64,000 nt of DNA from Parapedobacter luteus (GTDB taxonomy: Bacteria > Bacteroidota > Bacteroidia > Sphingobacteriales > Sphingobacteriaceae): contig NZ_FUYS01000015.1 of the NCBI RefSeq assembly GCF_900168055.1, forward strand, positions 1 to 64,000. Direction: 5' to 3'. Both the position numbers and the translations under genes were made by a program. Within the stretch, counting starts at the first letter, position 1. Each line of letters opens with the position of its first letter. Under the pieces are notes generated by a model, which saw only the letters and a list, made by a program, of their open reading frames with translations, was not told the DNA's origin and made no database searches. Below are positions 1 to 64,000 of the stretch, one piece after another.

Positions 1-62
1 CCCTGCCTGTGCAGCCTCAATAACTGTTTGATCTGACTCATGGGTCTTGCTTTTCCGGCCAT
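1..62 (-). CDS. istA: IS21-family transposase IstA, N-terminal fragment (runs off left edge)
   Basis: A minus-strand ATG at 60-62 opens a frame reading MAGKARPMSQIKQLLRLHRQ before the window ends. This matches the usual start of IS21 IstA transposases: a short basic N-terminus, then a helix of the K/RQLLRLHxQG type that begins the helix-turn-helix. Only about 20 codons are visible, so it cannot be said whether the gene is intact. Its placement just inside the terminal repeat cluster (135-343) is the arrangement expected at the left end of an IS21 element. Identification rests on this short match plus the repeats. Confidence 0.6.
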   Translation of the reverse strand, partial: MAGKARPMSQIKQLLRLHRQ

Positions 63-134
63 GGGTTATTCACTGATTGATGGTAAAACATACCGTCAAA
101 TCAACCTAAAACCTACCGGCTTTTCCAAAGACGC

Positions 135-343
135 GGGGTCAGCATGCTCCGTTACACGCCTCCACCAAGGGGTCAGTTTGCTCCGTTACGGAAACCCGTA
201 GGGGGTCAACATGCTCCGCAACACAATCTGTCGGAAAAATATAGGGGGTCAGCATCCGCCGTTATGGCATGCTCATACGATGCGTACGGGCACCTGGCTT
301 ATCAAATTAGTGGACCGTCGCTGGGGGTCAGCTTGCGCCGCAA
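135..343. repeat. Five-copy terminal motif of the IS21-type element
   Basis: Imperfect copies of GGGGTCAGCATGCTCCGTTA begin at 135, 169, 202, 245 and 324, all in the same orientation. Spacings are 34, 33, 43 and 79 bases. The core GGGGTCA is identical in all five; the second half varies (ATGCTCCG, TTGCTCCG, ATCCGCCG, TTGCGCCG). They precede the istA start on the minus strand, so they probably are transposase-binding sites at the element end. The last copy is the most diverged and most distant. Confidence 0.7.
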
Positions 344-345
344 TA

Positions 346-600
346 TCCAAATGCACTGTTCGAGAGCCTTGGCAGCGCCATGTATGTCTCCTAACACAAA
401 TGTCTTCATGCAGCAACCGATAACTATCAATAGCCGTAAGATACATAAAATAGCGTATAATACCGCCATTTAACTATCATAAATGGAGTGATGCAACCGA
501 GGAGTATGCCACAACGTTAGATCACTCCGATGTTTCTTGACAATTGATTTTTGACGACCTGAAAGCTCGGCCCGCAGAAGTTAGGCAATATTTTATTATT
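346..600. other. Non-coding stretch between the IS end and the tRNA-His terminator
   Basis: No convincing gene is seen here. It contains an 8-bp inverted repeat, GGAGTGAT at 485-492 and ATCACTCC at 521-528, spaced by 28 bases, which may be chance. Nothing else stands out. Confidence 0.5.
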
Positions 601-622
601 CCTGATTAGGGCAATTTATCAG

Positions 623-660
623 AAAAAAAAAGGGGCAAAAACTCTCAAAAGCTTTTGCCC
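623..660 (-). terminator. Rho-independent terminator downstream of tRNA-His
   Basis: On the minus strand the stem GGGCAAAA (660-653) pairs with TTTTGCCC (640-633) around a 12-base loop, followed by a run of nine T (complement of 623-631). It lies just after the tRNA-His gene and fits as its terminator. Confidence 0.8.
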
Positions 661-667
661 ACTCAAG

Positions 668-742
668 GGTAAGTAATCGGGCTCGAACCGACGACCTCCT
701 GAACCACAATCAGGCGCTCTAACCAACTGAGCTATACCTACC
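668..742 (-). tRNA. tRNA-His (anticodon GTG)
   Basis: The minus strand folds into a cloverleaf: acceptor GTAGGTA/TACTTAC, D-arm GCTCAGTTGGTTAGAGC, anticodon loop TTGTGGT with anticodon GTG, and a T-arm with GGTTCGAGCC. The extra G at -1 (complement of 742) can pair with C73 (complement of 668), the identity element of bacterial tRNA-His. CCA is not encoded. A promoter and a terminator flank it, so it is a single-gene unit. Confidence 0.95.
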
Positions 743-756
743 GTGTTAATGGACTG

Positions 757-787
757 CAAAGATAATAATCACCTGACAATCCAACAA
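757..787 (-). promoter_or_regulatory. Bacteroidota-type promoter of tRNA-His
   Basis: The minus strand shows a -7 box TATCTTTG (764-757), matching TAnnTTTG. A TTG about 20 bases upstream (787-785) can serve as the -33 element. The -7 box ends about 15 bases before the mature tRNA 5' end. Confidence 0.65.
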
Positions 788-804
788 CAATTTTAAAAAA
801 AACC

Positions 805-2694
805 TTAACCTATCAGACTGACACTTCGTTTAACAAAGCTAGTCAACTCATTACCAGTAAGTAATCCGCGCGAAAGCAGCGCCAAATCAAATGCTTGCTT
901 AGCTAACTGCTGGCGCGCGTCTTCGTCTTCATTGGAAAGAATGCGCTTAATCAAGGGGTGGTTGCCATTGATTGTCACCTTATAATTGTCTGGCATTGAG
1001 CCATAGAAACTCATGCCACCACCGGTTTGTGCCATGTCTTTCATCCGGCGCATAAACTCGTCGATGGTAACGGTCACGGGTAGATCCTGTTCGCTTAGTG
1101 CTTCAACATGCACCTTCATGTTATCCTTGCTGATAGCTTTCTCGAACAATGATGTCACCGTCTTACTTTCTTCATCCGTCAATTGCAGCGTTTTACGTTC
1201 TTCCTTCTGAATCAAGTTATCAATGACGTCTGCATCCACACGCTTCAGCTGGGTCTTTTCATTTTTCTGTTCCAGGTACGCCACAAAATGGCTGTCTATC
1301 GGCGAATCCAGCACCAGCACATCATAGCCGTTGCCGTTGGCTGTAGCAATATAGCTGTCTTGCTGCGCCACATCATGCGTATAGAGGTACACGATGTTGC
1401 CGTCCTTATCTTTTTGGATATCCTTTACCTTTTCACCGTATTCCTTAAGTGTGTAGATTTCGCCTCCGGTGTTTTTTAACAAACAGAAGTCAGCAGCCTT
1501 TTCTGCGAATTTTTCGTCGCTCAGCATTCCGTATTTGACAAATAGGCTGATGTCTTTCCATTTTTCTTCAAATCCTTTCCGATCAGTCCGGAATAGTTCC
1601 GCCAGCTTGTCCGCGACTTTCTTAGTGATGTGGGCATTTATCTTTTTTACGTTGCTATCCGCTTGCAGGAAGCTCCTCGACACGTTCAACGGAATATCTG
1701 GTGAATCGATTACCCCGTGGAGCAACATGAGAAATTCGGGAACAATATCTTTTACTTCATCCGTAATAAAGACCTGGCGTGAATAAAGTTTGATTTTATT
1801 TTTCTGAAGTTCGAAATCGTTTTTGATCTTCGGGAAATAAAGGATACCGGTGAGATTGAATGGATAATCTACATTTAAATGAATCCAGAAGAGCGGCTCA
1901 TCAAATGAGTAAGGGTAAAGCTCACGATAAAACGCCAAGTAGTCTTCGTCCTTTAGTTCAGACGGTGATTTCGTCCAGGCTGGATGGGTATTATTGATGA
2001 TGTTATCAACTTCTACTGACTTGTACTTCGTATTTCCATCTTTATCCTCCCCGTCGGGTTCACTGCTCGTGCGGGTGCCGAAGCGGATAGGTACGGGCAA
2101 AAATTTGCCGTATTTCTCCAATATCTCCTGCAACCGGCTTTTAGTTAGAAACTCCTCGGAGTCGTTGTTGATATAAAGAATAATATCGGTGCCCCGCTTA
2201 GCGCGATTCCCTTCCGAAATCTCATACGAAGTGGTACCGTCGCAAATCCAGCGGGCGGGCTCAGCGCCCTCCTGGTATGACAAGGTCTGAATCTCCACTT
2301 TGTCGGCTACCATGAATGCCGAATAAAAACCGAGCCCAAAGCGGCCAATAATCTCGTTGGCATCCTTAGCTTCCTTAAACTTTTCAACAAATTCAGTGGC
2401 GCCCGAGAAAGCGATTTGATTGATATACTTTTTAATCTCGTCAGCGGTCATGCCGATACCGTTGTCAGAAATCGTGATGGTCTTCGCTTTTTCGTCAAAT
2501 GAGACGTCGATGGTCGTATCGCCCAATTCGCCCTTGTATTGACCAAGAGCGGCTAACCGTTTGATTTTCTGCGTGGCATCTACCGCGTTTGACACCAGCT
2601 CCCGAAGGAAAATCTCGTTATCTGAATATAAAAACTTTTTGATCACCGGGAAGATATTCTCGGTATGGATGGAGATGTTGCCCTTTTCGTTCAT
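805..2694 (-). CDS. htpG: Molecular chaperone HtpG (Hsp90)
   Basis: ATP-dependent cytosolic Hsp90 chaperone, 629 residues. The N-terminal GHKL ATPase domain shows the ATP/Mg-binding Asn in ELVSNAVDA (residue 36), DNGIGM (77-82) and the lid motif GRFGLGFYSAF. The middle domain contains the NVSR segment (PLNVSRSFLQ), followed by a C-terminal dimerisation region without the eukaryotic MEEVD tail. I chose the ATG at 2694 over an in-frame TTG at 2724, because GAAGG sits just upstream of the ATG and family members begin with a short MxxKGxI segment. Length is normal. It appears to be transcribed alone, with no chaperone partner beside it. Confidence 0.95.
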   Translation of the reverse strand: MNEKGNISIHTENIFPVIKKFLYSDNEIFLRELVSNAVDATQKIKRLAALGQYKGELGDTTIDVSFDEKAKTITISDNGIGMTADEIKKYINQIAFSGATEFVEKFKEAKDANEIIGRFGLGFYSAFMVADKVEIQTLSYQEGAEPARWICDGTTSYEISEGNRAKRGTDIILYINNDSEEFLTKSRLQEILEKYGKFLPVPIRFGTRTSSEPDGEDKDGNTKYKSVEVDNIINNTHPAWTKSPSELKDEDYLAFYRELYPYSFDEPLFWIHLNVDYPFNLTGILYFPKIKNDFELQKNKIKLYSRQVFITDEVKDIVPEFLMLLHGVIDSPDIPLNVSRSFLQADSNVKKINAHITKKVADKLAELFRTDRKGFEEKWKDISLFVKYGMLSDEKFAEKAADFCLLKNTGGEIYTLKEYGEKVKDIQKDKDGNIVYLYTHDVAQQDSYIATANGNGYDVLVLDSPIDSHFVAYLEQKNEKTQLKRVDADVIDNLIQKEERKTLQLTDEESKTVTSLFEKAISKDNMKVHVEALSEQDLPVTVTIDEFMRRMKDMAQTGGGMSFYGSMPDNYKVTINGNHPLIKRILSNEDEDARQQLAKQAFDLALLSRGLLTGNELTSFVKRSVSLIG

Positions 2695-2786
2695 ATTACC
2701 TTCAATTTTGCTGCTGGAACTCAAACAAGGAATGTTCCAGCTTTCTCAGGTAAGACAGGATGACAGCCATCTTTGCTGATTAACTG

Positions 2787-2814
2787 ACAAAACCCCGCCA
2801 TAAATGGCAGGGTT
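2787..2814 (-). terminator. Probable terminator after the outer-membrane protein gene
   Basis: On the minus strand AACCCTGCCA and TGGCGGGGTT form a 10-bp stem with one mismatch and a four-base loop, followed by TTTTG. It lies about 95 bases downstream of the gene ending at 2908. The T-run is short, so confidence is moderate. Confidence 0.5.
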
Positions 2815-2907
2815 CAGTAGCCGATGTGTCTTATATCGATGCTATCTGTTCAAGCTGTTTCTTTTTCAAACTTGTTAGGATCGGTTTACCTTAACAAACG
2901 CCAAGGA

Positions 2908-3648
2908 CTAAAAACTAAAGCCTGCGCTAACCTTAAAGAAAGAGTCATTCCCTTCGATAAAGTCTCCCCCTGCGGTCAAGCGTGAAAAGACGCCGTACTT
3001 GGGCGATGAAAATTGAATGTAAGGACCCAACCACTGGTAGACGTCCGTTGACTCACTGACGTTGGAACCACCGGAATTGATTAGATGTTCAAAATGGGCC
3101 CCAAATGAAAATTTCGGACTTACCTTGTACCCTGCATTTGCCCAATAATGCACATAGGACAGCGTCGTGCCGCCTGCGGGTGCCTTATCCCTCAAAGGCG
3201 CATAATAACCGAAATACACTTCCCCGTCAATACGCGGTTTGTCGAGGGAAAGGATAACATTCGGCACAATCCCGTCTCCGAAAATCGAAGGCCCTTCCGC
3301 CCCACTGGAGAGTAAGTTGCCCCCGGTAATCCCCAGATTTGGGTTAATACCAAAACCGTCGGCCACATTGAAATTGGCCCCCACTCCAAATTCGGTCCAA
3401 TTGCCCCAGCCGGCACCGGTACCTGCGGACCACATGATACCATAAAACGTCAGATCAACTGTTGGATTTAATGAATACGCCCCGGAAAACGAGGGCGCAA
3501 AACCGAAAAATTGATCAGAAACCAACGCCAGTGTGAACGAAAAGTCATCGTCATCGTCTTGCGCAGCCACGTTGGTTGTGCTGACAACTATTAAAAACAA
3601 AACGCTCAAAAGGGTTTGCAGACTTAGTGGTGTGATTTTTTTCTTCAT
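2908..3648 (-). CDS. Outer-membrane beta-barrel protein of unknown function (DUF6733-like)
   Basis: 246 residues with an N-terminal signal peptide (basic MKKK, hydrophobic core, cleavage near VAAQ-DDDDD). The acidic stretch is followed by alternating aromatic/polar segments rich in Gly, Tyr and Trp, and the chain ends in FSF, the C-terminal aromatic signature of outer-membrane barrels. It resembles Bacteroidota proteins grouped as DUF6733, but this was judged from sequence character only. A transport or porin-like role is possible but not shown. The start ATG has AGAAG upstream. It stands alone between htpG and purL, behind a long AT-rich region. Confidence 0.6.
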   Translation of the reverse strand: MKKKITPLSLQTLLSVLFLIVVSTTNVAAQDDDDDFSFTLALVSDQFFGFAPSFSGAYSLNPTVDLTFYGIMWSAGTGAGWGNWTEFGVGANFNVADGFGINPNLGITGGNLLSSGAEGPSIFGDGIVPNVILSLDKPRIDGEVYFGYYAPLRDKAPAGGTTLSYVHYWANAGYKVSPKFSFGAHFEHLINSGGSNVSESTDVYQWLGPYIQFSSPKYGVFSRLTAGGDFIEGNDSFFKVSAGFSF

Positions 3649-4053
3649 AATTTTACTTCTTTAAATTTTAAACAAAGACATTCAGCGAAAGAACTTAAAC
3701 ATGGACAGCATAAAACATAAAAGCAACCGACTAACAACTGGTAATTGACAGAATCCCGCCAACAAGCAACAAAAAAAGTGTTTCATTTAAACAACAATGG
3801 TAGTCAAACACAAAAAAACCACCGAAACAATTAAAAAACAATCAATATACACCACAAATATGTATAAATATATTATTAAATCAATCAAAATATTACAATT
3901 TAATCAAAAAAATAAATAGTTTTTGATATTTTATTCTTTTTTATATACCAAAAAAGCAAAACGAACACCTATTTTATCCAAATCGGACAACATAAAATAC
4001 CCAAAAACCGTATTTTAAAAACAAAAACAAGCCAAACAGCCTATTTTTTTCAA
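3649..4053. other. AT-rich intergenic region upstream of the outer-membrane protein gene
   Basis: About 400 bases, strongly A/T-rich between roughly 3770 and 4050, with no plausible gene on either strand. It must contain the promoter of the gene starting at 3648, but I found no clear TAnnTTTG box on the minus strand. The terminator of purL forms its right border. Confidence 0.5.
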
Positions 4054-4082
4054 TAAAAAAAGCCCAGCAATATTGCCGGGCT
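4054..4082 (-). terminator. Rho-independent terminator of purL
   Basis: On the minus strand AGCCCGGCAA and TTGCTGGGCT form a stem with one mismatch, followed directly by seven T (complement of 4054-4060). It begins about 24 bases after the purL stop codon. Confidence 0.9.
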
Positions 4083-4105
4083 CCAGAATCGGGAAGAATT
4101 TTCAG

Positions 4106-6328
4106 TTACTCGCCTAAAATATTTTGGATTGCATTGTCATAAATCTCTTTTGCATGGCTTACGGTGTCGTACAATGTTCCATCCACTACGAATCCATTTT
4201 TGGTCACCGCACCCAAAAGCGAAAACTCTGTTCCGCTCGCTGCCAGCAATTCCACAAAGGCCTCTTGTGCATCCGGTTTAACAGACACCACGATTCGGCC
4301 TTGGGCTTCCCCGAACAAGAAAGCATCCCTGCGGATTTCACTGTCTGTATCAATGGCAAATCCGAGATTGCCAGCCATCGCCGACTCGGCCAACGCTACA
4401 TATAGCCCGCCATCTGAAACATCATGTGCCGATACGATGAGCCGTTCATGGATCAGGTGCTTGATAACCTGATGTGTCGCATATTCCTCATCCAAATCAA
4501 AATAAGGAGCCGGTGAAGCTTTCACGCCGTGGTACGACGCCAGGTATTGCGACGACGCTATATCGTTGCGGGACTCACCGATTAGATAAATATAATCGCC
4601 TTCCGCTTTAAAGTCCAACGTCATCAGGTTGGATACATCGGGCAGCAGCCCCAGCATACCAATGGTCGGTGTAGGGAATACCGATCCCCCATCCGGCGAT
4701 TGATTATAGAAGCTCACATTACCGCCGGTTACCGGCGTCTGGAACTTGAGGCAAGCCTCCCCCATCCCTTTGATTGCATGGACAAACTGCCAATAAACCT
4801 CCGGTATATAAGGATTACCGAAATTAAGGCAGTTCGTAATTGCCGAAGGTTCGCCTCCCGCGCAGGTGATGTTGCGCGCCGCTTCTGCAACCGCAATAGC
4901 ACATCCTTTCTGCGGGTCAGCGTTTACATAACGGGAATTACAGTCTACGGTCAACGCTATTGCCTTATTCGTGCCCTTTACTGCCACTACGGCTGCATCG
5001 CTTGGCCGGTTGGTTGTCACGGTGGCCGTTCCGACCATCGAGTCATACTGCTTAGTGACCCATCGCTTGGAGGCGATATTCGGATGCGACAGCAAATGCT
5101 GCGCAACCTCGCGAAGATCTTCGGGTTCGGCGATATCCGTTATTTTGAACTGTTGATATTGTGCAAAATAAGCAGGCTCCTTATATTCCCGGTGATAAAC
5201 GGGGGCACCTCCGCCCAATACAAGGTCGTCGGCTGGCACATCGGCCACCAGCTCGCCATGCATGTAATATTCCAGCCGCCGGGTATCCGTCACCTCACCG
5301 ATGATGGCGCAGTTCAGATCCCATTTGTCAAACACGGCCTCCACGTCAGCTTCCCGACCTTTCTGTACCACGATGAGCATTCGCTCTTGTGACTCAGACA
5401 GCAGTATTTCATAGGGCTTCATGTTGGCCTGCCGCGTAGGTACCTTATCTAAATCAATCCGCATGCCGTGTTTGCCTTTGGCAGACATCTCTGAATTGGA
5501 ACAAATAATCCCGGCGGCCCCCATATCTTGCATACCGACGACGGCACCGGTCTTAATGACCTCAAGTGTGGCTTCCAGCAACAATTTTTCCTGAAACGGA
5601 TCCCCCACCTGCACGGCGGGCAAGTCGTTTACAGAGTCTTCCGTAATATCTTTGGAGGCAAAGGCCGCACCGTGTATACCATCCTTGCCCGTAGCCGACC
5701 CGACGATATAGACCGGATTACCCACACCGTAGGATGTGGCTGACACGGTTTCACCCACCTTGACGATCCCTGCAGACATCGCATTGACCAGGGGATTCAC
5801 TTGATAGCATTCATCAAAAAAAACCTCGCCGCCAACCGTGGGGATGCCAAATGCGTTGCCGTAATCGCCGATTCCCTTGACCACGCCCTTTATCAGCCAC
5901 TGCGTGCGCGGATGGTTGATGTCGCCGAAACGCAACGAGTTGAGTTGCGCAATCGGACGTGCCCCCATGGTAAAGATATCCCGATTGATACCGCCCACAC
6001 CGGTTGCAGCACCCTGATAAGGCTCCAACGCAGAAGGGTGGTTATGGGATTCTATTTTGAACGCACAGCCGAGGCCATCGCCGATGTCAACCAAACCTGC
6101 GTTTTCTTCACCTGCCTTGGCTAGCATGTGTGGTCCCTCCTTGGGCAAAGTCTTCAGCCAAACAATGGAATTTTTATATGAGCAGTGTTCGCTCCACATC
6201 ACCGAAAAAATTGACAATTCAGTAAAATTGGGCGTCCGCCCCAAAATTTCGATGATTCGCTCAAACTCTTCAGGCAGCAAGCCCAATTCGGTTGCAGTTT
6301 CTACGGTGGTCAATTCCTGTGTTTCCAA
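4106..6328 (-). CDS. purL: Phosphoribosylformylglycinamidine synthase subunit PurL
   Basis: Fourth step of purine synthesis: ATP-dependent amidation of FGAR to FGAM, using ammonia supplied by PurQ with PurS. At 740 residues this is the small PurL type. The catalytic His is in [11 protein letters not shown] (His48) and the ATP/substrate loop is HNHPS (95-99), followed by a glycine-rich GAATGVGG. Two AIRS-like halves are visible, with the second glycine-rich motif near GGNVSF. No ATG is available upstream of conserved sequence; the start is probably the TTG at 6328, giving [12 protein letters not shown], which resembles relatives. A TAnnTTTG box (TATTTTTG, 6374-6367) lies about 40 bases upstream. 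purQ and purS are not in the window. Confidence 0.93.
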
Positions 6329-6482
6329 GATGAATGATTAAAAATGATGAACACTAATATTTCCTGCAAAAATAAGGATAAGATTTGAGATGTGGGGCAT
6401 GAGATGGAAGACCACGTTGCAGATGAAGGCCGCAGGCGGAAGATTATGAGAAAAGTTATATTTTTACCGCAAACTATAAACG

Positions 6483-7538
6483 ATGAAGAGAATCCTTTCG
6501 ATAGACGGCGGCGGAATCCGCGGAATCATTCCGGGTATGTTGTTGGCGGCTTTAGAACGGAGATTAAAGCGTATAAGTAATAATCCGGATGCCGCAATCG
6601 CTGATTATTTCGACTTTTTTGCGGGCACCAGCACAGGGGGCATCCTTATCTGCTTGCTGCTGTGCCCCGATGACCAGACACCGCCCCGCCCGAGATTTTC
6701 GGCGAAAGAAGCATTGGACATTTATGTGACACACGGCAGCGATATCTTCAAGGCCGGTTTCTTCCGGCGACTGATGGCCAAATTTGGCCTATTGAGCGAA
6801 CGTTACCCCAGTGCAACCCTGGAGCATGTCCTGCAAGCCTACTTTGGCGAGATTAAACTGAGCGAACTTCTCAAACCATGTATCGTGACCGCCTATAATA
6901 TCGAGCTCCGTAAAACGCACTTTTTTAGGCAGCAGACCGCCATTGTGCGCGGCGATTCGCGCGACTTTTACTTGCGTGACGTCTGCCGGGCCACCTCGGC
7001 CGCCCCCACTTATTTCAGCGTCGCCGAAACATATTCCATCAGTGGCACGCGCTACCCACTGCTTGACGGCGGCGTATTTGCCCCCAACCCTTCGATGAGT
7101 GCGCTGGTGGAAGTCACGCGGGCGTTCAATGAAACCAAAATCAATGACATTGCTATTTTGTCTTTGGGCACCGGACGGTCAAGGAAAGCCTATGATTATG
7201 AACACTTCAAAAAGAGGCGGGCAATCTCCGTGGGGCCTGCCCTGATTGATATCATGATGAGCGGGGCCGCCGAAAGCAGCGACTTCTTCTTACAGCAACT
7301 GTATCGATCTGCCGGCAAAGCAGAGCAATATATCAGGATAGAGCCGAGCAACCTGCATAGCATACGTGAGGAGCTGGATGCGGCAAGCTATAACAATATC
7401 CAGAAATTAATCGCGCTGGGCGACAGGATGGTCAGCGAAAATGATGAGCTGCTGAATCAGCTGGCAGGTCAATTAATAAGCGAAAAGGAGCATTCGCAGA
7501 CCAGAAGCCCCTGGCGGTTTCTGTCTGCCAAAGGCTAA
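6483..7538 (+). CDS. Patatin-like phospholipase
   Basis: Predicted cytoplasmic lipid acyl hydrolase of the patatin/CapV fold, 351 residues without a signal peptide. The oxyanion loop DGGGIRG is at residues 8-14, the nucleophile elbow GTSTG at 48-52 (Ser50), and the catalytic Asp in LLDGGV (Asp195); the Ser-Asp dyad is therefore complete. Substrate is unknown. Patatins of this type also act as CBASS effectors, but no nucleotide cyclase or other defence gene is beside it. Neighbours are purL (divergent) and mgsA (same strand, about 30 bases on). It is more likely a housekeeping lipase. The start ATG directly precedes the conserved RILSIDGGG strand. Confidence 0.85.
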   Translation: MKRILSIDGGGIRGIIPGMLLAALERRLKRISNNPDAAIADYFDFFAGTSTGGILICLLLCPDDQTPPRPRFSAKEALDIYVTHGSDIFKAGFFRRLMAKFGLLSERYPSATLEHVLQAYFGEIKLSELLKPCIVTAYNIELRKTHFFRQQTAIVRGDSRDFYLRDVCRATSAAPTYFSVAETYSISGTRYPLLDGGVFAPNPSMSALVEVTRAFNETKINDIAILSLGTGRSRKAYDYEHFKKRRAISVGPALIDIMMSGAAESSDFFLQQLYRSAGKAEQYIRIEPSNLHSIREELDAASYNNIQKLIALGDRMVSENDELLNQLAGQLISEKEHSQTRSPWRFLSAKG

Positions 7539-7568
7539 AATGCCTCTTAAATCTAAAAATTATACGTG

Positions 7569-7937
7569 ATGGAACAAAAAACAATAGCACTCATTGCGCA
7601 TGACGGCAAAAAGCCCGAAATGGTCGGATTTGTGAAAGACCATGTCGCTTTATTGCGCGATGCAAAACTTGTAGCCACGGGCACTACCGGGTCCTACATC
7701 AGACAAACAGGATTGGCTGTCGAACTGAAGCTCAGCGGCCCAAAGGGAGGCGACGCGCAAATCGCAGCCTTAGCCGCTGAAGGCAAGGTAGATGCCATTA
7801 TTTTCTTCCGCGACCCATTGGGAAAACACGCCCATGAGCCAGACATCCAGATGCTTATGCGGGTTTGCGATGTATACAACGTGCCGCTTGCAACCAATCC
7901 GGCTACGGGAGAGCTCATTTTGAAAGGTTTACTTTAA
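7569..7937 (+). CDS. mgsA: Methylglyoxal synthase
   Basis: Converts dihydroxyacetone phosphate to methylglyoxal and phosphate, a glycolytic bypass. 122 residues, slightly shorter than the E. coli enzyme (152). Catalytic residues can be matched to E. coli positions: His11 in AHDGKK (E. coli His19), Asp62 in GGDAQI (Asp71), His89 and Asp92 in HEPD (His98, Asp101). The phosphate-binding GTTG lies at 38-41. The ATG at 7569 is preferred over a GTG one codon upstream. It follows the lipase gene closely and may be co-transcribed. Confidence 0.93.
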   Translation: MEQKTIALIAHDGKKPEMVGFVKDHVALLRDAKLVATGTTGSYIRQTGLAVELKLSGPKGGDAQIAALAAEGKVDAIIFFRDPLGKHAHEPDIQMLMRVCDVYNVPLATNPATGELILKGLL

Positions 7938-7996
7938 AACGGGTGCCACCTAAAAGTTTTTATTCCAGCGGTATCGAGAATGCCGCGCATTTTAGC

Positions 7997-8004
7997 TAAG
8001 TTTG
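7997..8004 (+). promoter_or_regulatory. Candidate -7 box for coaA
   Basis: TAAGTTTG matches TAnnTTTG and lies 25 bases before the chosen coaA ATG. No clear -33 TTTG was found at the usual distance, so this is tentative. It argues against the alternative TTG start at 8002, which would lie inside the box. Confidence 0.4.
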
Positions 8005-8028
8005 CAGCTTCCACCAAACCCCATCGGT

Positions 8029-8985
8029 ATGGTAAAAACGGACAACGGTATTACATATTCACCCTTCCGCCACATTACTCGGGAGGAATGGAAGGATCTC
8101 AACGGCCATCCATCTTACCTCATAGCCGATGCCGACATTCATAAGCTAAATGCCTTGAATGAGCCCCTGACCATGCAGGAAATTGAAGACGTCTATTTTC
8201 CGTTGAGCCATTTGTTACAAATACATATCGACAGTTATCGCCAACTGCACCAAAAAGCCAACTCGTTTTTTAATAACTACAGCAAGCGCCTACCTTTCAT
8301 CATCGGGATAGCGGGGAGCGTGGCGGCAGGTAAAAGTACCACAGCGCGGGTGCTGCAGAAAGTACTGTCACTTTCTCCGGGCAACCCCAAGGTGGACCTT
8401 ATCACAACAGATGGCTTTTTGCACCCCAACCATTACCTGGAATCCAAGGGGATACTTAATCGAAAAGGGTTTCCCGAAAGCTATGACACCAGGCGGCTGC
8501 TTGGCTTCCTGTCTGACATCAAATCCGGCAAGGAACTGGTTTCCGCCCCGGTGTATTCTCATTTGGCCTACGATATCCTGCCGAACGAGTTGCAATGGAT
8601 AGCGCAACCGGATGTATTAATCGTGGAGGGCATCAATGTGCTGCAGGTAAATGTCAAAGGTAAACACCGCGGGCCGCGCGTGTTCGTATCGGACTTTTTT
8701 GATTATTCCATCTATGTCGATGCCAGTCCGGAAGACCTGTTGGAATGGTATATTCAGCGGTTTAAATGGCTTCGTAAAACCGCATTCCAGAACCCCGGCT
8801 CTTACTTTCACCGTTATGCCAACCTGAGCGAGGAGGAAAGCATCAAAATGGCCACACAGATTTGGAATGAAATCAACAAGCCTAATCTCCTGAAAAACAT
8901 TTTACCCACCCGGCTCCGTGCCGATCTTATCCTCGAAAAAGGCAACCACCATTTCGTGAAAAGTGTAAAAATAAGAAAGGTCTAG
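8029..8985 (+). CDS. coaA: Type I pantothenate kinase
   Basis: Phosphorylates pantothenate, the first and controlled step of coenzyme A synthesis. 318 residues, the usual CoaA length. The Walker A loop is GIAGSVAAGKST (93-104), and downstream LITTDGFLHPN and the SYDTRRLL segment are typical of CoaA/uridine-kinase-like P-loop kinases. The ATG at 8029 was chosen because the upstream TTG (8002) lies in a probable promoter box. Its stop overlaps the stop of the convergent MscS gene (shared CTAG, 8982-8985). Confidence 0.93.
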   Translation: MVKTDNGITYSPFRHITREEWKDLNGHPSYLIADADIHKLNALNEPLTMQEIEDVYFPLSHLLQIHIDSYRQLHQKANSFFNNYSKRLPFIIGIAGSVAAGKSTTARVLQKVLSLSPGNPKVDLITTDGFLHPNHYLESKGILNRKGFPESYDTRRLLGFLSDIKSGKELVSAPVYSHLAYDILPNELQWIAQPDVLIVEGINVLQVNVKGKHRGPRVFVSDFFDYSIYVDASPEDLLEWYIQRFKWLRKTAFQNPGSYFHRYANLSEEESIKMATQIWNEINKPNLLKNILPTRLRADLILEKGNHHFVKSVKIRKV

Positions 8986-9881
8986 TCATTACTTCGGCTC
9001 CGGGCTTGTTCGGCGTCATACGCAATCACGCGTTGGTACAGCTCACTTCGTACTTTTCTCCGAATGTCAGCATCCCGTTTAGTGGTAAAAAATTGCAGTT
9101 TGTATTTAACAACGTCTTTCCCCACACCGACAACTTTAAACTGAAAACTTCCCGTCACAATGGCTCCGCCATATTGTTTCACTACCTCCTCCAGACTGTT
9201 TTTCAACGCCTCATGATCATATGAGTGGGCCAGCGGCAACTCAAAGTCCATGGACAGCTTTTTGGAATTTTGGAGGGATTGGTTGATAATGTTGGCGGTA
9301 AATGCCGTATTGTTGGGGATTAGCACCACGTCGTCATCTTCATTTTTAACCATAATATTGGCCAGGGTGATGTCTACAATCTTTCCCTTGTGCTCCCCTA
9401 TCCGCACATTGTCGCCGATAGTAAATTGGTCGGAAAACATAATCAATAGCCCGCTAATCATGTTCGTGATGTAGTCTTTGAACAACAGTGCGATGGCCAT
9501 GGCGACAATCGTGATGCTTGTTAGAAATTCTTTTGGATTGATCCCAAACATCAGCATCAACCCGATAACCGCAAAAGCAACGTTTAGCAAAGCAGCGATT
9601 TGGTTGATGCCCAACACATAATTGCCCCTTATCCGGTCATTCTTTGTGTTGCGCTGCTTGTACAGTGCAATAAACATAAACCTGCCAATTGAGATAAGCA
9701 CACTACCGGTGAGAAAGGTATTGATCCCGTAAGCAAATTGGCGAACGCGGGGATAATCGCGGTACCACGTTTCCGCCGTGGCAAACGAATAGGCAATCAC
9801 CACCCATAGCACCACTTTGAAAATAAAGAAAAGCCGTTCCTTGATGGCTCTGCGCTTTACGATATCAGACACTGCTGCCAT
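8982..9881 (-). CDS. Small-conductance mechanosensitive channel (MscS family)
   Basis: Inner-membrane channel releasing solutes on osmotic down-shock. 299 residues. Three or four hydrophobic segments occupy roughly residues 15-130; the pore-lining helix is near FGINPKEFLTSITIVAMAIA and the beta domain begins at FTIGDNVRIGEHKG. The C-terminal alpha/beta domain is charged. I chose the ATG at 9881 (MAAVSDIVKRR) over a TTG at 9899. A second, different MscS protein is encoded at 48078-48917. It is convergent with coaA and shares four bases with its end. Confidence 0.9.
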   Translation of the reverse strand: MAAVSDIVKRRAIKERLFFIFKVVLWVVIAYSFATAETWYRDYPRVRQFAYGINTFLTGSVLISIGRFMFIALYKQRNTKNDRIRGNYVLGINQIAALLNVAFAVIGLMLMFGINPKEFLTSITIVAMAIALLFKDYITNMISGLLIMFSDQFTIGDNVRIGEHKGKIVDITLANIMVKNEDDDVVLIPNNTAFTANIINQSLQNSKKLSMDFELPLAHSYDHEALKNSLEEVVKQYGGAIVTGSFQFKVVGVGKDVVKYKLQFFTTKRDADIRRKVRSELYQRVIAYDAEQARSRSND

Positions 9882-9913
9882 AGCCGTAAAAATACACAAT
9901 TCCTACAATTTCA

Positions 9914-10429
9914 TTACGTCCGTTCGTAGCACAGGAACGTGTAGGCAAAAGCATGCCGCTCATCCGGCTCGTGGTGCTGGCTGGATACGATAGTCCACTC
10001 CCGCTCATCCAGCTCCGGAAAATAGGCATCGCCGGCAAGCGTCGCATGCACCCGGGTGAGGTAGATGCGGTTCGTGATAGGCAATGCCGCTTTATAGATT
10101 TCAGCACCTCCCACCACAAATACTTCTCCGTCGCCTGTGCACCGTTGTATGGCTTCATCAAGCGAATGTACCACTTCGGCCCCATTGATAGCATAATCCG
10201 CTTGGCGCGTGATGACGATATTGCGTCGATTTGGCAAAGGCTTGCCAACCGATTCGTACGTCTTGCGTCCCATAACGACGGTATGTCCCGAGGTAGTCTG
10301 TTTAAAAAACCGAAGGTCATTCGGTAGATGCCATAGCAGTTCGTTGCCTTTGCCAATCGCATTATTTTCTGCAGCCGCAACAATAGCGGAGATAAATGGT
10401 CTGTCCATCAGTACGCTGTCCATAAGCAT
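9914..10429 (-). CDS. folA: Dihydrofolate reductase
   Basis: Reduces dihydrofolate to tetrahydrofolate with NADPH. 171 residues from the first ATG. The folate/NADPH-binding features are visible: IVAAAENNAIGKGNELLWHLPNDL in outline (the Asp of LPNDL binds the pteridine), VVMGRKTYES, and the FVVGGAEIY segment. Three ATG codons are in frame near the start (10429, 10423, 10408). The third would give the family's usual short N-terminus, so the true protein may be 164 residues. It follows thyA by five bases; thymidylate synthase makes the dihydrofolate that FolA recycles, so the pair is a functional operon. Confidence 0.95.
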   Translation of the reverse strand: MLMDSVLMDRPFISAIVAAAENNAIGKGNELLWHLPNDLRFFKQTTSGHTVVMGRKTYESVGKPLPNRRNIVITRQADYAINGAEVVHSLDEAIQRCTGDGEVFVVGGAEIYKAALPITNRIYLTRVHATLAGDAYFPELDEREWTIVSSQHHEPDERHAFAYTFLCYERT

Positions 10430-10434
10430 CGCGC

Positions 10435-11256
10435 TTACACCGCCACGGGTGCTTTGATATGTGGGTAAGGGTCGTAGTCCATCAACTCGAAGTCTCCATA
10501 CTTGAAGTCAAAAATATCTACGACTTCCGGATTAATCACCATCCGTGGCAATGGCCGCGGCTCACGGCTCAGCTGTAAGGCCACCTGTTCGAAATGATTG
10601 CTGTAAAGATGAGCGTCTCCGAAAGTATGGATAAACTCAGCGGCCTCCATACCGCATACCTGCGCGACCATCATCGTAAGCAGCGCATAGGAAGCAATGT
10701 TGAACGGCACACCGAGGAAAATATCTGCACTGCGTTGATACAATTGGCAGGAAAGCTGAGGCTTGTACCAACCTTTCTCGGGATTCGCAGGAGTCACATA
10801 AAACTGGAAGAGGGCATGGCACGGTGGCAACGCCATGTTTTCGATTTCGGACACATTCCATGCAGACACGATAATGCGGCGCGAATCCGGATTGGTCTTG
10901 AGCTGCTGGATGACCTTCGTGATTTGGTCGATATGTTTGCCGCCGGGTGTAGGCCAGGATCGCCACTGGGATCCGTAAACAGGCCCCAGGTTCCCTTGCT
11001 CGTCTGCCCACTCATCCCAAATGCTCACCCCATTTTCTTTCAGGTAGCGTATATTGGTATCGCCCTTGAGAAACCAAATCAACTCGTGGATAATCGATCG
11101 CAGGTGTACCTTTTTCGTGGTAACCAATGGAAACCCCGCTTTGAGGTCAAAACGCATCTGGTAGCCAAAGACACTGCGTGTCCCCGTGCCCGTACGGTCG
11201 TGCTTATCCACGCCATTCTCGTAAACATGGCGCATTAAATCGAGGTATTGCTTCAT
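10435..11256 (-). CDS. thyA: Thymidylate synthase
   Basis: Methylates dUMP to dTMP using methylene-tetrahydrofolate. 273 residues. The N-terminal DRTGTGT segment with the phosphate-binding Arg, the nucleophile Cys in [13 protein letters not shown], the [23 protein letters not shown] block and the HTFGDAHLY motif are all present. AAGGA lies a suitable distance before the ATG at 11256. It forms an operon with folA downstream. Enzyme appears complete. Confidence 0.97.
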
Positions 11257-11343
11257 GGTAAGTTTTCCTTTGCGCGAGTAAAGATAAGGAGATTAAATGA
11301 TACGGCAAACCGGAAGCAACCGGGCCAGTGGTCCCATAAAACT

Positions 11344-11375
11344 AAAAAAACCTGCTGGATAAGGTTTCCAGCAGG
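11344..11375 (-). terminator. Rho-independent terminator of the RND efflux operon
   Basis: A perfect 9-bp stem, CCTGCTGGA/TCCAGCAGG, with a seven-base loop is followed on the minus strand by seven T (complement of 11344-11350). It lies about 30 bases after the stop codon of the RND transporter and closes the four-gene operon. Confidence 0.92.
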
Positions 11376-11405
11376 CCTGTAAACATATTAACCTAATCAA
11401 TAGAA

Positions 11406-14400
11406 CTAAACAGGTTCATCTTCATATTCCTTCACCTCCTTATGCACATACTCCTCAACCATCAGCTCGTCGATGGGCCGTCCTTGTTTATCGAGCCCAA
11501 AGCGGTGCAGGACATTGTCTACCATTTGGTAAACTACCGGCACCACGATGAGGGTAAGAAACAGCGAACTGATCAAGCCACCGATAATCACCCAAGCCAG
11601 GCCGTTTTTCCATTCCGCACCCGCACCCGATGCAATCGCAATGGGAAGCATACCGAACACCATGGCGATGGTTGTCATCAGAATGGGCCTCAGACGCGCT
11701 TGATTAGCCAGGATGAGTGCCTCGCGTGTCGATTTACCTTCCGCTTTGAGGTGGTTGGTAAAATCCACAAGGATGATGGCATTCTTGGCCACCAAACCAA
11801 TCAGCATGATGAGTCCCAGAATCGTAAAGATACTCAGCGTATTGTTCGTCAGCGCTAGGGCTAGGAAAGCGCCTATCACCGCCAATGGTATGGAAAACAT
11901 CACCACAAACGGATACACAAAACTATCATACAAGGCGACCATGATGAAATATACCAACAATACCGACGCCAGTAACGCGATGCCCAACGTACCGAAGCCC
12001 TCAGACTGTTGCTCCATATCGCCCCCCCAAACATAGCTTACACCACTGGGCGTGTGCACTTGGTCCAGTTGCTCCAACCAATCGGTCACTACCGCACTGG
12101 CCGTGCGCCCCACAACCTGAGATTGCACCTTTACCGACGTACTTTTGTCGCGGCGTTCCAATTGGCTCGGCCCCGACCCCTCTTGAATGGTCGCAAACTG
12201 CGACAACCGCACCAGCTGCCCCGCATCGTTGGTAAACTGGAGGTTGCTTACATCATTCACATTCTTCCGATCATAATCATCAAAACGGATGTTGATGTCA
12301 TATTCATATTCGCCCGCACGGAACTTACCGTCGGTGTTGCCGTTAAACGCGGTCTGCATCGTCGCTCCGACAGTCTGTAGGTTTAACCCCAATGCGGCCA
12401 TTTTATCCCTGTCCACTTCAACCGTAATTTCCGGTGTACCGCTTTCTACCGAAAGCTTACTCTCGACCGTGCCGGGAATTTTGTTCAATAAAGCCAGCGC
12501 ATCTTCCGCATAAGCGAGCACGCTGTCCAGATCCGAACCCATCACCACCATTTCGACGGGCGCTTGCTCAGCAAATCCGACAATACTGATGGGGACAGTC
12601 TTTACTTTGGCACCCACCAATACTTTTTCCAACTCGCGTTTTATCTTCGCTGCATAAATGCTACTCTCATCCTCCCGTTCCTTCTTTTCCACAAGCTTGA
12701 CGGTGATTTCTGATTTATACATGGTTGTCAGCGCGCCCGTTACAGCATCGCTTGACTGGCCCACCGTTGTAATCATCGACACAATCTCGGGTTTTGTACC
12801 CAGGTATTCTTCCGCCCGTCTGGTCATTTGGTTGGTTTGCTCGATGGAAGCATCCTTGGGCATTTCAATCTGCACCAAGAACTCCCCCCTATCTCCCGAC
12901 GCAAAAAATTCGAATCCAATGAAACCACCTGCGGGCAATATGAAGGAAGCAAAGAACAGCAGCACGACCAACGTCAGCGTGATAAATTTATGGTTGAGCG
13001 ACCATTTCAGGATACCGGTCATCCAACGGGTGAAACGATGCAACTGCTTTTCAAACCAAAGGATGAATCGCCCGAAGATGTTCGTGTTGGAAACCCGTTC
13101 CAATTTCCCGAATCGCGATGTAAGCAAGGGCACAATCGTAAACGAAGCCAACAAACTGAGCAACGTGGCGATAACTACCACCACACAAAACTCCCGCAAA
13201 ATATCCGATACCATGCCCGTACTCAACGCAATAGGCAAGAACACCACGACAATGACCATCGTTATGGACACTACCGTAAAGCCGATTTCCTTGGCCCCGT
13301 CGTAAGATGCGCGCACTTTGTTCTTGCCCATCTCCATGTGCCGGTAGATGTTTTCAATAACCACAATGGCATCATCCACCAAAATACCCACGACCAATGA
13401 AAGCCCCAGCAATGACATGAGGTTGAGCGTGTATCCCAAAAGATTTATACCGATAAACGTAGCAATCAATGATGCAGGAATAGCGACCATGACGATTACC
13501 GCATTCCGAAGGCTGTGCAGGAAAAACAGCATGACAATCGCCACCAATACGATAGCCAAAAACAAGTCGAAGATCACCGCGTCGGCTGATTCCAGGGTAT
13601 AGGTTGAACTATCATTGGCGACATCGATCTTCAGCCCTTCCTTTGCATACATTTGCGTCAGGTTGGCGATGACCTCCTGTGAACCACGGCTCACTTCCAC
13701 CGCATTGGCATCCGACTGTTTCAATACCTGAAGCACCAAGGCGCTCCGGTTGTTTACCCGGGCTATTTTTTCAACATCTTTTTGGCTATCCTGTACATCA
13801 GCGATATCCCGCACCCGCACCTGCGCTCCTGTAGGCGTGGTAGCAATGACCAAGTTCCGAAGTTCGTCGACCGTCTTATACTTCCCTGCCAGGCGGATAA
13901 GGATATCCTGATTCTGCGTCTTTACGCTTCCCGTCGGGAAATCGAGGTTGGACGTCAGGATAGCCTGTTGCACCTGAAGGATAGACATGCCGTAACCTTG
14001 CAAGCGGGAGGCATCAATGCTCACTTGGATTTCGCGCTCCTGCCCACCGATAAGGTTTACCTGCGCTACACCCGGCACGCGCGAAAGCACCGGCTGAACA
14101 CGCTTGTCAATCAAATCATAAAAAGCTGCATCGTCCAAATTACCCGTAGCGGCAAGCGTAAGGATGGGCAGGTCATCCATGGAGAACTTCGCTAATGACG
14201 GCGTTTCAGCATCATCCGGCAAGTCCGAAAGAATGGCATTGACTTTACGCTGCGCATCGTTCAGCGAATAATCAACATCTGCGCCACTATGGAGTTCGAT
14301 GACGACCATCGAAAGACTTTCGAACGATGTCGCATCCAGCTTCTTGATGTTTTCTAAGGAGGCCACCGCATCCTCTATTTTCTTGGTGACCGTGTTTTCA

Positions 14401-14576
14401 ACCTCACTTGGCGATGCACCGGGATAAACGGTCGTGATGGACACCACATTGGGTGAAAACTTTGGGAGCAACTCGTAGTTCAACGAGAAATAGCTCAGGA
14501 TACCCAGCAAGGTCAAGGCGGTATAAACCACAATGACGATGGATGGGCGTTTAATCGATATTTCTGCTATCTTCAT
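11406..14576 (-). CDS. RND-family multidrug efflux transporter (AcrB/MexB-like)
   Basis: Inner-membrane proton-driven pump of a tripartite export complex. 1056 residues, the normal RND length, with two repeats of one N-terminal helix, a large periplasmic porter domain and five further helices. The N-terminus KIAEISIKRPSIVIVVYTAL is characteristic. The proton-relay pair is visible in GILVDDAIVVIEN (the two Asp of helix 4). It is the last gene of the tetR-tolC-adaptor-RND operon. The substrate cannot be told from sequence; sequence features are of the drug/hydrophobe class rather than the heavy-metal class. Confidence 0.93.
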   Translation of the reverse strand: MKIAEISIKRPSIVIVVYTALTLLGILSYFSLNYELLPKFSPNVVSITTVYPGASPSEVENTVTKKIEDAVASLENIKKLDATSFESLSMVVIELHSGADVDYSLNDAQRKVNAILSDLPDDAETPSLAKFSMDDLPILTLAATGNLDDAAFYDLIDKRVQPVLSRVPGVAQVNLIGGQEREIQVSIDASRLQGYGMSILQVQQAILTSNLDFPTGSVKTQNQDILIRLAGKYKTVDELRNLVIATTPTGAQVRVRDIADVQDSQKDVEKIARVNNRSALVLQVLKQSDANAVEVSRGSQEVIANLTQMYAKEGLKIDVANDSSTYTLESADAVIFDLFLAIVLVAIVMLFFLHSLRNAVIVMVAIPASLIATFIGINLLGYTLNLMSLLGLSLVVGILVDDAIVVIENIYRHMEMGKNKVRASYDGAKEIGFTVVSITMVIVVVFLPIALSTGMVSDILREFCVVVVIATLLSLLASFTIVPLLTSRFGKLERVSNTNIFGRFILWFEKQLHRFTRWMTGILKWSLNHKFITLTLVVLLFFASFILPAGGFIGFEFFASGDRGEFLVQIEMPKDASIEQTNQMTRRAEEYLGTKPEIVSMITTVGQSSDAVTGALTTMYKSEITVKLVEKKEREDESSIYAAKIKRELEKVLVGAKVKTVPISIVGFAEQAPVEMVVMGSDLDSVLAYAEDALALLNKIPGTVESKLSVESGTPEITVEVDRDKMAALGLNLQTVGATMQTAFNGNTDGKFRAGEYEYDINIRFDDYDRKNVNDVSNLQFTNDAGQLVRLSQFATIQEGSGPSQLERRDKSTSVKVQSQVVGRTASAVVTDWLEQLDQVHTPSGVSYVWGGDMEQQSEGFGTLGIALLASVLLVYFIMVALYDSFVYPFVVMFSIPLAVIGAFLALALTNNTLSIFTILGLIMLIGLVAKNAIILVDFTNHLKAEGKSTREALILANQARLRPILMTTIAMVFGMLPIAIASGAGAEWKNGLAWVIIGGLISSLFLTLIVVPVVYQMVDNVLHRFGLDKQGRPIDELMVEEYVHKEVKEYEDEPV

Positions 14577-14596
14577 GACTTAAGATATGAGACGTT

Positions 14597-15700
14597 TTAA
14601 TTTGAAGTTGAGACCTGCGACTGGCTGTCAGCCGTCGAATCGAGTTGCGCTTCGACTTTTGCACCATCTACCAAGTTGATCTGTCCACTGGTAATGACGG
14701 TTTCACCTTCTTCAAGGCCTCTTAATATTTCCACTTGCTCGCCTAAAATCCTTCCGGCAACCACTTCACGCGTCCGCGCTGTACTATCCGCGTCAAGCAC
14801 ATAGATACGATTGCTATTAACCCCCCCGACAAAAGCACCCCTCGGTATCAAAATCGTTGGCTCCTGTTGAGGGAACCTGAAGTTGGCTGTGCCGTACATT
14901 CCCGCTTTCAATTGAACGGAAGTGTTGTTATCAACCGTAATCTCAATGGGATAATTCAGTGTATTGTCGGCCTTTGCTGCGATGAAGCTAACCGTTCCGT
15001 TGAATTCCTTATCCGGAAAAACAGAGCTGGTAATAGCGACTTTATCGCCCAACTTGAGGTTCACCACTTGGTTTTCGTTGGCGGAGACTTTTAACTTCAA
15101 CTGGGATAAATCGACAATCTCAAACAATTCAGTACCCGGCGACAAGTACGCACCTACTTCAATATCACGGCGATTGATAATTCCATTAATCGGCGATTTA
15201 ATGTTCGCGTCCTGTACGCGCCGGTTGGCTTGCTGCAACTTCACCTCCGCATTGCGCAATTGCAATTCGATATCATCCAGTTGCGCACGGGTTACGCCGC
15301 CCGTCTCGAAAGAGCTTTTATAACGCTCGTAGTCTGTCTTTAACTTCTGAAGCGCGTCTTCCGCAGCCTGTTTGTCCAAGCTCAGGATTTCAGGGTCAAC
15401 AACAGCCAACACCTGCCCCCTGCTTACACGCGCGCCCTCTTTCACCAATATACGGGTGACACGTCCACTTACTTCAGAAAGCAAGGTCAGGTCTTGGTTT
15501 GCGGCAAACGTCCCATTCGCTGAAAAGTCAAGCGTGATGGGTTGCCTATTCACCTTAGCCGCTTTTACCACAATGGCACCACCTGTTTCGGCCACCACAG
15601 CCGTTTTCGCCTCGTTTTCTTTTTTGTTATTGCTTAATACCCATCCGATAAGAGCAAGCACTCCTACGACGACAATGATGGTGATGATGACTCGTTTCAT
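14597..15700 (-). CDS. RND efflux periplasmic adaptor (membrane fusion protein)
   Basis: Links the inner-membrane RND pump to the TolC channel. 367 residues. An N-terminal hydrophobic anchor (about 4-22) is followed by a lipoyl-like half motif, an alpha-helical hairpin rich in Gln/Leu (about 110-170), the second lipoyl half (INGIINRRDIEVGAYLSPG), and beta-barrel and membrane-proximal domains. The C-terminus is rich in Ser/Gln. It lies 20 bases before the RND gene and 23 after the TolC gene. Confidence 0.92.
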   Translation of the reverse strand: MKRVIITIIVVVGVLALIGWVLSNNKKENEAKTAVVAETGGAIVVKAAKVNRQPITLDFSANGTFAANQDLTLLSEVSGRVTRILVKEGARVSRGQVLAVVDPEILSLDKQAAEDALQKLKTDYERYKSSFETGGVTRAQLDDIELQLRNAEVKLQQANRRVQDANIKSPINGIINRRDIEVGAYLSPGTELFEIVDLSQLKLKVSANENQVVNLKLGDKVAITSSVFPDKEFNGTVSFIAAKADNTLNYPIEITVDNNTSVQLKAGMYGTANFRFPQQEPTILIPRGAFVGGVNSNRIYVLDADSTARTREVVAGRILGEQVEILRGLEEGETVITSGQINLVDGAKVEAQLDSTADSQSQVSTSN

Positions 15701-15723
15701 ATATTAATTGTGATTGATGATGA

Positions 15724-17094
15724 TTATTCGTTTACTAATGTTTTGATTTGTCCGTTTGATTTAACCAATTCTATTTGGGCCACCTTATAATTGAGCAAAG
15801 CCTCATTGTAGCTGTTTTGAGCCGCTACTAAATCCGTTTCGGCAGTAAGCAAATCCGTGAGGTTGGCCAGCCCATTTTTATAGTTGTTTTGCGTGCTATT
15901 AAACACCTCTTCGGCAAAATCTTTATTAACACGCTGTGATTCAATGGTATTCAAACTATTCTTTATTTGTATCTTCGCGTTTTCATACGCCATTGTCAGC
16001 GCATTGGACGTATTTCTCAAATCTTCATGAATCTTCTTCAGCTCCACGTCGGCCTGCCGGACTCTCGCCCTCCGTGCATTACCATCGAATATCGGTATAC
16101 GTAGGTTCAGGGAGATACCAGCCATGTCAAAACTCAACGCTCGGGAAGTGTACACATTCAACTTATCACTTTGAGAGGAGTACGTATAATTTCCGCTAAG
16201 TGACAAGCTTGGATAGTATTCCGCGACATAGGCCTTACGTTGAAACCCTAAGAGTTCTTCCTGTTTTTTCAACACCTGAAAGTCAAGCAATTGTTCCACA
16301 TTGACCGCACCATTCCCCAAACTGGCGACCGCTTCGTTCTCCAAGCTATTCATTTCAGTTTCCGGAATAGTGATTTGCTGGGCAATGGGCATGCCCATGT
16401 AATATTTAAGCAAGTTTTCTTGCTGCGTGACTGCGTATTCCAATTGTTCGCGCTGAGCCAATAAATTATTCTTGTTTACCTTTATCCGATCAAGGTCAAT
16501 CTTCTTGGCCAAACCCAACTCGTACTGACTTCCAATGGTGTTTTCCAATTGAGATACACGTTCGATATTGGCGTCGATAACCCCCAGCTGTTGCCGGGTA
16601 ATGATGACCTGATAATAATTGGTAGCCACTTGCTGAATGAGATTTTCTTCCGCAAGCTGAGCGGCCAGACGATAATACTCCTCCGAGCTCCGAGCGGCCT
16701 TAAGGCCGGTAAAAACCTGCTGGTTGAAAATCTGCTGGTTCAGCTGCACCTGCGACATCGCGTTCCATGTTTGGCCCGCTGCAATCGCTACGAATTCTCC
16801 CGGAGTACCGCCCATAAATTCAGCGGGCAACACAAATTGCTGTACCAATAAATTATTTGTCAGCGTACTGGTTGCATCCAATTGAGGCAAGGCCGCTGCC
16901 CTGGTCTCAGCCACTACGTGCCTGCCACCTTCGATTTCAAGCCGCGCCTTACGTAGCGCCTCGCTGTTATTCAATGCATAGTTGAGCGCATCCTTCAGGG
17001 TCAGTACTTCCTGCGCCGTAGCCGCGTTGGTTCCCCACAACCCCACGAATACCACCGCTATAATTAACCGTATATTCATTCTTAATATATTCAT
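15724..17094 (-). CDS. TolC-family outer-membrane efflux protein
   Basis: Outer-membrane channel component of the efflux complex, 456 residues. A signal peptide (about 1-27, ending TAAT-AQE) precedes two repeats of the outer-membrane efflux domain: long coiled helices (ALRKARLEIEGGRH; VAQIELVKSNGQIKTL) alternating with short beta segments. ATG codons at 17094 and 17079 both give acceptable signal peptides. It directly follows the TetR regulator (11-base gap) and precedes the adaptor gene. Confidence 0.92.
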   Translation of the reverse strand: MNILRMNIRLIIAVVFVGLWGTNAATAQEVLTLKDALNYALNNSEALRKARLEIEGGRHVVAETRAAALPQLDATSTLTNNLLVQQFVLPAEFMGGTPGEFVAIAAGQTWNAMSQVQLNQQIFNQQVFTGLKAARSSEEYYRLAAQLAEENLIQQVATNYYQVIITRQQLGVIDANIERVSQLENTIGSQYELGLAKKIDLDRIKVNKNNLLAQREQLEYAVTQQENLLKYYMGMPIAQQITIPETEMNSLENEAVASLGNGAVNVEQLLDFQVLKKQEELLGFQRKAYVAEYYPSLSLSGNYTYSSQSDKLNVYTSRALSFDMAGISLNLRIPIFDGNARRARVRQADVELKKIHEDLRNTSNALTMAYENAKIQIKNSLNTIESQRVNKDFAEEVFNSTQNNYKNGLANLTDLLTAETDLVAAQNSYNEALLNYKVAQIELVKSNGQIKTLVNE

Positions 17095-17105
17095 ATTGAT
17101 TTCAG

Positions 17106-17708
17106 CTATTTATCTGTTTTTTTTATGCCGTTAATGAAGATGGTTGCTGCTTGCTTTTGTTTTTCGATAATGCTATCTAACTCTTCTTTATCCACCAATG
17201 CGTGCGGTATGGTGTGGTCGCAAAACATGGCGAGGCCGCGCATGATTGCCACGTACAGTTCAGACGTGGATGAAACATCAAATGTTACAAGTTCGTTACG
17301 TTTTATTCCCCGGTCAAATATTTTCGAAATAACTTCCGTTTCCCGTTGAAGCATGCCTTTCGACAAGGCTATCCATCGCTCTTCATTCATATTCATTTCA
17401 TGGAGATTGATGATCAGCATATAATATTTTTCGAGGTATTCCTTTTTTATGTCCAGCAATCGGATAAGCATATCCAACGTATTCGGAATTTCTTCCAACG
17501 CTTGTTTGACCGCCAAGTCGCTTTCGTCCATAATCTGATAAGCGATAGCCTCGATCAGTGCAAACTTATCCTGAAAATAATAGTATAAGTTGGCTTTTGA
17601 AAGCTTCATGTCATCGGCGATTTCGCTCATCGACGTCTTGGCGATACCGAAATGCGAAAACCGCCTTAAAGCTGCCGCGATAATTTGATTCCTTTTGTCA
17701 TCTAACAT
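17106..17708 (-). CDS. TetR/AcrR-family transcriptional regulator of the efflux operon
   Basis: 200 residues. The N-terminal helix-turn-helix is clear: KRNQIIAAALRRFSHFGIAKTSMSEIADDM, with recognition helix LSKANLYYYFQDKFALIEAI (written in parts; together residues 5-56). The C-terminal all-helical ligand domain is divergent, as usual. It is the first gene of the efflux operon, so it most likely represses its own transcript. An inverted repeat (17731-17757) overlapping the -7 box of the promoter is the likely operator. Confidence 0.9.
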   Translation of the reverse strand: MLDDKRNQIIAAALRRFSHFGIAKTSMSEIADDMKLSKANLYYYFQDKFALIEAIAYQIMDESDLAVKQALEEIPNTLDMLIRLLDIKKEYLEKYYMLIINLHEMNMNEERWIALSKGMLQRETEVISKIFDRGIKRNELVTFDVSSTSELYVAIMRGLAMFCDHTIPHALVDKEELDSIIEKQKQAATIFINGIKKTDK

Positions 17709-17730
17709 GTATTATTTTACCGTTTTACTG

Positions 17731-17757
17731 TTTGACTATTTTTAAAAATTGGTCAAA
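17731..17757. promoter_or_regulatory. Candidate operator of the TetR regulator (27-bp imperfect palindrome)
   Basis: The arms TTTGAC (17731-17736) and GTCAAA (17752-17757) are perfect inverted repeats around an A/T-rich, itself nearly symmetric centre. The right arm overlaps the -7 box of the minus-strand promoter and the rest covers the expected transcription start, a repressor-type position. The same TTGAC-N15-GTCAA layout occurs upstream of the second TetR gene (60237-60261). Confidence 0.65.
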
Positions 17758-17784
17758 AGTACAACAATAAAAGAATTCCGCAAA
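17754..17784 (-). promoter_or_regulatory. Promoter of the tetR-tolC-adaptor-RND operon
   Basis: On the minus strand TTTG (17784-17781) is followed after 19 bases by TACTTTTG (17761-17754), matching the Bacteroidota TTTG / TAnnTTTG promoter. The leader to the tetR ATG would be about 42 bases. Confidence 0.75.
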
Positions 17785-17903
17785 AAGAAATTACCGACAC
17801 CGGCGGTTCGGTTCATCTTATGACACAATGCTTACAAACCAAGCGATTGCAAAGAAAATGTATGGTAATGACAACCCTATGGCAGTGGGGAATGACAACC
17901 GCC

Positions 17904-18605
17904 TTAATCCTTGGAAAACGTGAGTTCATTCTGGAATACCTTCGCATATTTCCGTTTATCCAATTTGTATAATCGGGCAGCTCGGTAAGATACACCCCGC
18001 TGAAATTCAGGCAGTTCTTTCAATATGTTATAGTTAAGCATTTTTTTCCTAAAATTACGTTTATCCAATTTGCGCCCCCAAATAGCCTCATACAACTGCT
18101 GCAATTGGGTAAGGGTAAATTTCTCTGGCAGCAATTCGAAGGCTATCGGGCTATAACTTATCTTCCGTCTCACCTTCATAATACTTTTATCGATGATATG
18201 GCGGTGGTCAAAGGCTAACTCCGGCAGGTCATTCAACGGGTGCCAAACTGCCTGGCGGGCATAATCGGTCACTGGTTCTGGCTGGCTTTTCAGATCATCC
18301 AATCGCAGCAGGGCATAGTAAGCAACGGTGATGATCCGGCCTTGCGGATGACGTTTTAGATCACCAAACGTATATAACTGTTCCATGAAGATTCCGCGCA
18401 ACCCTGTATGTTCATACAAAATCCGCTTCACAGCATCATCTATCGTTTCGTTGTGCTCCACGAAAAAACCCGGAAGCGCCCACCATCCTTTAAACGGATA
18501 CTCATTGCGTTCAATAAGCAGAACTTTTAGTTCGCCTTCCTTAAAGCCGAAAATTACACAGTCTGTCGTGAATATGGATTGTAAATGTGGTAAACCTGAT
18601 TGCAA
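17904..18605 (-). CDS. Nudix-domain transcriptional regulator (NrtR/AraR-like)
   Basis: 233 residues. The N-terminal Nudix fold spans about 10-150; its Nudix box is degenerate (GFFVEHNETIDDAVKRILYEH, where the canonical second half REL-EE is replaced by KRILYE), suggesting ligand binding rather than hydrolysis. A C-terminal winged-helix domain follows (LTQLQQLYEAIWGRKLDKRN, then FRKKMLNYNILKEL). This layout is that of NrtR-type regulators, which in Bacteroidota include sugar regulators. It is divergent from pfkA, and a palindrome lies in the pfkA leader. No ATG is available; TTG at 18605 gives an N-terminus similar to relatives. Confidence 0.85.
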   Translation of the reverse strand: MQSGLPHLQSIFTTDCVIFGFKEGELKVLLIERNEYPFKGWWALPGFFVEHNETIDDAVKRILYEHTGLRGIFMEQLYTFGDLKRHPQGRIITVAYYALLRLDDLKSQPEPVTDYARQAVWHPLNDLPELAFDHRHIIDKSIMKVRRKISYSPIAFELLPEKFTLTQLQQLYEAIWGRKLDKRNFRKKMLNYNILKELPEFQRGVSYRAARLYKLDKRKYAKVFQNELTFSKD

Positions 18606-18616
18606 AGCTTTGATTA

Positions 18617-18651
18617 TTTGTTTATTAATTGATTTTTATTTGCTAAATTTG
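18617..18651 (+). promoter_or_regulatory. Candidate promoter of the pfkA operon
   Basis: TTTG (18617-18620) and, after 23 bases, TAAATTTG (18644-18651) match the Bacteroidota consensus, at the upper end of the usual spacing. The pfkA leader would then be about 100 bases and would include the palindrome at 18699-18721. Confidence 0.5.
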
Positions 18652-18698
18652 CTCACTTAAACCTTTCAAGTGAAAAAAAATAATCCTTGAAAAATTTA

Positions 18699-18721
18699 AT
18701 AGTGTAACAAATACACACTAT
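18699..18721. promoter_or_regulatory. Palindrome in the pfkA leader, candidate Nudix-regulator operator
   Basis: ATAGTGT-N9-ACACTAT is a perfect 7+7 bp inverted repeat located between the divergent regulator and pfkA genes, 35 bases before the pfkA start. Being downstream of the candidate promoter, it could act as a repressor roadblock. Assignment to the adjacent regulator is inference. Confidence 0.5.
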
Positions 18722-18756
18722 ATTCGTGCTGCTAATTTATAAAGATTATTAGAAAA

Positions 18757-19736
18757 GTGCAAAGCATAACGAAACTAGGGATATTTACATCGGGTGGCGA
18801 TGCGCCGGGCATGAATGCTTGTATTCGTGCCGCGGTCCGCACAGCATTACACGCCGGCAAATCCGTGGTTGGTATTTACCAGGGTTACCAAGGAATGATT
18901 GAGGCCAATTTCCACGAGATGAACAGCCGTTCGGTGAGCAACATCATTCAGTTGGGCGGTACTATCCTGAAGACCGCGAGATGCAAAGCTTTTCATACGG
19001 CGGAAGGCAGGCAAAAAGCGTATGACAACATCAAGGCAGTGGGCATTGATGGCCTCATTGCGATTGGCGGAGACGGAACCTTTACCGGCGCCGAAATTTT
19101 TTCTCGCGAACATAACATTCCGGTGGTTTGTATTCCGGGAACCATTGATAACGACCTTTACGGTTCAGACTTCACACTTGGCTATGATACGGCCACCAAT
19201 ACGGTCATTGAAGCCATCGATAAAATACGGGACACCGCTGCTTCCCACGACCGGCTCTTTTTTGTAGAAGTAATGGGACGTGACTCCGGCTGCATCGCCT
19301 TGAATGCCGGTATTGCCGGCGGGGCTGAAGCGATACTACTGCCAGAGAAAGCTACCGGCATCGAAGAACTTTGCAACCAACTGGAAAGCGCCGCTAAAAG
19401 CAAAAAATCATCCACGATAGTAATCGTTGCAGAAGGAGAAGAAAACGGGGGCGCTTATAATGTCGCAAAGGAAGTTAAGGCACGGTTCAACTTTTACGAC
19501 ACCAAAGTTACCATTCTGGGCCACCTTCAGCGGGGCGGATCCCCCAGCAGCTTTGACAGGGTGTTGGCCAGCCGGTTGGGTTTTGCCGCCGTGCGCCACC
19601 TACTCTCGGGCAAGACACGCATCATGGTGGGCATCCGAGGAAACGAGATCCAAACCACTCCACTTGAAGAAGTGCTGAACAAGAAAGTGTTCAAACTGAG
19701 CGAAGATATGCTTGAAATGATGGAAGTGTTATCAAT

Positions 19737-19740
<4 letters not shown>
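18757..19740 (+). CDS. pfkA: ATP-dependent 6-phosphofructokinase
   Basis: Phosphorylates fructose 6-phosphate to the 1,6-bisphosphate, the committed step of glycolysis. 327 residues, typical PfkA length. The nucleotide loop SGGDAPGMNA (12-21), GGDGTFTGA, the catalytic PGTIDNDLYG (the TIDND Asp is the base) and the substrate/effector segments MGRDSGCIAL and HLQRGGSPSSFDR are intact; the Gly following GGD in GGDGT is typical of ATP use. The start is GTG at 18757; no in-frame ATG exists upstream. The stop overlaps the next start (ATGA). Confidence 0.95.
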
Positions 19741-21583
<1,843 letters not shown>

Positions 21584-21600
21584 CCCCCACCCCCACCATA

Positions 21601-21638
21601 AAAGAAAGGCCCCTGTTTATCATGGGCCTTTTCTTTTT
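21601..21638. terminator. Bidirectional terminator between gapA and mnmA
   Basis: GAAAGGCCC (21604-21612) and GGGCCTTTTC (21624-21633) form a long stem, followed by TTTTT on the plus strand; the A-rich left flank supplies T residues for the opposite direction. It can end both gapA and the convergent mnmA. Confidence 0.85.
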
Positions 21639-21674
21639 CCCTATAGTCGGTGATGGCGGTACTTGCAGCACCGA

Positions 21675-22763
21675 TTACATCAGAAAACCGCCGCCAAGCA
21701 AGTCATTACCTTCATAAAACACCGCCGACTGGCCAGGAGCAATACCTTTTACCGCGTGGTGAAAATCCACTTTAACATTACCTGCTTCCTGCACAATTGT
21801 ACTGGTCATGCCGGCGTCCTTATAACGTATTTTGGTAATGGCTTCCATCGGCTTTTCAATCGTTGCATATTTCACCAGGTTTACATTTTTCACATAAGCT
21901 TCACGGCGTTCCAATTCGTGCTCATCGCCCAACACCACGGTGTTGCTTTCAGGGCGTATTTCGATCACAAAGACAGGACGTCCCAACGCTATACCTAACC
22001 CCTTACGTTGGCCAATGGTGTAATAGGGATACCCTTGGTGTTGGCCTACCACCGTGCCGTCCGTCAGCACAAAATGCCCGTTACCGATGCGATCGTCGAT
22101 ATCGTTCACGCGGTGGCGCAGGAAAGCCCGGTAATCATTATCGGGCACAAAACAGATTTCATAGCTTTCGGACTTGTTGGCAAGCTCCAGCTGTCCCATT
22201 TCCGCAGCCATCTGCCGTATCTCTGCTTTCGTGTAGCTACCCAACGGAAATTGGGTACGGGCAAGGTTTTCCTGTGACACCCCCCAAAGCACATACGATT
22301 GATCTTTATGAACATCCCGGCCTTTGGAAATCACATAGCGGCCGTTGTCCTGTTGGCGGATATTGGCATAGTGCCCTGTCGCGATAAACTCGCAATCCAG
22401 CTTATCGGCCCGCTTGAGCAAGGCCTCCCATTTTATATGGGTGTTGCAAAGCACGCAAGGGTTTGGCGTCCGCCCTGCAAGGTATTCATCGACGAAGTTA
22501 TCAATGACAAAATCACCAAATTCGCTACGGATATCCAATATATAGTGTGGAAAACCGTATGATACAGCCAATGCCCTTGCGTCATTAATACTATCGAGGC
22601 TACAGCACCCGGTCTCTTTAGATGAACTACCCGACGAGGCGTAATCCCAGGTCTTCATCGTCAACCCGATGACTTCATATCCTTGTTCATGAAGCATTAC
22701 GGCGGCGACCGAACTATCCACCCCTCCACTCATAGCAACTAATACTCGTCCTCTTTTACTCAT
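21675..22763 (-). CDS. mnmA: tRNA-specific 2-thiouridylase
   Basis: Adds sulfur to uridine 34 of Lys, Glu and Gln tRNAs. 362 residues. The ATP PP-loop is SGGVDSSV (12-19), the catalytic cysteines lie in NPCVLCN and YEICFVPD, and the C-terminal barrel domain has RPVFVIEIRPESN. A -7 box TATCTTTG (22789-22782) lies about 20 bases upstream of the ATG on the minus strand, without a clear -33 box. It appears to be a single-gene unit, ending at the terminator shared with gapA. Confidence 0.96.
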   Translation of the reverse strand: MSKRGRVLVAMSGGVDSSVAAVMLHEQGYEVIGLTMKTWDYASSGSSSKETGCCSLDSINDARALAVSYGFPHYILDIRSEFGDFVIDNFVDEYLAGRTPNPCVLCNTHIKWEALLKRADKLDCEFIATGHYANIRQQDNGRYVISKGRDVHKDQSYVLWGVSQENLARTQFPLGSYTKAEIRQMAAEMGQLELANKSESYEICFVPDNDYRAFLRHRVNDIDDRIGNGHFVLTDGTVVGQHQGYPYYTIGQRKGLGIALGRPVFVIEIRPESNTVVLGDEHELERREAYVKNVNLVKYATIEKPMEAITKIRYKDAGMTSTIVQEAGNVKVDFHHAVKGIAPGQSAVFYEGNDLLGGGFLM

Positions 22764-22884
22764 TTCTGGTATTTAAAGATGCAAAGATAGGGCAATTTCC
22801 CTTACGGTATGTTTTGGTCTTGTCATTTTATCCCCAACACTATCAGCTGCTTGCCGCGAGAGACCTAATATTTTTCAAAAAAAG

Positions 22885-22915
22885 TTTTCATAAATGAAAA
22901 AAGGCGCTACATTTG
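22885..22915 (+). promoter_or_regulatory. Promoter of tRNA-Phe
   Basis: TTTT (22885-22888), a weak -33 box, precedes TACATTTG (22908-22915) by 19 bases. The -7 box matches TAnnTTTG and lies 36 bases before the mature tRNA. Confidence 0.6.
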
Positions 22916-22951
22916 CAGTCCCAAAACAACGGTAACGTTGCTTAGCGGAAA

Positions 22952-23024
22952 GGTACCATAGCTCAGTTGGTAGAGCAAAGGACTGAAAATCCTTGTGTCG
23001 CTGGTTCGATTCCAGCTGGTACCA
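22952..23024 (+). tRNA. tRNA-Phe (anticodon GAA)
   Basis: 73-nt cloverleaf with acceptor GGTACCA/TGGTACC, D-arm GCTCAGTTGGTAGAGC, anticodon stem GGACT/AATCC-type arm with loop CTGAAAA (anticodon GAA), and T-arm GCTGGTTCGATTCCAGC. Discriminator A73; a full CCA is not encoded. A terminator follows immediately. Confidence 0.96.
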
Positions 23025-23025
23025 C

Positions 23026-23062
23026 AAAAAGCCCCTTGTACAGATTGTATGAGGGGTTTTTT
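23026..23062 (+). terminator. Terminator of tRNA-Phe
   Basis: AAAAAGCCCCT and GAGGGGTTTTTT pair with one bulged base, and six T follow the stem. It begins two bases after the tRNA. Confidence 0.85.
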
Positions 23063-23234
23063 GCTTTTTACGTTGTCGGTTTGATGAAGTGCGCCCTGTT
23101 TCCGGCAATATTCCGTAACTTTTGATCGAGGTCGTGAGGCTGTTAATTTTAACCACTGAAATCCTGTCACGTATTCCGGGCACAGTCGGAACGAACAGGC
23201 CAAAACAAAATTTACGGCGCTTTTCAACAAATGA

Positions 23235-23265
23235 TTTGCATCATCGATAAAAAAAGCTATTTTTG
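23235..23265 (+). promoter_or_regulatory. Promoter of tRNA-Val
   Basis: TTTG (23235-23238), 19-base spacer, TATTTTTG (23258-23265). This is a full match to TTTG-N19-TAnnTTTG, and the expected start lies a few bases before the tRNA. Confidence 0.8.
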
Positions 23266-23274
23266 TGCCACCAG

Positions 23275-23352
23275 GGGAAATTAGCTCAGTTGGTTCAGAG
23301 CACTACCTCGACAAGGTAGGGGTCACAGGTTCGAGCCCTGTATTTCCCACCA
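23275..23352 (+). tRNA. tRNA-Val (anticodon GAC), CCA encoded
   Basis: Cloverleaf with acceptor GGGAAAT/ATTTCCC, D-arm GCTCAGTTGGTTCAGAGC, anticodon stem CTACC/GGTAG with loop TCGACAA (anticodon GAC), and T-arm ACAGGTTCGAGCCCTGT. The mature body is 75 nt (to 23349) and CCA is encoded at 23350-23352. Position 33 is C instead of the near-universal U. Confidence 0.92.
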
Positions 23353-23403
23353 CCGCCTCGGCTTCATGGCCGAGTTTTTTGTGTCCTGGGCGGGCTATCT
23401 TTC

Positions 23404-23437
23404 CTTGCAGGTTATTCACTGTTTTTCCGTACCTTTG
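23404..23437 (+). promoter_or_regulatory. Candidate promoter of mtaB
   Basis: TTG (23405-23407) precedes TACCTTTG (23430-23437) by 22 bases. The -7 box ends only nine bases before the mtaB ATG, so the transcript would have an extremely short leader. Confidence 0.5.
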
Positions 23438-23446
23438 CCCCTCGAA

Positions 23447-24766
23447 ATGAGTAAAAAAGTAGCCTTCTATACATTGGGGTGCAAGCTGAATTTTTCAGAA
23501 ACCTCTTCCATTGGCCGTATTTTCCAACAAGCCGGATACGAGACTACGCCCTTCAACAGCGCAGCGGATATCTATGTCATCAATACATGCTCGGTCACCG
23601 AAAATGCCGACCGGAAATGCAGGAAAGTGGTTAAAGAAGCGCTCAATCACTCGCCGAATGCTTACATCGTGGTCGTAGGGTGTTATGCCCAGCTGAAGCC
23701 CCGTGAGATTACCGAAATACCAGGTGTGGATATGGTATTGGGTGCCGCAGAAAAGTTCAATATCGTACAGCACATCAACGATTTAACTAAACAACCTAAG
23801 GCAATTATATACAACGCACCTATCGCAGATACCAATCAGTTTGTTCCCGCATTTTCCATAGGCGACCGTACGCGTACGTTCCTGAAGGTCCAGGATGGAT
23901 GCGATTATTCCTGTACCTTTTGCACCATTCCATTAGCCCGGGGCGCCAGTCGTAGCGGCACCATCACGGACCTGGTAAAACAAGCAGCGGAAATTGCCGC
24001 ATCCGGAGTAAGGGAAATTGTACTTACCGGTGTCAACATCGGCGATTTTGGTATTCGGAACGGCAAGCGGGAAGACCGATTCTTTGACCTCATCAAGGCA
24101 CTTGACGCGGTCGAAGGCATAGATCGGTTCCGTATTTCTTCCATCGAACCCAATCTACTCAGTGATGAAATCATCGAGTACGTTTCGCAATCGGCACGGT
24201 TCGTTCCCCACTTCCATATCCCCTTGCAGTCCGGATCCAACAAGGTATTGGCAATGATGCGCAGGCGCTACCGCCGGGAACTGTATGCCAGCCGAATAGC
24301 AAAAATCAAGGAATTGATGCCCGACTGTTGTGTCGGCGTGGATGTTATCGTCGGATTTCCAGGTGAAACGAAGGAAGATTTTCTCGACACTTACCACTTC
24401 CTCAACAATCTGGATGTCTCTTACTTGCATGTATTCACCTATTCGGAACGTGAAAATACCATAGCATCACAAATGGAAGGGGCCGTTCCGGGTGCACAAC
24501 GTGGCGAACGCAGCAAAATGCTGCATATCCTTTCGGAGAAAAAACGTCGGGCTTTTTATCAATCCCAGCTGGGCAAAGCAGGTGAAGTCTTGTTCGAAGG
24601 TGATGTCAAAGACGGTTACATGCAAGGCTTCAGCCGGAATTATGTAAAGGTACGTACCCCCTATGATCCCTTGTTGGTAAACGAGCTTGTCCCTGTCAGG
24701 TTTTCGGAGATTGCGCCGGGCGGAGATATGGAAGTAGAAGCGTTACCTGAATTGCTTCCCCACTAA
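23447..24766 (+). CDS. mtaB: tRNA (N6-threonylcarbamoyladenosine-37) methylthiotransferase MtaB
   Basis: Radical-SAM enzyme that methylthiolates t6A37 to ms2t6A in tRNAs. 439 residues. The N-terminal UPF0004 domain carries three cluster cysteines (TLGCKLN, INTCSVT, VGCYAQL); the radical-SAM cluster motif is CDYSCTFC; a C-terminal TRAM-like region follows (VLFEGDVKDGYMQGFSRNY). GCKLN instead of the MiaB-type motif supports MtaB. The ATG at 23447 was chosen because upstream in-frame codons overlap the promoter and the tRNA region. The stop overlaps the convergent mlaD stop (CTAA). Confidence 0.93.
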   Translation: MSKKVAFYTLGCKLNFSETSSIGRIFQQAGYETTPFNSAADIYVINTCSVTENADRKCRKVVKEALNHSPNAYIVVVGCYAQLKPREITEIPGVDMVLGAAEKFNIVQHINDLTKQPKAIIYNAPIADTNQFVPAFSIGDRTRTFLKVQDGCDYSCTFCTIPLARGASRSGTITDLVKQAAEIAASGVREIVLTGVNIGDFGIRNGKREDRFFDLIKALDAVEGIDRFRISSIEPNLLSDEIIEYVSQSARFVPHFHIPLQSGSNKVLAMMRRRYRRELYASRIAKIKELMPDCCVGVDVIVGFPGETKEDFLDTYHFLNNLDVSYLHVFTYSERENTIASQMEGAVPGAQRGERSKMLHILSEKKRRAFYQSQLGKAGEVLFEGDVKDGYMQGFSRNYVKVRTPYDPLLVNELVPVRFSEIAPGGDMEVEALPELLPH

Positions 24767-25752
24767 TCATTCTCCCCTGCATTTTTTGCCGCTTCACGCG
24801 CTTGCCTGCGGAAAAAACCCCTGAATAAAAAATTGTGCTGCAGGGCTTCCATGTTTTGATCGAGTTTCTCCGTGCTTTGCTCTAAATTCTGCAAGGTCTG
24901 GCGAATCGTCTCCGCTGCTTCCGGATCGTTCAGCAACACCCCCACGGCATTATCTTTATCATCCAGCTTGCCGGCAGTTTGGTTCAAATTGGTCACCAAG
25001 GCCGAGGCAGTCTGGGTGATGCCCTCCAACTGCGCAACTGCGGATTGCAGGCTGCCGTAGACAACCGTATCGGTAAGCAAATCATTGATGAGTGTCCCTT
25101 CCTGGTTGAGCTTTGCCGTCAGCTGGTTAAGTGCCTGCGACGCCTTTGCAGTGTTTGCCGTTGTCTGATTGAGGTTGGCAATCATTTGCTTGACATGGAT
25201 AGCCATCAACGAGTCCGTGAGCAACGTACCCACGGTACCTTCACCACGCGCAATACGCGCGCTCAGGTCTCCGAAATTCTTGGTAATCTCCACGAGGTTT
25301 TCATTGTTCACCTGCAACGTAGCCATCATGGCATCCAGGCCACCTGTCGGAGCCGCCTGCAGCTTGTCACCATCCTCAATAGCCGGCGCATCGCTGCTGC
25401 CGCCTTTTATCACGATCAATTTATTTCCAATGAAACTCTCGGAACCGATTTCCGCCAATGCGTCCTTGCGGATATACTGGCGCGAAGCTTCCTCAATGGC
25501 CATTGCGATTTCCACTTCTTTGAGGCTTTTAAACCGGATGCTCTTGATCGTTCCGATTTTCACCCCCGAAAACCAGACATTATTCCCAGCCTTCAGCCCG
25601 CTGACATCGCTAAATACAGTAGTCACGGTCACCGTCTTTGAAAAGCGGTTTTGTTGCCCGCCAAGCACCAGGATACCGGCCACCAATATGACCAGCCCAA
25701 CCAGCACGAACAGCCCCACGATTATTGAACGTCTATTTTCTGTAGCACTCAT
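24763..25752 (-). CDS. mlaD: MCE-family lipid-transport protein MlaD
   Basis: Periplasmic substrate-binding part of an Mla-type phospholipid transporter, anchored in the inner membrane. 329 residues: one N-terminal membrane helix (about 9-29), the MCE domain (about 38-118, with VSGLKAGNNVWFSGVKIG), then a long helical region with heptad-like Leu/Asn/Gln pattern that could form the hexamer's tunnel. It is the third gene of the mlaE-mlaF-mlaD operon; the gap to mlaF is two bases. Confidence 0.88.
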   Translation of the reverse strand: MSATENRRSIIVGLFVLVGLVILVAGILVLGGQQNRFSKTVTVTTVFSDVSGLKAGNNVWFSGVKIGTIKSIRFKSLKEVEIAMAIEEASRQYIRKDALAEIGSESFIGNKLIVIKGGSSDAPAIEDGDKLQAAPTGGLDAMMATLQVNNENLVEITKNFGDLSARIARGEGTVGTLLTDSLMAIHVKQMIANLNQTTANTAKASQALNQLTAKLNQEGTLINDLLTDTVVYGSLQSAVAQLEGITQTASALVTNLNQTAGKLDDKDNAVGVLLNDPEAAETIRQTLQNLEQSTEKLDQNMEALQHNFLFRGFFRRQAREAAKNAGEND

Positions 25753-25754
25753 AA

Positions 25755-26528
25755 TTATGTGATAAAATTATAGTCATGAAACGGCTTTACCCGTTCATCA
25801 TCTGTATCAAAAATCTCATCAAAACTTCCCTGCCGCTCAAACCTGCCGTCAAGCAGCATCACGATCCGGTCGCCCACGCTTTTGGCACAAGCCAGATCAT
25901 GCGTAATGATGATAGATGATGTTTTATATTTTTCCTGCACCTCGTTTATCAGTCCGTTGATCTCGATACATGTAATCGGGTCGAGCCCGGCAGTGGGCTC
26001 ATCATAAAGCATGATTTCAGGCCGGAGTATCAAAGTCCGTGCAATACCGATACGCTTCCGCTGCCCACCGGACAACTCCGAAGGCATTTGATTGATGGTG
26101 TTCAGCAACCCCACGGCATCCAGTACATCCTCCACCTCGTGATTAATTTCCGCCCTTGAAAGATGGCGCTTATTCCGCACCAACGGAAACTCCAGGTTTT
26201 CCCTGACGGTCATACTGTCGTACAACGCACTATTCTGGAAAGAAAAACCAATCTTCAGCCGGAGTTGCTGAAGCTCTTTTTCATTCAGTTCATCCACATG
26301 TTCGCCGAGGACTTCAATCGTGCCGCTGTCCGGTTTTAATAATCCGGATATCAATTTTATCAAAACAGATTTTCCCGTACCCGATCTCCCCAGTACCACC
26401 AAATTCTCGCCGTTGTGCAGCTTGAGGTCAACACCACGCAGCACGTGGTTTTCACCGAATGACTTACTGACATGCCGAACGGTGATCACCTCCGTATTAT
26501 AATCGATATGGCCGCCTGTCTTTAACAT
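25755..26528 (-). CDS. mlaF: ABC transporter ATP-binding protein MlaF
   Basis: ATPase of the Mla phospholipid transporter, 257 residues. Walker A GRSGTGKS, signature LSGGQRKRIGIAR, Walker B IMLYDEPTAGLDP and the H-loop IITHDL are all present and in order. I use the ATG at 26528 (MLKTGGHIDYNTEV); a longer frame upstream would run into mlaE. It sits two bases after mlaE and two before mlaD, so the three subunits are translated together. Confidence 0.93.
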   Translation of the reverse strand: MLKTGGHIDYNTEVITVRHVSKSFGENHVLRGVDLKLHNGENLVVLGRSGTGKSVLIKLISGLLKPDSGTIEVLGEHVDELNEKELQQLRLKIGFSFQNSALYDSMTVRENLEFPLVRNKRHLSRAEINHEVEDVLDAVGLLNTINQMPSELSGGQRKRIGIARTLILRPEIMLYDEPTAGLDPITCIEINGLINEVQEKYKTSSIIITHDLACAKSVGDRIVMLLDGRFERQGSFDEIFDTDDERVKPFHDYNFIT

Positions 26529-26530
26529 TG

Positions 26531-27292
26531 TTAAGCCCGCATTGCTTGAATAATCTGTACAATCAATATCTCTTCCACAAAGACCAAAAACATAGACATA
26601 ACCACCGCCCAATTGGCGGCCTTTCCTACCCCTTCGGTACCTTTGGAAGAATGATATCCTTGGTAACACCCTACAATCCCGATGGTAAACCCAAATACCA
26701 CAGCTTTAAGTACCAAGGAAAACACATCCAGGAATGTCACCGCATCAAACACCTGATCAAAATACACCCGGAAGCTGGTATTCTCATTTTGATTGACGCT
26801 CAGAAACGCTCCGAACAGCCCCACGGCTGCCGTATAAAAGGAAAGAATCGGGATGCTGATGGTTGTAGCCAACACCCGGCTCACCACCAGAAATTTAAAG
26901 GGGTTGGTTCCCGAAACCTCCATCGCATCAATCTGTTCGGTCACTTTCATGGACCCCAGCTCCGCTCCAATTTGTGACCCCACCTTTCCCGAAGCAATGA
27001 GTGCTGTCACCAGCGGCGCCAACGCACGGATAATCGCGATGGATATCAGCGCAGGCAGCCATGACGTTGCCCCGAATTCAGCCAATGACGGACGGGATTG
27101 ATTGGTAAACACCACACCCGTGATGAAGCCCGTAAGTGATATCAGCGGTAATGACTTCCATCCCACCACATAACATTGCCTGACAATTTCTTTAAACTCG
27201 TAGGGAGGCATAAATACTTCCCGGAAGAAACGCATGACAAACCGGTGGATGTTGGCCAGCTCGATCAGTATACGTTGTATGTTTTTTATCAT
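26531..27292 (-). CDS. mlaE: Mla-type ABC transporter permease MlaE
   Basis: Inner-membrane permease of the phospholipid transporter, 253 residues with about five hydrophobic segments. The family block around ALAPLVTALIASGKVGSQIG, then ELGSMKVTEQIDAMEVSG, is well conserved. First gene of mlaEFD. On the minus strand a -7 box TAAGTTTG (27324-27317) lies 25 bases upstream, without a clear -33 element. No separate mlaB or mlaC gene is seen, which is common in Bacteroidota. Confidence 0.93.
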   Translation of the reverse strand: MIKNIQRILIELANIHRFVMRFFREVFMPPYEFKEIVRQCYVVGWKSLPLISLTGFITGVVFTNQSRPSLAEFGATSWLPALISIAIIRALAPLVTALIASGKVGSQIGAELGSMKVTEQIDAMEVSGTNPFKFLVVSRVLATTISIPILSFYTAAVGLFGAFLSVNQNENTSFRVYFDQVFDAVTFLDVFSLVLKAVVFGFTIGIVGCYQGYHSSKGTEGVGKAANWAVVMSMFLVFVEEILIVQIIQAMRA

Positions 27293-27494
27293 CGGGAGCT
27301 CTCGCAGTTAAGGCTGCAAACTTAGATAAAATGCCTTTAATTTCCTTATATTAACGTATATTTCCATAAAATGTTCGTAAAAAAGCCAATCGTAACAATT
27401 ATGCGGATAGCCCCATGCCGTTAAACCATTGGCGCTTTTGCACAGTCATACCACCAGAAACGAACAAAGTGTTGTACATTTAATCCAGCATGCC

Positions 27495-28796
27495 ATGAAA
27501 ACGTTAAAGAAAACCGGACTATCATTACTCGCTGCATTGGCATTTGTAGCCTTGGCAGCATTGAACACCGTGAAGGCTCAGCCCGGTATGAGCGTTTCGT
27601 TCCAATTATTCTATGACGAGCTTGCACCATATGGGGAGTGGATAAACGACCCAGAGCACGGATATGTCTGGCTGCCAAATGCCGAGCCCGGTTTTCAGCC
27701 CTATGCCACCAATGGCCATTGGGTAATGACTACCTATGGGAATACCTGGGTCTCCAACTATGCCTGGGGATGGGCGCCGTTTCATTACGGACGTTGGCTA
27801 TATACCGATTATTACGGTTGGGCATGGGTGCCTGGCTATGAGTGGGGCCCCGCCTGGGTAAGTTGGCGAAGCGGCGGCGGCTACTATGGCTGGGCACCCT
27901 TAGGCCCCCGTATGACCATCAGTGTCCATGTGGGCATACCGCACCGTCATTGGGTGTTTGTGCCTCAGCGGTATATAACCAGTCCACGCATCTATAGCTA
28001 TTACGTACCCTATCGAAATCGTGTGACCATCTATAACCGTACGACCATCATCAACAACACTTACGTGTACAACAATCGCACTTATGTGAGCGGCCCAGGT
28101 CGCGGCGAAATTGAGCGCGTCACCCGCAGCAGGGTTGCCGTCCGGGAGATCAATAATGCTTCTCGGCCAGGGAGAGCTGCGGTAAGCAGCCGTACGGTGA
28201 GCATCTACCGTCCGGAAGTAGACCGTAGCACACGCACCTCGGCAAGACCCTCCCGTGTAGCAGACGCCACGGCGGTACGGACAGCCAGTACCCGCAGCAA
28301 TGGTCGAAGCGAAGCGTCGGCATCCCGTAGCTCGGTGGCACCAGAAAGAAACGGTTCAAGCCGCAACTCCGGTACATCGAGCGGCAGGAACACGACGTCC
28401 GCCAGCGCTGGCGCTGCAAATCGCGGGTCGGCTGTAGCGCCCGCACGTTCAGCTGAGCGGACACGCGAAGCTTCACGCGCAAGCAGCACAAGCAGCCAGG
28501 CGACAAGAAGCTCGGGCCAACGCGAAGCGGCAACAAGCGCTCGTCCAGCTAACCGCTCGTCTGCCGGCACAGGTAGCCAAGTTTCAAACCGGGCACAGGC
28601 CACACCTGCACGTACCGGTGAAAGCAACTCCGTATCCCGGACACAAAGCAGTACCTCCAGCCGGAATGGCGCCGTGTCGTCACGCGCAACGTCTCGGCCA
28701 AGCGTATCTACACGCCAAAAAACAGAGCGAAACAACGGTGCCACCCAAAGCCGGGCATCCGAACGCGGAAACTCCTCCGGACGCGGCAGGGGATAA
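27495..28796 (+). CDS. Secreted aromatic-repeat protein with a basic Ser/Arg/Thr-rich tail (DUF6600-like)
   Basis: 433 residues, function unknown. A signal peptide (about 1-28, ending KAQ-PGM) is followed by a Trp/Tyr/Gly-rich domain (about 30-150) with repeated WVPGYEWGPAWVSW-like and GYYGWAPLG segments, as in DUF6600 proteins. From about residue 205 to the end the chain is low-complexity, rich in Ser, Arg, Ala and Thr and almost without acidic clusters, ending RGNSSGRGRG. The tail is likely disordered and strongly positive, suited to binding nucleic acid or acidic polysaccharide outside the cell; this is inference. ATG at 27495 begins the signal peptide. Confidence 0.75.
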   Translation: MKTLKKTGLSLLAALAFVALAALNTVKAQPGMSVSFQLFYDELAPYGEWINDPEHGYVWLPNAEPGFQPYATNGHWVMTTYGNTWVSNYAWGWAPFHYGRWLYTDYYGWAWVPGYEWGPAWVSWRSGGGYYGWAPLGPRMTISVHVGIPHRHWVFVPQRYITSPRIYSYYVPYRNRVTIYNRTTIINNTYVYNNRTYVSGPGRGEIERVTRSRVAVREINNASRPGRAAVSSRTVSIYRPEVDRSTRTSARPSRVADATAVRTASTRSNGRSEASASRSSVAPERNGSSRNSGTSSGRNTTSASAGAANRGSAVAPARSAERTREASRASSTSSQATRSSGQREAATSARPANRSSAGTGSQVSNRAQATPARTGESNSVSRTQSSTSSRNGAVSSRATSRPSVSTRQKTERNNGATQSRASERGNSSGRGRG

Positions 28797-28816
28797 AGCA
28801 TGGATTTTTTTAGCTT

Positions 28817-28843
28817 GAGAAAGGAGGTCACCCCTCCTTTCTC
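28817..28843 (+). terminator. Hairpin after the basic-tail protein gene, probable terminator
   Basis: A perfect 11-bp stem, GAGAAAGGAGG/CCTCCTTTCTC, with a five-base loop begins 20 bases after the stop. Only a weak T-tract follows (CCATTTAAAT), so termination may be partial. Confidence 0.6.
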
Positions 28844-28855
28844 CATTTAAATACC

Positions 28856-28863
28856 TACCTTTG
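28856..28863 (+). promoter_or_regulatory. Candidate -7 box of the SGNH hydrolase gene
   Basis: TACCTTTG matches TAnnTTTG and ends 25 bases before the ATG. No good -33 box was found. Confidence 0.4.
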
Positions 28864-28888
28864 AAACCATCAAACCATTATTGACCAT

Positions 28889-29644
28889 ATGGATAAAAGC
28901 AGAAGAACATTTATCGGAAGGTCCCTCATGGGAGCAGCCTTGGCTGCCAATCTTCCTGAAATTGTAAAAGCAGCGACCACGTCGCCATACGCCGCACCCA
29001 ACGTGCAAATTCAGCAAAACGACGTCATCCTATTTCAAGGCGATTCCATTACCGATGCAGGGCGCGACAGAAGCCATCAAGCACCGAACAACGGCCAGGC
29101 CCTCGGTAATGGCTACGCATTCCTGGCTGCTGCACGCCTGCTACACGGGCATGCCGCTCATCAGTTAACGATATATAACAAAGGAATCAGCGGCAATAAG
29201 GTACACCAATTAGCCGAGCGTTGGGAAGAGGATTGCATCAACATCAACCCCAACATCTTAAGTATCCTCATCGGCGTCAACGACTACTGGCATACATTAT
29301 CGAGCGGGTATAGCGGCACGATACAGGTATACCGCGACGACTACCGCAAGCTACTGGATCGTACGTTGTCGGCAATCCCTAAGGTGAAGCTCATCATCGG
29401 TGAACCTTTTGCCGTAAACAATGTAAAAGCTGTGACAGACGCCTGGTTTCCGGCGTTCAATGAATACCGCCAAGCCGCACAGGAAATAGCGAACGAATAT
29501 AACGCTGCATTCATTCCTTACCAGCGTGTGTTTGATGAAGCCGCTAAGCGCGTATCGCCCGACTATTGGACCGGAGACGGTGTGCATACGACGTTGGCCG
29601 GTGCACAATTGATGGCCGAAGCATGGCTTTCTGTTATCAAATAA
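28889..29644 (+). CDS. SGNH/GDSL hydrolase with twin-arginine signal (probable acetylesterase)
   Basis: 251 residues. The N-terminus MDKSRRTFIGRSLMGAALAA has an SRRTFIG twin-arginine motif followed by a hydrophobic stretch, so Tat export is likely. The SGNH blocks are present: FQGDSITD (nucleophile Ser), the Gly/Asn blocks around KGISGNK and ILIGVNDYW, and GDGVHTTLAG (Asp and His). The family includes rhamnogalacturonan and xylan acetylesterases, so action on acetylated polysaccharide is plausible but unproved. It is followed by pncB on the same strand. Confidence 0.88.
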   Translation: MDKSRRTFIGRSLMGAALAANLPEIVKAATTSPYAAPNVQIQQNDVILFQGDSITDAGRDRSHQAPNNGQALGNGYAFLAAARLLHGHAAHQLTIYNKGISGNKVHQLAERWEEDCININPNILSILIGVNDYWHTLSSGYSGTIQVYRDDYRKLLDRTLSAIPKVKLIIGEPFAVNNVKAVTDAWFPAFNEYRQAAQEIANEYNAAFIPYQRVFDEAAKRVSPDYWTGDGVHTTLAGAQLMAEAWLSVIK

Positions 29645-29692
29645 TCAGACGCTATAAGCTGATTGCTGACTACCACCATAGCTGTGCCCAAT

Positions 29693-30856
29693 ATGATCAA
29701 TTCCATCTTGGACAATGACTTTTACAAATTCACCATGCAAAACGCCGTGGTGAAACTGTTTCCCAAGGCCAAAGCGAGGTACCAGTTTATCAACCGTGGA
29801 GGGCATCGGTTTCCCGATGGATTTGCCGAGGAACTGCGAAAATCAATTGATGAGCTGGCAAAGCTACAGCTTACCCGCCAGGAAAAACTTTTTTTTGCAA
29901 CTACCTGCCCTTATATCGATCCAACGTATTTCGATTTCCTGCAAGGCTACCGGTACGACCCCGAGGAAGTTTACATCAGCCAGCAGGACGACGAAATACA
30001 AGTGGCTATTGAAGGTTACTGGTATCGCACCATCCTATGGGAGGTCCCCATCATGTCGCTCATCTGCGAGCTGTATTACCGCCTGACGGCACAGCAGCGG
30101 CAGCCGGATGAAGCAATCATTGCTACAGCGCGTAGAAAAATCGAGCAATATCATTCACTGGGTGTCACCATTGCCGAATTCGGCACCCGAAGGCGGCATT
30201 CATACGGTGTGCATCGCCTGGTCGTAAAAGCACTCCAGCAATATGGCAAAGGTACATTCATCGGCACCAGCAACGTACACATGGCAATGCTCAACCAAAC
30301 CAAACCCATTGGCACCCACGCCCATGAATGGTTTATGTTTCATGCCGCAAAATACGGGTTTAAAATGGCCAATCTACTCGGGCTGGAACATTGGTCGGAG
30401 GTGTATCGCGGCGATTTGGGCATCGCACTCTCCGACACGTATACATCGGAGGTTTTCTTTTCTCAATTCGACAAAAAGCTCAGCAAGCTATTTGACGGTG
30501 TACGCCATGACAGTGGCGATCCGCTGTCATTTGCAGACAGCGCCATCAAACATTATCAGGCAAAAGGCATTGATCCACTTTCCAAGACCATCATTTTCTC
30601 CGATGGGCTGAATTACGAAAAAGTGGCTCGCATTGTAGAACATTGCCGTGGCCGTATCGGGATGTCTTTCGGCGTGGGCACTAACTTTACCAACGACGTG
30701 GGGGTGCCTCCCATGAACATTGTCATTAAGATGGTCGACGCATTTCCAGACGAGGCCCAATGGACACCCACCATCAAGCTTTCGGACGAACCCGGCAAGC
30801 ATACTGGCGATGCCGCAACCATTGCGCTGGCTAAACAGATCCTTCACATCTCCTGA
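29693..30856 (+). CDS. pncB: Nicotinate phosphoribosyltransferase
   Basis: Salvages nicotinate to nicotinate mononucleotide for NAD synthesis. 387 residues. Family features: ILDNDFYKFTMQNAV at the N-terminus, EFGTRRRHSYG, GTSNVHMA, the auto-phosphorylated His region GTHAHEW, and the phosphate-binding FGVGTNFTND. ATG at 29693 (MINSILDNDFYKF) is chosen over a TTG at 29663. The next gene begins one base after its stop, so they are co-transcribed. pnuC, another NAD-precursor gene, lies elsewhere in the window (56595-57227). Confidence 0.95.
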   Translation: MINSILDNDFYKFTMQNAVVKLFPKAKARYQFINRGGHRFPDGFAEELRKSIDELAKLQLTRQEKLFFATTCPYIDPTYFDFLQGYRYDPEEVYISQQDDEIQVAIEGYWYRTILWEVPIMSLICELYYRLTAQQRQPDEAIIATARRKIEQYHSLGVTIAEFGTRRRHSYGVHRLVVKALQQYGKGTFIGTSNVHMAMLNQTKPIGTHAHEWFMFHAAKYGFKMANLLGLEHWSEVYRGDLGIALSDTYTSEVFFSQFDKKLSKLFDGVRHDSGDPLSFADSAIKHYQAKGIDPLSKTIIFSDGLNYEKVARIVEHCRGRIGMSFGVGTNFTNDVGVPPMNIVIKMVDAFPDEAQWTPTIKLSDEPGKHTGDAATIALAKQILHIS

Positions 30857-30857
30857 T

Positions 30858-31559
30858 ATGGCCAACGACGTACTTGGGAATGCCCTGACTGACTATTTCC
30901 ACGGCAAGCGCCGTGATAAGTTGCTACTCCATACCAGTTATACCGATATCGAAGAAATGCCCGTAGATGTATTTTTCCGAAAACCTGAAAATTTTCCGGA
31001 ACTGGAAGATATTGCGTTGGCCTTATGCGATGGCCATGTGCTTGACGTCGGGGCCGGTGCAGGAAGCCATGCACTATACCTCCAAAGCCGGGGCATGGCG
31101 GTAACCGCACTGGAGCGCTCCCCGCAAGCCTGCGCACTCATGCAAGAACGTGGCGTCCGAAATATCATTCAGGCAGACTTCTTCCAACACCACGGCAGCA
31201 AATACGACACCCTCCTATTCATGATGAATGGTATCGGCATCGCCGGCAGCATCGATGGACTGAAAAAACTGCTTCGACACAGCCAATCGCTATTGAGCGA
31301 AGGTGGCCAGTTACTGTTTGACTCTTCGGATATTGCTTACCTCTATGCGGATGGTTCGGTAAAAAGACCCTCGGGGTACTACGGTGAGATAAGGTACCAA
31401 TACGGATATCAAGGAATCTGGGGTGAACCTTTCAACTGGCTATTTATTGACCAGCAGACCTTAATCCAGCTTGCCAATACCGAAGGCTGGGTCGTCCAAA
31501 TCCTGTATGAAGACGAAACCGACCAATACTTGGCAAGGATGGTTCCCCGCTCGCTGTAG
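30858..31559 (+). CDS. Class I SAM-dependent methyltransferase
   Basis: 233 residues, substrate unknown. The SAM-binding motif I is HVLDVGAGAGSHALYLQ (about 61-77), motif II has TALERS with an acidic residue, and FMMNGIGI stands at the motif IV position. The ATG at 30858 lies one base after the pncB stop; a longer frame upstream only overlaps pncB. Its last codons (CGC TCG CTG TAG) are the start of the 111-bp sequence that is repeated near 37139. Confidence 0.85.
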   Translation: MANDVLGNALTDYFHGKRRDKLLLHTSYTDIEEMPVDVFFRKPENFPELEDIALALCDGHVLDVGAGAGSHALYLQSRGMAVTALERSPQACALMQERGVRNIIQADFFQHHGSKYDTLLFMMNGIGIAGSIDGLKKLLRHSQSLLSEGGQLLFDSSDIAYLYADGSVKRPSGYYGEIRYQYGYQGIWGEPFNWLFIDQQTLIQLANTEGWVVQILYEDETDQYLARMVPRSL

Positions 31560-31658
31560 CTAAAAAAAAGGGGCTGGGAGCCCCTTTTTAGCGATAGAAT
31601 TGTTTTGAGTTCACAAACACATAATACAAGCGGACAATTCTGGGAAACCGCTGGTATG
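31548..31658. repeat. Direct repeat copy A (111 bp) flanking the first SusCD unit
   Basis: This sequence is repeated at 37139-37250 with a single difference (one extra C at 37153). It starts inside the last codons of the methyltransferase gene, includes a bidirectional terminator, and ends seven bases short of the susD stop codon. Its second half also holds an 8-bp inverted repeat (AGAATTGT 31596-31603, ACAATTCT 31634-31641) and a 5-bp one (AGCGG/CCGCT). Confidence 0.97.
31565..31589. terminator. Bidirectional terminator between the methyltransferase and susD
   Basis: AAAAAGGGGCT and AGCCCCTTTTT form a perfect 11-bp stem with a three-base loop; the A/T ends serve both directions. It ends the methyltransferase transcript and the convergent SusCD transcript. 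The same hairpin recurs at 37157-37181. Confidence 0.92.
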
Positions 31659-31664
31659 CGGATA

Positions 31665-33152
31665 TTATCTCCACCCACCATTTGAAGTACCGATACCATC
31701 GGCGGCAGCGACTGTTCCAAATGTATAGAACTCTGTTAACCCTAAATTCTGGAGTAATGCACCCGGCAATGGCAAATGCAAGGGGGTACCAATTTGTAAA
31801 AGGTCTAACTTTCTCATTTGAAAAAACTGTACCCCAAAGCCGGTCGTGTGAAGCTCTACATGTCTTTCATGGTGAATCGCTTCAATAATATCATCAAAGT
31901 CAGCAGCTACGGGATCCAAGTTACCCCTCGTAACACGGGTACCTGCATTGATAATAGCAGCTGCGCCTGCTAGATCGCCTAAATAGGCCCTCGCCTCCGC
32001 TCTCAGCATATCGTTCTCGGCTAACGCCACGGTTGGTTTCGATCCGATATTCGGCTGAAAAACGGCATCGTACCTTTTTAACCTATAGCAACTGAAGTGA
32101 TAATACCCTCGGTCAGCAATAAAATCATTGGATGGCATATATTGAAAATCTGTCTTTAAACGGTTATCCAAAGCGGTTGCAGGTTCAGGGGGAGTTGGGA
32201 AATCACCGCGGTCTTCCCAATAAGCAGGCAAAGACGGCTCCATCATGTTAACCACGTACATATCGGTCCTTCCCCAACCAACGCGTCTTAGATAGTCTCC
32301 TGAATTAAAGTACCATCTGGTTGTACCGTCTTGCAAGACAAGCCAATCAGCAGTAATACCGTTGTCCGCGTAAGCACGTACTCGAGCCCAATCCACGTCA
32401 ACAACGGCTGCGTTGTTTCTTGGAAGATAGGAAAGGATACGGGCCGCAGATGTATTAATGATCTTACTAAAATCAGCACTGCTTACATCGGCAGGTGCGC
32501 CTAACCAGCTTGCAGGAATGGTGAAAGATTCATTGGATAACGCCAACGCTTCTTCCAGATAAGCGATAGCGGCCGATGCAACTTCCTCATAGGGAACAGC
32601 AGTCTCAAGTGCAGCATCAACTGTTTTGGTCTCATCAACGATATGGGCCCTGTCAAATACCAGTGCTAAATTTCCATAGGCAAGACCTAAGGTAAATTTG
32701 GCAAAAGCCCGGGTACGGTTGTTATCGGCTCCATTAGCGCCAATCTGAACCCCTCCATCAATGGCTCTCAACACGTTCGAAGCCGTGCCGATAGCCGAGT
32801 ACCATCGATTATAAGAGTTGTTCGTCTGACCGCTATTAGCATAGGTGGGAGAATTGTCCCAAGCGAAATTCCGAGGCTCCCAAGACATGTCCCGCATACC
32901 GAAGTTACCAAATGAACAGGTCACATTATCTGCTGCCGTTGCTAACATTGGTTGTACGCCGTTCGTGTTATTTTCTCCAATAAAGACTGCATTGTAGAGA
33001 CCCGAGGCCACATTTTCCACGTCAGGGCCCGTAGCATATACTCTTGCAAAATCCGGGTTATTTTCATTTGGAATGTCCAAGATGTTGTCTTCGCAACCGA
33101 CTAGGCCCGCAGAAACAAAAGAGAAAAGAAGTAATCTATGTAATTTTTTCAT
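31665..33152 (-). CDS. SusD/RagB-family nutrient-binding lipoprotein (first pair)
   Basis: Surface lipoprotein that forms the lid of the SusC channel and binds glycans or peptides. 495 residues. Lipoprotein signal with lipobox LVGC (Cys20), then TPR-like helical repeats with SusD features (VASGLYNAVFIGENN; an RAEARAYLGDLAGAAAIINA segment; the C-terminal EAIHHERHVELHTTG, like the ERRRELxxEG motif of the family). The ATG at 33152 was chosen by the signal peptide. It lies 19 bases after susC. Nutrient is unknown; no glycoside hydrolase accompanies the pair. Confidence 0.93.
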   Translation of the reverse strand: MKKLHRLLLFSFVSAGLVGCEDNILDIPNENNPDFARVYATGPDVENVASGLYNAVFIGENNTNGVQPMLATAADNVTCSFGNFGMRDMSWEPRNFAWDNSPTYANSGQTNNSYNRWYSAIGTASNVLRAIDGGVQIGANGADNNRTRAFAKFTLGLAYGNLALVFDRAHIVDETKTVDAALETAVPYEEVASAAIAYLEEALALSNESFTIPASWLGAPADVSSADFSKIINTSAARILSYLPRNNAAVVDVDWARVRAYADNGITADWLVLQDGTTRWYFNSGDYLRRVGWGRTDMYVVNMMEPSLPAYWEDRGDFPTPPEPATALDNRLKTDFQYMPSNDFIADRGYYHFSCYRLKRYDAVFQPNIGSKPTVALAENDMLRAEARAYLGDLAGAAAIINAGTRVTRGNLDPVAADFDDIIEAIHHERHVELHTTGFGVQFFQMRKLDLLQIGTPLHLPLPGALLQNLGLTEFYTFGTVAAADGIGTSNGGWR

Positions 33153-33171
33153 GTTTTTAATTTTTTTTATT

Positions 33172-36100
33172 TTACAAATTGAACCCGAGAGAGAACGCAA
33201 GGTTGCGATAGATAGGGTTGGTTCCAATCCCGTCAAGAGGTTGTCTCAAGGTACCTACTTCTGGATCATAGCCCGAATAATTTGTAAATGTAAATAGGTT
33301 TCGACCTACGGCTTTGAACGTAAGCCCTTTAACGGTGCCATTCAAAAAACCGCTAAGCGCTTTTGCAGGAATGGTATATCCGATTGCCACTTCCCTCAGC
33401 TTTAAATACGAGGCGTCTTCCACCCAGTAAGCATTGGCATTATTGCCATCGTACATTCCAACGGTCCAGTAGGAGGCCGCTTTCTTTTGACCATCCGGCA
33501 CGTTGGTCATATCCTGCCGCTGACTGACATTGTTGAACGCCATACGCTGCTCATTACTGTTGTATACGTCGCCTCCATTTTTCCAGTCGAGCAGCACATA
33601 GAGCGTAACCCCTTTGTAATTAAACGTATTGGCAATACCCATGTTAAACTTGGCGTTTCCATCCCCTATTTTGCCCAACCAAGGCGCACCGTTTTCGGTG
33701 TAGACAACCGGTCGTTCAGTTGTCGTGCCTTCCGTTCCCGCAAGGATCACGTAGCCTTCACTATTCACCGTATAATCAGAAATACTCGCTCCTGCTGGAA
33801 GCTGTCTCGCCATTTCGTCTAAGGTTCTTACCATCCTGCGACCATAAATAGCACCGTAAGTCTCCCCTTCCGCAATACGGAATGCATTCACATCGCCATT
33901 AACCGCATTTAACCAATATGCAGGAATCGGTAATTCGGTGATTTGTTGGCGAATTCTGGAAAACACAATGTTAGAGCTCCAGGAAAAGTTATTCTTTCTC
34001 AACCAGTTGGCCCCCAACATCAACTCTAACGTATTCGATTCGACGGTACCGGCATTTTGCCGCTGACTGGTAAATCCATCGTTTAAGAAGCCAATAAGTG
34101 GAACATTAAGAAACTGATCCGTGGTTTTCGAGCGCGCATACACGCCTTCAAACGTAAATTTTTTAAGGAAATCAACATTTAAACCGAATTCGAGTTCTGC
34201 AGTTTGGGAGGGTCTCAACTCCGTGTTACCTTTTTGGCTTGCAGTTGCCACCCCCGAAGACAGGGTATATACTTCATATTGCCAAGCGAATTCAGGGCGT
34301 ATTCCGGCAGTACCGTAAGCCGCCCTTACTTTCAATTCGTCTATGCCCCGAATATTTACATCCTGAGATATCCGATAAGCTCCTGATATCCTGTAGTACG
34401 GATTCCAGCGTGCATCGGGACCAAACAACGAAGATCCGTCATAACGGAACATACCGTCCAACAAATACCGGTCTTTGTAATCCAGCCCTACAATAGCAAA
34501 ATAGTTTTGCGCCCTTTCTTTCTCTTTGCTGGAGGCGGCACTATTGATGGCGGTGAAATTGTTAAATGCCTCTATATCGGTCACTATAAATGCGGAAGCC
34601 TGTGTATTTGTTCGTTCATAGTTGCGGTTTTCGTATAAGTACGACAACTTGGAATTGACCCTCAAATCGCCAAACTGCTTACTCAGGTTAAGCGTGATTT
34701 GTGTGTTGTAAGTAGCGAATTCCTCACTCTCATGTTGAAGCGAACCATTTGTGTAAGCAGTAGCCGCAGCGTTCCATGTATCTTTGGGATTAATCACTTC
34801 CCTTCTGTAATTTTCAATTTCCAGGGTTTGGCTGACATCGAGGTTAGCCCATTCTGTGAACTTGACATTGGCTGAATAGTTACCCATCCAGCGGCGGGTA
34901 TTCCTATTATCGCGCTGTTTATATAAAGGGTACAGTGGGTTGGTTACCTCTGAATTAAAGTGATTCACTCTTATATTATAAGGCTGACCATCTGAATTAG
35001 GGGCAAACAAATCGATATCTTTCTCCATACGGGCCACATTATAGAATATACCTGACGGTTGCTCTATCTTCCTATTTATAAACAAGTTTGTGGCACTTAC
35101 AGTTAACCAGGGGGCTAGTTCTTGGTCGATATTGAAACGGTAATTTTGTCTTTCATACCCATCGCGGTGAGCCACCACTCCTTGTTGAACATTATTTTCA
35201 AAAGATAAATAAATGTTATTTTTCTCAGACCGATTAGATACACCAATAAAGTTAGTCAGCGTATTGCCTGTCTGAAACACATCTGCCGGATTAAAACGAT
35301 ATACACCATACGGGTTATCCATATAGCCGTCATCATCGATTATCCTGGATCCCGAAATGCCAGCGTTATACCCGCCTGTATAACCGTCTGGAAAAGTAAC
35401 ACCAGCATATTTGGTATACTGGCCTCGGTATTGTTCCCAATCATCAGCAAGTTTATACATGTGTGATTCTGAAGTTTCCATGTAACGCTGAAGATTTTGA
35501 AAGCCTACTTCATTTCGAACGGTAACCTGTGTCTGTCCTAAAGCACCACTTTTACCTCTTTTGGTAGTAATAGAGATAACGCCGCTTCCCGCACGTGAAC
35601 CATAAAGAGCCGAAGCAGCGGCACCTTTTATGACTTCCATAGATTCCACATCGTCCACGTTGATATCGGCAAGGCTACCCTGCATGATGATACCGTCAAT
35701 CAAAATAAGCGGGGAGGCACTGACGCCCAATACATTATCCCCCCTAAGCAGGATGTCTGCCTGTTGACCGGGGGCGCCCCCTACCGAAGACGTCCTCAAG
35801 CCTGCTACTTTTCCCGTCAACGCAGAAGAAAGCGAAGTAGCAGGTACCGCGTTAAGTTGAGCTTCCCCAATCTTGGTTACTGACACAGTCATTTTCCTTT
35901 TGTCGGTAGCCCCTGCTACCCCGGATACAATCACTTCGTCCAATTGCTGTGCGTCAGTAAGCATGGAGACATCCACTAACGAACTTTCACCGACCGTGAT
36001 GCGCTGTTCCGCGTGACCGAGATAGGTAAAAATCAGTACATCTCCAGTATTTGCCACGATAGTATATCGGCCGCTGTCGTCGGTAGACGTCGATGTGGGA

Positions 36101-36246
36101 GCCCCCACTACGCGAACGCTGACACCGCTCAGCGGCGAATTGCTCTCGGCGCTGACGACAGTACCGCTGATCCTTTTGTCTTGTGCATACGCCGATCCGA
36201 TCAGCAATATACCCAACATGAAAAACCCAAGTAATTTTTGTTGCAT
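33172..36246 (-). CDS. SusC/RagA-family TonB-linked outer-membrane transporter (first pair)
   Basis: TonB-dependent channel importing the ligand bound by SusD. 1024 residues: signal peptide (1-21, ending SAYA-Q), a carboxypeptidase-regulatory-like domain (about 25-105, RISGTVVSAESNSPLSGV), a TonB-box-like region (LDEVIVSG), plug domain with the SusC signature GAAASALYGSRAGSGVISITTK in part (about 205-228), then a 22-strand barrel ending NLAFSLGFNL. Transcription is from a promoter about 400 bases upstream. It is intact, unlike the second susC. Confidence 0.95.
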   Translation of the reverse strand: MQQKLLGFFMLGILLIGSAYAQDKRISGTVVSAESNSPLSGVSVRVVGAPTSTSTDDSGRYTIVANTGDVLIFTYLGHAEQRITVGESSLVDVSMLTDAQQLDEVIVSGVAGATDKRKMTVSVTKIGEAQLNAVPATSLSSALTGKVAGLRTSSVGGAPGQQADILLRGDNVLGVSASPLILIDGIIMQGSLADINVDDVESMEVIKGAAASALYGSRAGSGVISITTKRGKSGALGQTQVTVRNEVGFQNLQRYMETSESHMYKLADDWEQYRGQYTKYAGVTFPDGYTGGYNAGISGSRIIDDDGYMDNPYGVYRFNPADVFQTGNTLTNFIGVSNRSEKNNIYLSFENNVQQGVVAHRDGYERQNYRFNIDQELAPWLTVSATNLFINRKIEQPSGIFYNVARMEKDIDLFAPNSDGQPYNIRVNHFNSEVTNPLYPLYKQRDNRNTRRWMGNYSANVKFTEWANLDVSQTLEIENYRREVINPKDTWNAAATAYTNGSLQHESEEFATYNTQITLNLSKQFGDLRVNSKLSYLYENRNYERTNTQASAFIVTDIEAFNNFTAINSAASSKEKERAQNYFAIVGLDYKDRYLLDGMFRYDGSSLFGPDARWNPYYRISGAYRISQDVNIRGIDELKVRAAYGTAGIRPEFAWQYEVYTLSSGVATASQKGNTELRPSQTAELEFGLNVDFLKKFTFEGVYARSKTTDQFLNVPLIGFLNDGFTSQRQNAGTVESNTLELMLGANWLRKNNFSWSSNIVFSRIRQQITELPIPAYWLNAVNGDVNAFRIAEGETYGAIYGRRMVRTLDEMARQLPAGASISDYTVNSEGYVILAGTEGTTTERPVVYTENGAPWLGKIGDGNAKFNMGIANTFNYKGVTLYVLLDWKNGGDVYNSNEQRMAFNNVSQRQDMTNVPDGQKKAASYWTVGMYDGNNANAYWVEDASYLKLREVAIGYTIPAKALSGFLNGTVKGLTFKAVGRNLFTFTNYSGYDPEVGTLRQPLDGIGTNPIYRNLAFSLGFNL

Positions 36247-36310
36247 GTGTTTTTGATTTGGTTAATGAATAATGAACGACTACTACTATCCGAAAAAACG
36301 GATCCCTTTA

Positions 36311-36326
36311 CGGATATATATATCCG
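36311..36326. promoter_or_regulatory. Perfect 16-bp palindrome in the first susC leader
   Basis: CGGATATATATATCCG is self-complementary and lies about 65 bases before the susC ATG. It may form a hairpin in the leader RNA or bind a dimeric protein. No regulator gene is adjacent. Confidence 0.4.
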
Positions 36327-36642
36327 ATATTGTCAGCCAGGCACACAAATTACTCGTATGCGGCACTATACGTTTGTTTCCATCACTAAATAGAGACCCC
36401 GCTCACAATACTTCTTCGTACTTAATTCTTAAGGTCGATTAGACGGGCAACAAGCTTGCTTCTACTTAATGCCGTTGCTTGACTCAATGGTTTAGAAACT
36501 TTAGTAAGTTTTTTTCAATTACGTGTTGTTTTGTTTTAAAAAACATGTGTTTGTTTGAGATAATCACACCAATTAGCAATAATTAAATACAATAACCTCA
36601 ATATATAAAGACAAAAAGATTAAAAACAACCAATTATATTTT

Positions 36643-36673
36643 CAAATGTAAATCAATTGCAATAAATAACAAA
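36643..36673 (-). promoter_or_regulatory. Promoter of the first susCD operon
   Basis: On the minus strand TTTG (36673-36670), 19-base spacer, TACATTTG (36650-36643): a full match to the Bacteroidota consensus. The predicted start near 36639 gives a leader of about 390 bases. The second susC has the same -7 box and a similar flank. Confidence 0.7.
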
Positions 36674-37138
36674 ATAAAATTAAATAATTACAAATAAAAT
36701 ACAAAAATTATAATATAATACTAAAAATTAATCGCATTTATATAAAAAATTAAATAAAACAATGCTTTTTTAATGAAAACACCAAGAGAATAGCAAAAAA
36801 AATAAGAAAAAAAGCAATTAAACATTCGTTTTTTTCAAAAAAAAAAAAAACAAAACAACCAAGAAAATGACCAAAACATCAATAAAATTGACACAGCTGC
36901 TGCGTCATCAACGATGAAATATCAGCACATTACACGCAGGGCCGTTATACAACGGATTTCCGGTATACTCCGTACATTTGTCCTCATCTATACAAATAAC
37001 GGAGACGGAATAACAACCGTTAATCACACGGTTTCAATGGCTGTATACGGATAGTAGATAATGTTGTTTAGTTCAGCGATGCGGTTAGAACCGACGCTCC
37101 TCAAACCCAAAACTTCATTTGGGCAAATCTGTATTATT

Positions 37139-37250
37139 CGCTCGCTGTAGCTCAAAAAAAAGGGGCTGGGAGCCCCTTTTTAGCGATAGAATTGTTTTGA
37201 GTTCACAAACACATAATACAAGCGGACAATTCTGGGAAACCGCTGGTATG
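37139..37250. repeat. Direct repeat copy B (112 bp) flanking the first SusCD unit
   Basis: Identical to 31548-31658 except for one additional C (37153). It begins with CGCTCGCTGTAG, the last codons of the methyltransferase gene at copy A, although no such gene is here. That suggests copy A is the original place and copy B the derived one. It ends 42 bases short of the stop codon of the lipoprotein gene of the second SusCD operon. Confidence 0.97.
37157..37181. terminator. Terminator hairpin in repeat copy B
   Basis: The same perfect AAAAAGGGGCT/AGCCCCTTTTT stem as in copy A, downstream of the second SusCD operon on the minus strand. It can act in both directions. Confidence 0.9.
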
Positions 37251-37292
37251 TCGTTATAGAGCTATGTTAGTCAAATACCGTGGGACTAGCAA

Positions 37293-37814
37293 CTAAGGCC
37301 TCAGATAAGTTGTAAACGTGCTGTAATTCTCGCTTACTCCTACTTCGTTATGCCCCAATAACCTAAGCGTTAATGAGCGGGTTTCCCCTGCATCCAAACT
37401 GCCAGGAGTAGGATTTATCAGGATATATGTACTGGAAGTACCAGCGGGTAAAACAATAGTTCTCGTGCCAGCATTAACAAAGTCGTAATGAGTACCCTCT
37501 ATGGCCGTACTACTTTCGTCAATAGTATATTCAATATCAATGTCACGGCTCAACTGAGGACCAACCAGCTGAACCAATATTGAATCGGTGCCGCGATTAT
37601 CCACCGAAATATACCTGCTAGTCAGCGTTTGTGCTGTACCCGTTCCACTCGGGAATACACCCACGGGGGTATAAGTGGTATTTCTTCCCAACAAATGGTT
37701 TTTAAATTCGACAACTGTTGGTCCGGCATAAATTATTTCTCGTTCGTCCATGCAAGCTACGCAGGCTACAGACGCTAAGAATACAAAGCAAAAATATATA
37801 CTTATCTTTTTCAT
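37293..37814 (-). CDS. SusCD-associated lipoprotein (DUF4843/Calx-beta-like)
   Basis: 173 residues, third gene of the second SusCD operon. A lipoprotein signal precedes Cys18 or Cys21 (SVAC/CVAC). The body is beta-rich, with the pattern TAIEGTHYDF, an LPAGTSSTYILI strand and AGETRSLTLRLLG, as in DUF4843 and Calx-beta-type surface proteins often found beside SusD. It probably helps bind ligand at the cell surface. The ATG at 37814 is preferred to a TTG at 37829. The gap to susD is 30 bases. Confidence 0.75.
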   Translation of the reverse strand: MKKISIYFCFVFLASVACVACMDEREIIYAGPTVVEFKNHLLGRNTTYTPVGVFPSGTGTAQTLTSRYISVDNRGTDSILVQLVGPQLSRDIDIEYTIDESSTAIEGTHYDFVNAGTRTIVLPAGTSSTYILINPTPGSLDAGETRSLTLRLLGHNEVGVSENYSTFTTYLRP

Positions 37815-37844
37815 GTTCGTTCGTTTCAAATTACTATATGCAGA

Positions 37845-39296
37845 TTAATACCCAGGGTTCTGAGGCAAATCCGGATTTAACAGAATTTGCGAATTTGGAA
37901 TTCCAGCAAGCATGCGATGATGATCATGGGCCAGAAAACCTACACCACCGATTACAGCTGCAGATTTTGTCACACCATTCCCCCAACGCTTGAGATCAAA
38001 GAAGCGGACTCCCTCGAAATGAAGCTCCCGATTACGTTCATCTTTGATATAATCGACAATCCGAACATCTGTCGGCACGACATCCACGGATGCATTCCGC
38101 GCCATCCTTAATTGCACAATCAGTTCCGCAGCGGCACTGTATTGACCCAACGCAGCTAACGCCTCGGCCTTCATGAGCAATACATCGCTGTAGCGTACAA
38201 TAATCAAATGGTCTGCATACAATCCTGCCGCACCATTGTATTTGTTAGACCAATAATACTGCGGATGCCGATCGTCTACATAAATGAGTCCCAAGCGGCT
38301 GTCTCCCTCCTCGAACGAATTGTATAACTCCGGGCTGATCGTCTGCCCGCCAAACGTAGAAATGCCGTTCCAAAGCGGGGCATGCGTATAGGAGTATAGC
38401 GAGTTATTTGATCCAAGGGATTGAGTGCTCCAATCCATCCACAGTTGGGTGAAAGCCTCGGGGTTCATTTCCGAGGTAAAGGCAGCGACAATATCATCGG
38501 TCAACGTCGCCGAACTGTTTGCAAATGCCGCGTCGAAATCATCAATGGCCTGCTGATACCTCTCCCAATACAGGTAAAGTGTACCCCTAAGTGCGTAAGC
38601 AGTGCCCAATGTAAAATAACGGACAGGATTGCTGGGAGTTGATGCGTTGGCGAAAAGGGAAATTGCTTCGGTCAGATCGCTCTCAATCTGCGTATAGGTC
38701 TCGATAATCGACGACCGGCTCATCGGTTGGGCATCAGCAAAACTACCTGTGGGAGTCAACCTCAAAACAGCCGATCTATCAAAACCAGCCCCCGCACCAG
38801 TGGTAGGAATTTTATTGGGCTCGTAGCCGTACACGCGGGCAAGATTGAAATAAGTGAGTGCACGTATCGTATAAGCCTGCGCCAGAATACTGTTTCGCGT
38901 AGGCTCCTGAGATGGCGTGACAGGTAAGCCCGGTGTCTTATCCAGCACCTCGTTCACATCATTAATGACGTTATAGCTCTGTGCCCAAATATTGTAATGC
39001 GCTCCCTGATCATTCCGATTAACGGTATTCCACCGTTGGCCAGCCAAATCCGCATCGGTCACAATGTTATCCGCGAGCGCATCCCCCATGAGCTTCAAAT
39101 CTCGTCCGTAGAGTTGACCGTCACCTCCCCTAATCAACCTATTGTATGCAGAATTCAATACAGACTGTGCTGCATCAATGTCAGTGAATACGGCACTGGC
39201 AGAGAGATTGTTTTGCGGATCTACTTCAATCAAGCTTTCACACGAGGAAAATACAATCCCAAAAACCGCTAGATATATTAAAGTTCTCTTTTTCAT
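37845..39296 (-). CDS. SusD/RagB-family nutrient-binding lipoprotein (second pair)
   Basis: 483 residues. Lipobox FSSC with Cys19, followed by ESLIEVDPQNNLSA, a typical SusD start. The N-terminal half has TPR-like helices (ALRGTLYLYWERYQQAIDDF), and the C-terminal part has RYSDVLLMKAEALAALGQYSAA-type and DERNRELHFEGVRFFDLKRWG-type segments, the strongest family signatures (each longer than quoted here). It follows the frameshifted susC by 11 bases. Without a working SusC partner its function may be lost or served by another SusC. Confidence 0.95.
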   Translation of the reverse strand: MKKRTLIYLAVFGIVFSSCESLIEVDPQNNLSASAVFTDIDAAQSVLNSAYNRLIRGGDGQLYGRDLKLMGDALADNIVTDADLAGQRWNTVNRNDQGAHYNIWAQSYNVINDVNEVLDKTPGLPVTPSQEPTRNSILAQAYTIRALTYFNLARVYGYEPNKIPTTGAGAGFDRSAVLRLTPTGSFADAQPMSRSSIIETYTQIESDLTEAISLFANASTPSNPVRYFTLGTAYALRGTLYLYWERYQQAIDDFDAAFANSSATLTDDIVAAFTSEMNPEAFTQLWMDWSTQSLGSNNSLYSYTHAPLWNGISTFGGQTISPELYNSFEEGDSRLGLIYVDDRHPQYYWSNKYNGAAGLYADHLIIVRYSDVLLMKAEALAALGQYSAAAELIVQLRMARNASVDVVPTDVRIVDYIKDERNRELHFEGVRFFDLKRWGNGVTKSAAVIGGVGFLAHDHHRMLAGIPNSQILLNPDLPQNPGY

Positions 39297-39307
39297 ATGT
39301 CGCCAAT

Positions 39308-42300
39308 TTAAAATGTGATGTTTGCCCCAAAAGTAAATGTGCGTGGGTGGGGATAAACGTTCATGCTATTATTCGTTGCAGTGTTTTCCGGGTCTTCGCC
39401 GGTATATTTCGTGATAGTCCAAAGATTCATCCCTTGAGCAAACAAACGGACGCTCTGGATACCGGTACCGGACAGCACCGAAGACGGCAAACTGTAACCA
39501 AATGTCAATTGCTTTAAGCGGATATACGAAGCGTCCTGCAGCCATCGCGATGAAAAGGTCGTAATGGCTACGCTTCCGGGCTCAGCACCGTTATAAAATG
39601 GTCGAGGCACACCAGTAATGTCACCAGGCTGGGACCAAGCGTCATACAACTGGCTTTTCAGTTGATTGTACCCGTATGCGCCGGATAATTCCAGCGGGTA
39701 ATTCATATCCGTCCACGCCATATTCCCATACTGATACTGGAATAGCACGTCGAGAGAAAACCCTTTATAACTAAATGTATTGGTCCAACCGCCGAAGAAA
39801 TCAGGGTCGTAACTTCCGTATGCACGACGGTCATCTGCTGAAATTGGGGAATACGTGATATTTCCATTGATGTCGTAATACATTGCCCTGCCGTCAGCAG
39901 GATTCACACCCGCCCAGGGAATGGTATACACTTGATTCAGTTTCTTTCCTACTGTGTACCGTCCGTCATTGATCTGCGGGTTTCCGTCACGATCCAACGC
40001 CGCATCCTCATTTAATTCAAGGAGTTTGTTATCTATAAGGGCTATATTGAATGATGAAGTCCATTTAAAACCGCCGGCATCAACAGGCACACCCCCCAAT
40101 TCCAAATCAATACCCTCCATTCTAGCCCGCCCCGCATTGACCGTGATACTGCCGTACCCAGAATCTTGGGGAATTTGTTGAGATAGCAACATTTGGTTGC
40201 GGTGGTTGCGGTAGATATCAAACGAACCAAAAAGCCGATTACGGAATAGCCCGAAGTCCAAACCCAGATTGATGGACTCTACCTCCTCCCAGGTCAGATC
40301 AGCAATTCCAATTTGGTCAGGACGCAAAGTAGGCTGCCCATTGTAAGCAGCGCCAGCACCTGGTGAACTAAATAGGGTCATGGCCGCGAAATTGCCAATA
40401 CCGCTTTGATCCCCTGTTACGCCGTAGCTTGCCCGTAACTTTAATTCGTTCACAAACCGTACGTCAGACAGGAAATTCTCCTCAGAAAGTCTCCAACCCC
40501 CGGACAACCCGTAGAATAAACCAAACTTGTTATCTGCGCCAAACCGCGAGGAACCGTCATAACGTACGTTGCCCGAAAGCAGATATTTGCCCTGATAGTC
40601 ATAATTCACATTTCCGATTACACTAGCCAACTTGAATCCAGTGAATGTCGAACCATAGCCCGTATTCGTGGAAGCTTGGCTGATCAAGCGCAACATAGTA
40701 TTTGGAAAGCCCTGGGCAGATGCGCTTAACACCCTTTGCGTATAATCACGATATTCCACCCCTGCCATTGCGCTGAAGTTATGATCTGCCCCGAACACCG
40801 TATTGTAGTTTGCCGTCAAACTCGTGTTCCAGTTCAATGTCCGATAATAGTTTTCTGCCCCAGTACCACCGGTACCGGCGTACGCGGGAATACTTGAAGG
40901 CCGATAATTGAAGTTCCGTGCATCAGTAAAATCAACACCCCCATAAGCCCGGACACGCAACCCTGGAATAATGTCATAGTTCAGTGCAATTGTACTAATT
41001 GTTCCATAAGTATTCGTTTCTCGATCTTCTTCATGCAGCACTTGCACAATATTATAACCGTAACCATTAATCAGGTCGTTGTTCCATCCACCTTCTTCGT
41101 CATAGATCGGATTAAGTGTCGGCACCAACAAGGCTCCTGTAAAGGGTGTATTGGTGTAAAACCCATTTCCATGAGCAGGGCCTCGGGAAATTGTATTGTG
41201 AAGGTTTATGCGAGTCTCAATCGAAAACTTATCAGACGCACGATGCTCCAAGTTCGCTCGAAGGTTTCCTCGTGTAAAATCTGACCCGATATTCGTTCCT
41301 TCAGTTTTATTATACCCACCGCCGATAAAAAAGCTTGTTTTTTCACTGCCTCCTGAAAAAGAGATGTTATATTGCCCCATGTTGCCCTTCCGAAATACGG
41401 CATCATACCAGTTTATATTTGGAATACTTGCGGGATCTGGGTTGTTCGGAGATCCGTAAAGCCTATTGTTCCATGCACGTGTACCATTTTCGCCATTCCC
41501 AGACACTACTAGGTATTGGTTATAGTATGCTTGCCGGTATATCTCATAATACTCTGGACCTGTGGCTAAATCATAGGGATTTGGATTTTCCTGGAAACCC
41601 TGCTGAATATCCACTTTAATAACAGTCCTTCCAGCTTTACCCTTTTTGGTGGTGACAAGCACTACCCCGTTAGCGGCCTGCGCACCGTAAATCGAAGCTG
41701 TTGCAGCATCCTTCAGGACCTGGATAGATTCGATATCCTCCTGATTAATAAATGAAAATAGATTTTGAGTGGTTTGGGTTGACAATCCCCCCGGATTCAT
41801 CTGCACACCATCGATGATATACAAGGGTTGCGCACTTCCATTTACCGAAACAGCACCACGGATATTAACATTCAACCCGCCCCCTGGTTGCCCTCCATTA
41901 GACGTGACCTGAACGCCGCCCAACCGGCCCTGCATTGCCCTGTCAAAAGACTGCGTCGGCAGGTTTTCAATTTCTCCGCCCGACAAGACCGATACCGACC
42001 CTGTCAAACTTTGCTTTTTCAACTCCTGACCATAACCGGTAACAATCACTTCTGTTAATACAGAAGCGTCTTCTGATAACCTGACATTAATTACGTCGCC
42101 TGAGCCTATAGGCACCTCCTGCTCGGCATAACCGATTGAACGAAAAATCAATGCTGTAGCCCCACTTGGAATAGCAATCGAGTAATTGCCCTTCCACATC
42201 GGTTTGGACGCCAATTTGTACATCCTTTACAATGACCGAAACACCTGGAATTGGGCTTCCGTCCCCAGCTGAAGTCACTGAACCGCTGATTCTTCTGTCT

Positions 42301-42365
42301 TGGGCGTATAGTGCTCCACCGAACAATGTCGCCAACATAAAGAAACATAGTAATTTTTGTTTCAT
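39308..42365 (-). pseudogene. SusC/RagA-family TonB-linked transporter with a frameshift (second pair)
   Basis: The ATG at 42365 opens a signal peptide (MKQKLLCFFMLATLFGGALY) and the start of a carboxypeptidase-regulatory-like domain. That frame is lost after QTDVEG, and the rest (NYSIAIPSGATALIF onward, about 960 residues with TonB box, plug and barrel to the end FTFGANITF) continues in another frame. The total of 3058 bases is one more than a multiple of three. Removing one base of the GGG at 42189-42191 (minus strand) restores a 1018-residue SusC. It may be a true mutation or a sequencing error. The downstream susD and lipoprotein genes are intact. Confidence 0.9.
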
Positions 42366-42641
42366 TCTAATGGATTTGATTAATTAATAAATAAACAGTT
42401 CACTTACCCAGAAATTGGATTTCTTATTTATCTTAGGCTTTGGATTACTATGAACAATTCGATAATGTGTTTGTGTTAGATTAAGAGACATGACAGTCCA
42501 GCCGTTGACTAACGACTTACTATAAAATGTCACGAGCAGTATGGATGATTTTCAAGTAACTTTTTTACATAAGCAACATAATTAATGATTAATAAATTCA
42601 AAACATCAACATACCCAAGCGTAATGTCAATTAATATATGC
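42366..42641. other. Untranslated leader region of the second susC
   Basis: About 275 bases between the predicted transcription start and the susC ATG, with no gene on either strand. No known riboswitch was recognised. Like the first susC leader it is long for a Bacteroidota mRNA. Confidence 0.5.
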
Positions 42642-42673
42642 CAAATGTAAATTAATATTTTACAAAAAGCAAA
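42642..42673 (-). promoter_or_regulatory. Promoter of the second susCD operon
   Basis: On the minus strand TTTG (42673-42670), 20-base spacer, TACATTTG (42649-42642). The flank CAAATGTAAATnAAT is shared with the first susC promoter. The predicted leader is about 270 bases. Confidence 0.7.
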
Positions 42674-42737
42674 ATAATATGACATTTTATCTTAAAAAGA
42701 CATCATTTTATCAATGCATAATTAACAAAAAGCAAGA

Positions 42738-42745
42738 TATTTTTG
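42738..42745 (+). promoter_or_regulatory. Candidate -7 box directly before the helix-turn-helix gene
   Basis: TATTTTTG matches TAnnTTTG and ends four bases before the ATG, which would make the transcript leaderless. No -33 box is obvious. Confidence 0.45.
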
Positions 42746-42749
42746 CGAT

Positions 42750-43127
42750 ATGGCCAAAATAAACACAAAAACACTGGGGGAGATCATCAAAGAGACGATG
42801 AAAGAGCGGGGAATCAAGGGATCGGTTGTGGCCAGAAAGATGAACGTGTCAAGGCAAACGATCAATCAAATCGATCTGCGCAAAAAATTTGACATCGAGT
42901 TTCTCCAGAGCTTCAAGGAAGCCTCCGGGCTGGATTTTACTAAGCATGCCTTTGATGACGTGATGGATAAGATGCCGGAGGAGCAAAAGGTCAAATACTT
43001 GGGTCAGCAACCCAAAATAACTGTCAACATCAGCATCTCTGCCAATAAAGAAAGCCTTGAAAACCTGCCCACCTTTATCAAGCAAGTAGAAGACCTTGGA
43101 AAACGCTACGGGTTTGAACTTGTTTAA
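42750..43127 (+). CDS. Small helix-turn-helix DNA-binding protein (XRE-like)
   Basis: 125 residues. An N-terminal XRE-type helix-turn-helix is visible (about 8-60): LGEIIKETMKERGIKGSVVA, then RKMNVSRQTINQIDLRK. The C-terminal half (PKITVNISISANKESLENLP) looks like a small beta-alpha domain, perhaps for dimerisation. It is divergent from the second susC operon and could regulate it, but such proteins are also found without a linked target. Its stop overlaps the serS stop (TTAA). Confidence 0.7.
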   Translation: MAKINTKTLGEIIKETMKERGIKGSVVARKMNVSRQTINQIDLRKKFDIEFLQSFKEASGLDFTKHAFDDVMDKMPEEQKVKYLGQQPKITVNISISANKESLENLPTFIKQVEDLGKRYGFELV

Positions 43128-44395
43128 TCAATCCACTCAAATCCGGTATAAGGCACCAACACTTCCGGTATTTTAATCCCCCTGTCCGTTTGGTTGTCTT
43201 CCAAAATACACGCCAATATACGGGGTAAGGCCAATGCACTGCCATTAAGCGTATGCGCCAATTGCATTTTACCGTTTTCACCCTTGAAGCGTACTTTCAG
43301 CCGATTGCTTTGGTAGGTTTCGAAGTTGGAAACGGAAGACACCTCCAACCAGCGCTTTTGGGCTGCGCTCCATACTTCCATATCATAGGTAAGTGCAGAC
43401 GTGAAGCCCATATCCCCGCCGCAAAGGCGCAGTACCCGATACGGGAGGTTCAGCGCTTGTAGCAGCGACTGCACATACGTGCTCATGGTTTCCAGCACCT
43501 CGTACGATGTATCGGGATGCACGAGCTGTACGACCTCCACCTTATCAAATTGGTGCAGGCGGTTTAATCCGCGCACATGCGCACCATATGATCCGGCTTC
43601 CCGCCGGAAACAGGGCGTATAGGCCGTGAGTTTTATGGGAAAATCGGTTTCCTTCACTATGGTATCACGGTAAAGGTTTGTCAACGGTACTTCGGCGGTA
43701 GGGATCAGGTAAAGATTGTCGATACCGACGTGGTACATCTGCCCTTCTTTGTCGGGCAACTGGCCCGTACCAAACCCGGAAGCTTCATTGATTAAAATCG
43801 GCGGCTGTACTTCCCGGTATCCAGCTTTTTCGGCCTGGTCAAGGAAGAAATTAATCATCGCACGCTGCAGACGGGCACCTTTGCCTTTATACACCGGGAA
43901 GCCAGACCCCGAGACTTTGGTACCGAGTTCGAAATCGATGATATCGTATTTTGTGGCAAGTTCCCAGTGCGGCAGGGCATTGTCCGGTAATTCAGGACGG
44001 TGGCCGTGCTCCAGCACCACCTCGTTGTCTTCCGCTCCGGCACCTCTGGGCACGGTGTGGTGCGGCAGGTTAGGCAGGAGTACCAGCTTTTCGTAAAGGT
44101 CGGCCTCAACTAACGCTTGCTCATCGGCCAGCTTTTTCTGCTGTTCCTTATACCCGCCGGAGCGTGCTTTGATAGCTTCCGCTTCGTCGCGTTTCCCTTG
44201 GCGCATCAACTCGCCGATTTGCCGTGCCGCAGCATTAGCTTCCGCTGCAAGGGCATCAGATTCAGTCTGGATTTCCCTGCGCCGTTCATCCAGCGCAATC
44301 ACTTCATCCACCAGTTCCAATGCTTTGAAATTCCGGAGAGCCAGGCGTTCAATCACCTGATCGCGGTTTTCACGAATATAATTAACTTGCAACAT
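43124..44395 (-). CDS. serS: Seryl-tRNA synthetase
   Basis: Charges tRNA-Ser. 423 residues. The N-terminal tRNA-binding coiled coil (about 25-105) is rich in Glu, Ala, Lys and Arg. The class II core shows motif 2 around TPCFRREAGSYG and motif 3 near NGSALALPRILACILE; the IPTAEVPLTNL segment is typical of SerRS. The ATG at 44395 begins MLQVNYIRENRDQVIERL, as in relatives. Convergent with the HTH gene with a four-base overlap. Confidence 0.97.
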   Translation of the reverse strand: MLQVNYIRENRDQVIERLALRNFKALELVDEVIALDERRREIQTESDALAAEANAAARQIGELMRQGKRDEAEAIKARSGGYKEQQKKLADEQALVEADLYEKLVLLPNLPHHTVPRGAGAEDNEVVLEHGHRPELPDNALPHWELATKYDIIDFELGTKVSGSGFPVYKGKGARLQRAMINFFLDQAEKAGYREVQPPILINEASGFGTGQLPDKEGQMYHVGIDNLYLIPTAEVPLTNLYRDTIVKETDFPIKLTAYTPCFRREAGSYGAHVRGLNRLHQFDKVEVVQLVHPDTSYEVLETMSTYVQSLLQALNLPYRVLRLCGGDMGFTSALTYDMEVWSAAQKRWLEVSSVSNFETYQSNRLKVRFKGENGKMQLAHTLNGSALALPRILACILEDNQTDRGIKIPEVLVPYTGFEWID

Positions 44396-44595
44396 ACGCT
44401 AAAATAGTTATTGATTCATTATTTGTTCTTTAACGGCGTCGATGAGATCGCTTCGCTAAGTTTGTTTTCTAATGGCGATAAGACCGCCATGATCTTCGGC
44501 CTTCAAGGGCATGCAAGCTCGGCTTGACTATTCTTTGTTTGATTTTTGCAAATCATGACGGTTTCGCTTATTTTGCAGCGGCAAAAATAATAAAA

Positions 44596-45261
44596 ATGCT
44601 TTACCTCGTCCCCACTCCTATCGGTAATCTTGAAGATATGACCTTACGGGCCATACGTGTCTTGAAAGATGCCGATGTCATCCTCGCGGAAGACACCCGC
44701 ACCAGCGCACCACTGCTCAAGCATTTCGGCATCGAAAAAAAAGCATATGCCCATCATCAGCACAACGAGCATAAGGCTGTCAACGAGGTGATCCGCTTCT
44801 TAAGGGAAGGCCAAAACGTGGCACTGATTTCTGATGCCGGTACGCCTGCGATATCTGACCCCGGTTTCTTACTGGTGCGTGAGGCTATTAAATCGGGGAT
44901 TGCTGTACAGTGTCTACCGGGTGCTACGGCCTTTGTACCGGCTTTAGTGGCGTCCGGCTTGCCTTGCGACCGCTTTTGTTTCGAGGGATTCCTGCCGGTG
45001 AAAAAAGGCCGCCAAACCCGGCTGAAGGCGTTGGCAGGCGAAAGCCGTACCATGATCTTCTATGAATCGCCCCATCGGCTACTCAAAACGCTCCAGGAGT
45101 TTGCCGATGTATTCGGACCAGAAAGGCCGGCTTCCATATCACGTGAAATCAGCAAGGTCTACGAAGAAACGGTCCGGGGAACGTTCGCCGAGTTAATCAG
45201 CCACTTCCAAACGCATACGCTAAAAGGCGAATTTGTGGTATGTGTGCAGGGATTTGCTTAG
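44596..45261 (+). CDS. rsmI: 16S rRNA (cytidine-1402 2'-O) methyltransferase
   Basis: SAM-dependent enzyme of the tetrapyrrole-methylase fold that methylates C1402 of 16S rRNA. 221 residues, without the C-terminal extension of the longer enzymes (E. coli has 286). Motifs: LYLVPTPIGNLEDMTLRA at the start, ILAEDTRTSAPLLKHF, the SDAGTPAISDPG loop and a GFLPVKKGRQ segment. ATG at 44596 is chosen; upstream in-frame codons lack family similarity. Divergent from serS. Confidence 0.93.
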   Translation: MLYLVPTPIGNLEDMTLRAIRVLKDADVILAEDTRTSAPLLKHFGIEKKAYAHHQHNEHKAVNEVIRFLREGQNVALISDAGTPAISDPGFLLVREAIKSGIAVQCLPGATAFVPALVASGLPCDRFCFEGFLPVKKGRQTRLKALAGESRTMIFYESPHRLLKTLQEFADVFGPERPASISREISKVYEETVRGTFAELISHFQTHTLKGEFVVCVQGFA

Positions 45262-45285
45262 ATCTTTAGTATCTTAGCATCGCAA

Positions 45286-45846
45286 ATGAACATTGACCGA
45301 TATATCAACGACGGGCAGGATCCCAAAGTTGCCGAAAAACTGTTACTTAAATTGCAGGACATGCTTACTGCAGGCGAGCATATCCACTATATCGCTGTAC
45401 AGAAAATGCCGGCCGTGACCTTGTTTCCGGACAGCATAGCGGTGACGGACAGGCGCATTTTTTTCTGTAAATCCACCAAGCTGGGCTTGGCCACCGATTT
45501 TGAAATCTTCCAGTGGAATCATGTCCTGGACCTCTCCTTTAAAGAAGGTGTCTTAGGAGCTAAGGTCATCGTCAAACGCTCAGCAGGCGAAGAACCTTAC
45601 GTGATGGGATACATTCCCAAAAATCAGGCGCGCAAACTCTACCAATGGGGCAACGAGGCGCTTGAAAAACAACGTCGGCTGGAAAAGCAGGCCGACGAAG
45701 AACCTACATTGAAAATCATGCCTGTAAACGAACAGGAAGACGAGCTTACGCTAAAACTCAAAAAGCTGAAATCGCTATTTGAGCGGCAATTGATCACGCA
45801 AGCGGAATACGAAACCAAAAAAAACGAACTGTTATCCCAACTCTGA
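45286..45846 (+). CDS. PH-domain (bPH/YokE-like) protein with C-terminal SHOCT segment
   Basis: 186 residues, function unknown, no signal peptide. Residues about 15-125 resemble bacterial PH-like domains (AVTDRRIFFCKSTKL, then FQWNHVLDLSFKEG). The last 30 or so residues (LKKLKSLFERQLITQAEYE and following) match the SHOCT pattern, a short helical segment commonly at protein ends and thought to mediate oligomerisation. A Lys/Glu-rich linker joins them. It lies 24 bases after rsmI and two before lnt, so probably in one transcript with them. Confidence 0.7.
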   Translation: MNIDRYINDGQDPKVAEKLLLKLQDMLTAGEHIHYIAVQKMPAVTLFPDSIAVTDRRIFFCKSTKLGLATDFEIFQWNHVLDLSFKEGVLGAKVIVKRSAGEEPYVMGYIPKNQARKLYQWGNEALEKQRRLEKQADEEPTLKIMPVNEQEDELTLKLKKLKSLFERQLITQAEYETKKNELLSQL

Positions 45847-45848
45847 CT

Positions 45849-47468
45849 GTGAAAAAGAATTACTTGCTTGCCCTCCTGAGTGCCTTCCTATTATGGCTGG
45901 CTTGGCCCCCAGTCCCCTACACCGCTCCACTCCTCTGGGTGGCTTTTGTGCCCATCTTGCTGGCGCTGGAATCGGTGATGCGGAGCAATTACCGAAAAAA
46001 GGGAGCCAAGGTGTTTCTGCTTGCAGGGCTCATGGGCCTGGTATGGAACACGGCTTCCATCTATTGGGTATTCAACGCCATGAATGCCGTAATGCCAATA
46101 TATGCGGCAATGTTTGTCGCACTAATCCCCTTTGGGTTGGCCGCCGTGTTGATGGCGTTCGCCTTTCGCCTATATTACCAGCTGAGGAAACGCTATGCCA
46201 TCGGGTGGTCCTTAGCCGGATTGGCTTGCTTTTGGATAGCCTATGAATACCTGCATCAAACGTGGGATCTCGCCTTTCCGTGGATGACCTTGGGCAACGG
46301 ATTTGCCAACACCCACCAACTTGTGCAATGGTACGAATATAGTGGCGTATATGGCGGTACCGTATGGATTTTAGCCGTCAATATCGCGCTTTTTCTGGCG
46401 ATATTGTCCGCCCGTGATGGGTTTGCACCGGTGCGCCGCTATAGCTTGCTGGCAACAGCGGGTACCCTAATTATCCTTCCATCTGCGTGGTCGCTATGGC
46501 GTTATTCCACGTACGAAGAACGCGAAAACCCCTCGAATATCGTAGTCGTCCAGCCCAATATCGATCCATACGGCAAATTTGGTCCCATTCCACCGGCCGA
46601 ACAAATTGAAAACCTAATCCGCCTCTCGGAGTCCGTAGCCCAGCCGAATACCGAATTTTTTATATGGCCCGAAACGGCCATCGCAGCCCCAGACGGTTAT
46701 AATGAAGAAGAGTTCCTCCGACATCCTTTCTTCCTCCGTATACAAGACTTTCTCACCCACTATAAGAATGGAAACCTGCTATCTGGCATCGAGAGCTATT
46801 TGATATACAGCGGTCCGGAAACACCTACCGCGCGTGAATTCAGCGGTATATATTACGATGCGTTCAACGCTGCGATATTGGTCGAAAACTCGGCGAAATT
46901 ACAGTATTACCACAAGTCTAAGCTGGTACCCGGTGTGGAGCAGACTCCATTCGGCGGTGCGCTGGCGTTCATGAAGCCGCTCTTCAAGGCGTTTGGCGGC
47001 ACCACCGGCGGATATGGCCGCCAAGACAAACCCTCCGTTTTTTATTCACAAAGTGGTATTGGCGCGGCTCCGGTCATCTGCTACGAATCGATATGGGGAG
47101 ACTATGTCGCACAATACATCGAACAAGGCGCGCAGTTCATTGCGGTGATTACAAACGATGGCTGGTGGGGCGATACATCTGGCAAAGACCAGCACCTGGC
47201 TTATGCCAAACTGCGTGCCATCGAAACCCGGCGATGGGTAGCCCGATCGGCCAACACGGGCATTTCGGCATTCATCAATCAACGCGGCGATGTGGTGCAA
47301 AGAACGGAATGGTGGGTACCCGCCGCCCTCAAACAGGACATCAACCTCAACGAGGAGATCACATATTACGTGAAGGCAGGGGATTACCTCGCCTATGCCG
47401 GATGCGCAGGCAGCCTGGTATTTGCCTTATTGGCCTTGTCTACACGTTGGAAACGTCGTAATCAATAA
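45849..47468 (+). CDS. lnt: Apolipoprotein N-acyltransferase
   Basis: Adds the third acyl chain to lipoproteins in the inner membrane. 539 residues. About six N-terminal membrane helices (1-215) precede a nitrilase-type domain. Its catalytic triad can be placed: Glu in FIWPETAIAAP, Lys in YYHKSKLVPGVEQTPF, Cys in APVICYESIWG. The start is GTG at 45849 (MKKNYLLALLSAFLLWLAW); no in-frame ATG is nearby. It lies in a row rsmI-PH protein-lnt-ribE with gaps of 2-24 bases. Confidence 0.94.
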   Translation: MKKNYLLALLSAFLLWLAWPPVPYTAPLLWVAFVPILLALESVMRSNYRKKGAKVFLLAGLMGLVWNTASIYWVFNAMNAVMPIYAAMFVALIPFGLAAVLMAFAFRLYYQLRKRYAIGWSLAGLACFWIAYEYLHQTWDLAFPWMTLGNGFANTHQLVQWYEYSGVYGGTVWILAVNIALFLAILSARDGFAPVRRYSLLATAGTLIILPSAWSLWRYSTYEERENPSNIVVVQPNIDPYGKFGPIPPAEQIENLIRLSESVAQPNTEFFIWPETAIAAPDGYNEEEFLRHPFFLRIQDFLTHYKNGNLLSGIESYLIYSGPETPTAREFSGIYYDAFNAAILVENSAKLQYYHKSKLVPGVEQTPFGGALAFMKPLFKAFGGTTGGYGRQDKPSVFYSQSGIGAAPVICYESIWGDYVAQYIEQGAQFIAVITNDGWWGDTSGKDQHLAYAKLRAIETRRWVARSANTGISAFINQRGDVVQRTEWWVPAALKQDINLNEEITYYVKAGDYLAYAGCAGSLVFALLALSTRWKRRNQ

Positions 47469-47470
47469 TT

Positions 47471-48061
47471 ATGTTCACAGGCATCATCGAAACTATCGGT
47501 ACCGTAACCCACCTTCGGCAAGAAGCAGGAAACCTGCATATTACCGTTGCTTCCTCTCTATCTGACGAATTAAAAATCGATCAGAGCGTATCGCACAACG
47601 GCGTGTGCCTGACGGTAGTGGGGCTGTCGCCGGGCGAGCATACCGTCACAGCGATTGCCGAGACGCTGTCGAAAAGCAACCTCGGCACGCTGCGGGTAGG
47701 CAGCCTGGTCAACCTTGAACGCTGCACCCGGGTGGGCGACCGATTGGACGGCCATATCGTGCAGGGACACGTCGACCAGACCGCGCAGTGCCTCGCCGTG
47801 GAAGAACAACAAGGCAGCTGGCGCTATACATTCCGGTATAATGATGCGTCCGGCAACATTACCGTGGAAAAAGGCTCCATCACCGTCAATGGGATCAGCC
47901 TCACAGTCGTCGATTCCGAGCGCGACCAGTTTTCAGTCGCCATCATTCCTTACACCTACGAACACACCAACCTTAAACAGGTCAACGCAGGCGATACCGT
48001 CAACCTTGAATTTGATATTATCGGTAAGTACGTGGCACGTATGATGGAACTGCGGCGTTAA
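47471..48061 (+). CDS. ribE: Riboflavin synthase alpha chain
   Basis: Dismutates two 6,7-dimethyl-8-ribityllumazine molecules to riboflavin. 196 residues made of two lumazine-binding repeats: the N-terminal MFTGIIETIGTV with the VSHNGVCLTV block, and the second with HIVQGHVDQTA and VNGISLTVV. Length and start are normal. Two bases after lnt, so likely the last gene of that transcript. No FMN riboswitch is present here. Confidence 0.95.
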   Translation: MFTGIIETIGTVTHLRQEAGNLHITVASSLSDELKIDQSVSHNGVCLTVVGLSPGEHTVTAIAETLSKSNLGTLRVGSLVNLERCTRVGDRLDGHIVQGHVDQTAQCLAVEEQQGSWRYTFRYNDASGNITVEKGSITVNGISLTVVDSERDQFSVAIIPYTYEHTNLKQVNAGDTVNLEFDIIGKYVARMMELRR

Positions 48062-48077
48062 CGGCAACAGGTCTACA

Positions 48078-48917
48078 TTACCCGGCTTTTCCGGCATCGG
48101 GCATATGGACGATCCGCATTTCCTGTTGCGGATACGGTATGGTGATGTTATTGGCGTCTAACGCCAACTTGATGTTTTCGAAATTAGCGTAATACGCATC
48201 CCAATAGCTGTCTTTGGGCGCCCAGGCCCTGATAATCAAGTTTACCGAACTATCGGCCAGTTCGCCGACATGTACTTCCGGTTTTGGTGTTTTTAATATT
48301 CGCTTGTCTTCGGCCAGCACGTTTAGAATGACCGCACGTGCTTCTTTAATGTTCGACTCGTAGGAAATGCCTATTCGGTATTCGATGCGTCGCTGCGAAA
48401 TACTGGAATAATTGGTAACGACCGAATTAGCCAAGGGGCCGTTGGGCACAAACACGGCTATGCCCTCGGCCGTACGCAACGTCGTATAAAGAATGTCTAT
48501 CCGTTCTACGGTGCCGGATGCCCCCGTTGCGCTGCTTACATAATCACCTACCCGAAAAGGGCGGAAAAGCAAAATCAGCATTCCGCCGGCGAAATTCGAG
48601 AGACTCCCCTGCAGGGCTAAGCCGATGGAAAGGCTAGCCGCCCCTAATACCGCGATAAACGAGGTTGTTTGTATGCCTATCATCGAAGCAACCGACAGGA
48701 TAAGCATGATGTACAGCGCAATTTTCACGATGCTGGCCACAAAATCCCGCAGCGACAAATCCACATTACGCCGCTCAAACCGCCGACGCATAATCGTCAG
48801 TATCAACCGAATAAGCCAGCTACCGACAATTAATAACACGACGGCAAGCAACAAACTCGGCACTTTGGCTAATACCGCTTCGGTAATGCGCTCTAATGCC
48901 AGCTCAATCTTTTCCAT
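48078..48917 (-). CDS. Mechanosensitive channel of the MscS family (second copy)
   Basis: 279 residues from the chosen ATG at 48917 (MEKIELALERITEAV). Three membrane helices in about 15-110; the pore helix AVLGAASLSIGLALQGSLSN is the classic MscS TM3, and the beta domain follows with FRVGDYVSSATGASGTVERI. An ATG at 48953 is also possible, but the extra residues show no family similarity. It is convergent with ribE and divergent from xerD. This is the E. coli MscS-sized type; the copy at 8982-9881 is more diverged. Confidence 0.93.
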   Translation of the reverse strand: MEKIELALERITEAVLAKVPSLLLAVVLLIVGSWLIRLILTIMRRRFERRNVDLSLRDFVASIVKIALYIMLILSVASMIGIQTTSFIAVLGAASLSIGLALQGSLSNFAGGMLILLFRPFRVGDYVSSATGASGTVERIDILYTTLRTAEGIAVFVPNGPLANSVVTNYSSISQRRIEYRIGISYESNIKEARAVILNVLAEDKRILKTPKPEVHVGELADSSVNLIIRAWAPKDSYWDAYYANFENIKLALDANNITIPYPQQEMRIVHMPDAGKAG

Positions 48918-49020
48918 AGTTTGTAAAATTAACAATTCGGAATGAATTTGCATATCATTGTGTTTTTCCCGAAATTTGTTTAAACCGGCTACGAAAATGG
49001 GTACGGCCGGACAGGTGACC

Positions 49021-49914
49021 ATGGATTGGAAGCACGCCATCAACGATTTCAAGCACTACCTTCAATTGGAGCGGGCCGTATCGGCCAACACCGTGGAAGC
49101 CTACCTCAATGACGTGACCAAGCTGTGTCAGTTTGCCGAACCGCGGGGTATTCTGCCCGATGCGGTCACCGCAAGCCAACTGCAGGATTTCTTAGCATGG
49201 ATTAACGGCTTCGGGCTGTCTGCCTATAGTCAGGCGCGCATCCTGTCGGGCATCAAGACATTTTACCTGTTTATGAGCCTCGAATACGGACTAATCGAAA
49301 ATCCCACCGCCTTGATTCAGGCTCCGCGGCTTGGACGCAAGATCCCCGATGTACTCAACATCGTGGAAATAGACCGCCTCATCGCCGCTATCGATCTATC
49401 CACGCCTGAAGGCATACGCAACAAGGCCATGCTTGAAGTGTTATATGGCTGCGGTTTGCGGGTCAGCGAATTGGTCGGACTGAAGCTATCCAACCTATTC
49501 CTCGACATCGAATTTATCAAGGTCACGGGCAAGGGAAACAAGGAACGCCTCGTCCCCATTGGCAGCCAAGCCATCAAACACCTCCGCATCTACGTAGAAG
49601 AAGTACGTATCCACCAAAAAATAAAGGCGGAATGTGCCGACTTTGTGTTCCTTAACCGACGTGGATCGCCGCTTACCCGCGTAATGGTATTCCTCATTAT
49701 TAAAGAACTGGCCAACGCCACCGGACTGAAAAAGAAAATCAGCCCCCACACCTTCCGCCACTCCTTCGCCAGTCACCTGGTCGAGGGAGGTGCTGATTTG
49801 CGAGCCGTCCAGGAAATGTTGGGCCACGAAAGCATCACCACAACCGAAATCTATACACATGTCGACCGCGATTACCTGCATTCCGTCATCACGCAATACC
49901 ACCCACGTTCGTAA
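49021..49914 (+). CDS. xerD: Tyrosine recombinase XerD
   Basis: Chromosome-dimer resolution recombinase. 297 residues, the standard XerC/D length. SAM-like N-terminal DNA-binding domain (1-85), then the catalytic domain with Arg in YGCGLRVSELVGL, Lys in VTGKGNKERLVP, His-x-x-Arg in HTFRHSFASHL, His in MLGHESI and the nucleophile Tyr in EIYTHVDRDYLH. The ATG at 49021 (MDWKHAINDFKHYL) is preferred over 48997. Its chromosomal context with housekeeping genes argues against a mobile-element integrase. Confidence 0.92.
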   Translation: MDWKHAINDFKHYLQLERAVSANTVEAYLNDVTKLCQFAEPRGILPDAVTASQLQDFLAWINGFGLSAYSQARILSGIKTFYLFMSLEYGLIENPTALIQAPRLGRKIPDVLNIVEIDRLIAAIDLSTPEGIRNKAMLEVLYGCGLRVSELVGLKLSNLFLDIEFIKVTGKGNKERLVPIGSQAIKHLRIYVEEVRIHQKIKAECADFVFLNRRGSPLTRVMVFLIIKELANATGLKKKISPHTFRHSFASHLVEGGADLRAVQEMLGHESITTTEIYTHVDRDYLHSVITQYHPRS

Positions 49915-49972
49915 CATCGACTACTAATGAAATTTTGTTGCATTTAATTTATGTATTAAAGCACCGATGTCG

Positions 49973-49980
49973 TAATTTTG
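49973..49980 (+). promoter_or_regulatory. Candidate -7 box of the histidine-rich receptor operon
   Basis: TAATTTTG matches TAnnTTTG and ends 20 bases before the ATG at 50001. No clear -33 TTTG is at the right distance, which is compatible with an activator-dependent or regulated promoter. Confidence 0.45.
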
Positions 49981-49989
49981 AGCCGACTA

Positions 49990-50006
49990 TTGCAACACAG
50001 ATGCAA
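49990..50006. promoter_or_regulatory. Inverted repeat over the start codon of the histidine-rich receptor gene
   Basis: TTGCA-N7-TGCAA (5+5 bp) covers the region just after the expected transcription start and the start codon itself. It could be an operator for a metal-responsive repressor, but it is short and may be chance. Confidence 0.3.
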
Positions 50007-52328
50007 ATAAAAAAAGTACTTGCTACATTTCTGGCTTCGTTATTATTCTTGACGACGGTTTATGCACAAACGGCGAATTGTACGTTGACCATCAGGGGTA
50101 GGGTCATCGACAGCGATACGCAGCTTCCATTATCCGGAGTTACGATACGTGTTAGCCCCGGCGAATACCAAGTCATCTCGGATGGCCATGGTTATTTCCG
50201 GCTGCCGCAACTCTGCAAGGGTACACCGTATGTGCTGACTGCCACAAGTATCGGCTTCGATAGCCTATCCATCCGCCTTCCGCTGGACCAGGACGAAATC
50301 GTCACCATTGCGCTACACCACGGCCATATCCACTTACATGACGTCGACGTGGTAGGCCATCAGCAGACCATTGCCACGACAAACCGTGTAACAACAACTT
50401 CCCGGGAGCAGGTTGCGCAGGTACAGGGTAAGACATTGGCCGATATCTTTAGCACGCTGCCCGGCGTAAGCATGCTACAGACCGGCACGACCATTGCCAA
50501 ACCGGTCATTAATGGTATGCATAGCAACCGCATTCTCATCCTGAATAATGGTATCCGGCAAGAGGGGCAGCAGTGGGGCAGTGAGCATGCTCCGGAAATC
50601 GATCCGTTCATTGCCAAGGATTTTAAGCTGATAAAGGGCGCGGAAGGCGTACGCTACGGCGCTGATGCGATTGGTGGTGTCATCATCACATTCCCGCCGC
50701 CCTTACCGATCGATCCCCACCTATCAGGCGAACTGAACGCTATATACCAGACCAACGGACGGGGAGGCGTAATATCCGGCATGCTGCAGTCCGGCGTCAA
50801 CGGCATTAGCGGCTTGGCCTGGCGTGTACAGGGCACGGCCAAAAGAAGCGGCAACGTGCGCACGGCCGATTACCACCTAGGAAATACCGGGGTCGCTGAA
50901 TACAATGCTTCGGCAGCGGTGCGTTACAACCATACCAGTTCGGCCTTCGAAGCGTATTACAGCCGTTTCCAGACGTCGCTGGGCATTTTCACGGGAGCCC
51001 ATGTTGGCACCATCGCAGATATACAAGCCCGCGTAGAAGCCGGCGAACCGTTCGAACGCTATCCGTTTACATATGCCATCAATGCACCAAGGCAACGTGT
51101 CACCCATGACTTGGGTAAGCTCAAATGGCACCGCGACCACGCCGGCGGCGGAAGCCTGGATATCCAATATGGTATTCAGCGTAACCACCGCCAGGAGTAC
51201 GATATCCGACGCGCAGGCCGCGACGCTTTGCCCATGCTCGATATGGTGCTCACCACGCAGACGCTGGACGCGGCCTATCAGACACCTCTGTATGGCAAAT
51301 GGCGGACACAGGCGGGCACAAACCTCACATTACAGGTAAACAACAATATCCCCGGTACGCTAAACACGCCACTCATCCCCAATTATGATAGTTTCACCGC
51401 TGGAGCCTTCGCCATCCAACGGTTCATTGAAAACAACCATGAGTGGGAATTGGGCATCCGCTATGACTTCAGGGCATTCGATGCCGCAGGATTTGACCGG
51501 AACCAAAACCTTTATGGAGGCCAGCGCGACTTCCATAACGTCAGCGGATCGTTCGGTGGCATCTGGCGTCCCAACGCGGCTTGGCAATTGCGCAGCAACA
51601 TCGGCCTGGCCTGGCGGGCACCCAACGCAAATGAATTATACAGCAATGGCTTGCATCATGGTGCGGCCTTATACGAAATCGGAGATGCCCAGCTGGAAAG
51701 CGAGCACGGCTATAAATGGGTGATAAGCCCTTCGTACGTGCAGGGCCGGGTGAGCGTCGATCTCGACCTCTATGCACAATACGTACAGCATTACATCTAC
51801 GCACAGCCTTCGCCCGGCGAGTTTATTCAAACCATCCGGGGTATATTCCCCGTATTCAGGTACAGGCAGACCGACGCGACATTTTTCGGCGCTGACCTTT
51901 CCGTGACGTACGAGCTGCCTTACAGTTTGGATTACCAGCTTAATGCTTCGCTCATCCGCGCACGCGATAGCCGGAACGATGTATTCCTGCCTTATATCCC
52001 CGCAGACCGGCTTAACCACCGCGTGCGGTGGCAGATTCCGTTAATGAATAAGGTTGCCAGTGATACCTACGTTACCCTTGAACACCGATGGGTGTTTGAG
52101 CAGAAACGGTATGAGCCTGACTCGGACTACGCACCGCCACCGCCCGCCTACCATTTGTTCGCGCTATATGCAGGCAGCAAACTTGCTGTGGGCAGCCACC
52201 AACTGGATGTGGGGATCTCGCTCAATAATGCGTTCAATACGGCATACCGCGAATATATGAATAGATTCCGCTATTACAGCCACAATTTAGGCCGTGAAGT
52301 CGGTATCCGGTTATCGTATTCTTTTTGA
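50001..52328 (+). CDS. TonB-dependent receptor with histidine-rich segment, probable metal uptake
   Basis: 775 residues. Signal peptide (about 1-24, ending VYA-Q), carboxypeptidase-regulatory-like domain (about 30-110), then HHGHIHLHDVDVVGHQ (about 114-129) linking to a TonB-box/plug region (plug about 145-260, with INGMHSNRILILNNGIRQEG), and a barrel ending GIRLSYSF. This is a classical receptor, not a SusC type. The histidine-rich linker and the partner lipoprotein with many His residues suggest transport of zinc or another transition metal, as in ZnuD-like receptors. The ATG at 50001 begins the signal peptide. Confidence 0.85.
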   Translation: MQIKKVLATFLASLLFLTTVYAQTANCTLTIRGRVIDSDTQLPLSGVTIRVSPGEYQVISDGHGYFRLPQLCKGTPYVLTATSIGFDSLSIRLPLDQDEIVTIALHHGHIHLHDVDVVGHQQTIATTNRVTTTSREQVAQVQGKTLADIFSTLPGVSMLQTGTTIAKPVINGMHSNRILILNNGIRQEGQQWGSEHAPEIDPFIAKDFKLIKGAEGVRYGADAIGGVIITFPPPLPIDPHLSGELNAIYQTNGRGGVISGMLQSGVNGISGLAWRVQGTAKRSGNVRTADYHLGNTGVAEYNASAAVRYNHTSSAFEAYYSRFQTSLGIFTGAHVGTIADIQARVEAGEPFERYPFTYAINAPRQRVTHDLGKLKWHRDHAGGGSLDIQYGIQRNHRQEYDIRRAGRDALPMLDMVLTTQTLDAAYQTPLYGKWRTQAGTNLTLQVNNNIPGTLNTPLIPNYDSFTAGAFAIQRFIENNHEWELGIRYDFRAFDAAGFDRNQNLYGGQRDFHNVSGSFGGIWRPNAAWQLRSNIGLAWRAPNANELYSNGLHHGAALYEIGDAQLESEHGYKWVISPSYVQGRVSVDLDLYAQYVQHYIYAQPSPGEFIQTIRGIFPVFRYRQTDATFFGADLSVTYELPYSLDYQLNASLIRARDSRNDVFLPYIPADRLNHRVRWQIPLMNKVASDTYVTLEHRWVFEQKRYEPDSDYAPPPPAYHLFALYAGSKLAVGSHQLDVGISLNNAFNTAYREYMNRFRYYSHNLGREVGIRLSYSF

Positions 52329-52408
52329 GCCACACGCTTTCAATACCACGTTAAATAACACACGTATAGACACTGATATTCAATAAGTAACAAATAAAAA
52401 TTATCGAT

Positions 52409-53020
52409 ATGAAAAAGCAATTCAAAACGATCGCCCTCGCATCCATCGCATTGGGGCTTTTCGCATGTTTCTCGTCCTGCAGCAAAGACGATCCCGCACC
52501 TGAAATCCCACAGGAAGAAGTCGGCCGAGCCAGGCTGACGTTTACCGAAGTAGCATGGCACGGTGATCATGCGGATGACCTCGAAAATCCCGAGGTTGTG
52601 GAAGTTGAGTTTGACGCACAGGGGTTGCCGCCTGTCGGCGCCCACTTACATTTAAACGCCGGCAAGACCTATCGGCTTGAATTGACGACCTACGATTTTG
52701 CCGGCAGGGAAAGCCAGCACGAATTTGTGAATGAAGCTCATATCCACCAAATATTCCTTTTAGGTGCTCCCGATGGCGTATTGGATTACCAATATGCGGA
52801 TCCCAATAATGCCCGGGTAGGCATAACCGGTTATTTACACGTGCTGAGAGCGTCCGACAGCTTTATCTTTAACCTGATCCTGCGTCATTTAAATGAAGGG
52901 GTGAAATCCAGCATCACGGCTGACGATTGGAACAACCCCAATTATACGCAGTTCAGCGGGGTGAATGACCTCGACCTCAACGTGGAGGTCCATGTCGTTG
53001 AAGGCGACCATGATCACTAA
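52409..53020 (+). CDS. Histidine-rich lipoprotein linked to the TonB receptor
   Basis: 203 residues. Lipoprotein signal with lipobox in FSSC (about Cys24), acidic spacer (SKDDPAPEIPQEE), then a beta-rich domain with scattered His: EVAWHGDHADD, GAHLHLNAG, NEAHIHQIF, and the C-terminal end VEGDHDH. It lies 80 bases after the receptor gene on the same strand. A surface or periplasmic metal-binding partner is likely by context and composition; no enzyme domain is recognised. Confidence 0.7.
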   Translation: MKKQFKTIALASIALGLFACFSSCSKDDPAPEIPQEEVGRARLTFTEVAWHGDHADDLENPEVVEVEFDAQGLPPVGAHLHLNAGKTYRLELTTYDFAGRESQHEFVNEAHIHQIFLLGAPDGVLDYQYADPNNARVGITGYLHVLRASDSFIFNLILRHLNEGVKSSITADDWNNPNYTQFSGVNDLDLNVEVHVVEGDHDH

Positions 53021-53055
53021 TCTGCTGATTGTCCTCACTCCGTGATCGTTGTTAC

Positions 53056-53583
53056 TTATTCACTCCGCCTCCTGGCTTTATCAAGCCTAATCATGGCGCC
53101 GAAGTCAAGCCCCATCGCCATAGCCTCCACGGTCATGGCGATGCGCTTGGCGCGTGTAGGCCCCGTCTTGGCGCCATTGATGTGGTTGATGAAGTAATTA
53201 CGGTGCGATTTGGCCAGGGCCATAAAGCGCCCCATTAAATCTGCCTCATCGTCCAGCAGACAGATCTCGAGGTCTTCCGGTACTTCGATAACAAAATCCT
53301 TATCTTCCTCCAGCCGCAAGACCAAGACATCGCCCACCCCTTTCCGCAACGCTTTCCGCATACCGGCGTTAATGGCTAAAAAATAATCGCCTTCCCCCTT
53401 GGGCATTAAGGAAAGCCCCGAAAAAGGATGCCCATCAATTTCACCGCGCACACGGTAGGCCTGCCGGTAGTCCGGCTTAAGCTGGTTGGCAATATGATAC
53501 GGCACATCCACATACGCCCACCCCACCATGGCTGCCCCGTGGGTTTCCGATCGGTGTATCGCTGCCTGAAATTCTACTGTCAT
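53056..53583 (-). CDS. DUF1905/YdeI-OmdA family protein
   Basis: 175 residues, no signal peptide. The N-terminal part (about 1-95) matches DUF1905: GWAYVDVPYHI, RVRGEIDGHPF and GDYFLAINAGMRKALRKG. The C-terminal part has the YdeI/OmpD-associated helical motif with SHRNYFINHINGAKTGPTRAKR. Relatives are named for bacteriocin resistance, but the mechanism is unclear. It overlaps the end of ispE by four bases (ATGA), so it is translated from the same transcript. Confidence 0.85.
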   Translation of the reverse strand: MTVEFQAAIHRSETHGAAMVGWAYVDVPYHIANQLKPDYRQAYRVRGEIDGHPFSGLSLMPKGEGDYFLAINAGMRKALRKGVGDVLVLRLEEDKDFVIEVPEDLEICLLDDEADLMGRFMALAKSHRNYFINHINGAKTGPTRAKRIAMTVEAMAMGLDFGAMIRLDKARRRSE

Positions 53584-54398
53584 CCTGCTTTACTTAAATC
53601 AACATAAAGTACGTCACAAGAGCTGCTTAACTCTTGCAACCTTACCGATTCATTAAACAGACCGTAAACTGCTGATCCGCTCCCACTCATTGCGGCAAAC
53701 ACAGCTCCTTTCTCATACAAAAGCATTTTAAGTGCCCTGATTTCCGGGTGGGCTGCAAAAATGCCCGGCTCAAAATCGTTAGCGATGGTGTCGCGCCAGG
53801 TTTCTACCGGACGGGTAATGGCCGATGCCAATTGTTTACCTTCCGGATTGGGAATCACCGTACCGTAGGCCTCGCCGGTGGAAACATGCACATTGGGCTT
53901 GACCAGCACCAGCTGGTATGCCGATAAATCCACGTTCACGTCCTCGAAAACATCGCCGATGCCCGTGGCCAGGACCGGTGTATTCCGGATAAAAAAAGCA
54001 CAGTCAGCACCCAACTGGCGTGCATACGTTATCAGTTGCGGTTCTTCGAGGCCAAGGCCGAATGTCGAATTGAGCAGTTTCAATAAAAAAGCAGCGTCTG
54101 CCGAGCCCCCGCCGAGCCCGGCCCCGATGGGAATGGTTTTATGCAAATAAATAGTTACCGGCGGCAAATCATACGCCGCACGAAGCAGATGGTAGGTTTT
54201 GAGGCACAGGTTGTCATGGCTATCCCCGGGTATGGGCAAACCGGACGGGACGAATCGTGTTTCTGCCGCCTCGACCACTTCCAGCACGTCGTAGATTTTC
54301 AGCGGGTAAAAAACCGTTTCCAGGTTATGGTATCCGTCGTCACGGCGATTGAGCACCTGAAGTCCGATATTGATTTTTGCGTTGGCAAAGGTCACCAT
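53580..54398 (-). CDS. ispE: 4-diphosphocytidyl-2-C-methyl-D-erythritol kinase
   Basis: GHMP kinase of the MEP isoprenoid pathway. 272 residues. Start FANAKINIGLQVLNRRDDGYHN; ATP-binding glycine-rich motif IPIGAGLGGGSADAAFLL (about 90-107); C-terminal motif FAAMSGSGSAVYGLF. The ATG at 54398 fits the family start; in-frame codons further upstream overlap the preceding gene. It lies 12 bases after the DinB-like gene and overlaps the DUF1905 gene by four. Confidence 0.95.
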   Translation of the reverse strand: MVTFANAKINIGLQVLNRRDDGYHNLETVFYPLKIYDVLEVVEAAETRFVPSGLPIPGDSHDNLCLKTYHLLRAAYDLPPVTIYLHKTIPIGAGLGGGSADAAFLLKLLNSTFGLGLEEPQLITYARQLGADCAFFIRNTPVLATGIGDVFEDVNVDLSAYQLVLVKPNVHVSTGEAYGTVIPNPEGKQLASAITRPVETWRDTIANDFEPGIFAAHPEIRALKMLLYEKGAVFAAMSGSGSAVYGLFNESVRLQELSSSCDVLYVDLSKAG

Positions 54399-54409
54399 AC
54401 TTCCTGTCG

Positions 54410-54895
54410 TTAAGAAAAACTCCGATGCGACGGCCAAGCCCCCTTGAGCTTGCGGATAAAAATGATCTGCCCGGTATGATAGGCGTCATGTACAGTCAAA
54501 TCCAAAAACTGCGCACCTATGGGCTCACTTGGCGCCGGCGTATCAAGGTCGCCATCTTCCATATCCTGTAAGAGTCGCCCCAAGGTACGATGCGTGTCAA
54601 ACAACTTTGCAACCGCATCTTGCCATGCCGCTTCCCCACTACCTTTTACCACGAAGGTTTCGTCGTTGCCCGAAAGTGGCTGGTCTGCGAATCCCTTTAT
54701 CCGTCTGATCAGCCGCTCTTTGAAGTATATGACGTGCGCCACGGTTTCCCAGATGGTATTTGCCGCCGCGCCCTCCGGCCTCCAGGAGGCCAGTGATGCA
54801 TCGACGTCCCGAAGTGCATCCGCATAGGGTGGATACCATCCTTCCTTTTCGGCGGCAAACTGCCAATATTGCTGTATGATTGATTTTCTATCCAT
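54410..54895 (-). CDS. DinB-family protein
   Basis: 161 residues, four-helix bundle of the DinB/YfiT type. Three potential metal-binding His are at the usual places: VAHVIYFKER in the second helix and HDAYHTGQII in the fourth. Such proteins may be metal-dependent thiol transferases, but function here is unknown. It is the first gene of a three-gene run (this gene, ispE, DUF1905 gene). Confidence 0.85.
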   Translation of the reverse strand: MDRKSIIQQYWQFAAEKEGWYPPYADALRDVDASLASWRPEGAAANTIWETVAHVIYFKERLIRRIKGFADQPLSGNDETFVVKGSGEAAWQDAVAKLFDTHRTLGRLLQDMEDGDLDTPAPSEPIGAQFLDLTVHDAYHTGQIIFIRKLKGAWPSHRSFS

Positions 54896-55087
54896 GAGAT
54901 CGTCTAATTATCGTTATCTGCAAACTAAGACAAAATTGCTTTTTTTCACAAGTGTTTATTTCCATCAATTGTACGTAACCATTCATGCACGTTTTGCAGT
55001 ACCTTAACAGCTGTCTGCCAGCGGATATTCATGACGACGGCAAACAATTCGGGCAGCTGATTGTTGATCGTTCGAAAATTAATTCGC

Positions 55088-55570
55088 ATGGAGATGAACA
55101 TACGCGCTTACTTCCTAATGGGGAGCCTTGCCTTATGCATGGCATGCCAAAGCGGCAACCGGAACGAGACGGCGGCCAATGACACCATGCTACAAGCCGA
55201 CAGGTTACCGGAAGATCAGGAGCAAAAATACTGCTTCCTGCGAACGGAAGGCACACAGCGCCAAGACTCGTCTTACGTGCAACTGGTCATCAGGGGCGAG
55301 ACCGTTAGCGGCATTTACAATACGATTCCTCATGAAAAAGATGCCCGGCGCGGTACCGTGCTGGGGCAGCGCAAAGACCATGTATTCTATTTGGTATGGA
55401 CATATTCGCAAGAAGGGATGCAAGACACCATGCGGGTGGTGTTTACATTACGAGACGGCAAGCTCATGCAGAAACCCTTAAGCGTAGACTCGCTGACCGG
55501 CCGGCAGGTTACACGGGATACTAGCGGCTTTTCGGTGACTTACGAACCGGTGGATTGCGCGGCTGACTAA
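55088..55570 (+). CDS. Small lipoprotein of unknown function
   Basis: 160 residues. Signal peptide with lipobox LCMAC near residue 20, followed by a polar linker (QSGNRNETAAND) and a beta-rich domain with alternating hydrophobic residues (SYVQLVIRGETVSGIYNTIP). The ATGs at 55088 and 55094 are both possible. No family recognised. It stands alone between divergent and convergent neighbours; its stop overlaps the convergent dehydrogenase stop by four bases (CTAA). Confidence 0.7.
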   Translation: MEMNIRAYFLMGSLALCMACQSGNRNETAANDTMLQADRLPEDQEQKYCFLRTEGTQRQDSSYVQLVIRGETVSGIYNTIPHEKDARRGTVLGQRKDHVFYLVWTYSQEGMQDTMRVVFTLRDGKLMQKPLSVDSLTGRQVTRDTSGFSVTYEPVDCAAD

Positions 55571-56598
55571 CGAAGGAGACTGTGCTGGCTGGCCGTGAAG
55601 ATATCGCGCCATATCCGGTTGATTTCGGTACCGGCGTCGGCAGCCACCATCCCGGCAAGGGGGTAAAGCGCCATCACTTGCTGCCGGCACCTATGCACCA
55701 GGGCCCTGCTGCTGTCACTTACCGCCTGGAGCTGCGACGGCGCTATTGTTCCCAACCGCTGCAATTCATCCCATGATGCGTCCACCACTTGAAGAAACAA
55801 CTCTCTTGCTTTCACCAGCTGGTTTTGCGCCATGTCGGCCGCTTGAACCGCATCGGCCTTATCTATTGCCGCCACACATGCCACAAAGTGGCGCGCCATA
55901 CCCAACGTGTTGGCTGCCAATGTGACTTCCGCAAATTGTAAAAAGGGATACCGATAGGTCGGATGGGGAAATGTAGCTCGTTCGGGCGCGATGGTAAACG
56001 CTTGGGATTCATCAATCCGGCTGTCAGCAATCTCAAACGAATGGCTCGCCGTGGCTTTCAACCCAAAGGCTTTCCAATCTTCGATAATCCGGACGTTATC
56101 CTTGGCAAGGAAAAACGACCGGACCAGGGGGTTGCCAGCATCGTCCATCAAGGGTACACCGCGTTGTTCAAGCACGCAATTGACCGTGAAATGGGTCAGA
56201 TGGGGTGCACCGGTGGCGTAACGCCACACGCCCGTAATACGGTAGCCACCGTTTTCAACCACCGCCCTGCCGGACGCCTGCCCGCTCCCACCAAAGCATA
56301 CCGTACGTTCCGAAAATATAGACGCCGCTACCGACGGATCAATGTAACCCACAAACAGGTTCGCCCCAGCACAGAGCGTCACCGTCCACCCCAAACTGCC
56401 GTCGATACATGCCAATTCTTCTTCCAAGCGAACCCCTTCGGGCACAGTTAATTCCAGTCCGCCATACTGTTTTGGTACAAACAGCTTAAACCATCGCTGG
56501 TCATAAATAATGGCCAGTTGTTCGGATGTCAGGCAGCCATTCGTCTCCGCATGGCGCGACAACTCGCTAAGCAACGTGGCTATTCGCGCAGCAATCAT
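55567..56598 (-). CDS. Acyl-CoA dehydrogenase-like flavoprotein
   Basis: 343 residues with the acyl-CoA dehydrogenase layout: N-terminal helices (ATLLSELSRHAETNG), middle beta domain (VCFGGSGQASGRAVV, then YRITGVWRYATGAPHLTHF) and C-terminal helical bundle. The middle region resembles the HsaA/DszC group of flavin-dependent monooxygenases, so it may be an oxygenase rather than a dehydrogenase. The ATG at 56598 overlaps the pnuC stop (ATGA); an ATG at 56634 is possible but would lie well inside pnuC. Last gene of mqo-pnuC-this gene. Confidence 0.8.
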   Translation of the reverse strand: MIAARIATLLSELSRHAETNGCLTSEQLAIIYDQRWFKLFVPKQYGGLELTVPEGVRLEEELACIDGSLGWTVTLCAGANLFVGYIDPSVAASIFSERTVCFGGSGQASGRAVVENGGYRITGVWRYATGAPHLTHFTVNCVLEQRGVPLMDDAGNPLVRSFFLAKDNVRIIEDWKAFGLKATASHSFEIADSRIDESQAFTIAPERATFPHPTYRYPFLQFAEVTLAANTLGMARHFVACVAAIDKADAVQAADMAQNQLVKARELFLQVVDASWDELQRLGTIAPSQLQAVSDSSRALVHRCRQQVMALYPLAGMVAADAGTEINRIWRDIFTASQHSLLR

Positions 56599-57227
56599 GC
56601 GCCTGCCCGCTCCCGATTGATGATCCGTTTCCATTCGAAATAGCCGAAGATCGCTACGATAAACAAAAACAGGGTTAATAACGCGTAAAGATGAAGCCCT
56701 TTATAAACGAATAAGGGTATGGCAAATGCATTGCTGACATTGAGCAATATCCAGTTCTCTATTTTGCGCTTAGCAAGCAGCCACATACCCGCCCAAGCGG
56801 TGGCACTTACCCAGGCATCCCATACCGGCACCGTTGAGTCGGTAAAACGCACCAAGGCACCATACAGAACCGGGAAGCCCAACGCGACAATCAACAGCGC
56901 GATCCCCCACTCCCTTGCTGAAGCATACGATGCCTTTACTGGTTCGTCGCCGCTGCGCTTAAGCCAATAGGCCCACCCATAGACGCTCATCACAAGGTAG
57001 TAAAGATTCAACAGGATCTCGGCATATAATCCAGCCTCGTTCAAGACATAAATCGTGATCACGATACTGGCTATGCCAAAAGGATAAAGCAGCACATTAT
57101 TGGTTTTGGCCAGCAGCACTTGAACTACACCGCAGGCCACCCCTACCCAGTGCAATAACGGTGTTCCCGTGAGCTGTACAACCAGTTCATCCATCCAATC
57201 AGCGGGTAGGGCTTCGCCTATCACCAT
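56595..57227 (-). CDS. pnuC: Nicotinamide riboside/mononucleoside transporter PnuC
   Basis: Inner-membrane facilitator for vitamin B3 nucleosides. 210 residues with about seven hydrophobic segments (full-length 3+1+3 topology). The family core is visible in the region GMWLLAKRKIENWILLNVSN and in GIASIVITIYVLNEAGLYAE. Substrate is probably nicotinamide riboside. It shares one base with mqo (TAATG) and overlaps the next gene by four bases, so all three are tightly coupled. No TPP or NAD riboswitch is seen, since the operon starts with mqo. Confidence 0.9.
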   Translation of the reverse strand: MVIGEALPADWMDELVVQLTGTPLLHWVGVACGVVQVLLAKTNNVLLYPFGIASIVITIYVLNEAGLYAEILLNLYYLVMSVYGWAYWLKRSGDEPVKASYASAREWGIALLIVALGFPVLYGALVRFTDSTVPVWDAWVSATAWAGMWLLAKRKIENWILLNVSNAFAIPLFVYKGLHLYALLTLFLFIVAIFGYFEWKRIINRERAGA

Positions 57228-58744
57228 TAAACCGATTCAAGCGTTCCCTCGAGTTTCAATATCGCCGCCGAACGTTCCCGGATTTCCCTACAGAGCTGCT
57301 CATCGGCGGCAATAGAACGGCCAAAGGATGGGATCATCTCATGCAGTTTGGTCAGGTATTGCGCGGTCTTTGCCCGCTCGGGGAAGCACCTCGCCAGCAA
57401 ATCAATCATGATGGATACAGACGTGGATGCGCCCGGAGACGCGCCCAAAAGCGCGGCGATGGAACCGTCGGCACTGCTCACAACTTCGGTACCAAACTCC
57501 AGTATCCCACCATGTTTCTCATCTTTTTTAATCACCTGCACCCGTTGCCCGGCTACCTCAAGTTCCCAGTCCTCCTTCCGAGCGGTAGGCACATATTCTT
57601 TCAACGCCGCCAACCGATCGTCCGGACTTTGCCGCACCTGGTTGATGAGGTATTTGGTCAATGGGATGTTGTCCATACCGGCGGCGAGCATAGGCCTGAT
57701 ATTATTGAATTTAATGGAAGCAGGCAAATCCAGCCATGAGCCATTTTTCAGAAATTTAGTAGAAAAACCAGCATACGGTCCAAATAGCAAGGCTGTCTTT
57801 CCGTCGATGACACGGGTATCCAAATGAGGTACCGACATCGGAGGCGACCCTACGGCCGCCTTGCCATACACCTTGGCGTGATGCTTCGCAATAACCTCCG
57901 GATTAGTGCATTTCAACCATTGCCCGCTTACCGGGAATCCGCCAAAGCCCTTGGCTTCCTGGATACCTGATTTTTCAAGCAGCAACAGCGACCCGCCGCC
58001 TGCACCGATGAATACGAATTTCGCCGATACAGTACGTTTCTTGTCTGTGGTAAGATTCTTTACCGTGACTTCCCACCGGCCATTTGCAGCGCGCTCGATA
58101 TCACGGACCTCATGCGCCAAACGCAATTTGACATTGCTTTTCCTCGCCAAGTGGAAAAATAGCGAGCGGGTCAACGCACCGAAGTTGACATCCGTTCCAA
58201 TGTCGATCTTTGTGGCAGCAAGCTGCTCATCCGGATTCCGTCCCTCCATGATCAGCGGTACCCACTGCCTTAGCACCTCATGGTCTTCTGTATATTCCAT
58301 GCCCTGGAACAGGTGGTGGTCCCGCATGGTTTCATATCGCCTGCGTAAGAACGAAACATTTGACTTACCAAATACAAAACTCATATGGGGTACACTGCGG
58401 ATGAACTGCTCCGGTTGATCCACCAATCCGTTTGCAACCAGGTACGCCCAAAATTCTTTGGATATTTCAAACGCTTCAGCAATTTTGATCGCCTTGCTAA
58501 TGTCCACCGAACCATCTGGCCGCTGCGGTGTATAGTTCAATTCACATAGTGCTGAATGCCCTGTACCCGCATTGTTCCAAGCGTCCGAACTCTCGGCCGC
58601 CACCTCATCTAATCGCTCAAAAACTTCGATGCTTGCGCGGGGGTGCAGTTCATTGATCAGTGTGCCCAGGGTGGCACTCATGATACCCGCGCCGATAAGA
58701 ATTACATCCACCTCCTCGGCGGTTTTTTTTCTTCTTTTAGCCAT
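57227..58744 (-). CDS. mqo: Malate:quinone oxidoreductase
   Basis: FAD-dependent membrane-associated enzyme oxidising malate to oxaloacetate with quinone as acceptor. 505 residues. FAD motif [14 protein letters not shown] (about 14-27), then [23 protein letters not shown]-type block (the NAGTGH part is diagnostic), and C-terminal [15 protein letters not shown]. Length is typical. First gene of the mqo-pnuC-flavoprotein operon, with a clear promoter upstream. Confidence 0.96.
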
Positions 58745-58758
58745 AGTCTTAATTGCCG

Positions 58759-58792
58759 CAAAATTAATGACAGAAATCAGATTATTTCCAAA
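58759..58792 (-). promoter_or_regulatory. Promoter of the mqo-pnuC operon
   Basis: On the minus strand TTTG (58792-58789), 22-base spacer, TAATTTTG (58766-58759). The leader to the mqo ATG would be about 12 bases. Confidence 0.7.
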
Positions 58793-58877
58793 TTTTCATC
58801 ATTAATTACAGAATTTTAACAATTTAAAATCCAACTGCCTAAATACTGCCATTTATAACAAACGAACAAAAACGCTT

Positions 58878-60170
58878 CTACAAAGCCGAATTCGCGCCGG
58901 CATTCGAATCCGTTGCATTATTCATGCCCTCGGCAGCCGGTTGTCCATTCCCTCTGCCTTTTTGCCTGAAATTACGCTTCTTCTTTGGTTTGCTGCTTCG
59001 TCTTTTTGCCGTATTTGCTGTCGCTGCTGCTGTCCGCTCGACAGCCATGCCTTCAGGAAGCTGCCCTTCTTCCACTTCGCTGTCCATCAACCGTTCGATG
59101 GCGGCAAAACGTCTGGTATCACGTTGGTTTACAAACGTTATGGCTGTACCCGTGCGTGCCGCACGGGCAGTTCGCCCAATCCGATGGATATAGTCTTCCG
59201 GATCGGGCGGCACGTCATAGTTGACCACCAAGTCGATGCCCTCGACGTCAATACCACGGGACAGCACGTCGGTGCCGATTAATATGGGAAGCTGCTTATT
59301 TTTAAAACGGAGCAGGATTTTTTCCCGTTCATCCTGAGGAAGGTCTGAATGGAAGGGTTCAACGGACAATCCCAATTTTCCCAGTTCGCGGCCCAATATT
59401 TTAACCTTCTCTTTTGTCGATGAAAACACGATCACGCTACTGTATGTCCCCGACTGCAAGAGCTGTTTCAACAAAGCTATTTTCTGCTCATCTGGCACAC
59501 GGTAATGCCGTTGCGTAATACCCTCTGCGGGTTTCGAGATGGCGATGTTGACCTGCTTGGGATGCTTGAGCAAAGCTTTGGCAAATGTGCGTATTTTTGG
59601 CGGCATCGTTGCAGAAAACAACATGGTCTGCCGTTCCGTTGAAACCTGCCGTACAATACGGTTGATATCATCTTTGAATCCCATATCCAGCATGCGGTCG
59701 GCCTCATCGAGCACGAGAAACTTGATCTCATCCAGGCGCACCGCCCCAGAATTCAAATGAGCGATGAGCCGTCCGGGAGTAGCTATCACAATATCAACCC
59801 CGTCACGCAATGCCTTACGCTGTTGTTCATAACCAATGCCGTCCCCTCCGCCATAAATAGCGATAGACGTGATCCCGGTAAAATAGGCCAGGCCTTCCAC
59901 CTGCTGATCGATTTGCACTGCCAGTTCGCGCGTCGGGGCCAGCACCAAGGCCGAAATAATCGGACGGTGTTCCATACGGCATATAGCGTCCATGACCGGC
60001 AACAAATACGAAGCTGTCTTACCCGTACCCGTCTGCGCACAGGCGATCAGGTCATGTTTGCTCTGGATAATCGGGATGGTTTCGGCTTGGATGGGGGTGG
60101 GTGTCTTGAACCCCATGCTATTTAGTCCTTCGAAAAGGCTGTCATCAAAATTAAAATCGCTGAACGTCAA
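58878..60170 (-). CDS. DEAD-box RNA helicase (RhlE-like)
   Basis: ATP-dependent RNA helicase for ribosome assembly or RNA decay. 430 residues. Q motif (FKTPTPIQAETIP), Walker A AQTGTGKT, PTRELA, TPGRLI, DEAD (LVLDEADRMLDMGF), SAT (LFSATMP), and the C-terminal helicase motifs HRIGRTARAARTG. A basic tail follows (AKRRSSKPKKKRNFRQKGRG). No ATG is near; TTG at 60170 gives MTFSDFNFDDSLFEGL, matching relatives. An upstream TTG at 60197 lies within the -7 box and is unlikely to be used. Divergent from a TetR gene. Confidence 0.93.
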   Translation of the reverse strand: MTFSDFNFDDSLFEGLNSMGFKTPTPIQAETIPIIQSKHDLIACAQTGTGKTASYLLPVMDAICRMEHRPIISALVLAPTRELAVQIDQQVEGLAYFTGITSIAIYGGGDGIGYEQQRKALRDGVDIVIATPGRLIAHLNSGAVRLDEIKFLVLDEADRMLDMGFKDDINRIVRQVSTERQTMLFSATMPPKIRTFAKALLKHPKQVNIAISKPAEGITQRHYRVPDEQKIALLKQLLQSGTYSSVIVFSSTKEKVKILGRELGKLGLSVEPFHSDLPQDEREKILLRFKNKQLPILIGTDVLSRGIDVEGIDLVVNYDVPPDPEDYIHRIGRTARAARTGTAITFVNQRDTRRFAAIERLMDSEVEEGQLPEGMAVERTAAATANTAKRRSSKPKKKRNFRQKGRGNGQPAAEGMNNATDSNAGANSAL

Positions 60171-60194
60171 AGTATATCTCGTTAAATAATAATG

Positions 60195-60202
60195 CAAAAG
60201 TA
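60195..60202 (-). promoter_or_regulatory. Candidate -7 box of the helicase gene
   Basis: On the minus strand TACTTTTG matches TAnnTTTG, about 25 bases before the TTG start at 60170. The nearest upstream TTTG (60232-60229) is 26 bases away, beyond the usual spacing. Confidence 0.5.
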
Positions 60203-60236
60203 CGCAATTTCAGCAGATTATACGCATACAAAAGAA

Positions 60237-60261
60237 TTGACCTCTTGACCGCTTTTGTCAA
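60237..60261. promoter_or_regulatory. Candidate operator of the second TetR regulator
   Basis: TTGAC (60237-60241) and GTCAA (60257-60261) are inverted repeats with a 15-base spacer. A further TTGAC (60245-60249) lies between them. Arm sequence and spacing equal those of the candidate operator at 17732-17756. It lies 65 bases before the tetR ATG. Confidence 0.5.
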
Positions 60262-60325
60262 ATTTCCGTTAAGAATAGCGAGAGCAACGCTTTTTTCGCA
60301 AATAATACTTTCCTTTGCCGACCGA

Positions 60326-60910
60326 ATGAACATTCAATTGGAACATACAACAGACAAGAAAGGTGCTATATTTGAAAGCACGCTTCGATTGGTTATGAAG
60401 CAAGGGTTTCATGGTAGCCCGATGAGTCAGATAGCACAGGAAGCAGGTGTTGCAACGGGTACCATCTACCATTATTTCTCTTCAAAAGATGAATTGATAG
60501 TCGAATTATTTAAACATTGCAAATACAAAATAGGAAGTGCAATGTTTAAAGTAGAAGAAGGGCAACTACCTTATCCGGCACGCTTTGTCGCGATCTGGAC
60601 AAACTTGGTACATTTTTACATCCAACATCCGGAGGTGTTGAGTTTTATGGAACAGTTTTTTTCATCGCCGTACGTCGAAGCCATTCATGGCCATGGGTGC
60701 AATATACAGATGCAAAACGAATTATCCAATTTTTTTCAACAAGGCATCGAGGAACACCACATCAAACCACTGGATATCAATATCCTCAGTGCTGCCTTCA
60801 TCGGTACCGTGACCGCTACCGCAAAGCGGCACATCAACGGCCACTATTCGTTTGACGAATCCTCCATGAACGAAATGGTCTCCATTATATGGGATGGAAT
60901 TAAAAAATAG
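60326..60910 (+). CDS. TetR/AcrR-family regulator of the second efflux cluster
   Basis: 194 residues. The helix-turn-helix spans about 12-60: AIFESTLRLVMKQGFHGSPM, then SQIAQEAGVATGTIYHYFSS. The C-terminal domain has FVAIWTNLVHFYIQHPEVLSF, resembling the TetR_C groups seen with efflux operons. ATG at 60326 is chosen; upstream residues show no similarity. It is followed by tolC, adaptor and RND genes with 17-43 base gaps, the same order as in the cluster at 11406-17708, and probably represses them. Confidence 0.9.
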   Translation: MNIQLEHTTDKKGAIFESTLRLVMKQGFHGSPMSQIAQEAGVATGTIYHYFSSKDELIVELFKHCKYKIGSAMFKVEEGQLPYPARFVAIWTNLVHFYIQHPEVLSFMEQFFSSPYVEAIHGHGCNIQMQNELSNFFQQGIEEHHIKPLDINILSAAFIGTVTATAKRHINGHYSFDESSMNEMVSIIWDGIKK

Positions 60911-60934
60911 AATCTTTTTCAGACACGAACGACA

Positions 60935-62275
60935 ATGTATAGAAAATTGCGAAATAGCTTAGTTTTTACCGTTGTACTCACCTCGGCGGTTACACGTTTA
61001 TTCGGACAGGAAACCCGGCCCTCGTTGCCGGAGAGGGCCTCCTTGGAAGACGTCGTATCTTATGCGCTCGAAAACCGACCAGCCGTACACCAGGCATTAA
61101 TCGATGAAGAGATCGGCGAACGGGATATCGCCTCGGCCCTATCGGGTTGGTTTCCGCAAATCAACGCCACGGGCACTTATAACTGGAACGTCAAAATACC
61201 GACGAACGTCATCGGTGGCAATGTGATTCAACTGGGGCAAAGTCATGTTGGTGCTGCGGTATTGCAGGCCGACCAGCAAATCCTCAATCCGAGCCTTATC
61301 CAAGCGTCCAAAGCGGCCAAGTATATCCGCCAGCAAAATGCCTTGAACACGGAAAACAGCTATATCAACACGGTGGTAGAGGTCAGCAAAGCTTACTACG
61401 ATATCCTCACCAGTGAAGAGCAGCTCAACATTATCAAGGAAAACATCCAGCGCCTGGAGCGGCAACTCAGCGATGCCAAGGCAAGGTATGAGACCGGGAT
61501 TGTCGACAATACCGATTTCAAACGGGCCCAAATCACGCTGAGCAATACGCTGGCCGAACAGAAACGAGTGAACGAACTGCTCACCTACAAGTATGCTTTC
61601 CTGAAGGAGCTCATCGGCCTCCCTGCAGAACAGCAGCTGACCCTATCGCTTGCCAGTGTATCCGCCATGGAAAAAGAAATGTTGCTCGACACCACACAAA
61701 CGGTAAACTATGAGCAACGCGTCGAGTTCAGGCAGATCCAGACGGTAAAACAATTGCAACAGCTTAACACACAGTACAATAAATGGACTTTCTTACCCAG
61801 CTTGTCGGCTTTCTACAATTATGCCTGGGATTTCAGGGATCCACAATTGTCTGGATTGTTCAACGAGGTTTTCCCTCGTTCGGTATTCGGGCTCACATTG
61901 AATATCCCGGTTTTCCAGGGTGGTAGACGCATCCACGAGATCCGCAAATCGCAATTACAGGAAACGCGTATCGACTGGGACATCGTCAACCTCAAAAACC
62001 AGATCAATACGCAATACGAAATGGCCATGGCCACCTACCAAGCCAACCTGAATGACTGGCAGGTAGCCCAGCGAAATGTGGCGCTTTCTGAAGAGGTCTA
62101 CAATACCATCAAATTGCAGTATGACGAAGGCATTAAGACCTACCTGGATTTGATGACCGCCGAGACCGACCTCCGCACGACACAAATCAATTACCTCAAT
62201 GCATTATTTGCCGTACTTGCAGGAAAACTGGACGTGCAACAGGCGCTGGGTCAGATCGAACCGCAAACAAACTAA
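60935..62275 (+). CDS. TolC-family outer-membrane efflux protein (second cluster)
   Basis: 446 residues. Signal peptide (about 1-26, ending LFG-QETR), then two outer-membrane efflux repeats. Long helices include LNIIKENIQRLERQLSDAKA and the C-terminal helical pair around TYLDLMTAETDLRTTQINYL. The channel docks with the adaptor encoded next. Start ATG clear; gap of 24 bases after tetR. Confidence 0.92.
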   Translation: MYRKLRNSLVFTVVLTSAVTRLFGQETRPSLPERASLEDVVSYALENRPAVHQALIDEEIGERDIASALSGWFPQINATGTYNWNVKIPTNVIGGNVIQLGQSHVGAAVLQADQQILNPSLIQASKAAKYIRQQNALNTENSYINTVVEVSKAYYDILTSEEQLNIIKENIQRLERQLSDAKARYETGIVDNTDFKRAQITLSNTLAEQKRVNELLTYKYAFLKELIGLPAEQQLTLSLASVSAMEKEMLLDTTQTVNYEQRVEFRQIQTVKQLQQLNTQYNKWTFLPSLSAFYNYAWDFRDPQLSGLFNEVFPRSVFGLTLNIPVFQGGRRIHEIRKSQLQETRIDWDIVNLKNQINTQYEMAMATYQANLNDWQVAQRNVALSEEVYNTIKLQYDEGIKTYLDLMTAETDLRTTQINYLNALFAVLAGKLDVQQALGQIEPQTN

Positions 62276-62292
62276 TTGTCTGAATTAAACAC

Positions 62293-63435
62293 ATGTCGAA
62301 ATCCATAACCATGAACAGCAATCATATCACCATCGGCTTACTTATTTTTGGGGCAAGTTTTATCGCCTCCTGCCGAAACAATCAACAGCAACAGGCCCCC
62401 GGCCAACAGGCTATCCCCGTGACTGTAGCCGAAGCCACCGAGGAAACGGTCGTTGGTGTAAGCGATTATCCGGGTACCGTGGTCGCGTTGAACGAGACGG
62501 AGCTACGTGCTGAAGTGAGCGGATACATCACCGGAATTTTGGTCGCAGACGGTGCTTCGGTCGCCAAGGGCCAGAAATTATATGAAATTGACCGTACACG
62601 GTACGCTGCCGAGGTCGAACAAGCGGAATCAAACCTGGCAATAGCCGAAGCTAATCTTGCCCGGTTGAAACGGGATTTGGGCCGCTACCAGAAGTTGGCC
62701 GAACAGGATGCCATAGCCAAGCAAACACTGGATTATGCCGAAACGGATTTTAACAATGCAGAAGCTCAAGTGATTGCTGCCCGGGCCGCACTTACCACCG
62801 CACAGACTAACTTAAACCGCTCGATCATTACGGCGCCCTTCAATGGCACGATAGGCATTTCGCAAGTACGCATGGGCGCTTTGGTATCGGCTGGAACAAC
62901 GCTGCTTAACAGCATTTCCTCGACCAACCCGATAGCCGTGGATTTCCCTGTGAGCGAACGGGATATTACACGCTTTAATGCACTGCGCCAATCGGGCGCG
63001 GCCAGCGATTCCAGCATCAGCATTACGTTGCCAGGCGGACAGGCATACCCCCACCCTGGCCGGATTACCGCCATCGACCGCGCGGTAGACCGCAATACGG
63101 GTACCATTACCGTACGGGCGAGCTTCCCCAATGAAACCAATACGTTGCTGCCGGGCATGAATACGACCGTGCGCGTACGCAACCAATCGCAATCCAACCA
63201 ATTGGTGATCCCTTACCGGGCCATCATCGAGCAGCTGGGCCAAACGTCCGTCTATGTGCTGACCGACAGCAGCACCGTGGAGCAACGCGGCGTACGGCTG
63301 GGATTGAAAGTTGCTGATCGCGTCGTCATCAACGAAGGGTTGTCGAAGGGCGAACAGGTAGTAACCGATGGTATCATCAACTTACGGCCGGGCGCCAGGG
63401 TACAGGTCAACCAGCCCACCGAGACAACAAAGTAA
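62293..63435 (+). CDS. RND efflux adaptor lipoprotein (AcrA-like)
   Basis: 380 residues. A lipoprotein-type signal ends at SFIASC, so the mature adaptor is probably anchored by lipid. Lipoyl halves (ELRAEVSGYITGILVADGAS and ITAPFNGTIGISQVRMGALV), an alpha-helical hairpin (about 100-165), beta-barrel and membrane-proximal domains follow the AcrA pattern. ATGs at 62293 and 62311 are both in frame; the latter gives a shorter signal. It lies 17 bases after tolC and 43 before the RND gene. Confidence 0.93.
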   Translation: MSKSITMNSNHITIGLLIFGASFIASCRNNQQQQAPGQQAIPVTVAEATEETVVGVSDYPGTVVALNETELRAEVSGYITGILVADGASVAKGQKLYEIDRTRYAAEVEQAESNLAIAEANLARLKRDLGRYQKLAEQDAIAKQTLDYAETDFNNAEAQVIAARAALTTAQTNLNRSIITAPFNGTIGISQVRMGALVSAGTTLLNSISSTNPIAVDFPVSERDITRFNALRQSGAASDSSISITLPGGQAYPHPGRITAIDRAVDRNTGTITVRASFPNETNTLLPGMNTTVRVRNQSQSNQLVIPYRAIIEQLGQTSVYVLTDSSTVEQRGVRLGLKVADRVVINEGLSKGEQVVTDGIINLRPGARVQVNQPTETTK

Positions 63436-63478
63436 GGGCGAACAACGACTATCAAACGTTATTTAGGACAGAACCAAC

Positions 63479-64000
63479 ATGATTTCAGAAGTATTCATAA
63501 GAAGACCCGTTACATCCATCGTCATCTCTATTTTGATTACGTTGATTGGGGTTATTTCTATCACCACGCTGCCCATCAGTCAGTATCCCAATATCACGCC
63601 GCCCACCGTGCAGGTACAGGCAACCTACACTGGAGCTGATGCGCAGACCGTAGAACAGACGGTGACGACCCTCATCGAAAGCCAAATCAACGGTACGCCG
63701 GGGATGACGTATATGCAATCCAACAGTACCTCCGATGGTCGGTCAGCCATCACCGTCACGTTTGATGTGGGCACCGATATCGATATCGCTACTTTGGATG
63801 TGCAAAACCGTGTGGGTATCGCCGAGCCGTCGCTACCCGAAGCTGTACGGCGCCTCGGAGTCATCACTCGCAAGGCCAACACCGACGCCTTGATGATGAT
63901 CTCCCTGATCTCACCCAACGGCACCCGTGACCAGAAATTTCTAGCGAACTATGCCAACTTGTACGTACGCGATGCGCTGATGCGGGTGAAGGGCGTAGGT
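63479..64000 (+). CDS. RND efflux transporter AcrB-like, N-terminal part (cut by right edge)
   Basis: First 174 residues of an RND pump. ATG at 63479 gives MISEVFIRRPVTSIVISILI, the usual AcrB N-terminal helix, followed by LPISQYPNITPPTVQVQATY and TVTTLIESQINGTPGM, conserved in the hydrophobe/amphiphile efflux (HAE1) group. No defect is seen in this part. The gene continues beyond the window. Compared with the pump at 11406-14576 the sequence is clearly a different subgroup. Confidence 0.92.
   Translation, partial: MISEVFIRRPVTSIVISILITLIGVISITTLPISQYPNITPPTVQVQATYTGADAQTVEQTVTTLIESQINGTPGMTYMQSNSTSDGRSAITVTFDVGTDIDIATLDVQNRVGIAEPSLPEAVRRLGVITRKANTDALMMISLISPNGTRDQKFLANYANLYVRDALMRVKGVG

Follow-up and report, generated by a model that had tools for sequence, protein, structure and literature searches.

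Operon-tail repeats in Parapedobacter luteus as probable copies of a 3'-UTR-derived small RNA predicted to pair with susC start codons

Two nearly identical repeats in Parapedobacter luteus are probably copies of a small RNA (sRNA) derived from the 3' untranslated region (UTR) of susCD operons, which would pair with the start codons of susC genes and repress their translation. At the sequence level, this reading is supported by a conserved element, by its terminator, by its location, and by its complementarity to susC starts. Translational control of SusC transporters by sRNAs is established in Bacteroides (PMC11697453). An independent sRNA family in environmental Sphingobacteriaceae, without detectable RRM_1, would suggest that silencing at the susC start codon arose more than once. 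A silencer built into operon tails would also tie operon turnover to the choice of a surface transporter, in a testable manner.

RESULTS

The window, the stretch of 64,000 nucleotides analysed here (contig NZ_FUYS01000015.1, positions 1 to 64,000), carries one 111-bp sequence twice, at 31548-31658 (copy A) and at 37139-37250 (copy B). The first-pass annotation had reported this near-identity, with a single C added in copy B, and the sequence, a repeat finder, and BLAST all agreed with it. The mismatch-free core of the repeats is 97 bp long (31562-31658 = 37154-37250) and is preceded by a shared 14-bp extension, CGCTCGCTGTAGCT, with the added C in copy B. Because 97 bp are exactly identical, the repeat pair is not a product of chance. 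Several further details of that annotation were confirmed. Each copy follows closely on the 3' side of a susCD operon, whose last stop codon is at 31665 for copy A and at 37293 for copy B, and both hold a terminator (stem GGGGCT/AGCCCC) and an 8-bp inverted repeat (AGAATTGT/ACAATTCT). Copy B opens with the end of a methyltransferase gene (30858-31559, plus strand), the last 12 bp of which (31548-31559, plus strand) are duplicated there. This displaced copy, CGCTCGCTGTAG (37139-37150, plus strand), looks like a recombination scar. A BLAST search of the window's own genome (G000), which the annotation had suggested, returned only the two close copies and one diverged relative on contig C19.

The first operon consists of susC1 (33172-36246), encoding a SusC/RagA TonB-linked outer membrane protein, and susD1 (31665-33152), with a weak match to Pfam SusD-like_3. 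The second comprises susC2 (39308-42365), which has an apparent one-base frameshift, susD2 (37845-39296), and a third gene at a SusE-like position without a family match (37293-37829). All five genes are on the minus strand. The leader ATG of susC2 is at 42365, and the long open frame starts only at 42223. A gene for a small, probable helix-turn-helix (HTH) protein (42750-43127, plus strand) adjoins susC2 and is followed by serS (43124-44395, minus strand).

The conserved unit within the repeats is a minus-strand RNA element at 31562-31656 (copy A) and 37154-37248 (copy B), to which the methyltransferase tail is extra. Copy A makes up the 3' UTR of operon 1, a susCD operon, and ends in an intrinsic terminator; copy B does so for operon 2, a susCDE operon. 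The element is about 95 nt long and starts about 9 nt past the susD1 stop codon in operon 1 and about 45 nt past the last gene in operon 2; its 5' end is placed by conservation only. Stem S1 is formed by TACCAGCGG (31648-31656) and CCGCTTGTA (31625-31633) in copy A, spanning 31625-31656, and by the same two sequences at 37240-37248 and 37217-37225 in copy B, spanning 37217-37248. Helix S2 of copy A (31596-31641) joins AGAATTGT at 31634-31641 to ACAATTCT at 31596-31603. The terminator hairpin, GGGGCTcccAGCCCC followed by T8 in copy A, occupies 31570-31584 and, in copy B, 37162-37176. All these parts are on the minus strand. An alignment of 11 copies gave the common order TACC-GCGG-TTTCCC-AGAATTGT-CCGC, then GTGTTTGTGAA, then AAAACAATTCTATCGC, and finally the terminator hairpin with its T run.

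On either strand, both copies in the window are more stably folded than shuffled controls (z of -2.4 to -3.9), an effect to which the terminator contributes. The inner part of S1 (GCGG/CCGC) is kept in nearly all copies, and its pairs 4-5 are seen as G-C, A-U, G-U, and C-G, so that variation preserves pairing. S1 of the Olivibacter copy has nine standard pairs. The terminator arms co-vary among copies, and a different paired sequence takes the place of the terminator stem in the Olivibacter copy and in the copies on G000:C19 and G003:C11. For helix S2, either a pseudoknot with S1 or an alternative long helix is possible; since S2 is almost invariant across copies, the pseudoknot lacks covariation support. 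No Rfam family matched the element at either gathering or permissive thresholds.

Covariance-model searches covered 251 genomes of the family and 400 of the order. Twelve copies were found in 7 of the 400 order genomes, namely, in six Parapedobacter species and in Olivibacter sp. XZL3 (G022); the other 393 gave no convincing copy. Eight of the 12 end a susCD(E) operon and start within about 45 nt of its last stop codon: two in the window, two in P. koreensis (G003), two in P. tibetensis (G007), one in P. pyrenivorans (G004), and one in Olivibacter, the last at a different locus. The other four do not follow susCD. Two are at the serS site, in P. indicus (G005) and G006, and those on G000:C19 and G003:C11, stand-alone paralogues that are orthologous to each other, lie between the genes for a 5-formyltetrahydrofolate cyclo-ligase and a HAD/ACT-domain protein. 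Weak covariance-model matches in other genera (E of 1e-4 to 0.1) contained the motif in 1 of 12 inspected, from Olivibacter. No exact copy of the motif occurred in viral contigs, and phages and plasmids gave merely short, mostly terminator-like chance matches. Independent lineages are few and the family is narrow, points that count against the sRNA reading.

Several candidates were set aside. Two motif matches, in the genome contigs of a Bacteroidia MAG and a Riflebacteria MAG, were taken as chance because they overlap coding sequence and come without a terminator. A match in G008 at C100:21713 was dropped as an extra RNA copy, there being no element in the sequence at that place. A riboswitch acting on a downstream gene was rejected, since the downstream gene is not consistent.

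The two operons of the window occupy a site flanked by the methyltransferase gene, which neighbours pncB, and by serS. In G001, G002, and G008 this site is empty, the two flanking genes being directly adjacent or separated by about 8 bp. P. indicus and G006 have the RNA and a DUF6266 gene there, with no susCD; P. pyrenivorans has one susCDE operon, and the window's genome, P. koreensis, and P. tibetensis have two operons each. The comparison of relatives that the first-pass annotation had proposed, with one genome per species, thus found zero, one, or two operons at the site, which is supported as a turnover hot spot for susCD operons in Parapedobacter. No switching was seen in the genomes compared. 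Empty and occupied species are intermixed in a tree of serS and the methyltransferase gene, some branches of which are weakly supported; this implies several gains or losses. The small HTH gene is also found in the other three species with susCD at the site.

The same comparison counts against mobility of the 5.6-kb unit itself, for which the annotation had suggested insertion or recombination. P. koreensis has the first operon in the corresponding position (DNA 84% identical over 29601-36537, proteins 91 to 94%), and therefore the unit is old. The second operon is unrelated in the two species, and homology resumes only at the RNA and the small HTH gene, besides short susC leaders. What was exchanged between the window species and P. 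koreensis thus appears to be the second operon and not the flagged 5.6-kb unit. RNA copies are 96 to 99% alike within a genome and mostly 83 to 90% alike between species. Because copies within a genome are the closer ones, recombination between them is likely, and gene conversion is probably the best explanation of their near-identity. Recent acquisition from the same species would give a similar picture. The methyltransferase tail at copy B would fit the arrival of an allele whose second operon immediately adjoined the methyltransferase gene, an arrangement seen in P. pyrenivorans, where the RNA comes immediately after the stop codon.

These data bear on the proposal that the repeat is a DNA recombination site at which the 5.6-kb susCD unit enters and leaves as a mobile or switchable cassette. 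We consider it unlikely. Turnover of operons between species is strong at the site, the copies are alike within genomes, the methyltransferase tail at copy B is displaced, and the susC genes share a leader and signal-peptide stretch of about 107 bp that is a potential other crossover point. However, the repeat is a conserved RNA element whose terminator and stem S1 stay paired despite sequence change and whose seed matches susC starts (see below). It occurs without susCD at unrelated sites (G000:C19 and G003:C11), it has no copy in viral contigs and only the short terminator-like matches in phages and plasmids, and its supposed cargo is shared in place with P. koreensis. No recombinase or transposase was found in the 5.6-kb unit. 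A XerD-type gene lies at 48958-49914, but a species that lacks susCD has an 84.5%-identical homologue next to the site. Of the suggested insertion or recombination at the methyltransferase 3' end, operon turnover at the site and a likely homogenising recombination are retained, and the 111-bp sequence as the end of a mobile unit is not. Bacteroides has DNA inversion systems for SusC-type surface proteins, with susC genes that share a 5' end and differ in their bodies at one site. The Parapedobacter operons resemble these in their common susC 5' end and differing bodies at one site, but no invertible arrangement or dedicated recombinase was seen, and the variation is between species and not within one genome.

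One loop of the element reads AUGUGUUUGUGAA; its reverse complement, AUUCACAAACACAUGAAA, is found around the start codon in a special group of susC genes. The leader of this group reads AACCAAATTCACAAACACATGAAACA, and the RNA loop UCAUGUGUUUGUGAAU is its reverse complement over the start codon. The seed of copy A, UUAUGUGUUUGUGAA, is found at 31610-31624, and the same sequence serves as the seed of copy B at 37202-37216, both on the minus strand and at about nt 33 to 47 of the element. The susC genes of these operons share the leader and a signal-peptide stretch, with bodies about 24 to 49% identical, the shared first operon aside. Other Parapedobacter genomes, too, have one susC with the same leader beside rpsF/rplI or in a corresponding-looking neighbourhood, its body being different in each species (rpsF/rplI itself was outside the 20 kb read in G002, G004, G007, and G008, and the G006 neighbourhood was left out). 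No RNA copy was found at the rpsF locus, where weak matches at susC leaders sit on the strand opposite susC.

The window's genome has at least 56 susC genes. When up to 3 mismatches were allowed, the 20-nt target was found over a susC AUG only a few times in each genome, and the best match in the window's genome is in trans, at the susC gene beside rpsF/rplI (G000:C10:100488-100507), with 13 Watson-Crick pairs plus one G-U. With G-U pairs allowed, its longest duplex is 15 bp. On the same measure, P. koreensis reaches 18 bp, and its RNA pairs with both of its own operons over 12 bp; P. tibetensis has 16 bp with two susC genes and 13 bp with a small gene open for 91 codons; Olivibacter has 12 bp with its own susC and with another susC. 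In Olivibacter, both partners have changed in sequence and the pairing is offset by a few bases, with the AUG still covered. None of 300 shuffled RNAs reached 15, 18, or 16 bp. When Watson-Crick pairs alone were counted, the controls gave at most 8 to 9 for 96 candidate start codons in 30 further susC genes of the window's genome and at most 9 to 11 for 347 ATGs of the window; this measure was adopted after duplex energies, and duplex lengths with unlimited G-U, had been seen to separate targets poorly from background.

The operons of the window are themselves weaker candidates. The susC1 start region, TCAAAAACACATG (36244-36256, minus strand), matches the seed over 9 contiguous pairs, or 11 of 12 with one mismatch, which alone is not significant since 44 of 300 shuffles reach it. 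No significant match to the RNA was found for susC2, whose leader is changed and whose frame is shifted, for the susC of P. pyrenivorans, or for the rpsF-locus susC of P. indicus, a species whose RNA is stand-alone and the most diverged serS-site copy. For the paralogues on G000:C19 and G003:C11, no target site exceeded the reversed-pattern control. The same susC leader is kept in three species without the RNA and is therefore conserved for another reason, which the RNA would exploit.

A simpler reading, that the repeat serves solely as a strong 3' UTR, terminating transcription and protecting the end of the susCD mRNA, its likeness being due to duplication or gene conversion and its susC match incidental, agrees with the position directly after the operon stop codons and with the strong terminator. 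It is nonetheless rather improbable. A plain terminator would not need the conserved GUGUUUGUGAA loop, it would not give 13 to 18 contiguous Watson-Crick pairs over start codons where controls give 8 to 11, and some copies are away from susCD operons. Action in cis, in which the 3' UTR folds back onto the 5' end of its own mRNA and controls its own susC translation, draws on the pairing between the RNA and the own-operon susC in P. koreensis, P. tibetensis, and Olivibacter but is very unlikely, as the trans target in the window's genome pairs far better than susC1, susC2 is unpaired, and two copies lie at the site without any susCD.

DISCUSSION

Our preferred reading, that of a trans-acting sRNA, would work as follows. 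Transcription of a susCD operon would release, or leave behind, its 3' end as a minus-strand sRNA of about 95 nt with a stem, a possible pseudoknot, an exposed seed loop, and an intrinsic terminator. Once accumulated in the cell, this RNA would pair through its seed with the region around the start codon in those susC mRNAs that have one leader sequence in common, and the pairing would block susC translation, mainly in trans. In the window's species, the predicted main target is the susC adjacent to rpsF/rplI, susC1 would be a weaker target, and susC2 would not be one. With the best target in trans, switching on the operon would reduce the level of a different transporter and, in certain species, of the operon's own. 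It is possible, and we put it forward tentatively, that swappable operons carry a silencing RNA as their tail, such that the occupant of the hot spot silences a transporter at a second variable site (rpsF/rplI) independently of RbpB. If true, an RNA would decide which surface transporter is favoured at the expense of another.

The closest functional parallel is the FopS family of Bacteroides thetaiotaomicron, multicopy sRNAs of about 65 to 70 nt with a seed within the first 21 nt, which repress susC translation by pairing with the start codon and have the RRM protein RbpB as their antagonist; 1 of 14 members is 3'-UTR derived (PMC11697453). Like FopS, the element is a multicopy RNA with a seed complementary to the susC start-codon region; repression, shown for FopS, is a prediction here. 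Unlike FopS, it is about 95 nt long with an internal seed about 33 nt from its 5' end, and most copies form the tail of susCD operons themselves. No RRM_1 (PF00076, RbpB-type) protein was found in five carrier genomes, with a positive Bacteroides control. With this difference in layout and no RRM_1 found in those five genomes, the element falls outside the FopS family by the tests applied.

The DonS-like RNAs of Bacteroides also lower the expression of susC homologues; DonS itself is a cis-antisense RNA whose gene is divergent to susC (PMC7366714). The present element differs in lying downstream of its operon on the same strand and is not a divergent antisense RNA. In Vibrio cholerae, the sRNAs OppZ and CarZ derive from the 3' UTR of a transporter or metabolic operon, pair with a translation start in that operon, and repress it (PMC7398697). 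Like them, the element lies in a 3' UTR and shares the operon's terminator in 8 of 12 copies. Predicted pairing with an own-operon translation start varies: P. koreensis, P. tibetensis, and Olivibacter have it, whereas in the window it is weak for susC1 and absent for susC2. Unlike OppZ and CarZ, the element has its strongest predicted target in the window's genome in a second operon elsewhere, and it comes from an unrelated phylum.

Variable sites and relatives of the susC leader

A second variable susCD site was found in Parapedobacter genomes, at C10:97343-100516 (L138/L139) in P. luteus and at the corresponding loci L140-L146. It adjoins rpsF/rplI wherever this could be read, and its susC has the same leader and signal peptide across Parapedobacter species, with a body that is different in each. 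More, weaker copies of this shared stretch were located in P. luteus at C7:349-441 and C6:147149-147248. A small gene with the same leader and target sequence lies just past the RNA in P. tibetensis (L037, about 7124-7399, minus strand); it is open over 91 codons and has a lipoprotein-like start.

In the two species that carry the RNA but no susCD between the methyltransferase gene and serS, the RNA is followed by a DUF6266 gene (L039 9714-10481 and L041 10001-10777). A tyrosine recombinase gene of the XerD type is present near this site in P. luteus (48958-49914). It is probably the housekeeping gene, because an 84.5% identical homologue stands beside the site in G006, a Parapedobacter genome with no susCD at that place.

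Stand-alone RNA paralogues were found in P. luteus (C19:45118-45182; L043, about 9110-9210) and P. koreensis (C11; L042, about 9600-9700). Their loop (UUCAUGUA / UUUAUGUAA) differs from that of other copies, and a search for targets of these two paralogues yielded none above chance.

The susC of the second window operon (susC2) contains a one-base frameshift within 42150-42365, minus strand: the ATG of the leader is at 42365, and the long frame runs from 42223 only. A pseudogene or an assembly error is possible. The susC adjoining the RNA in Olivibacter sp. XZL3 (L082 12194-15255, minus strand) also occupies two frames instead of one, reflecting either a frameshift or an error.
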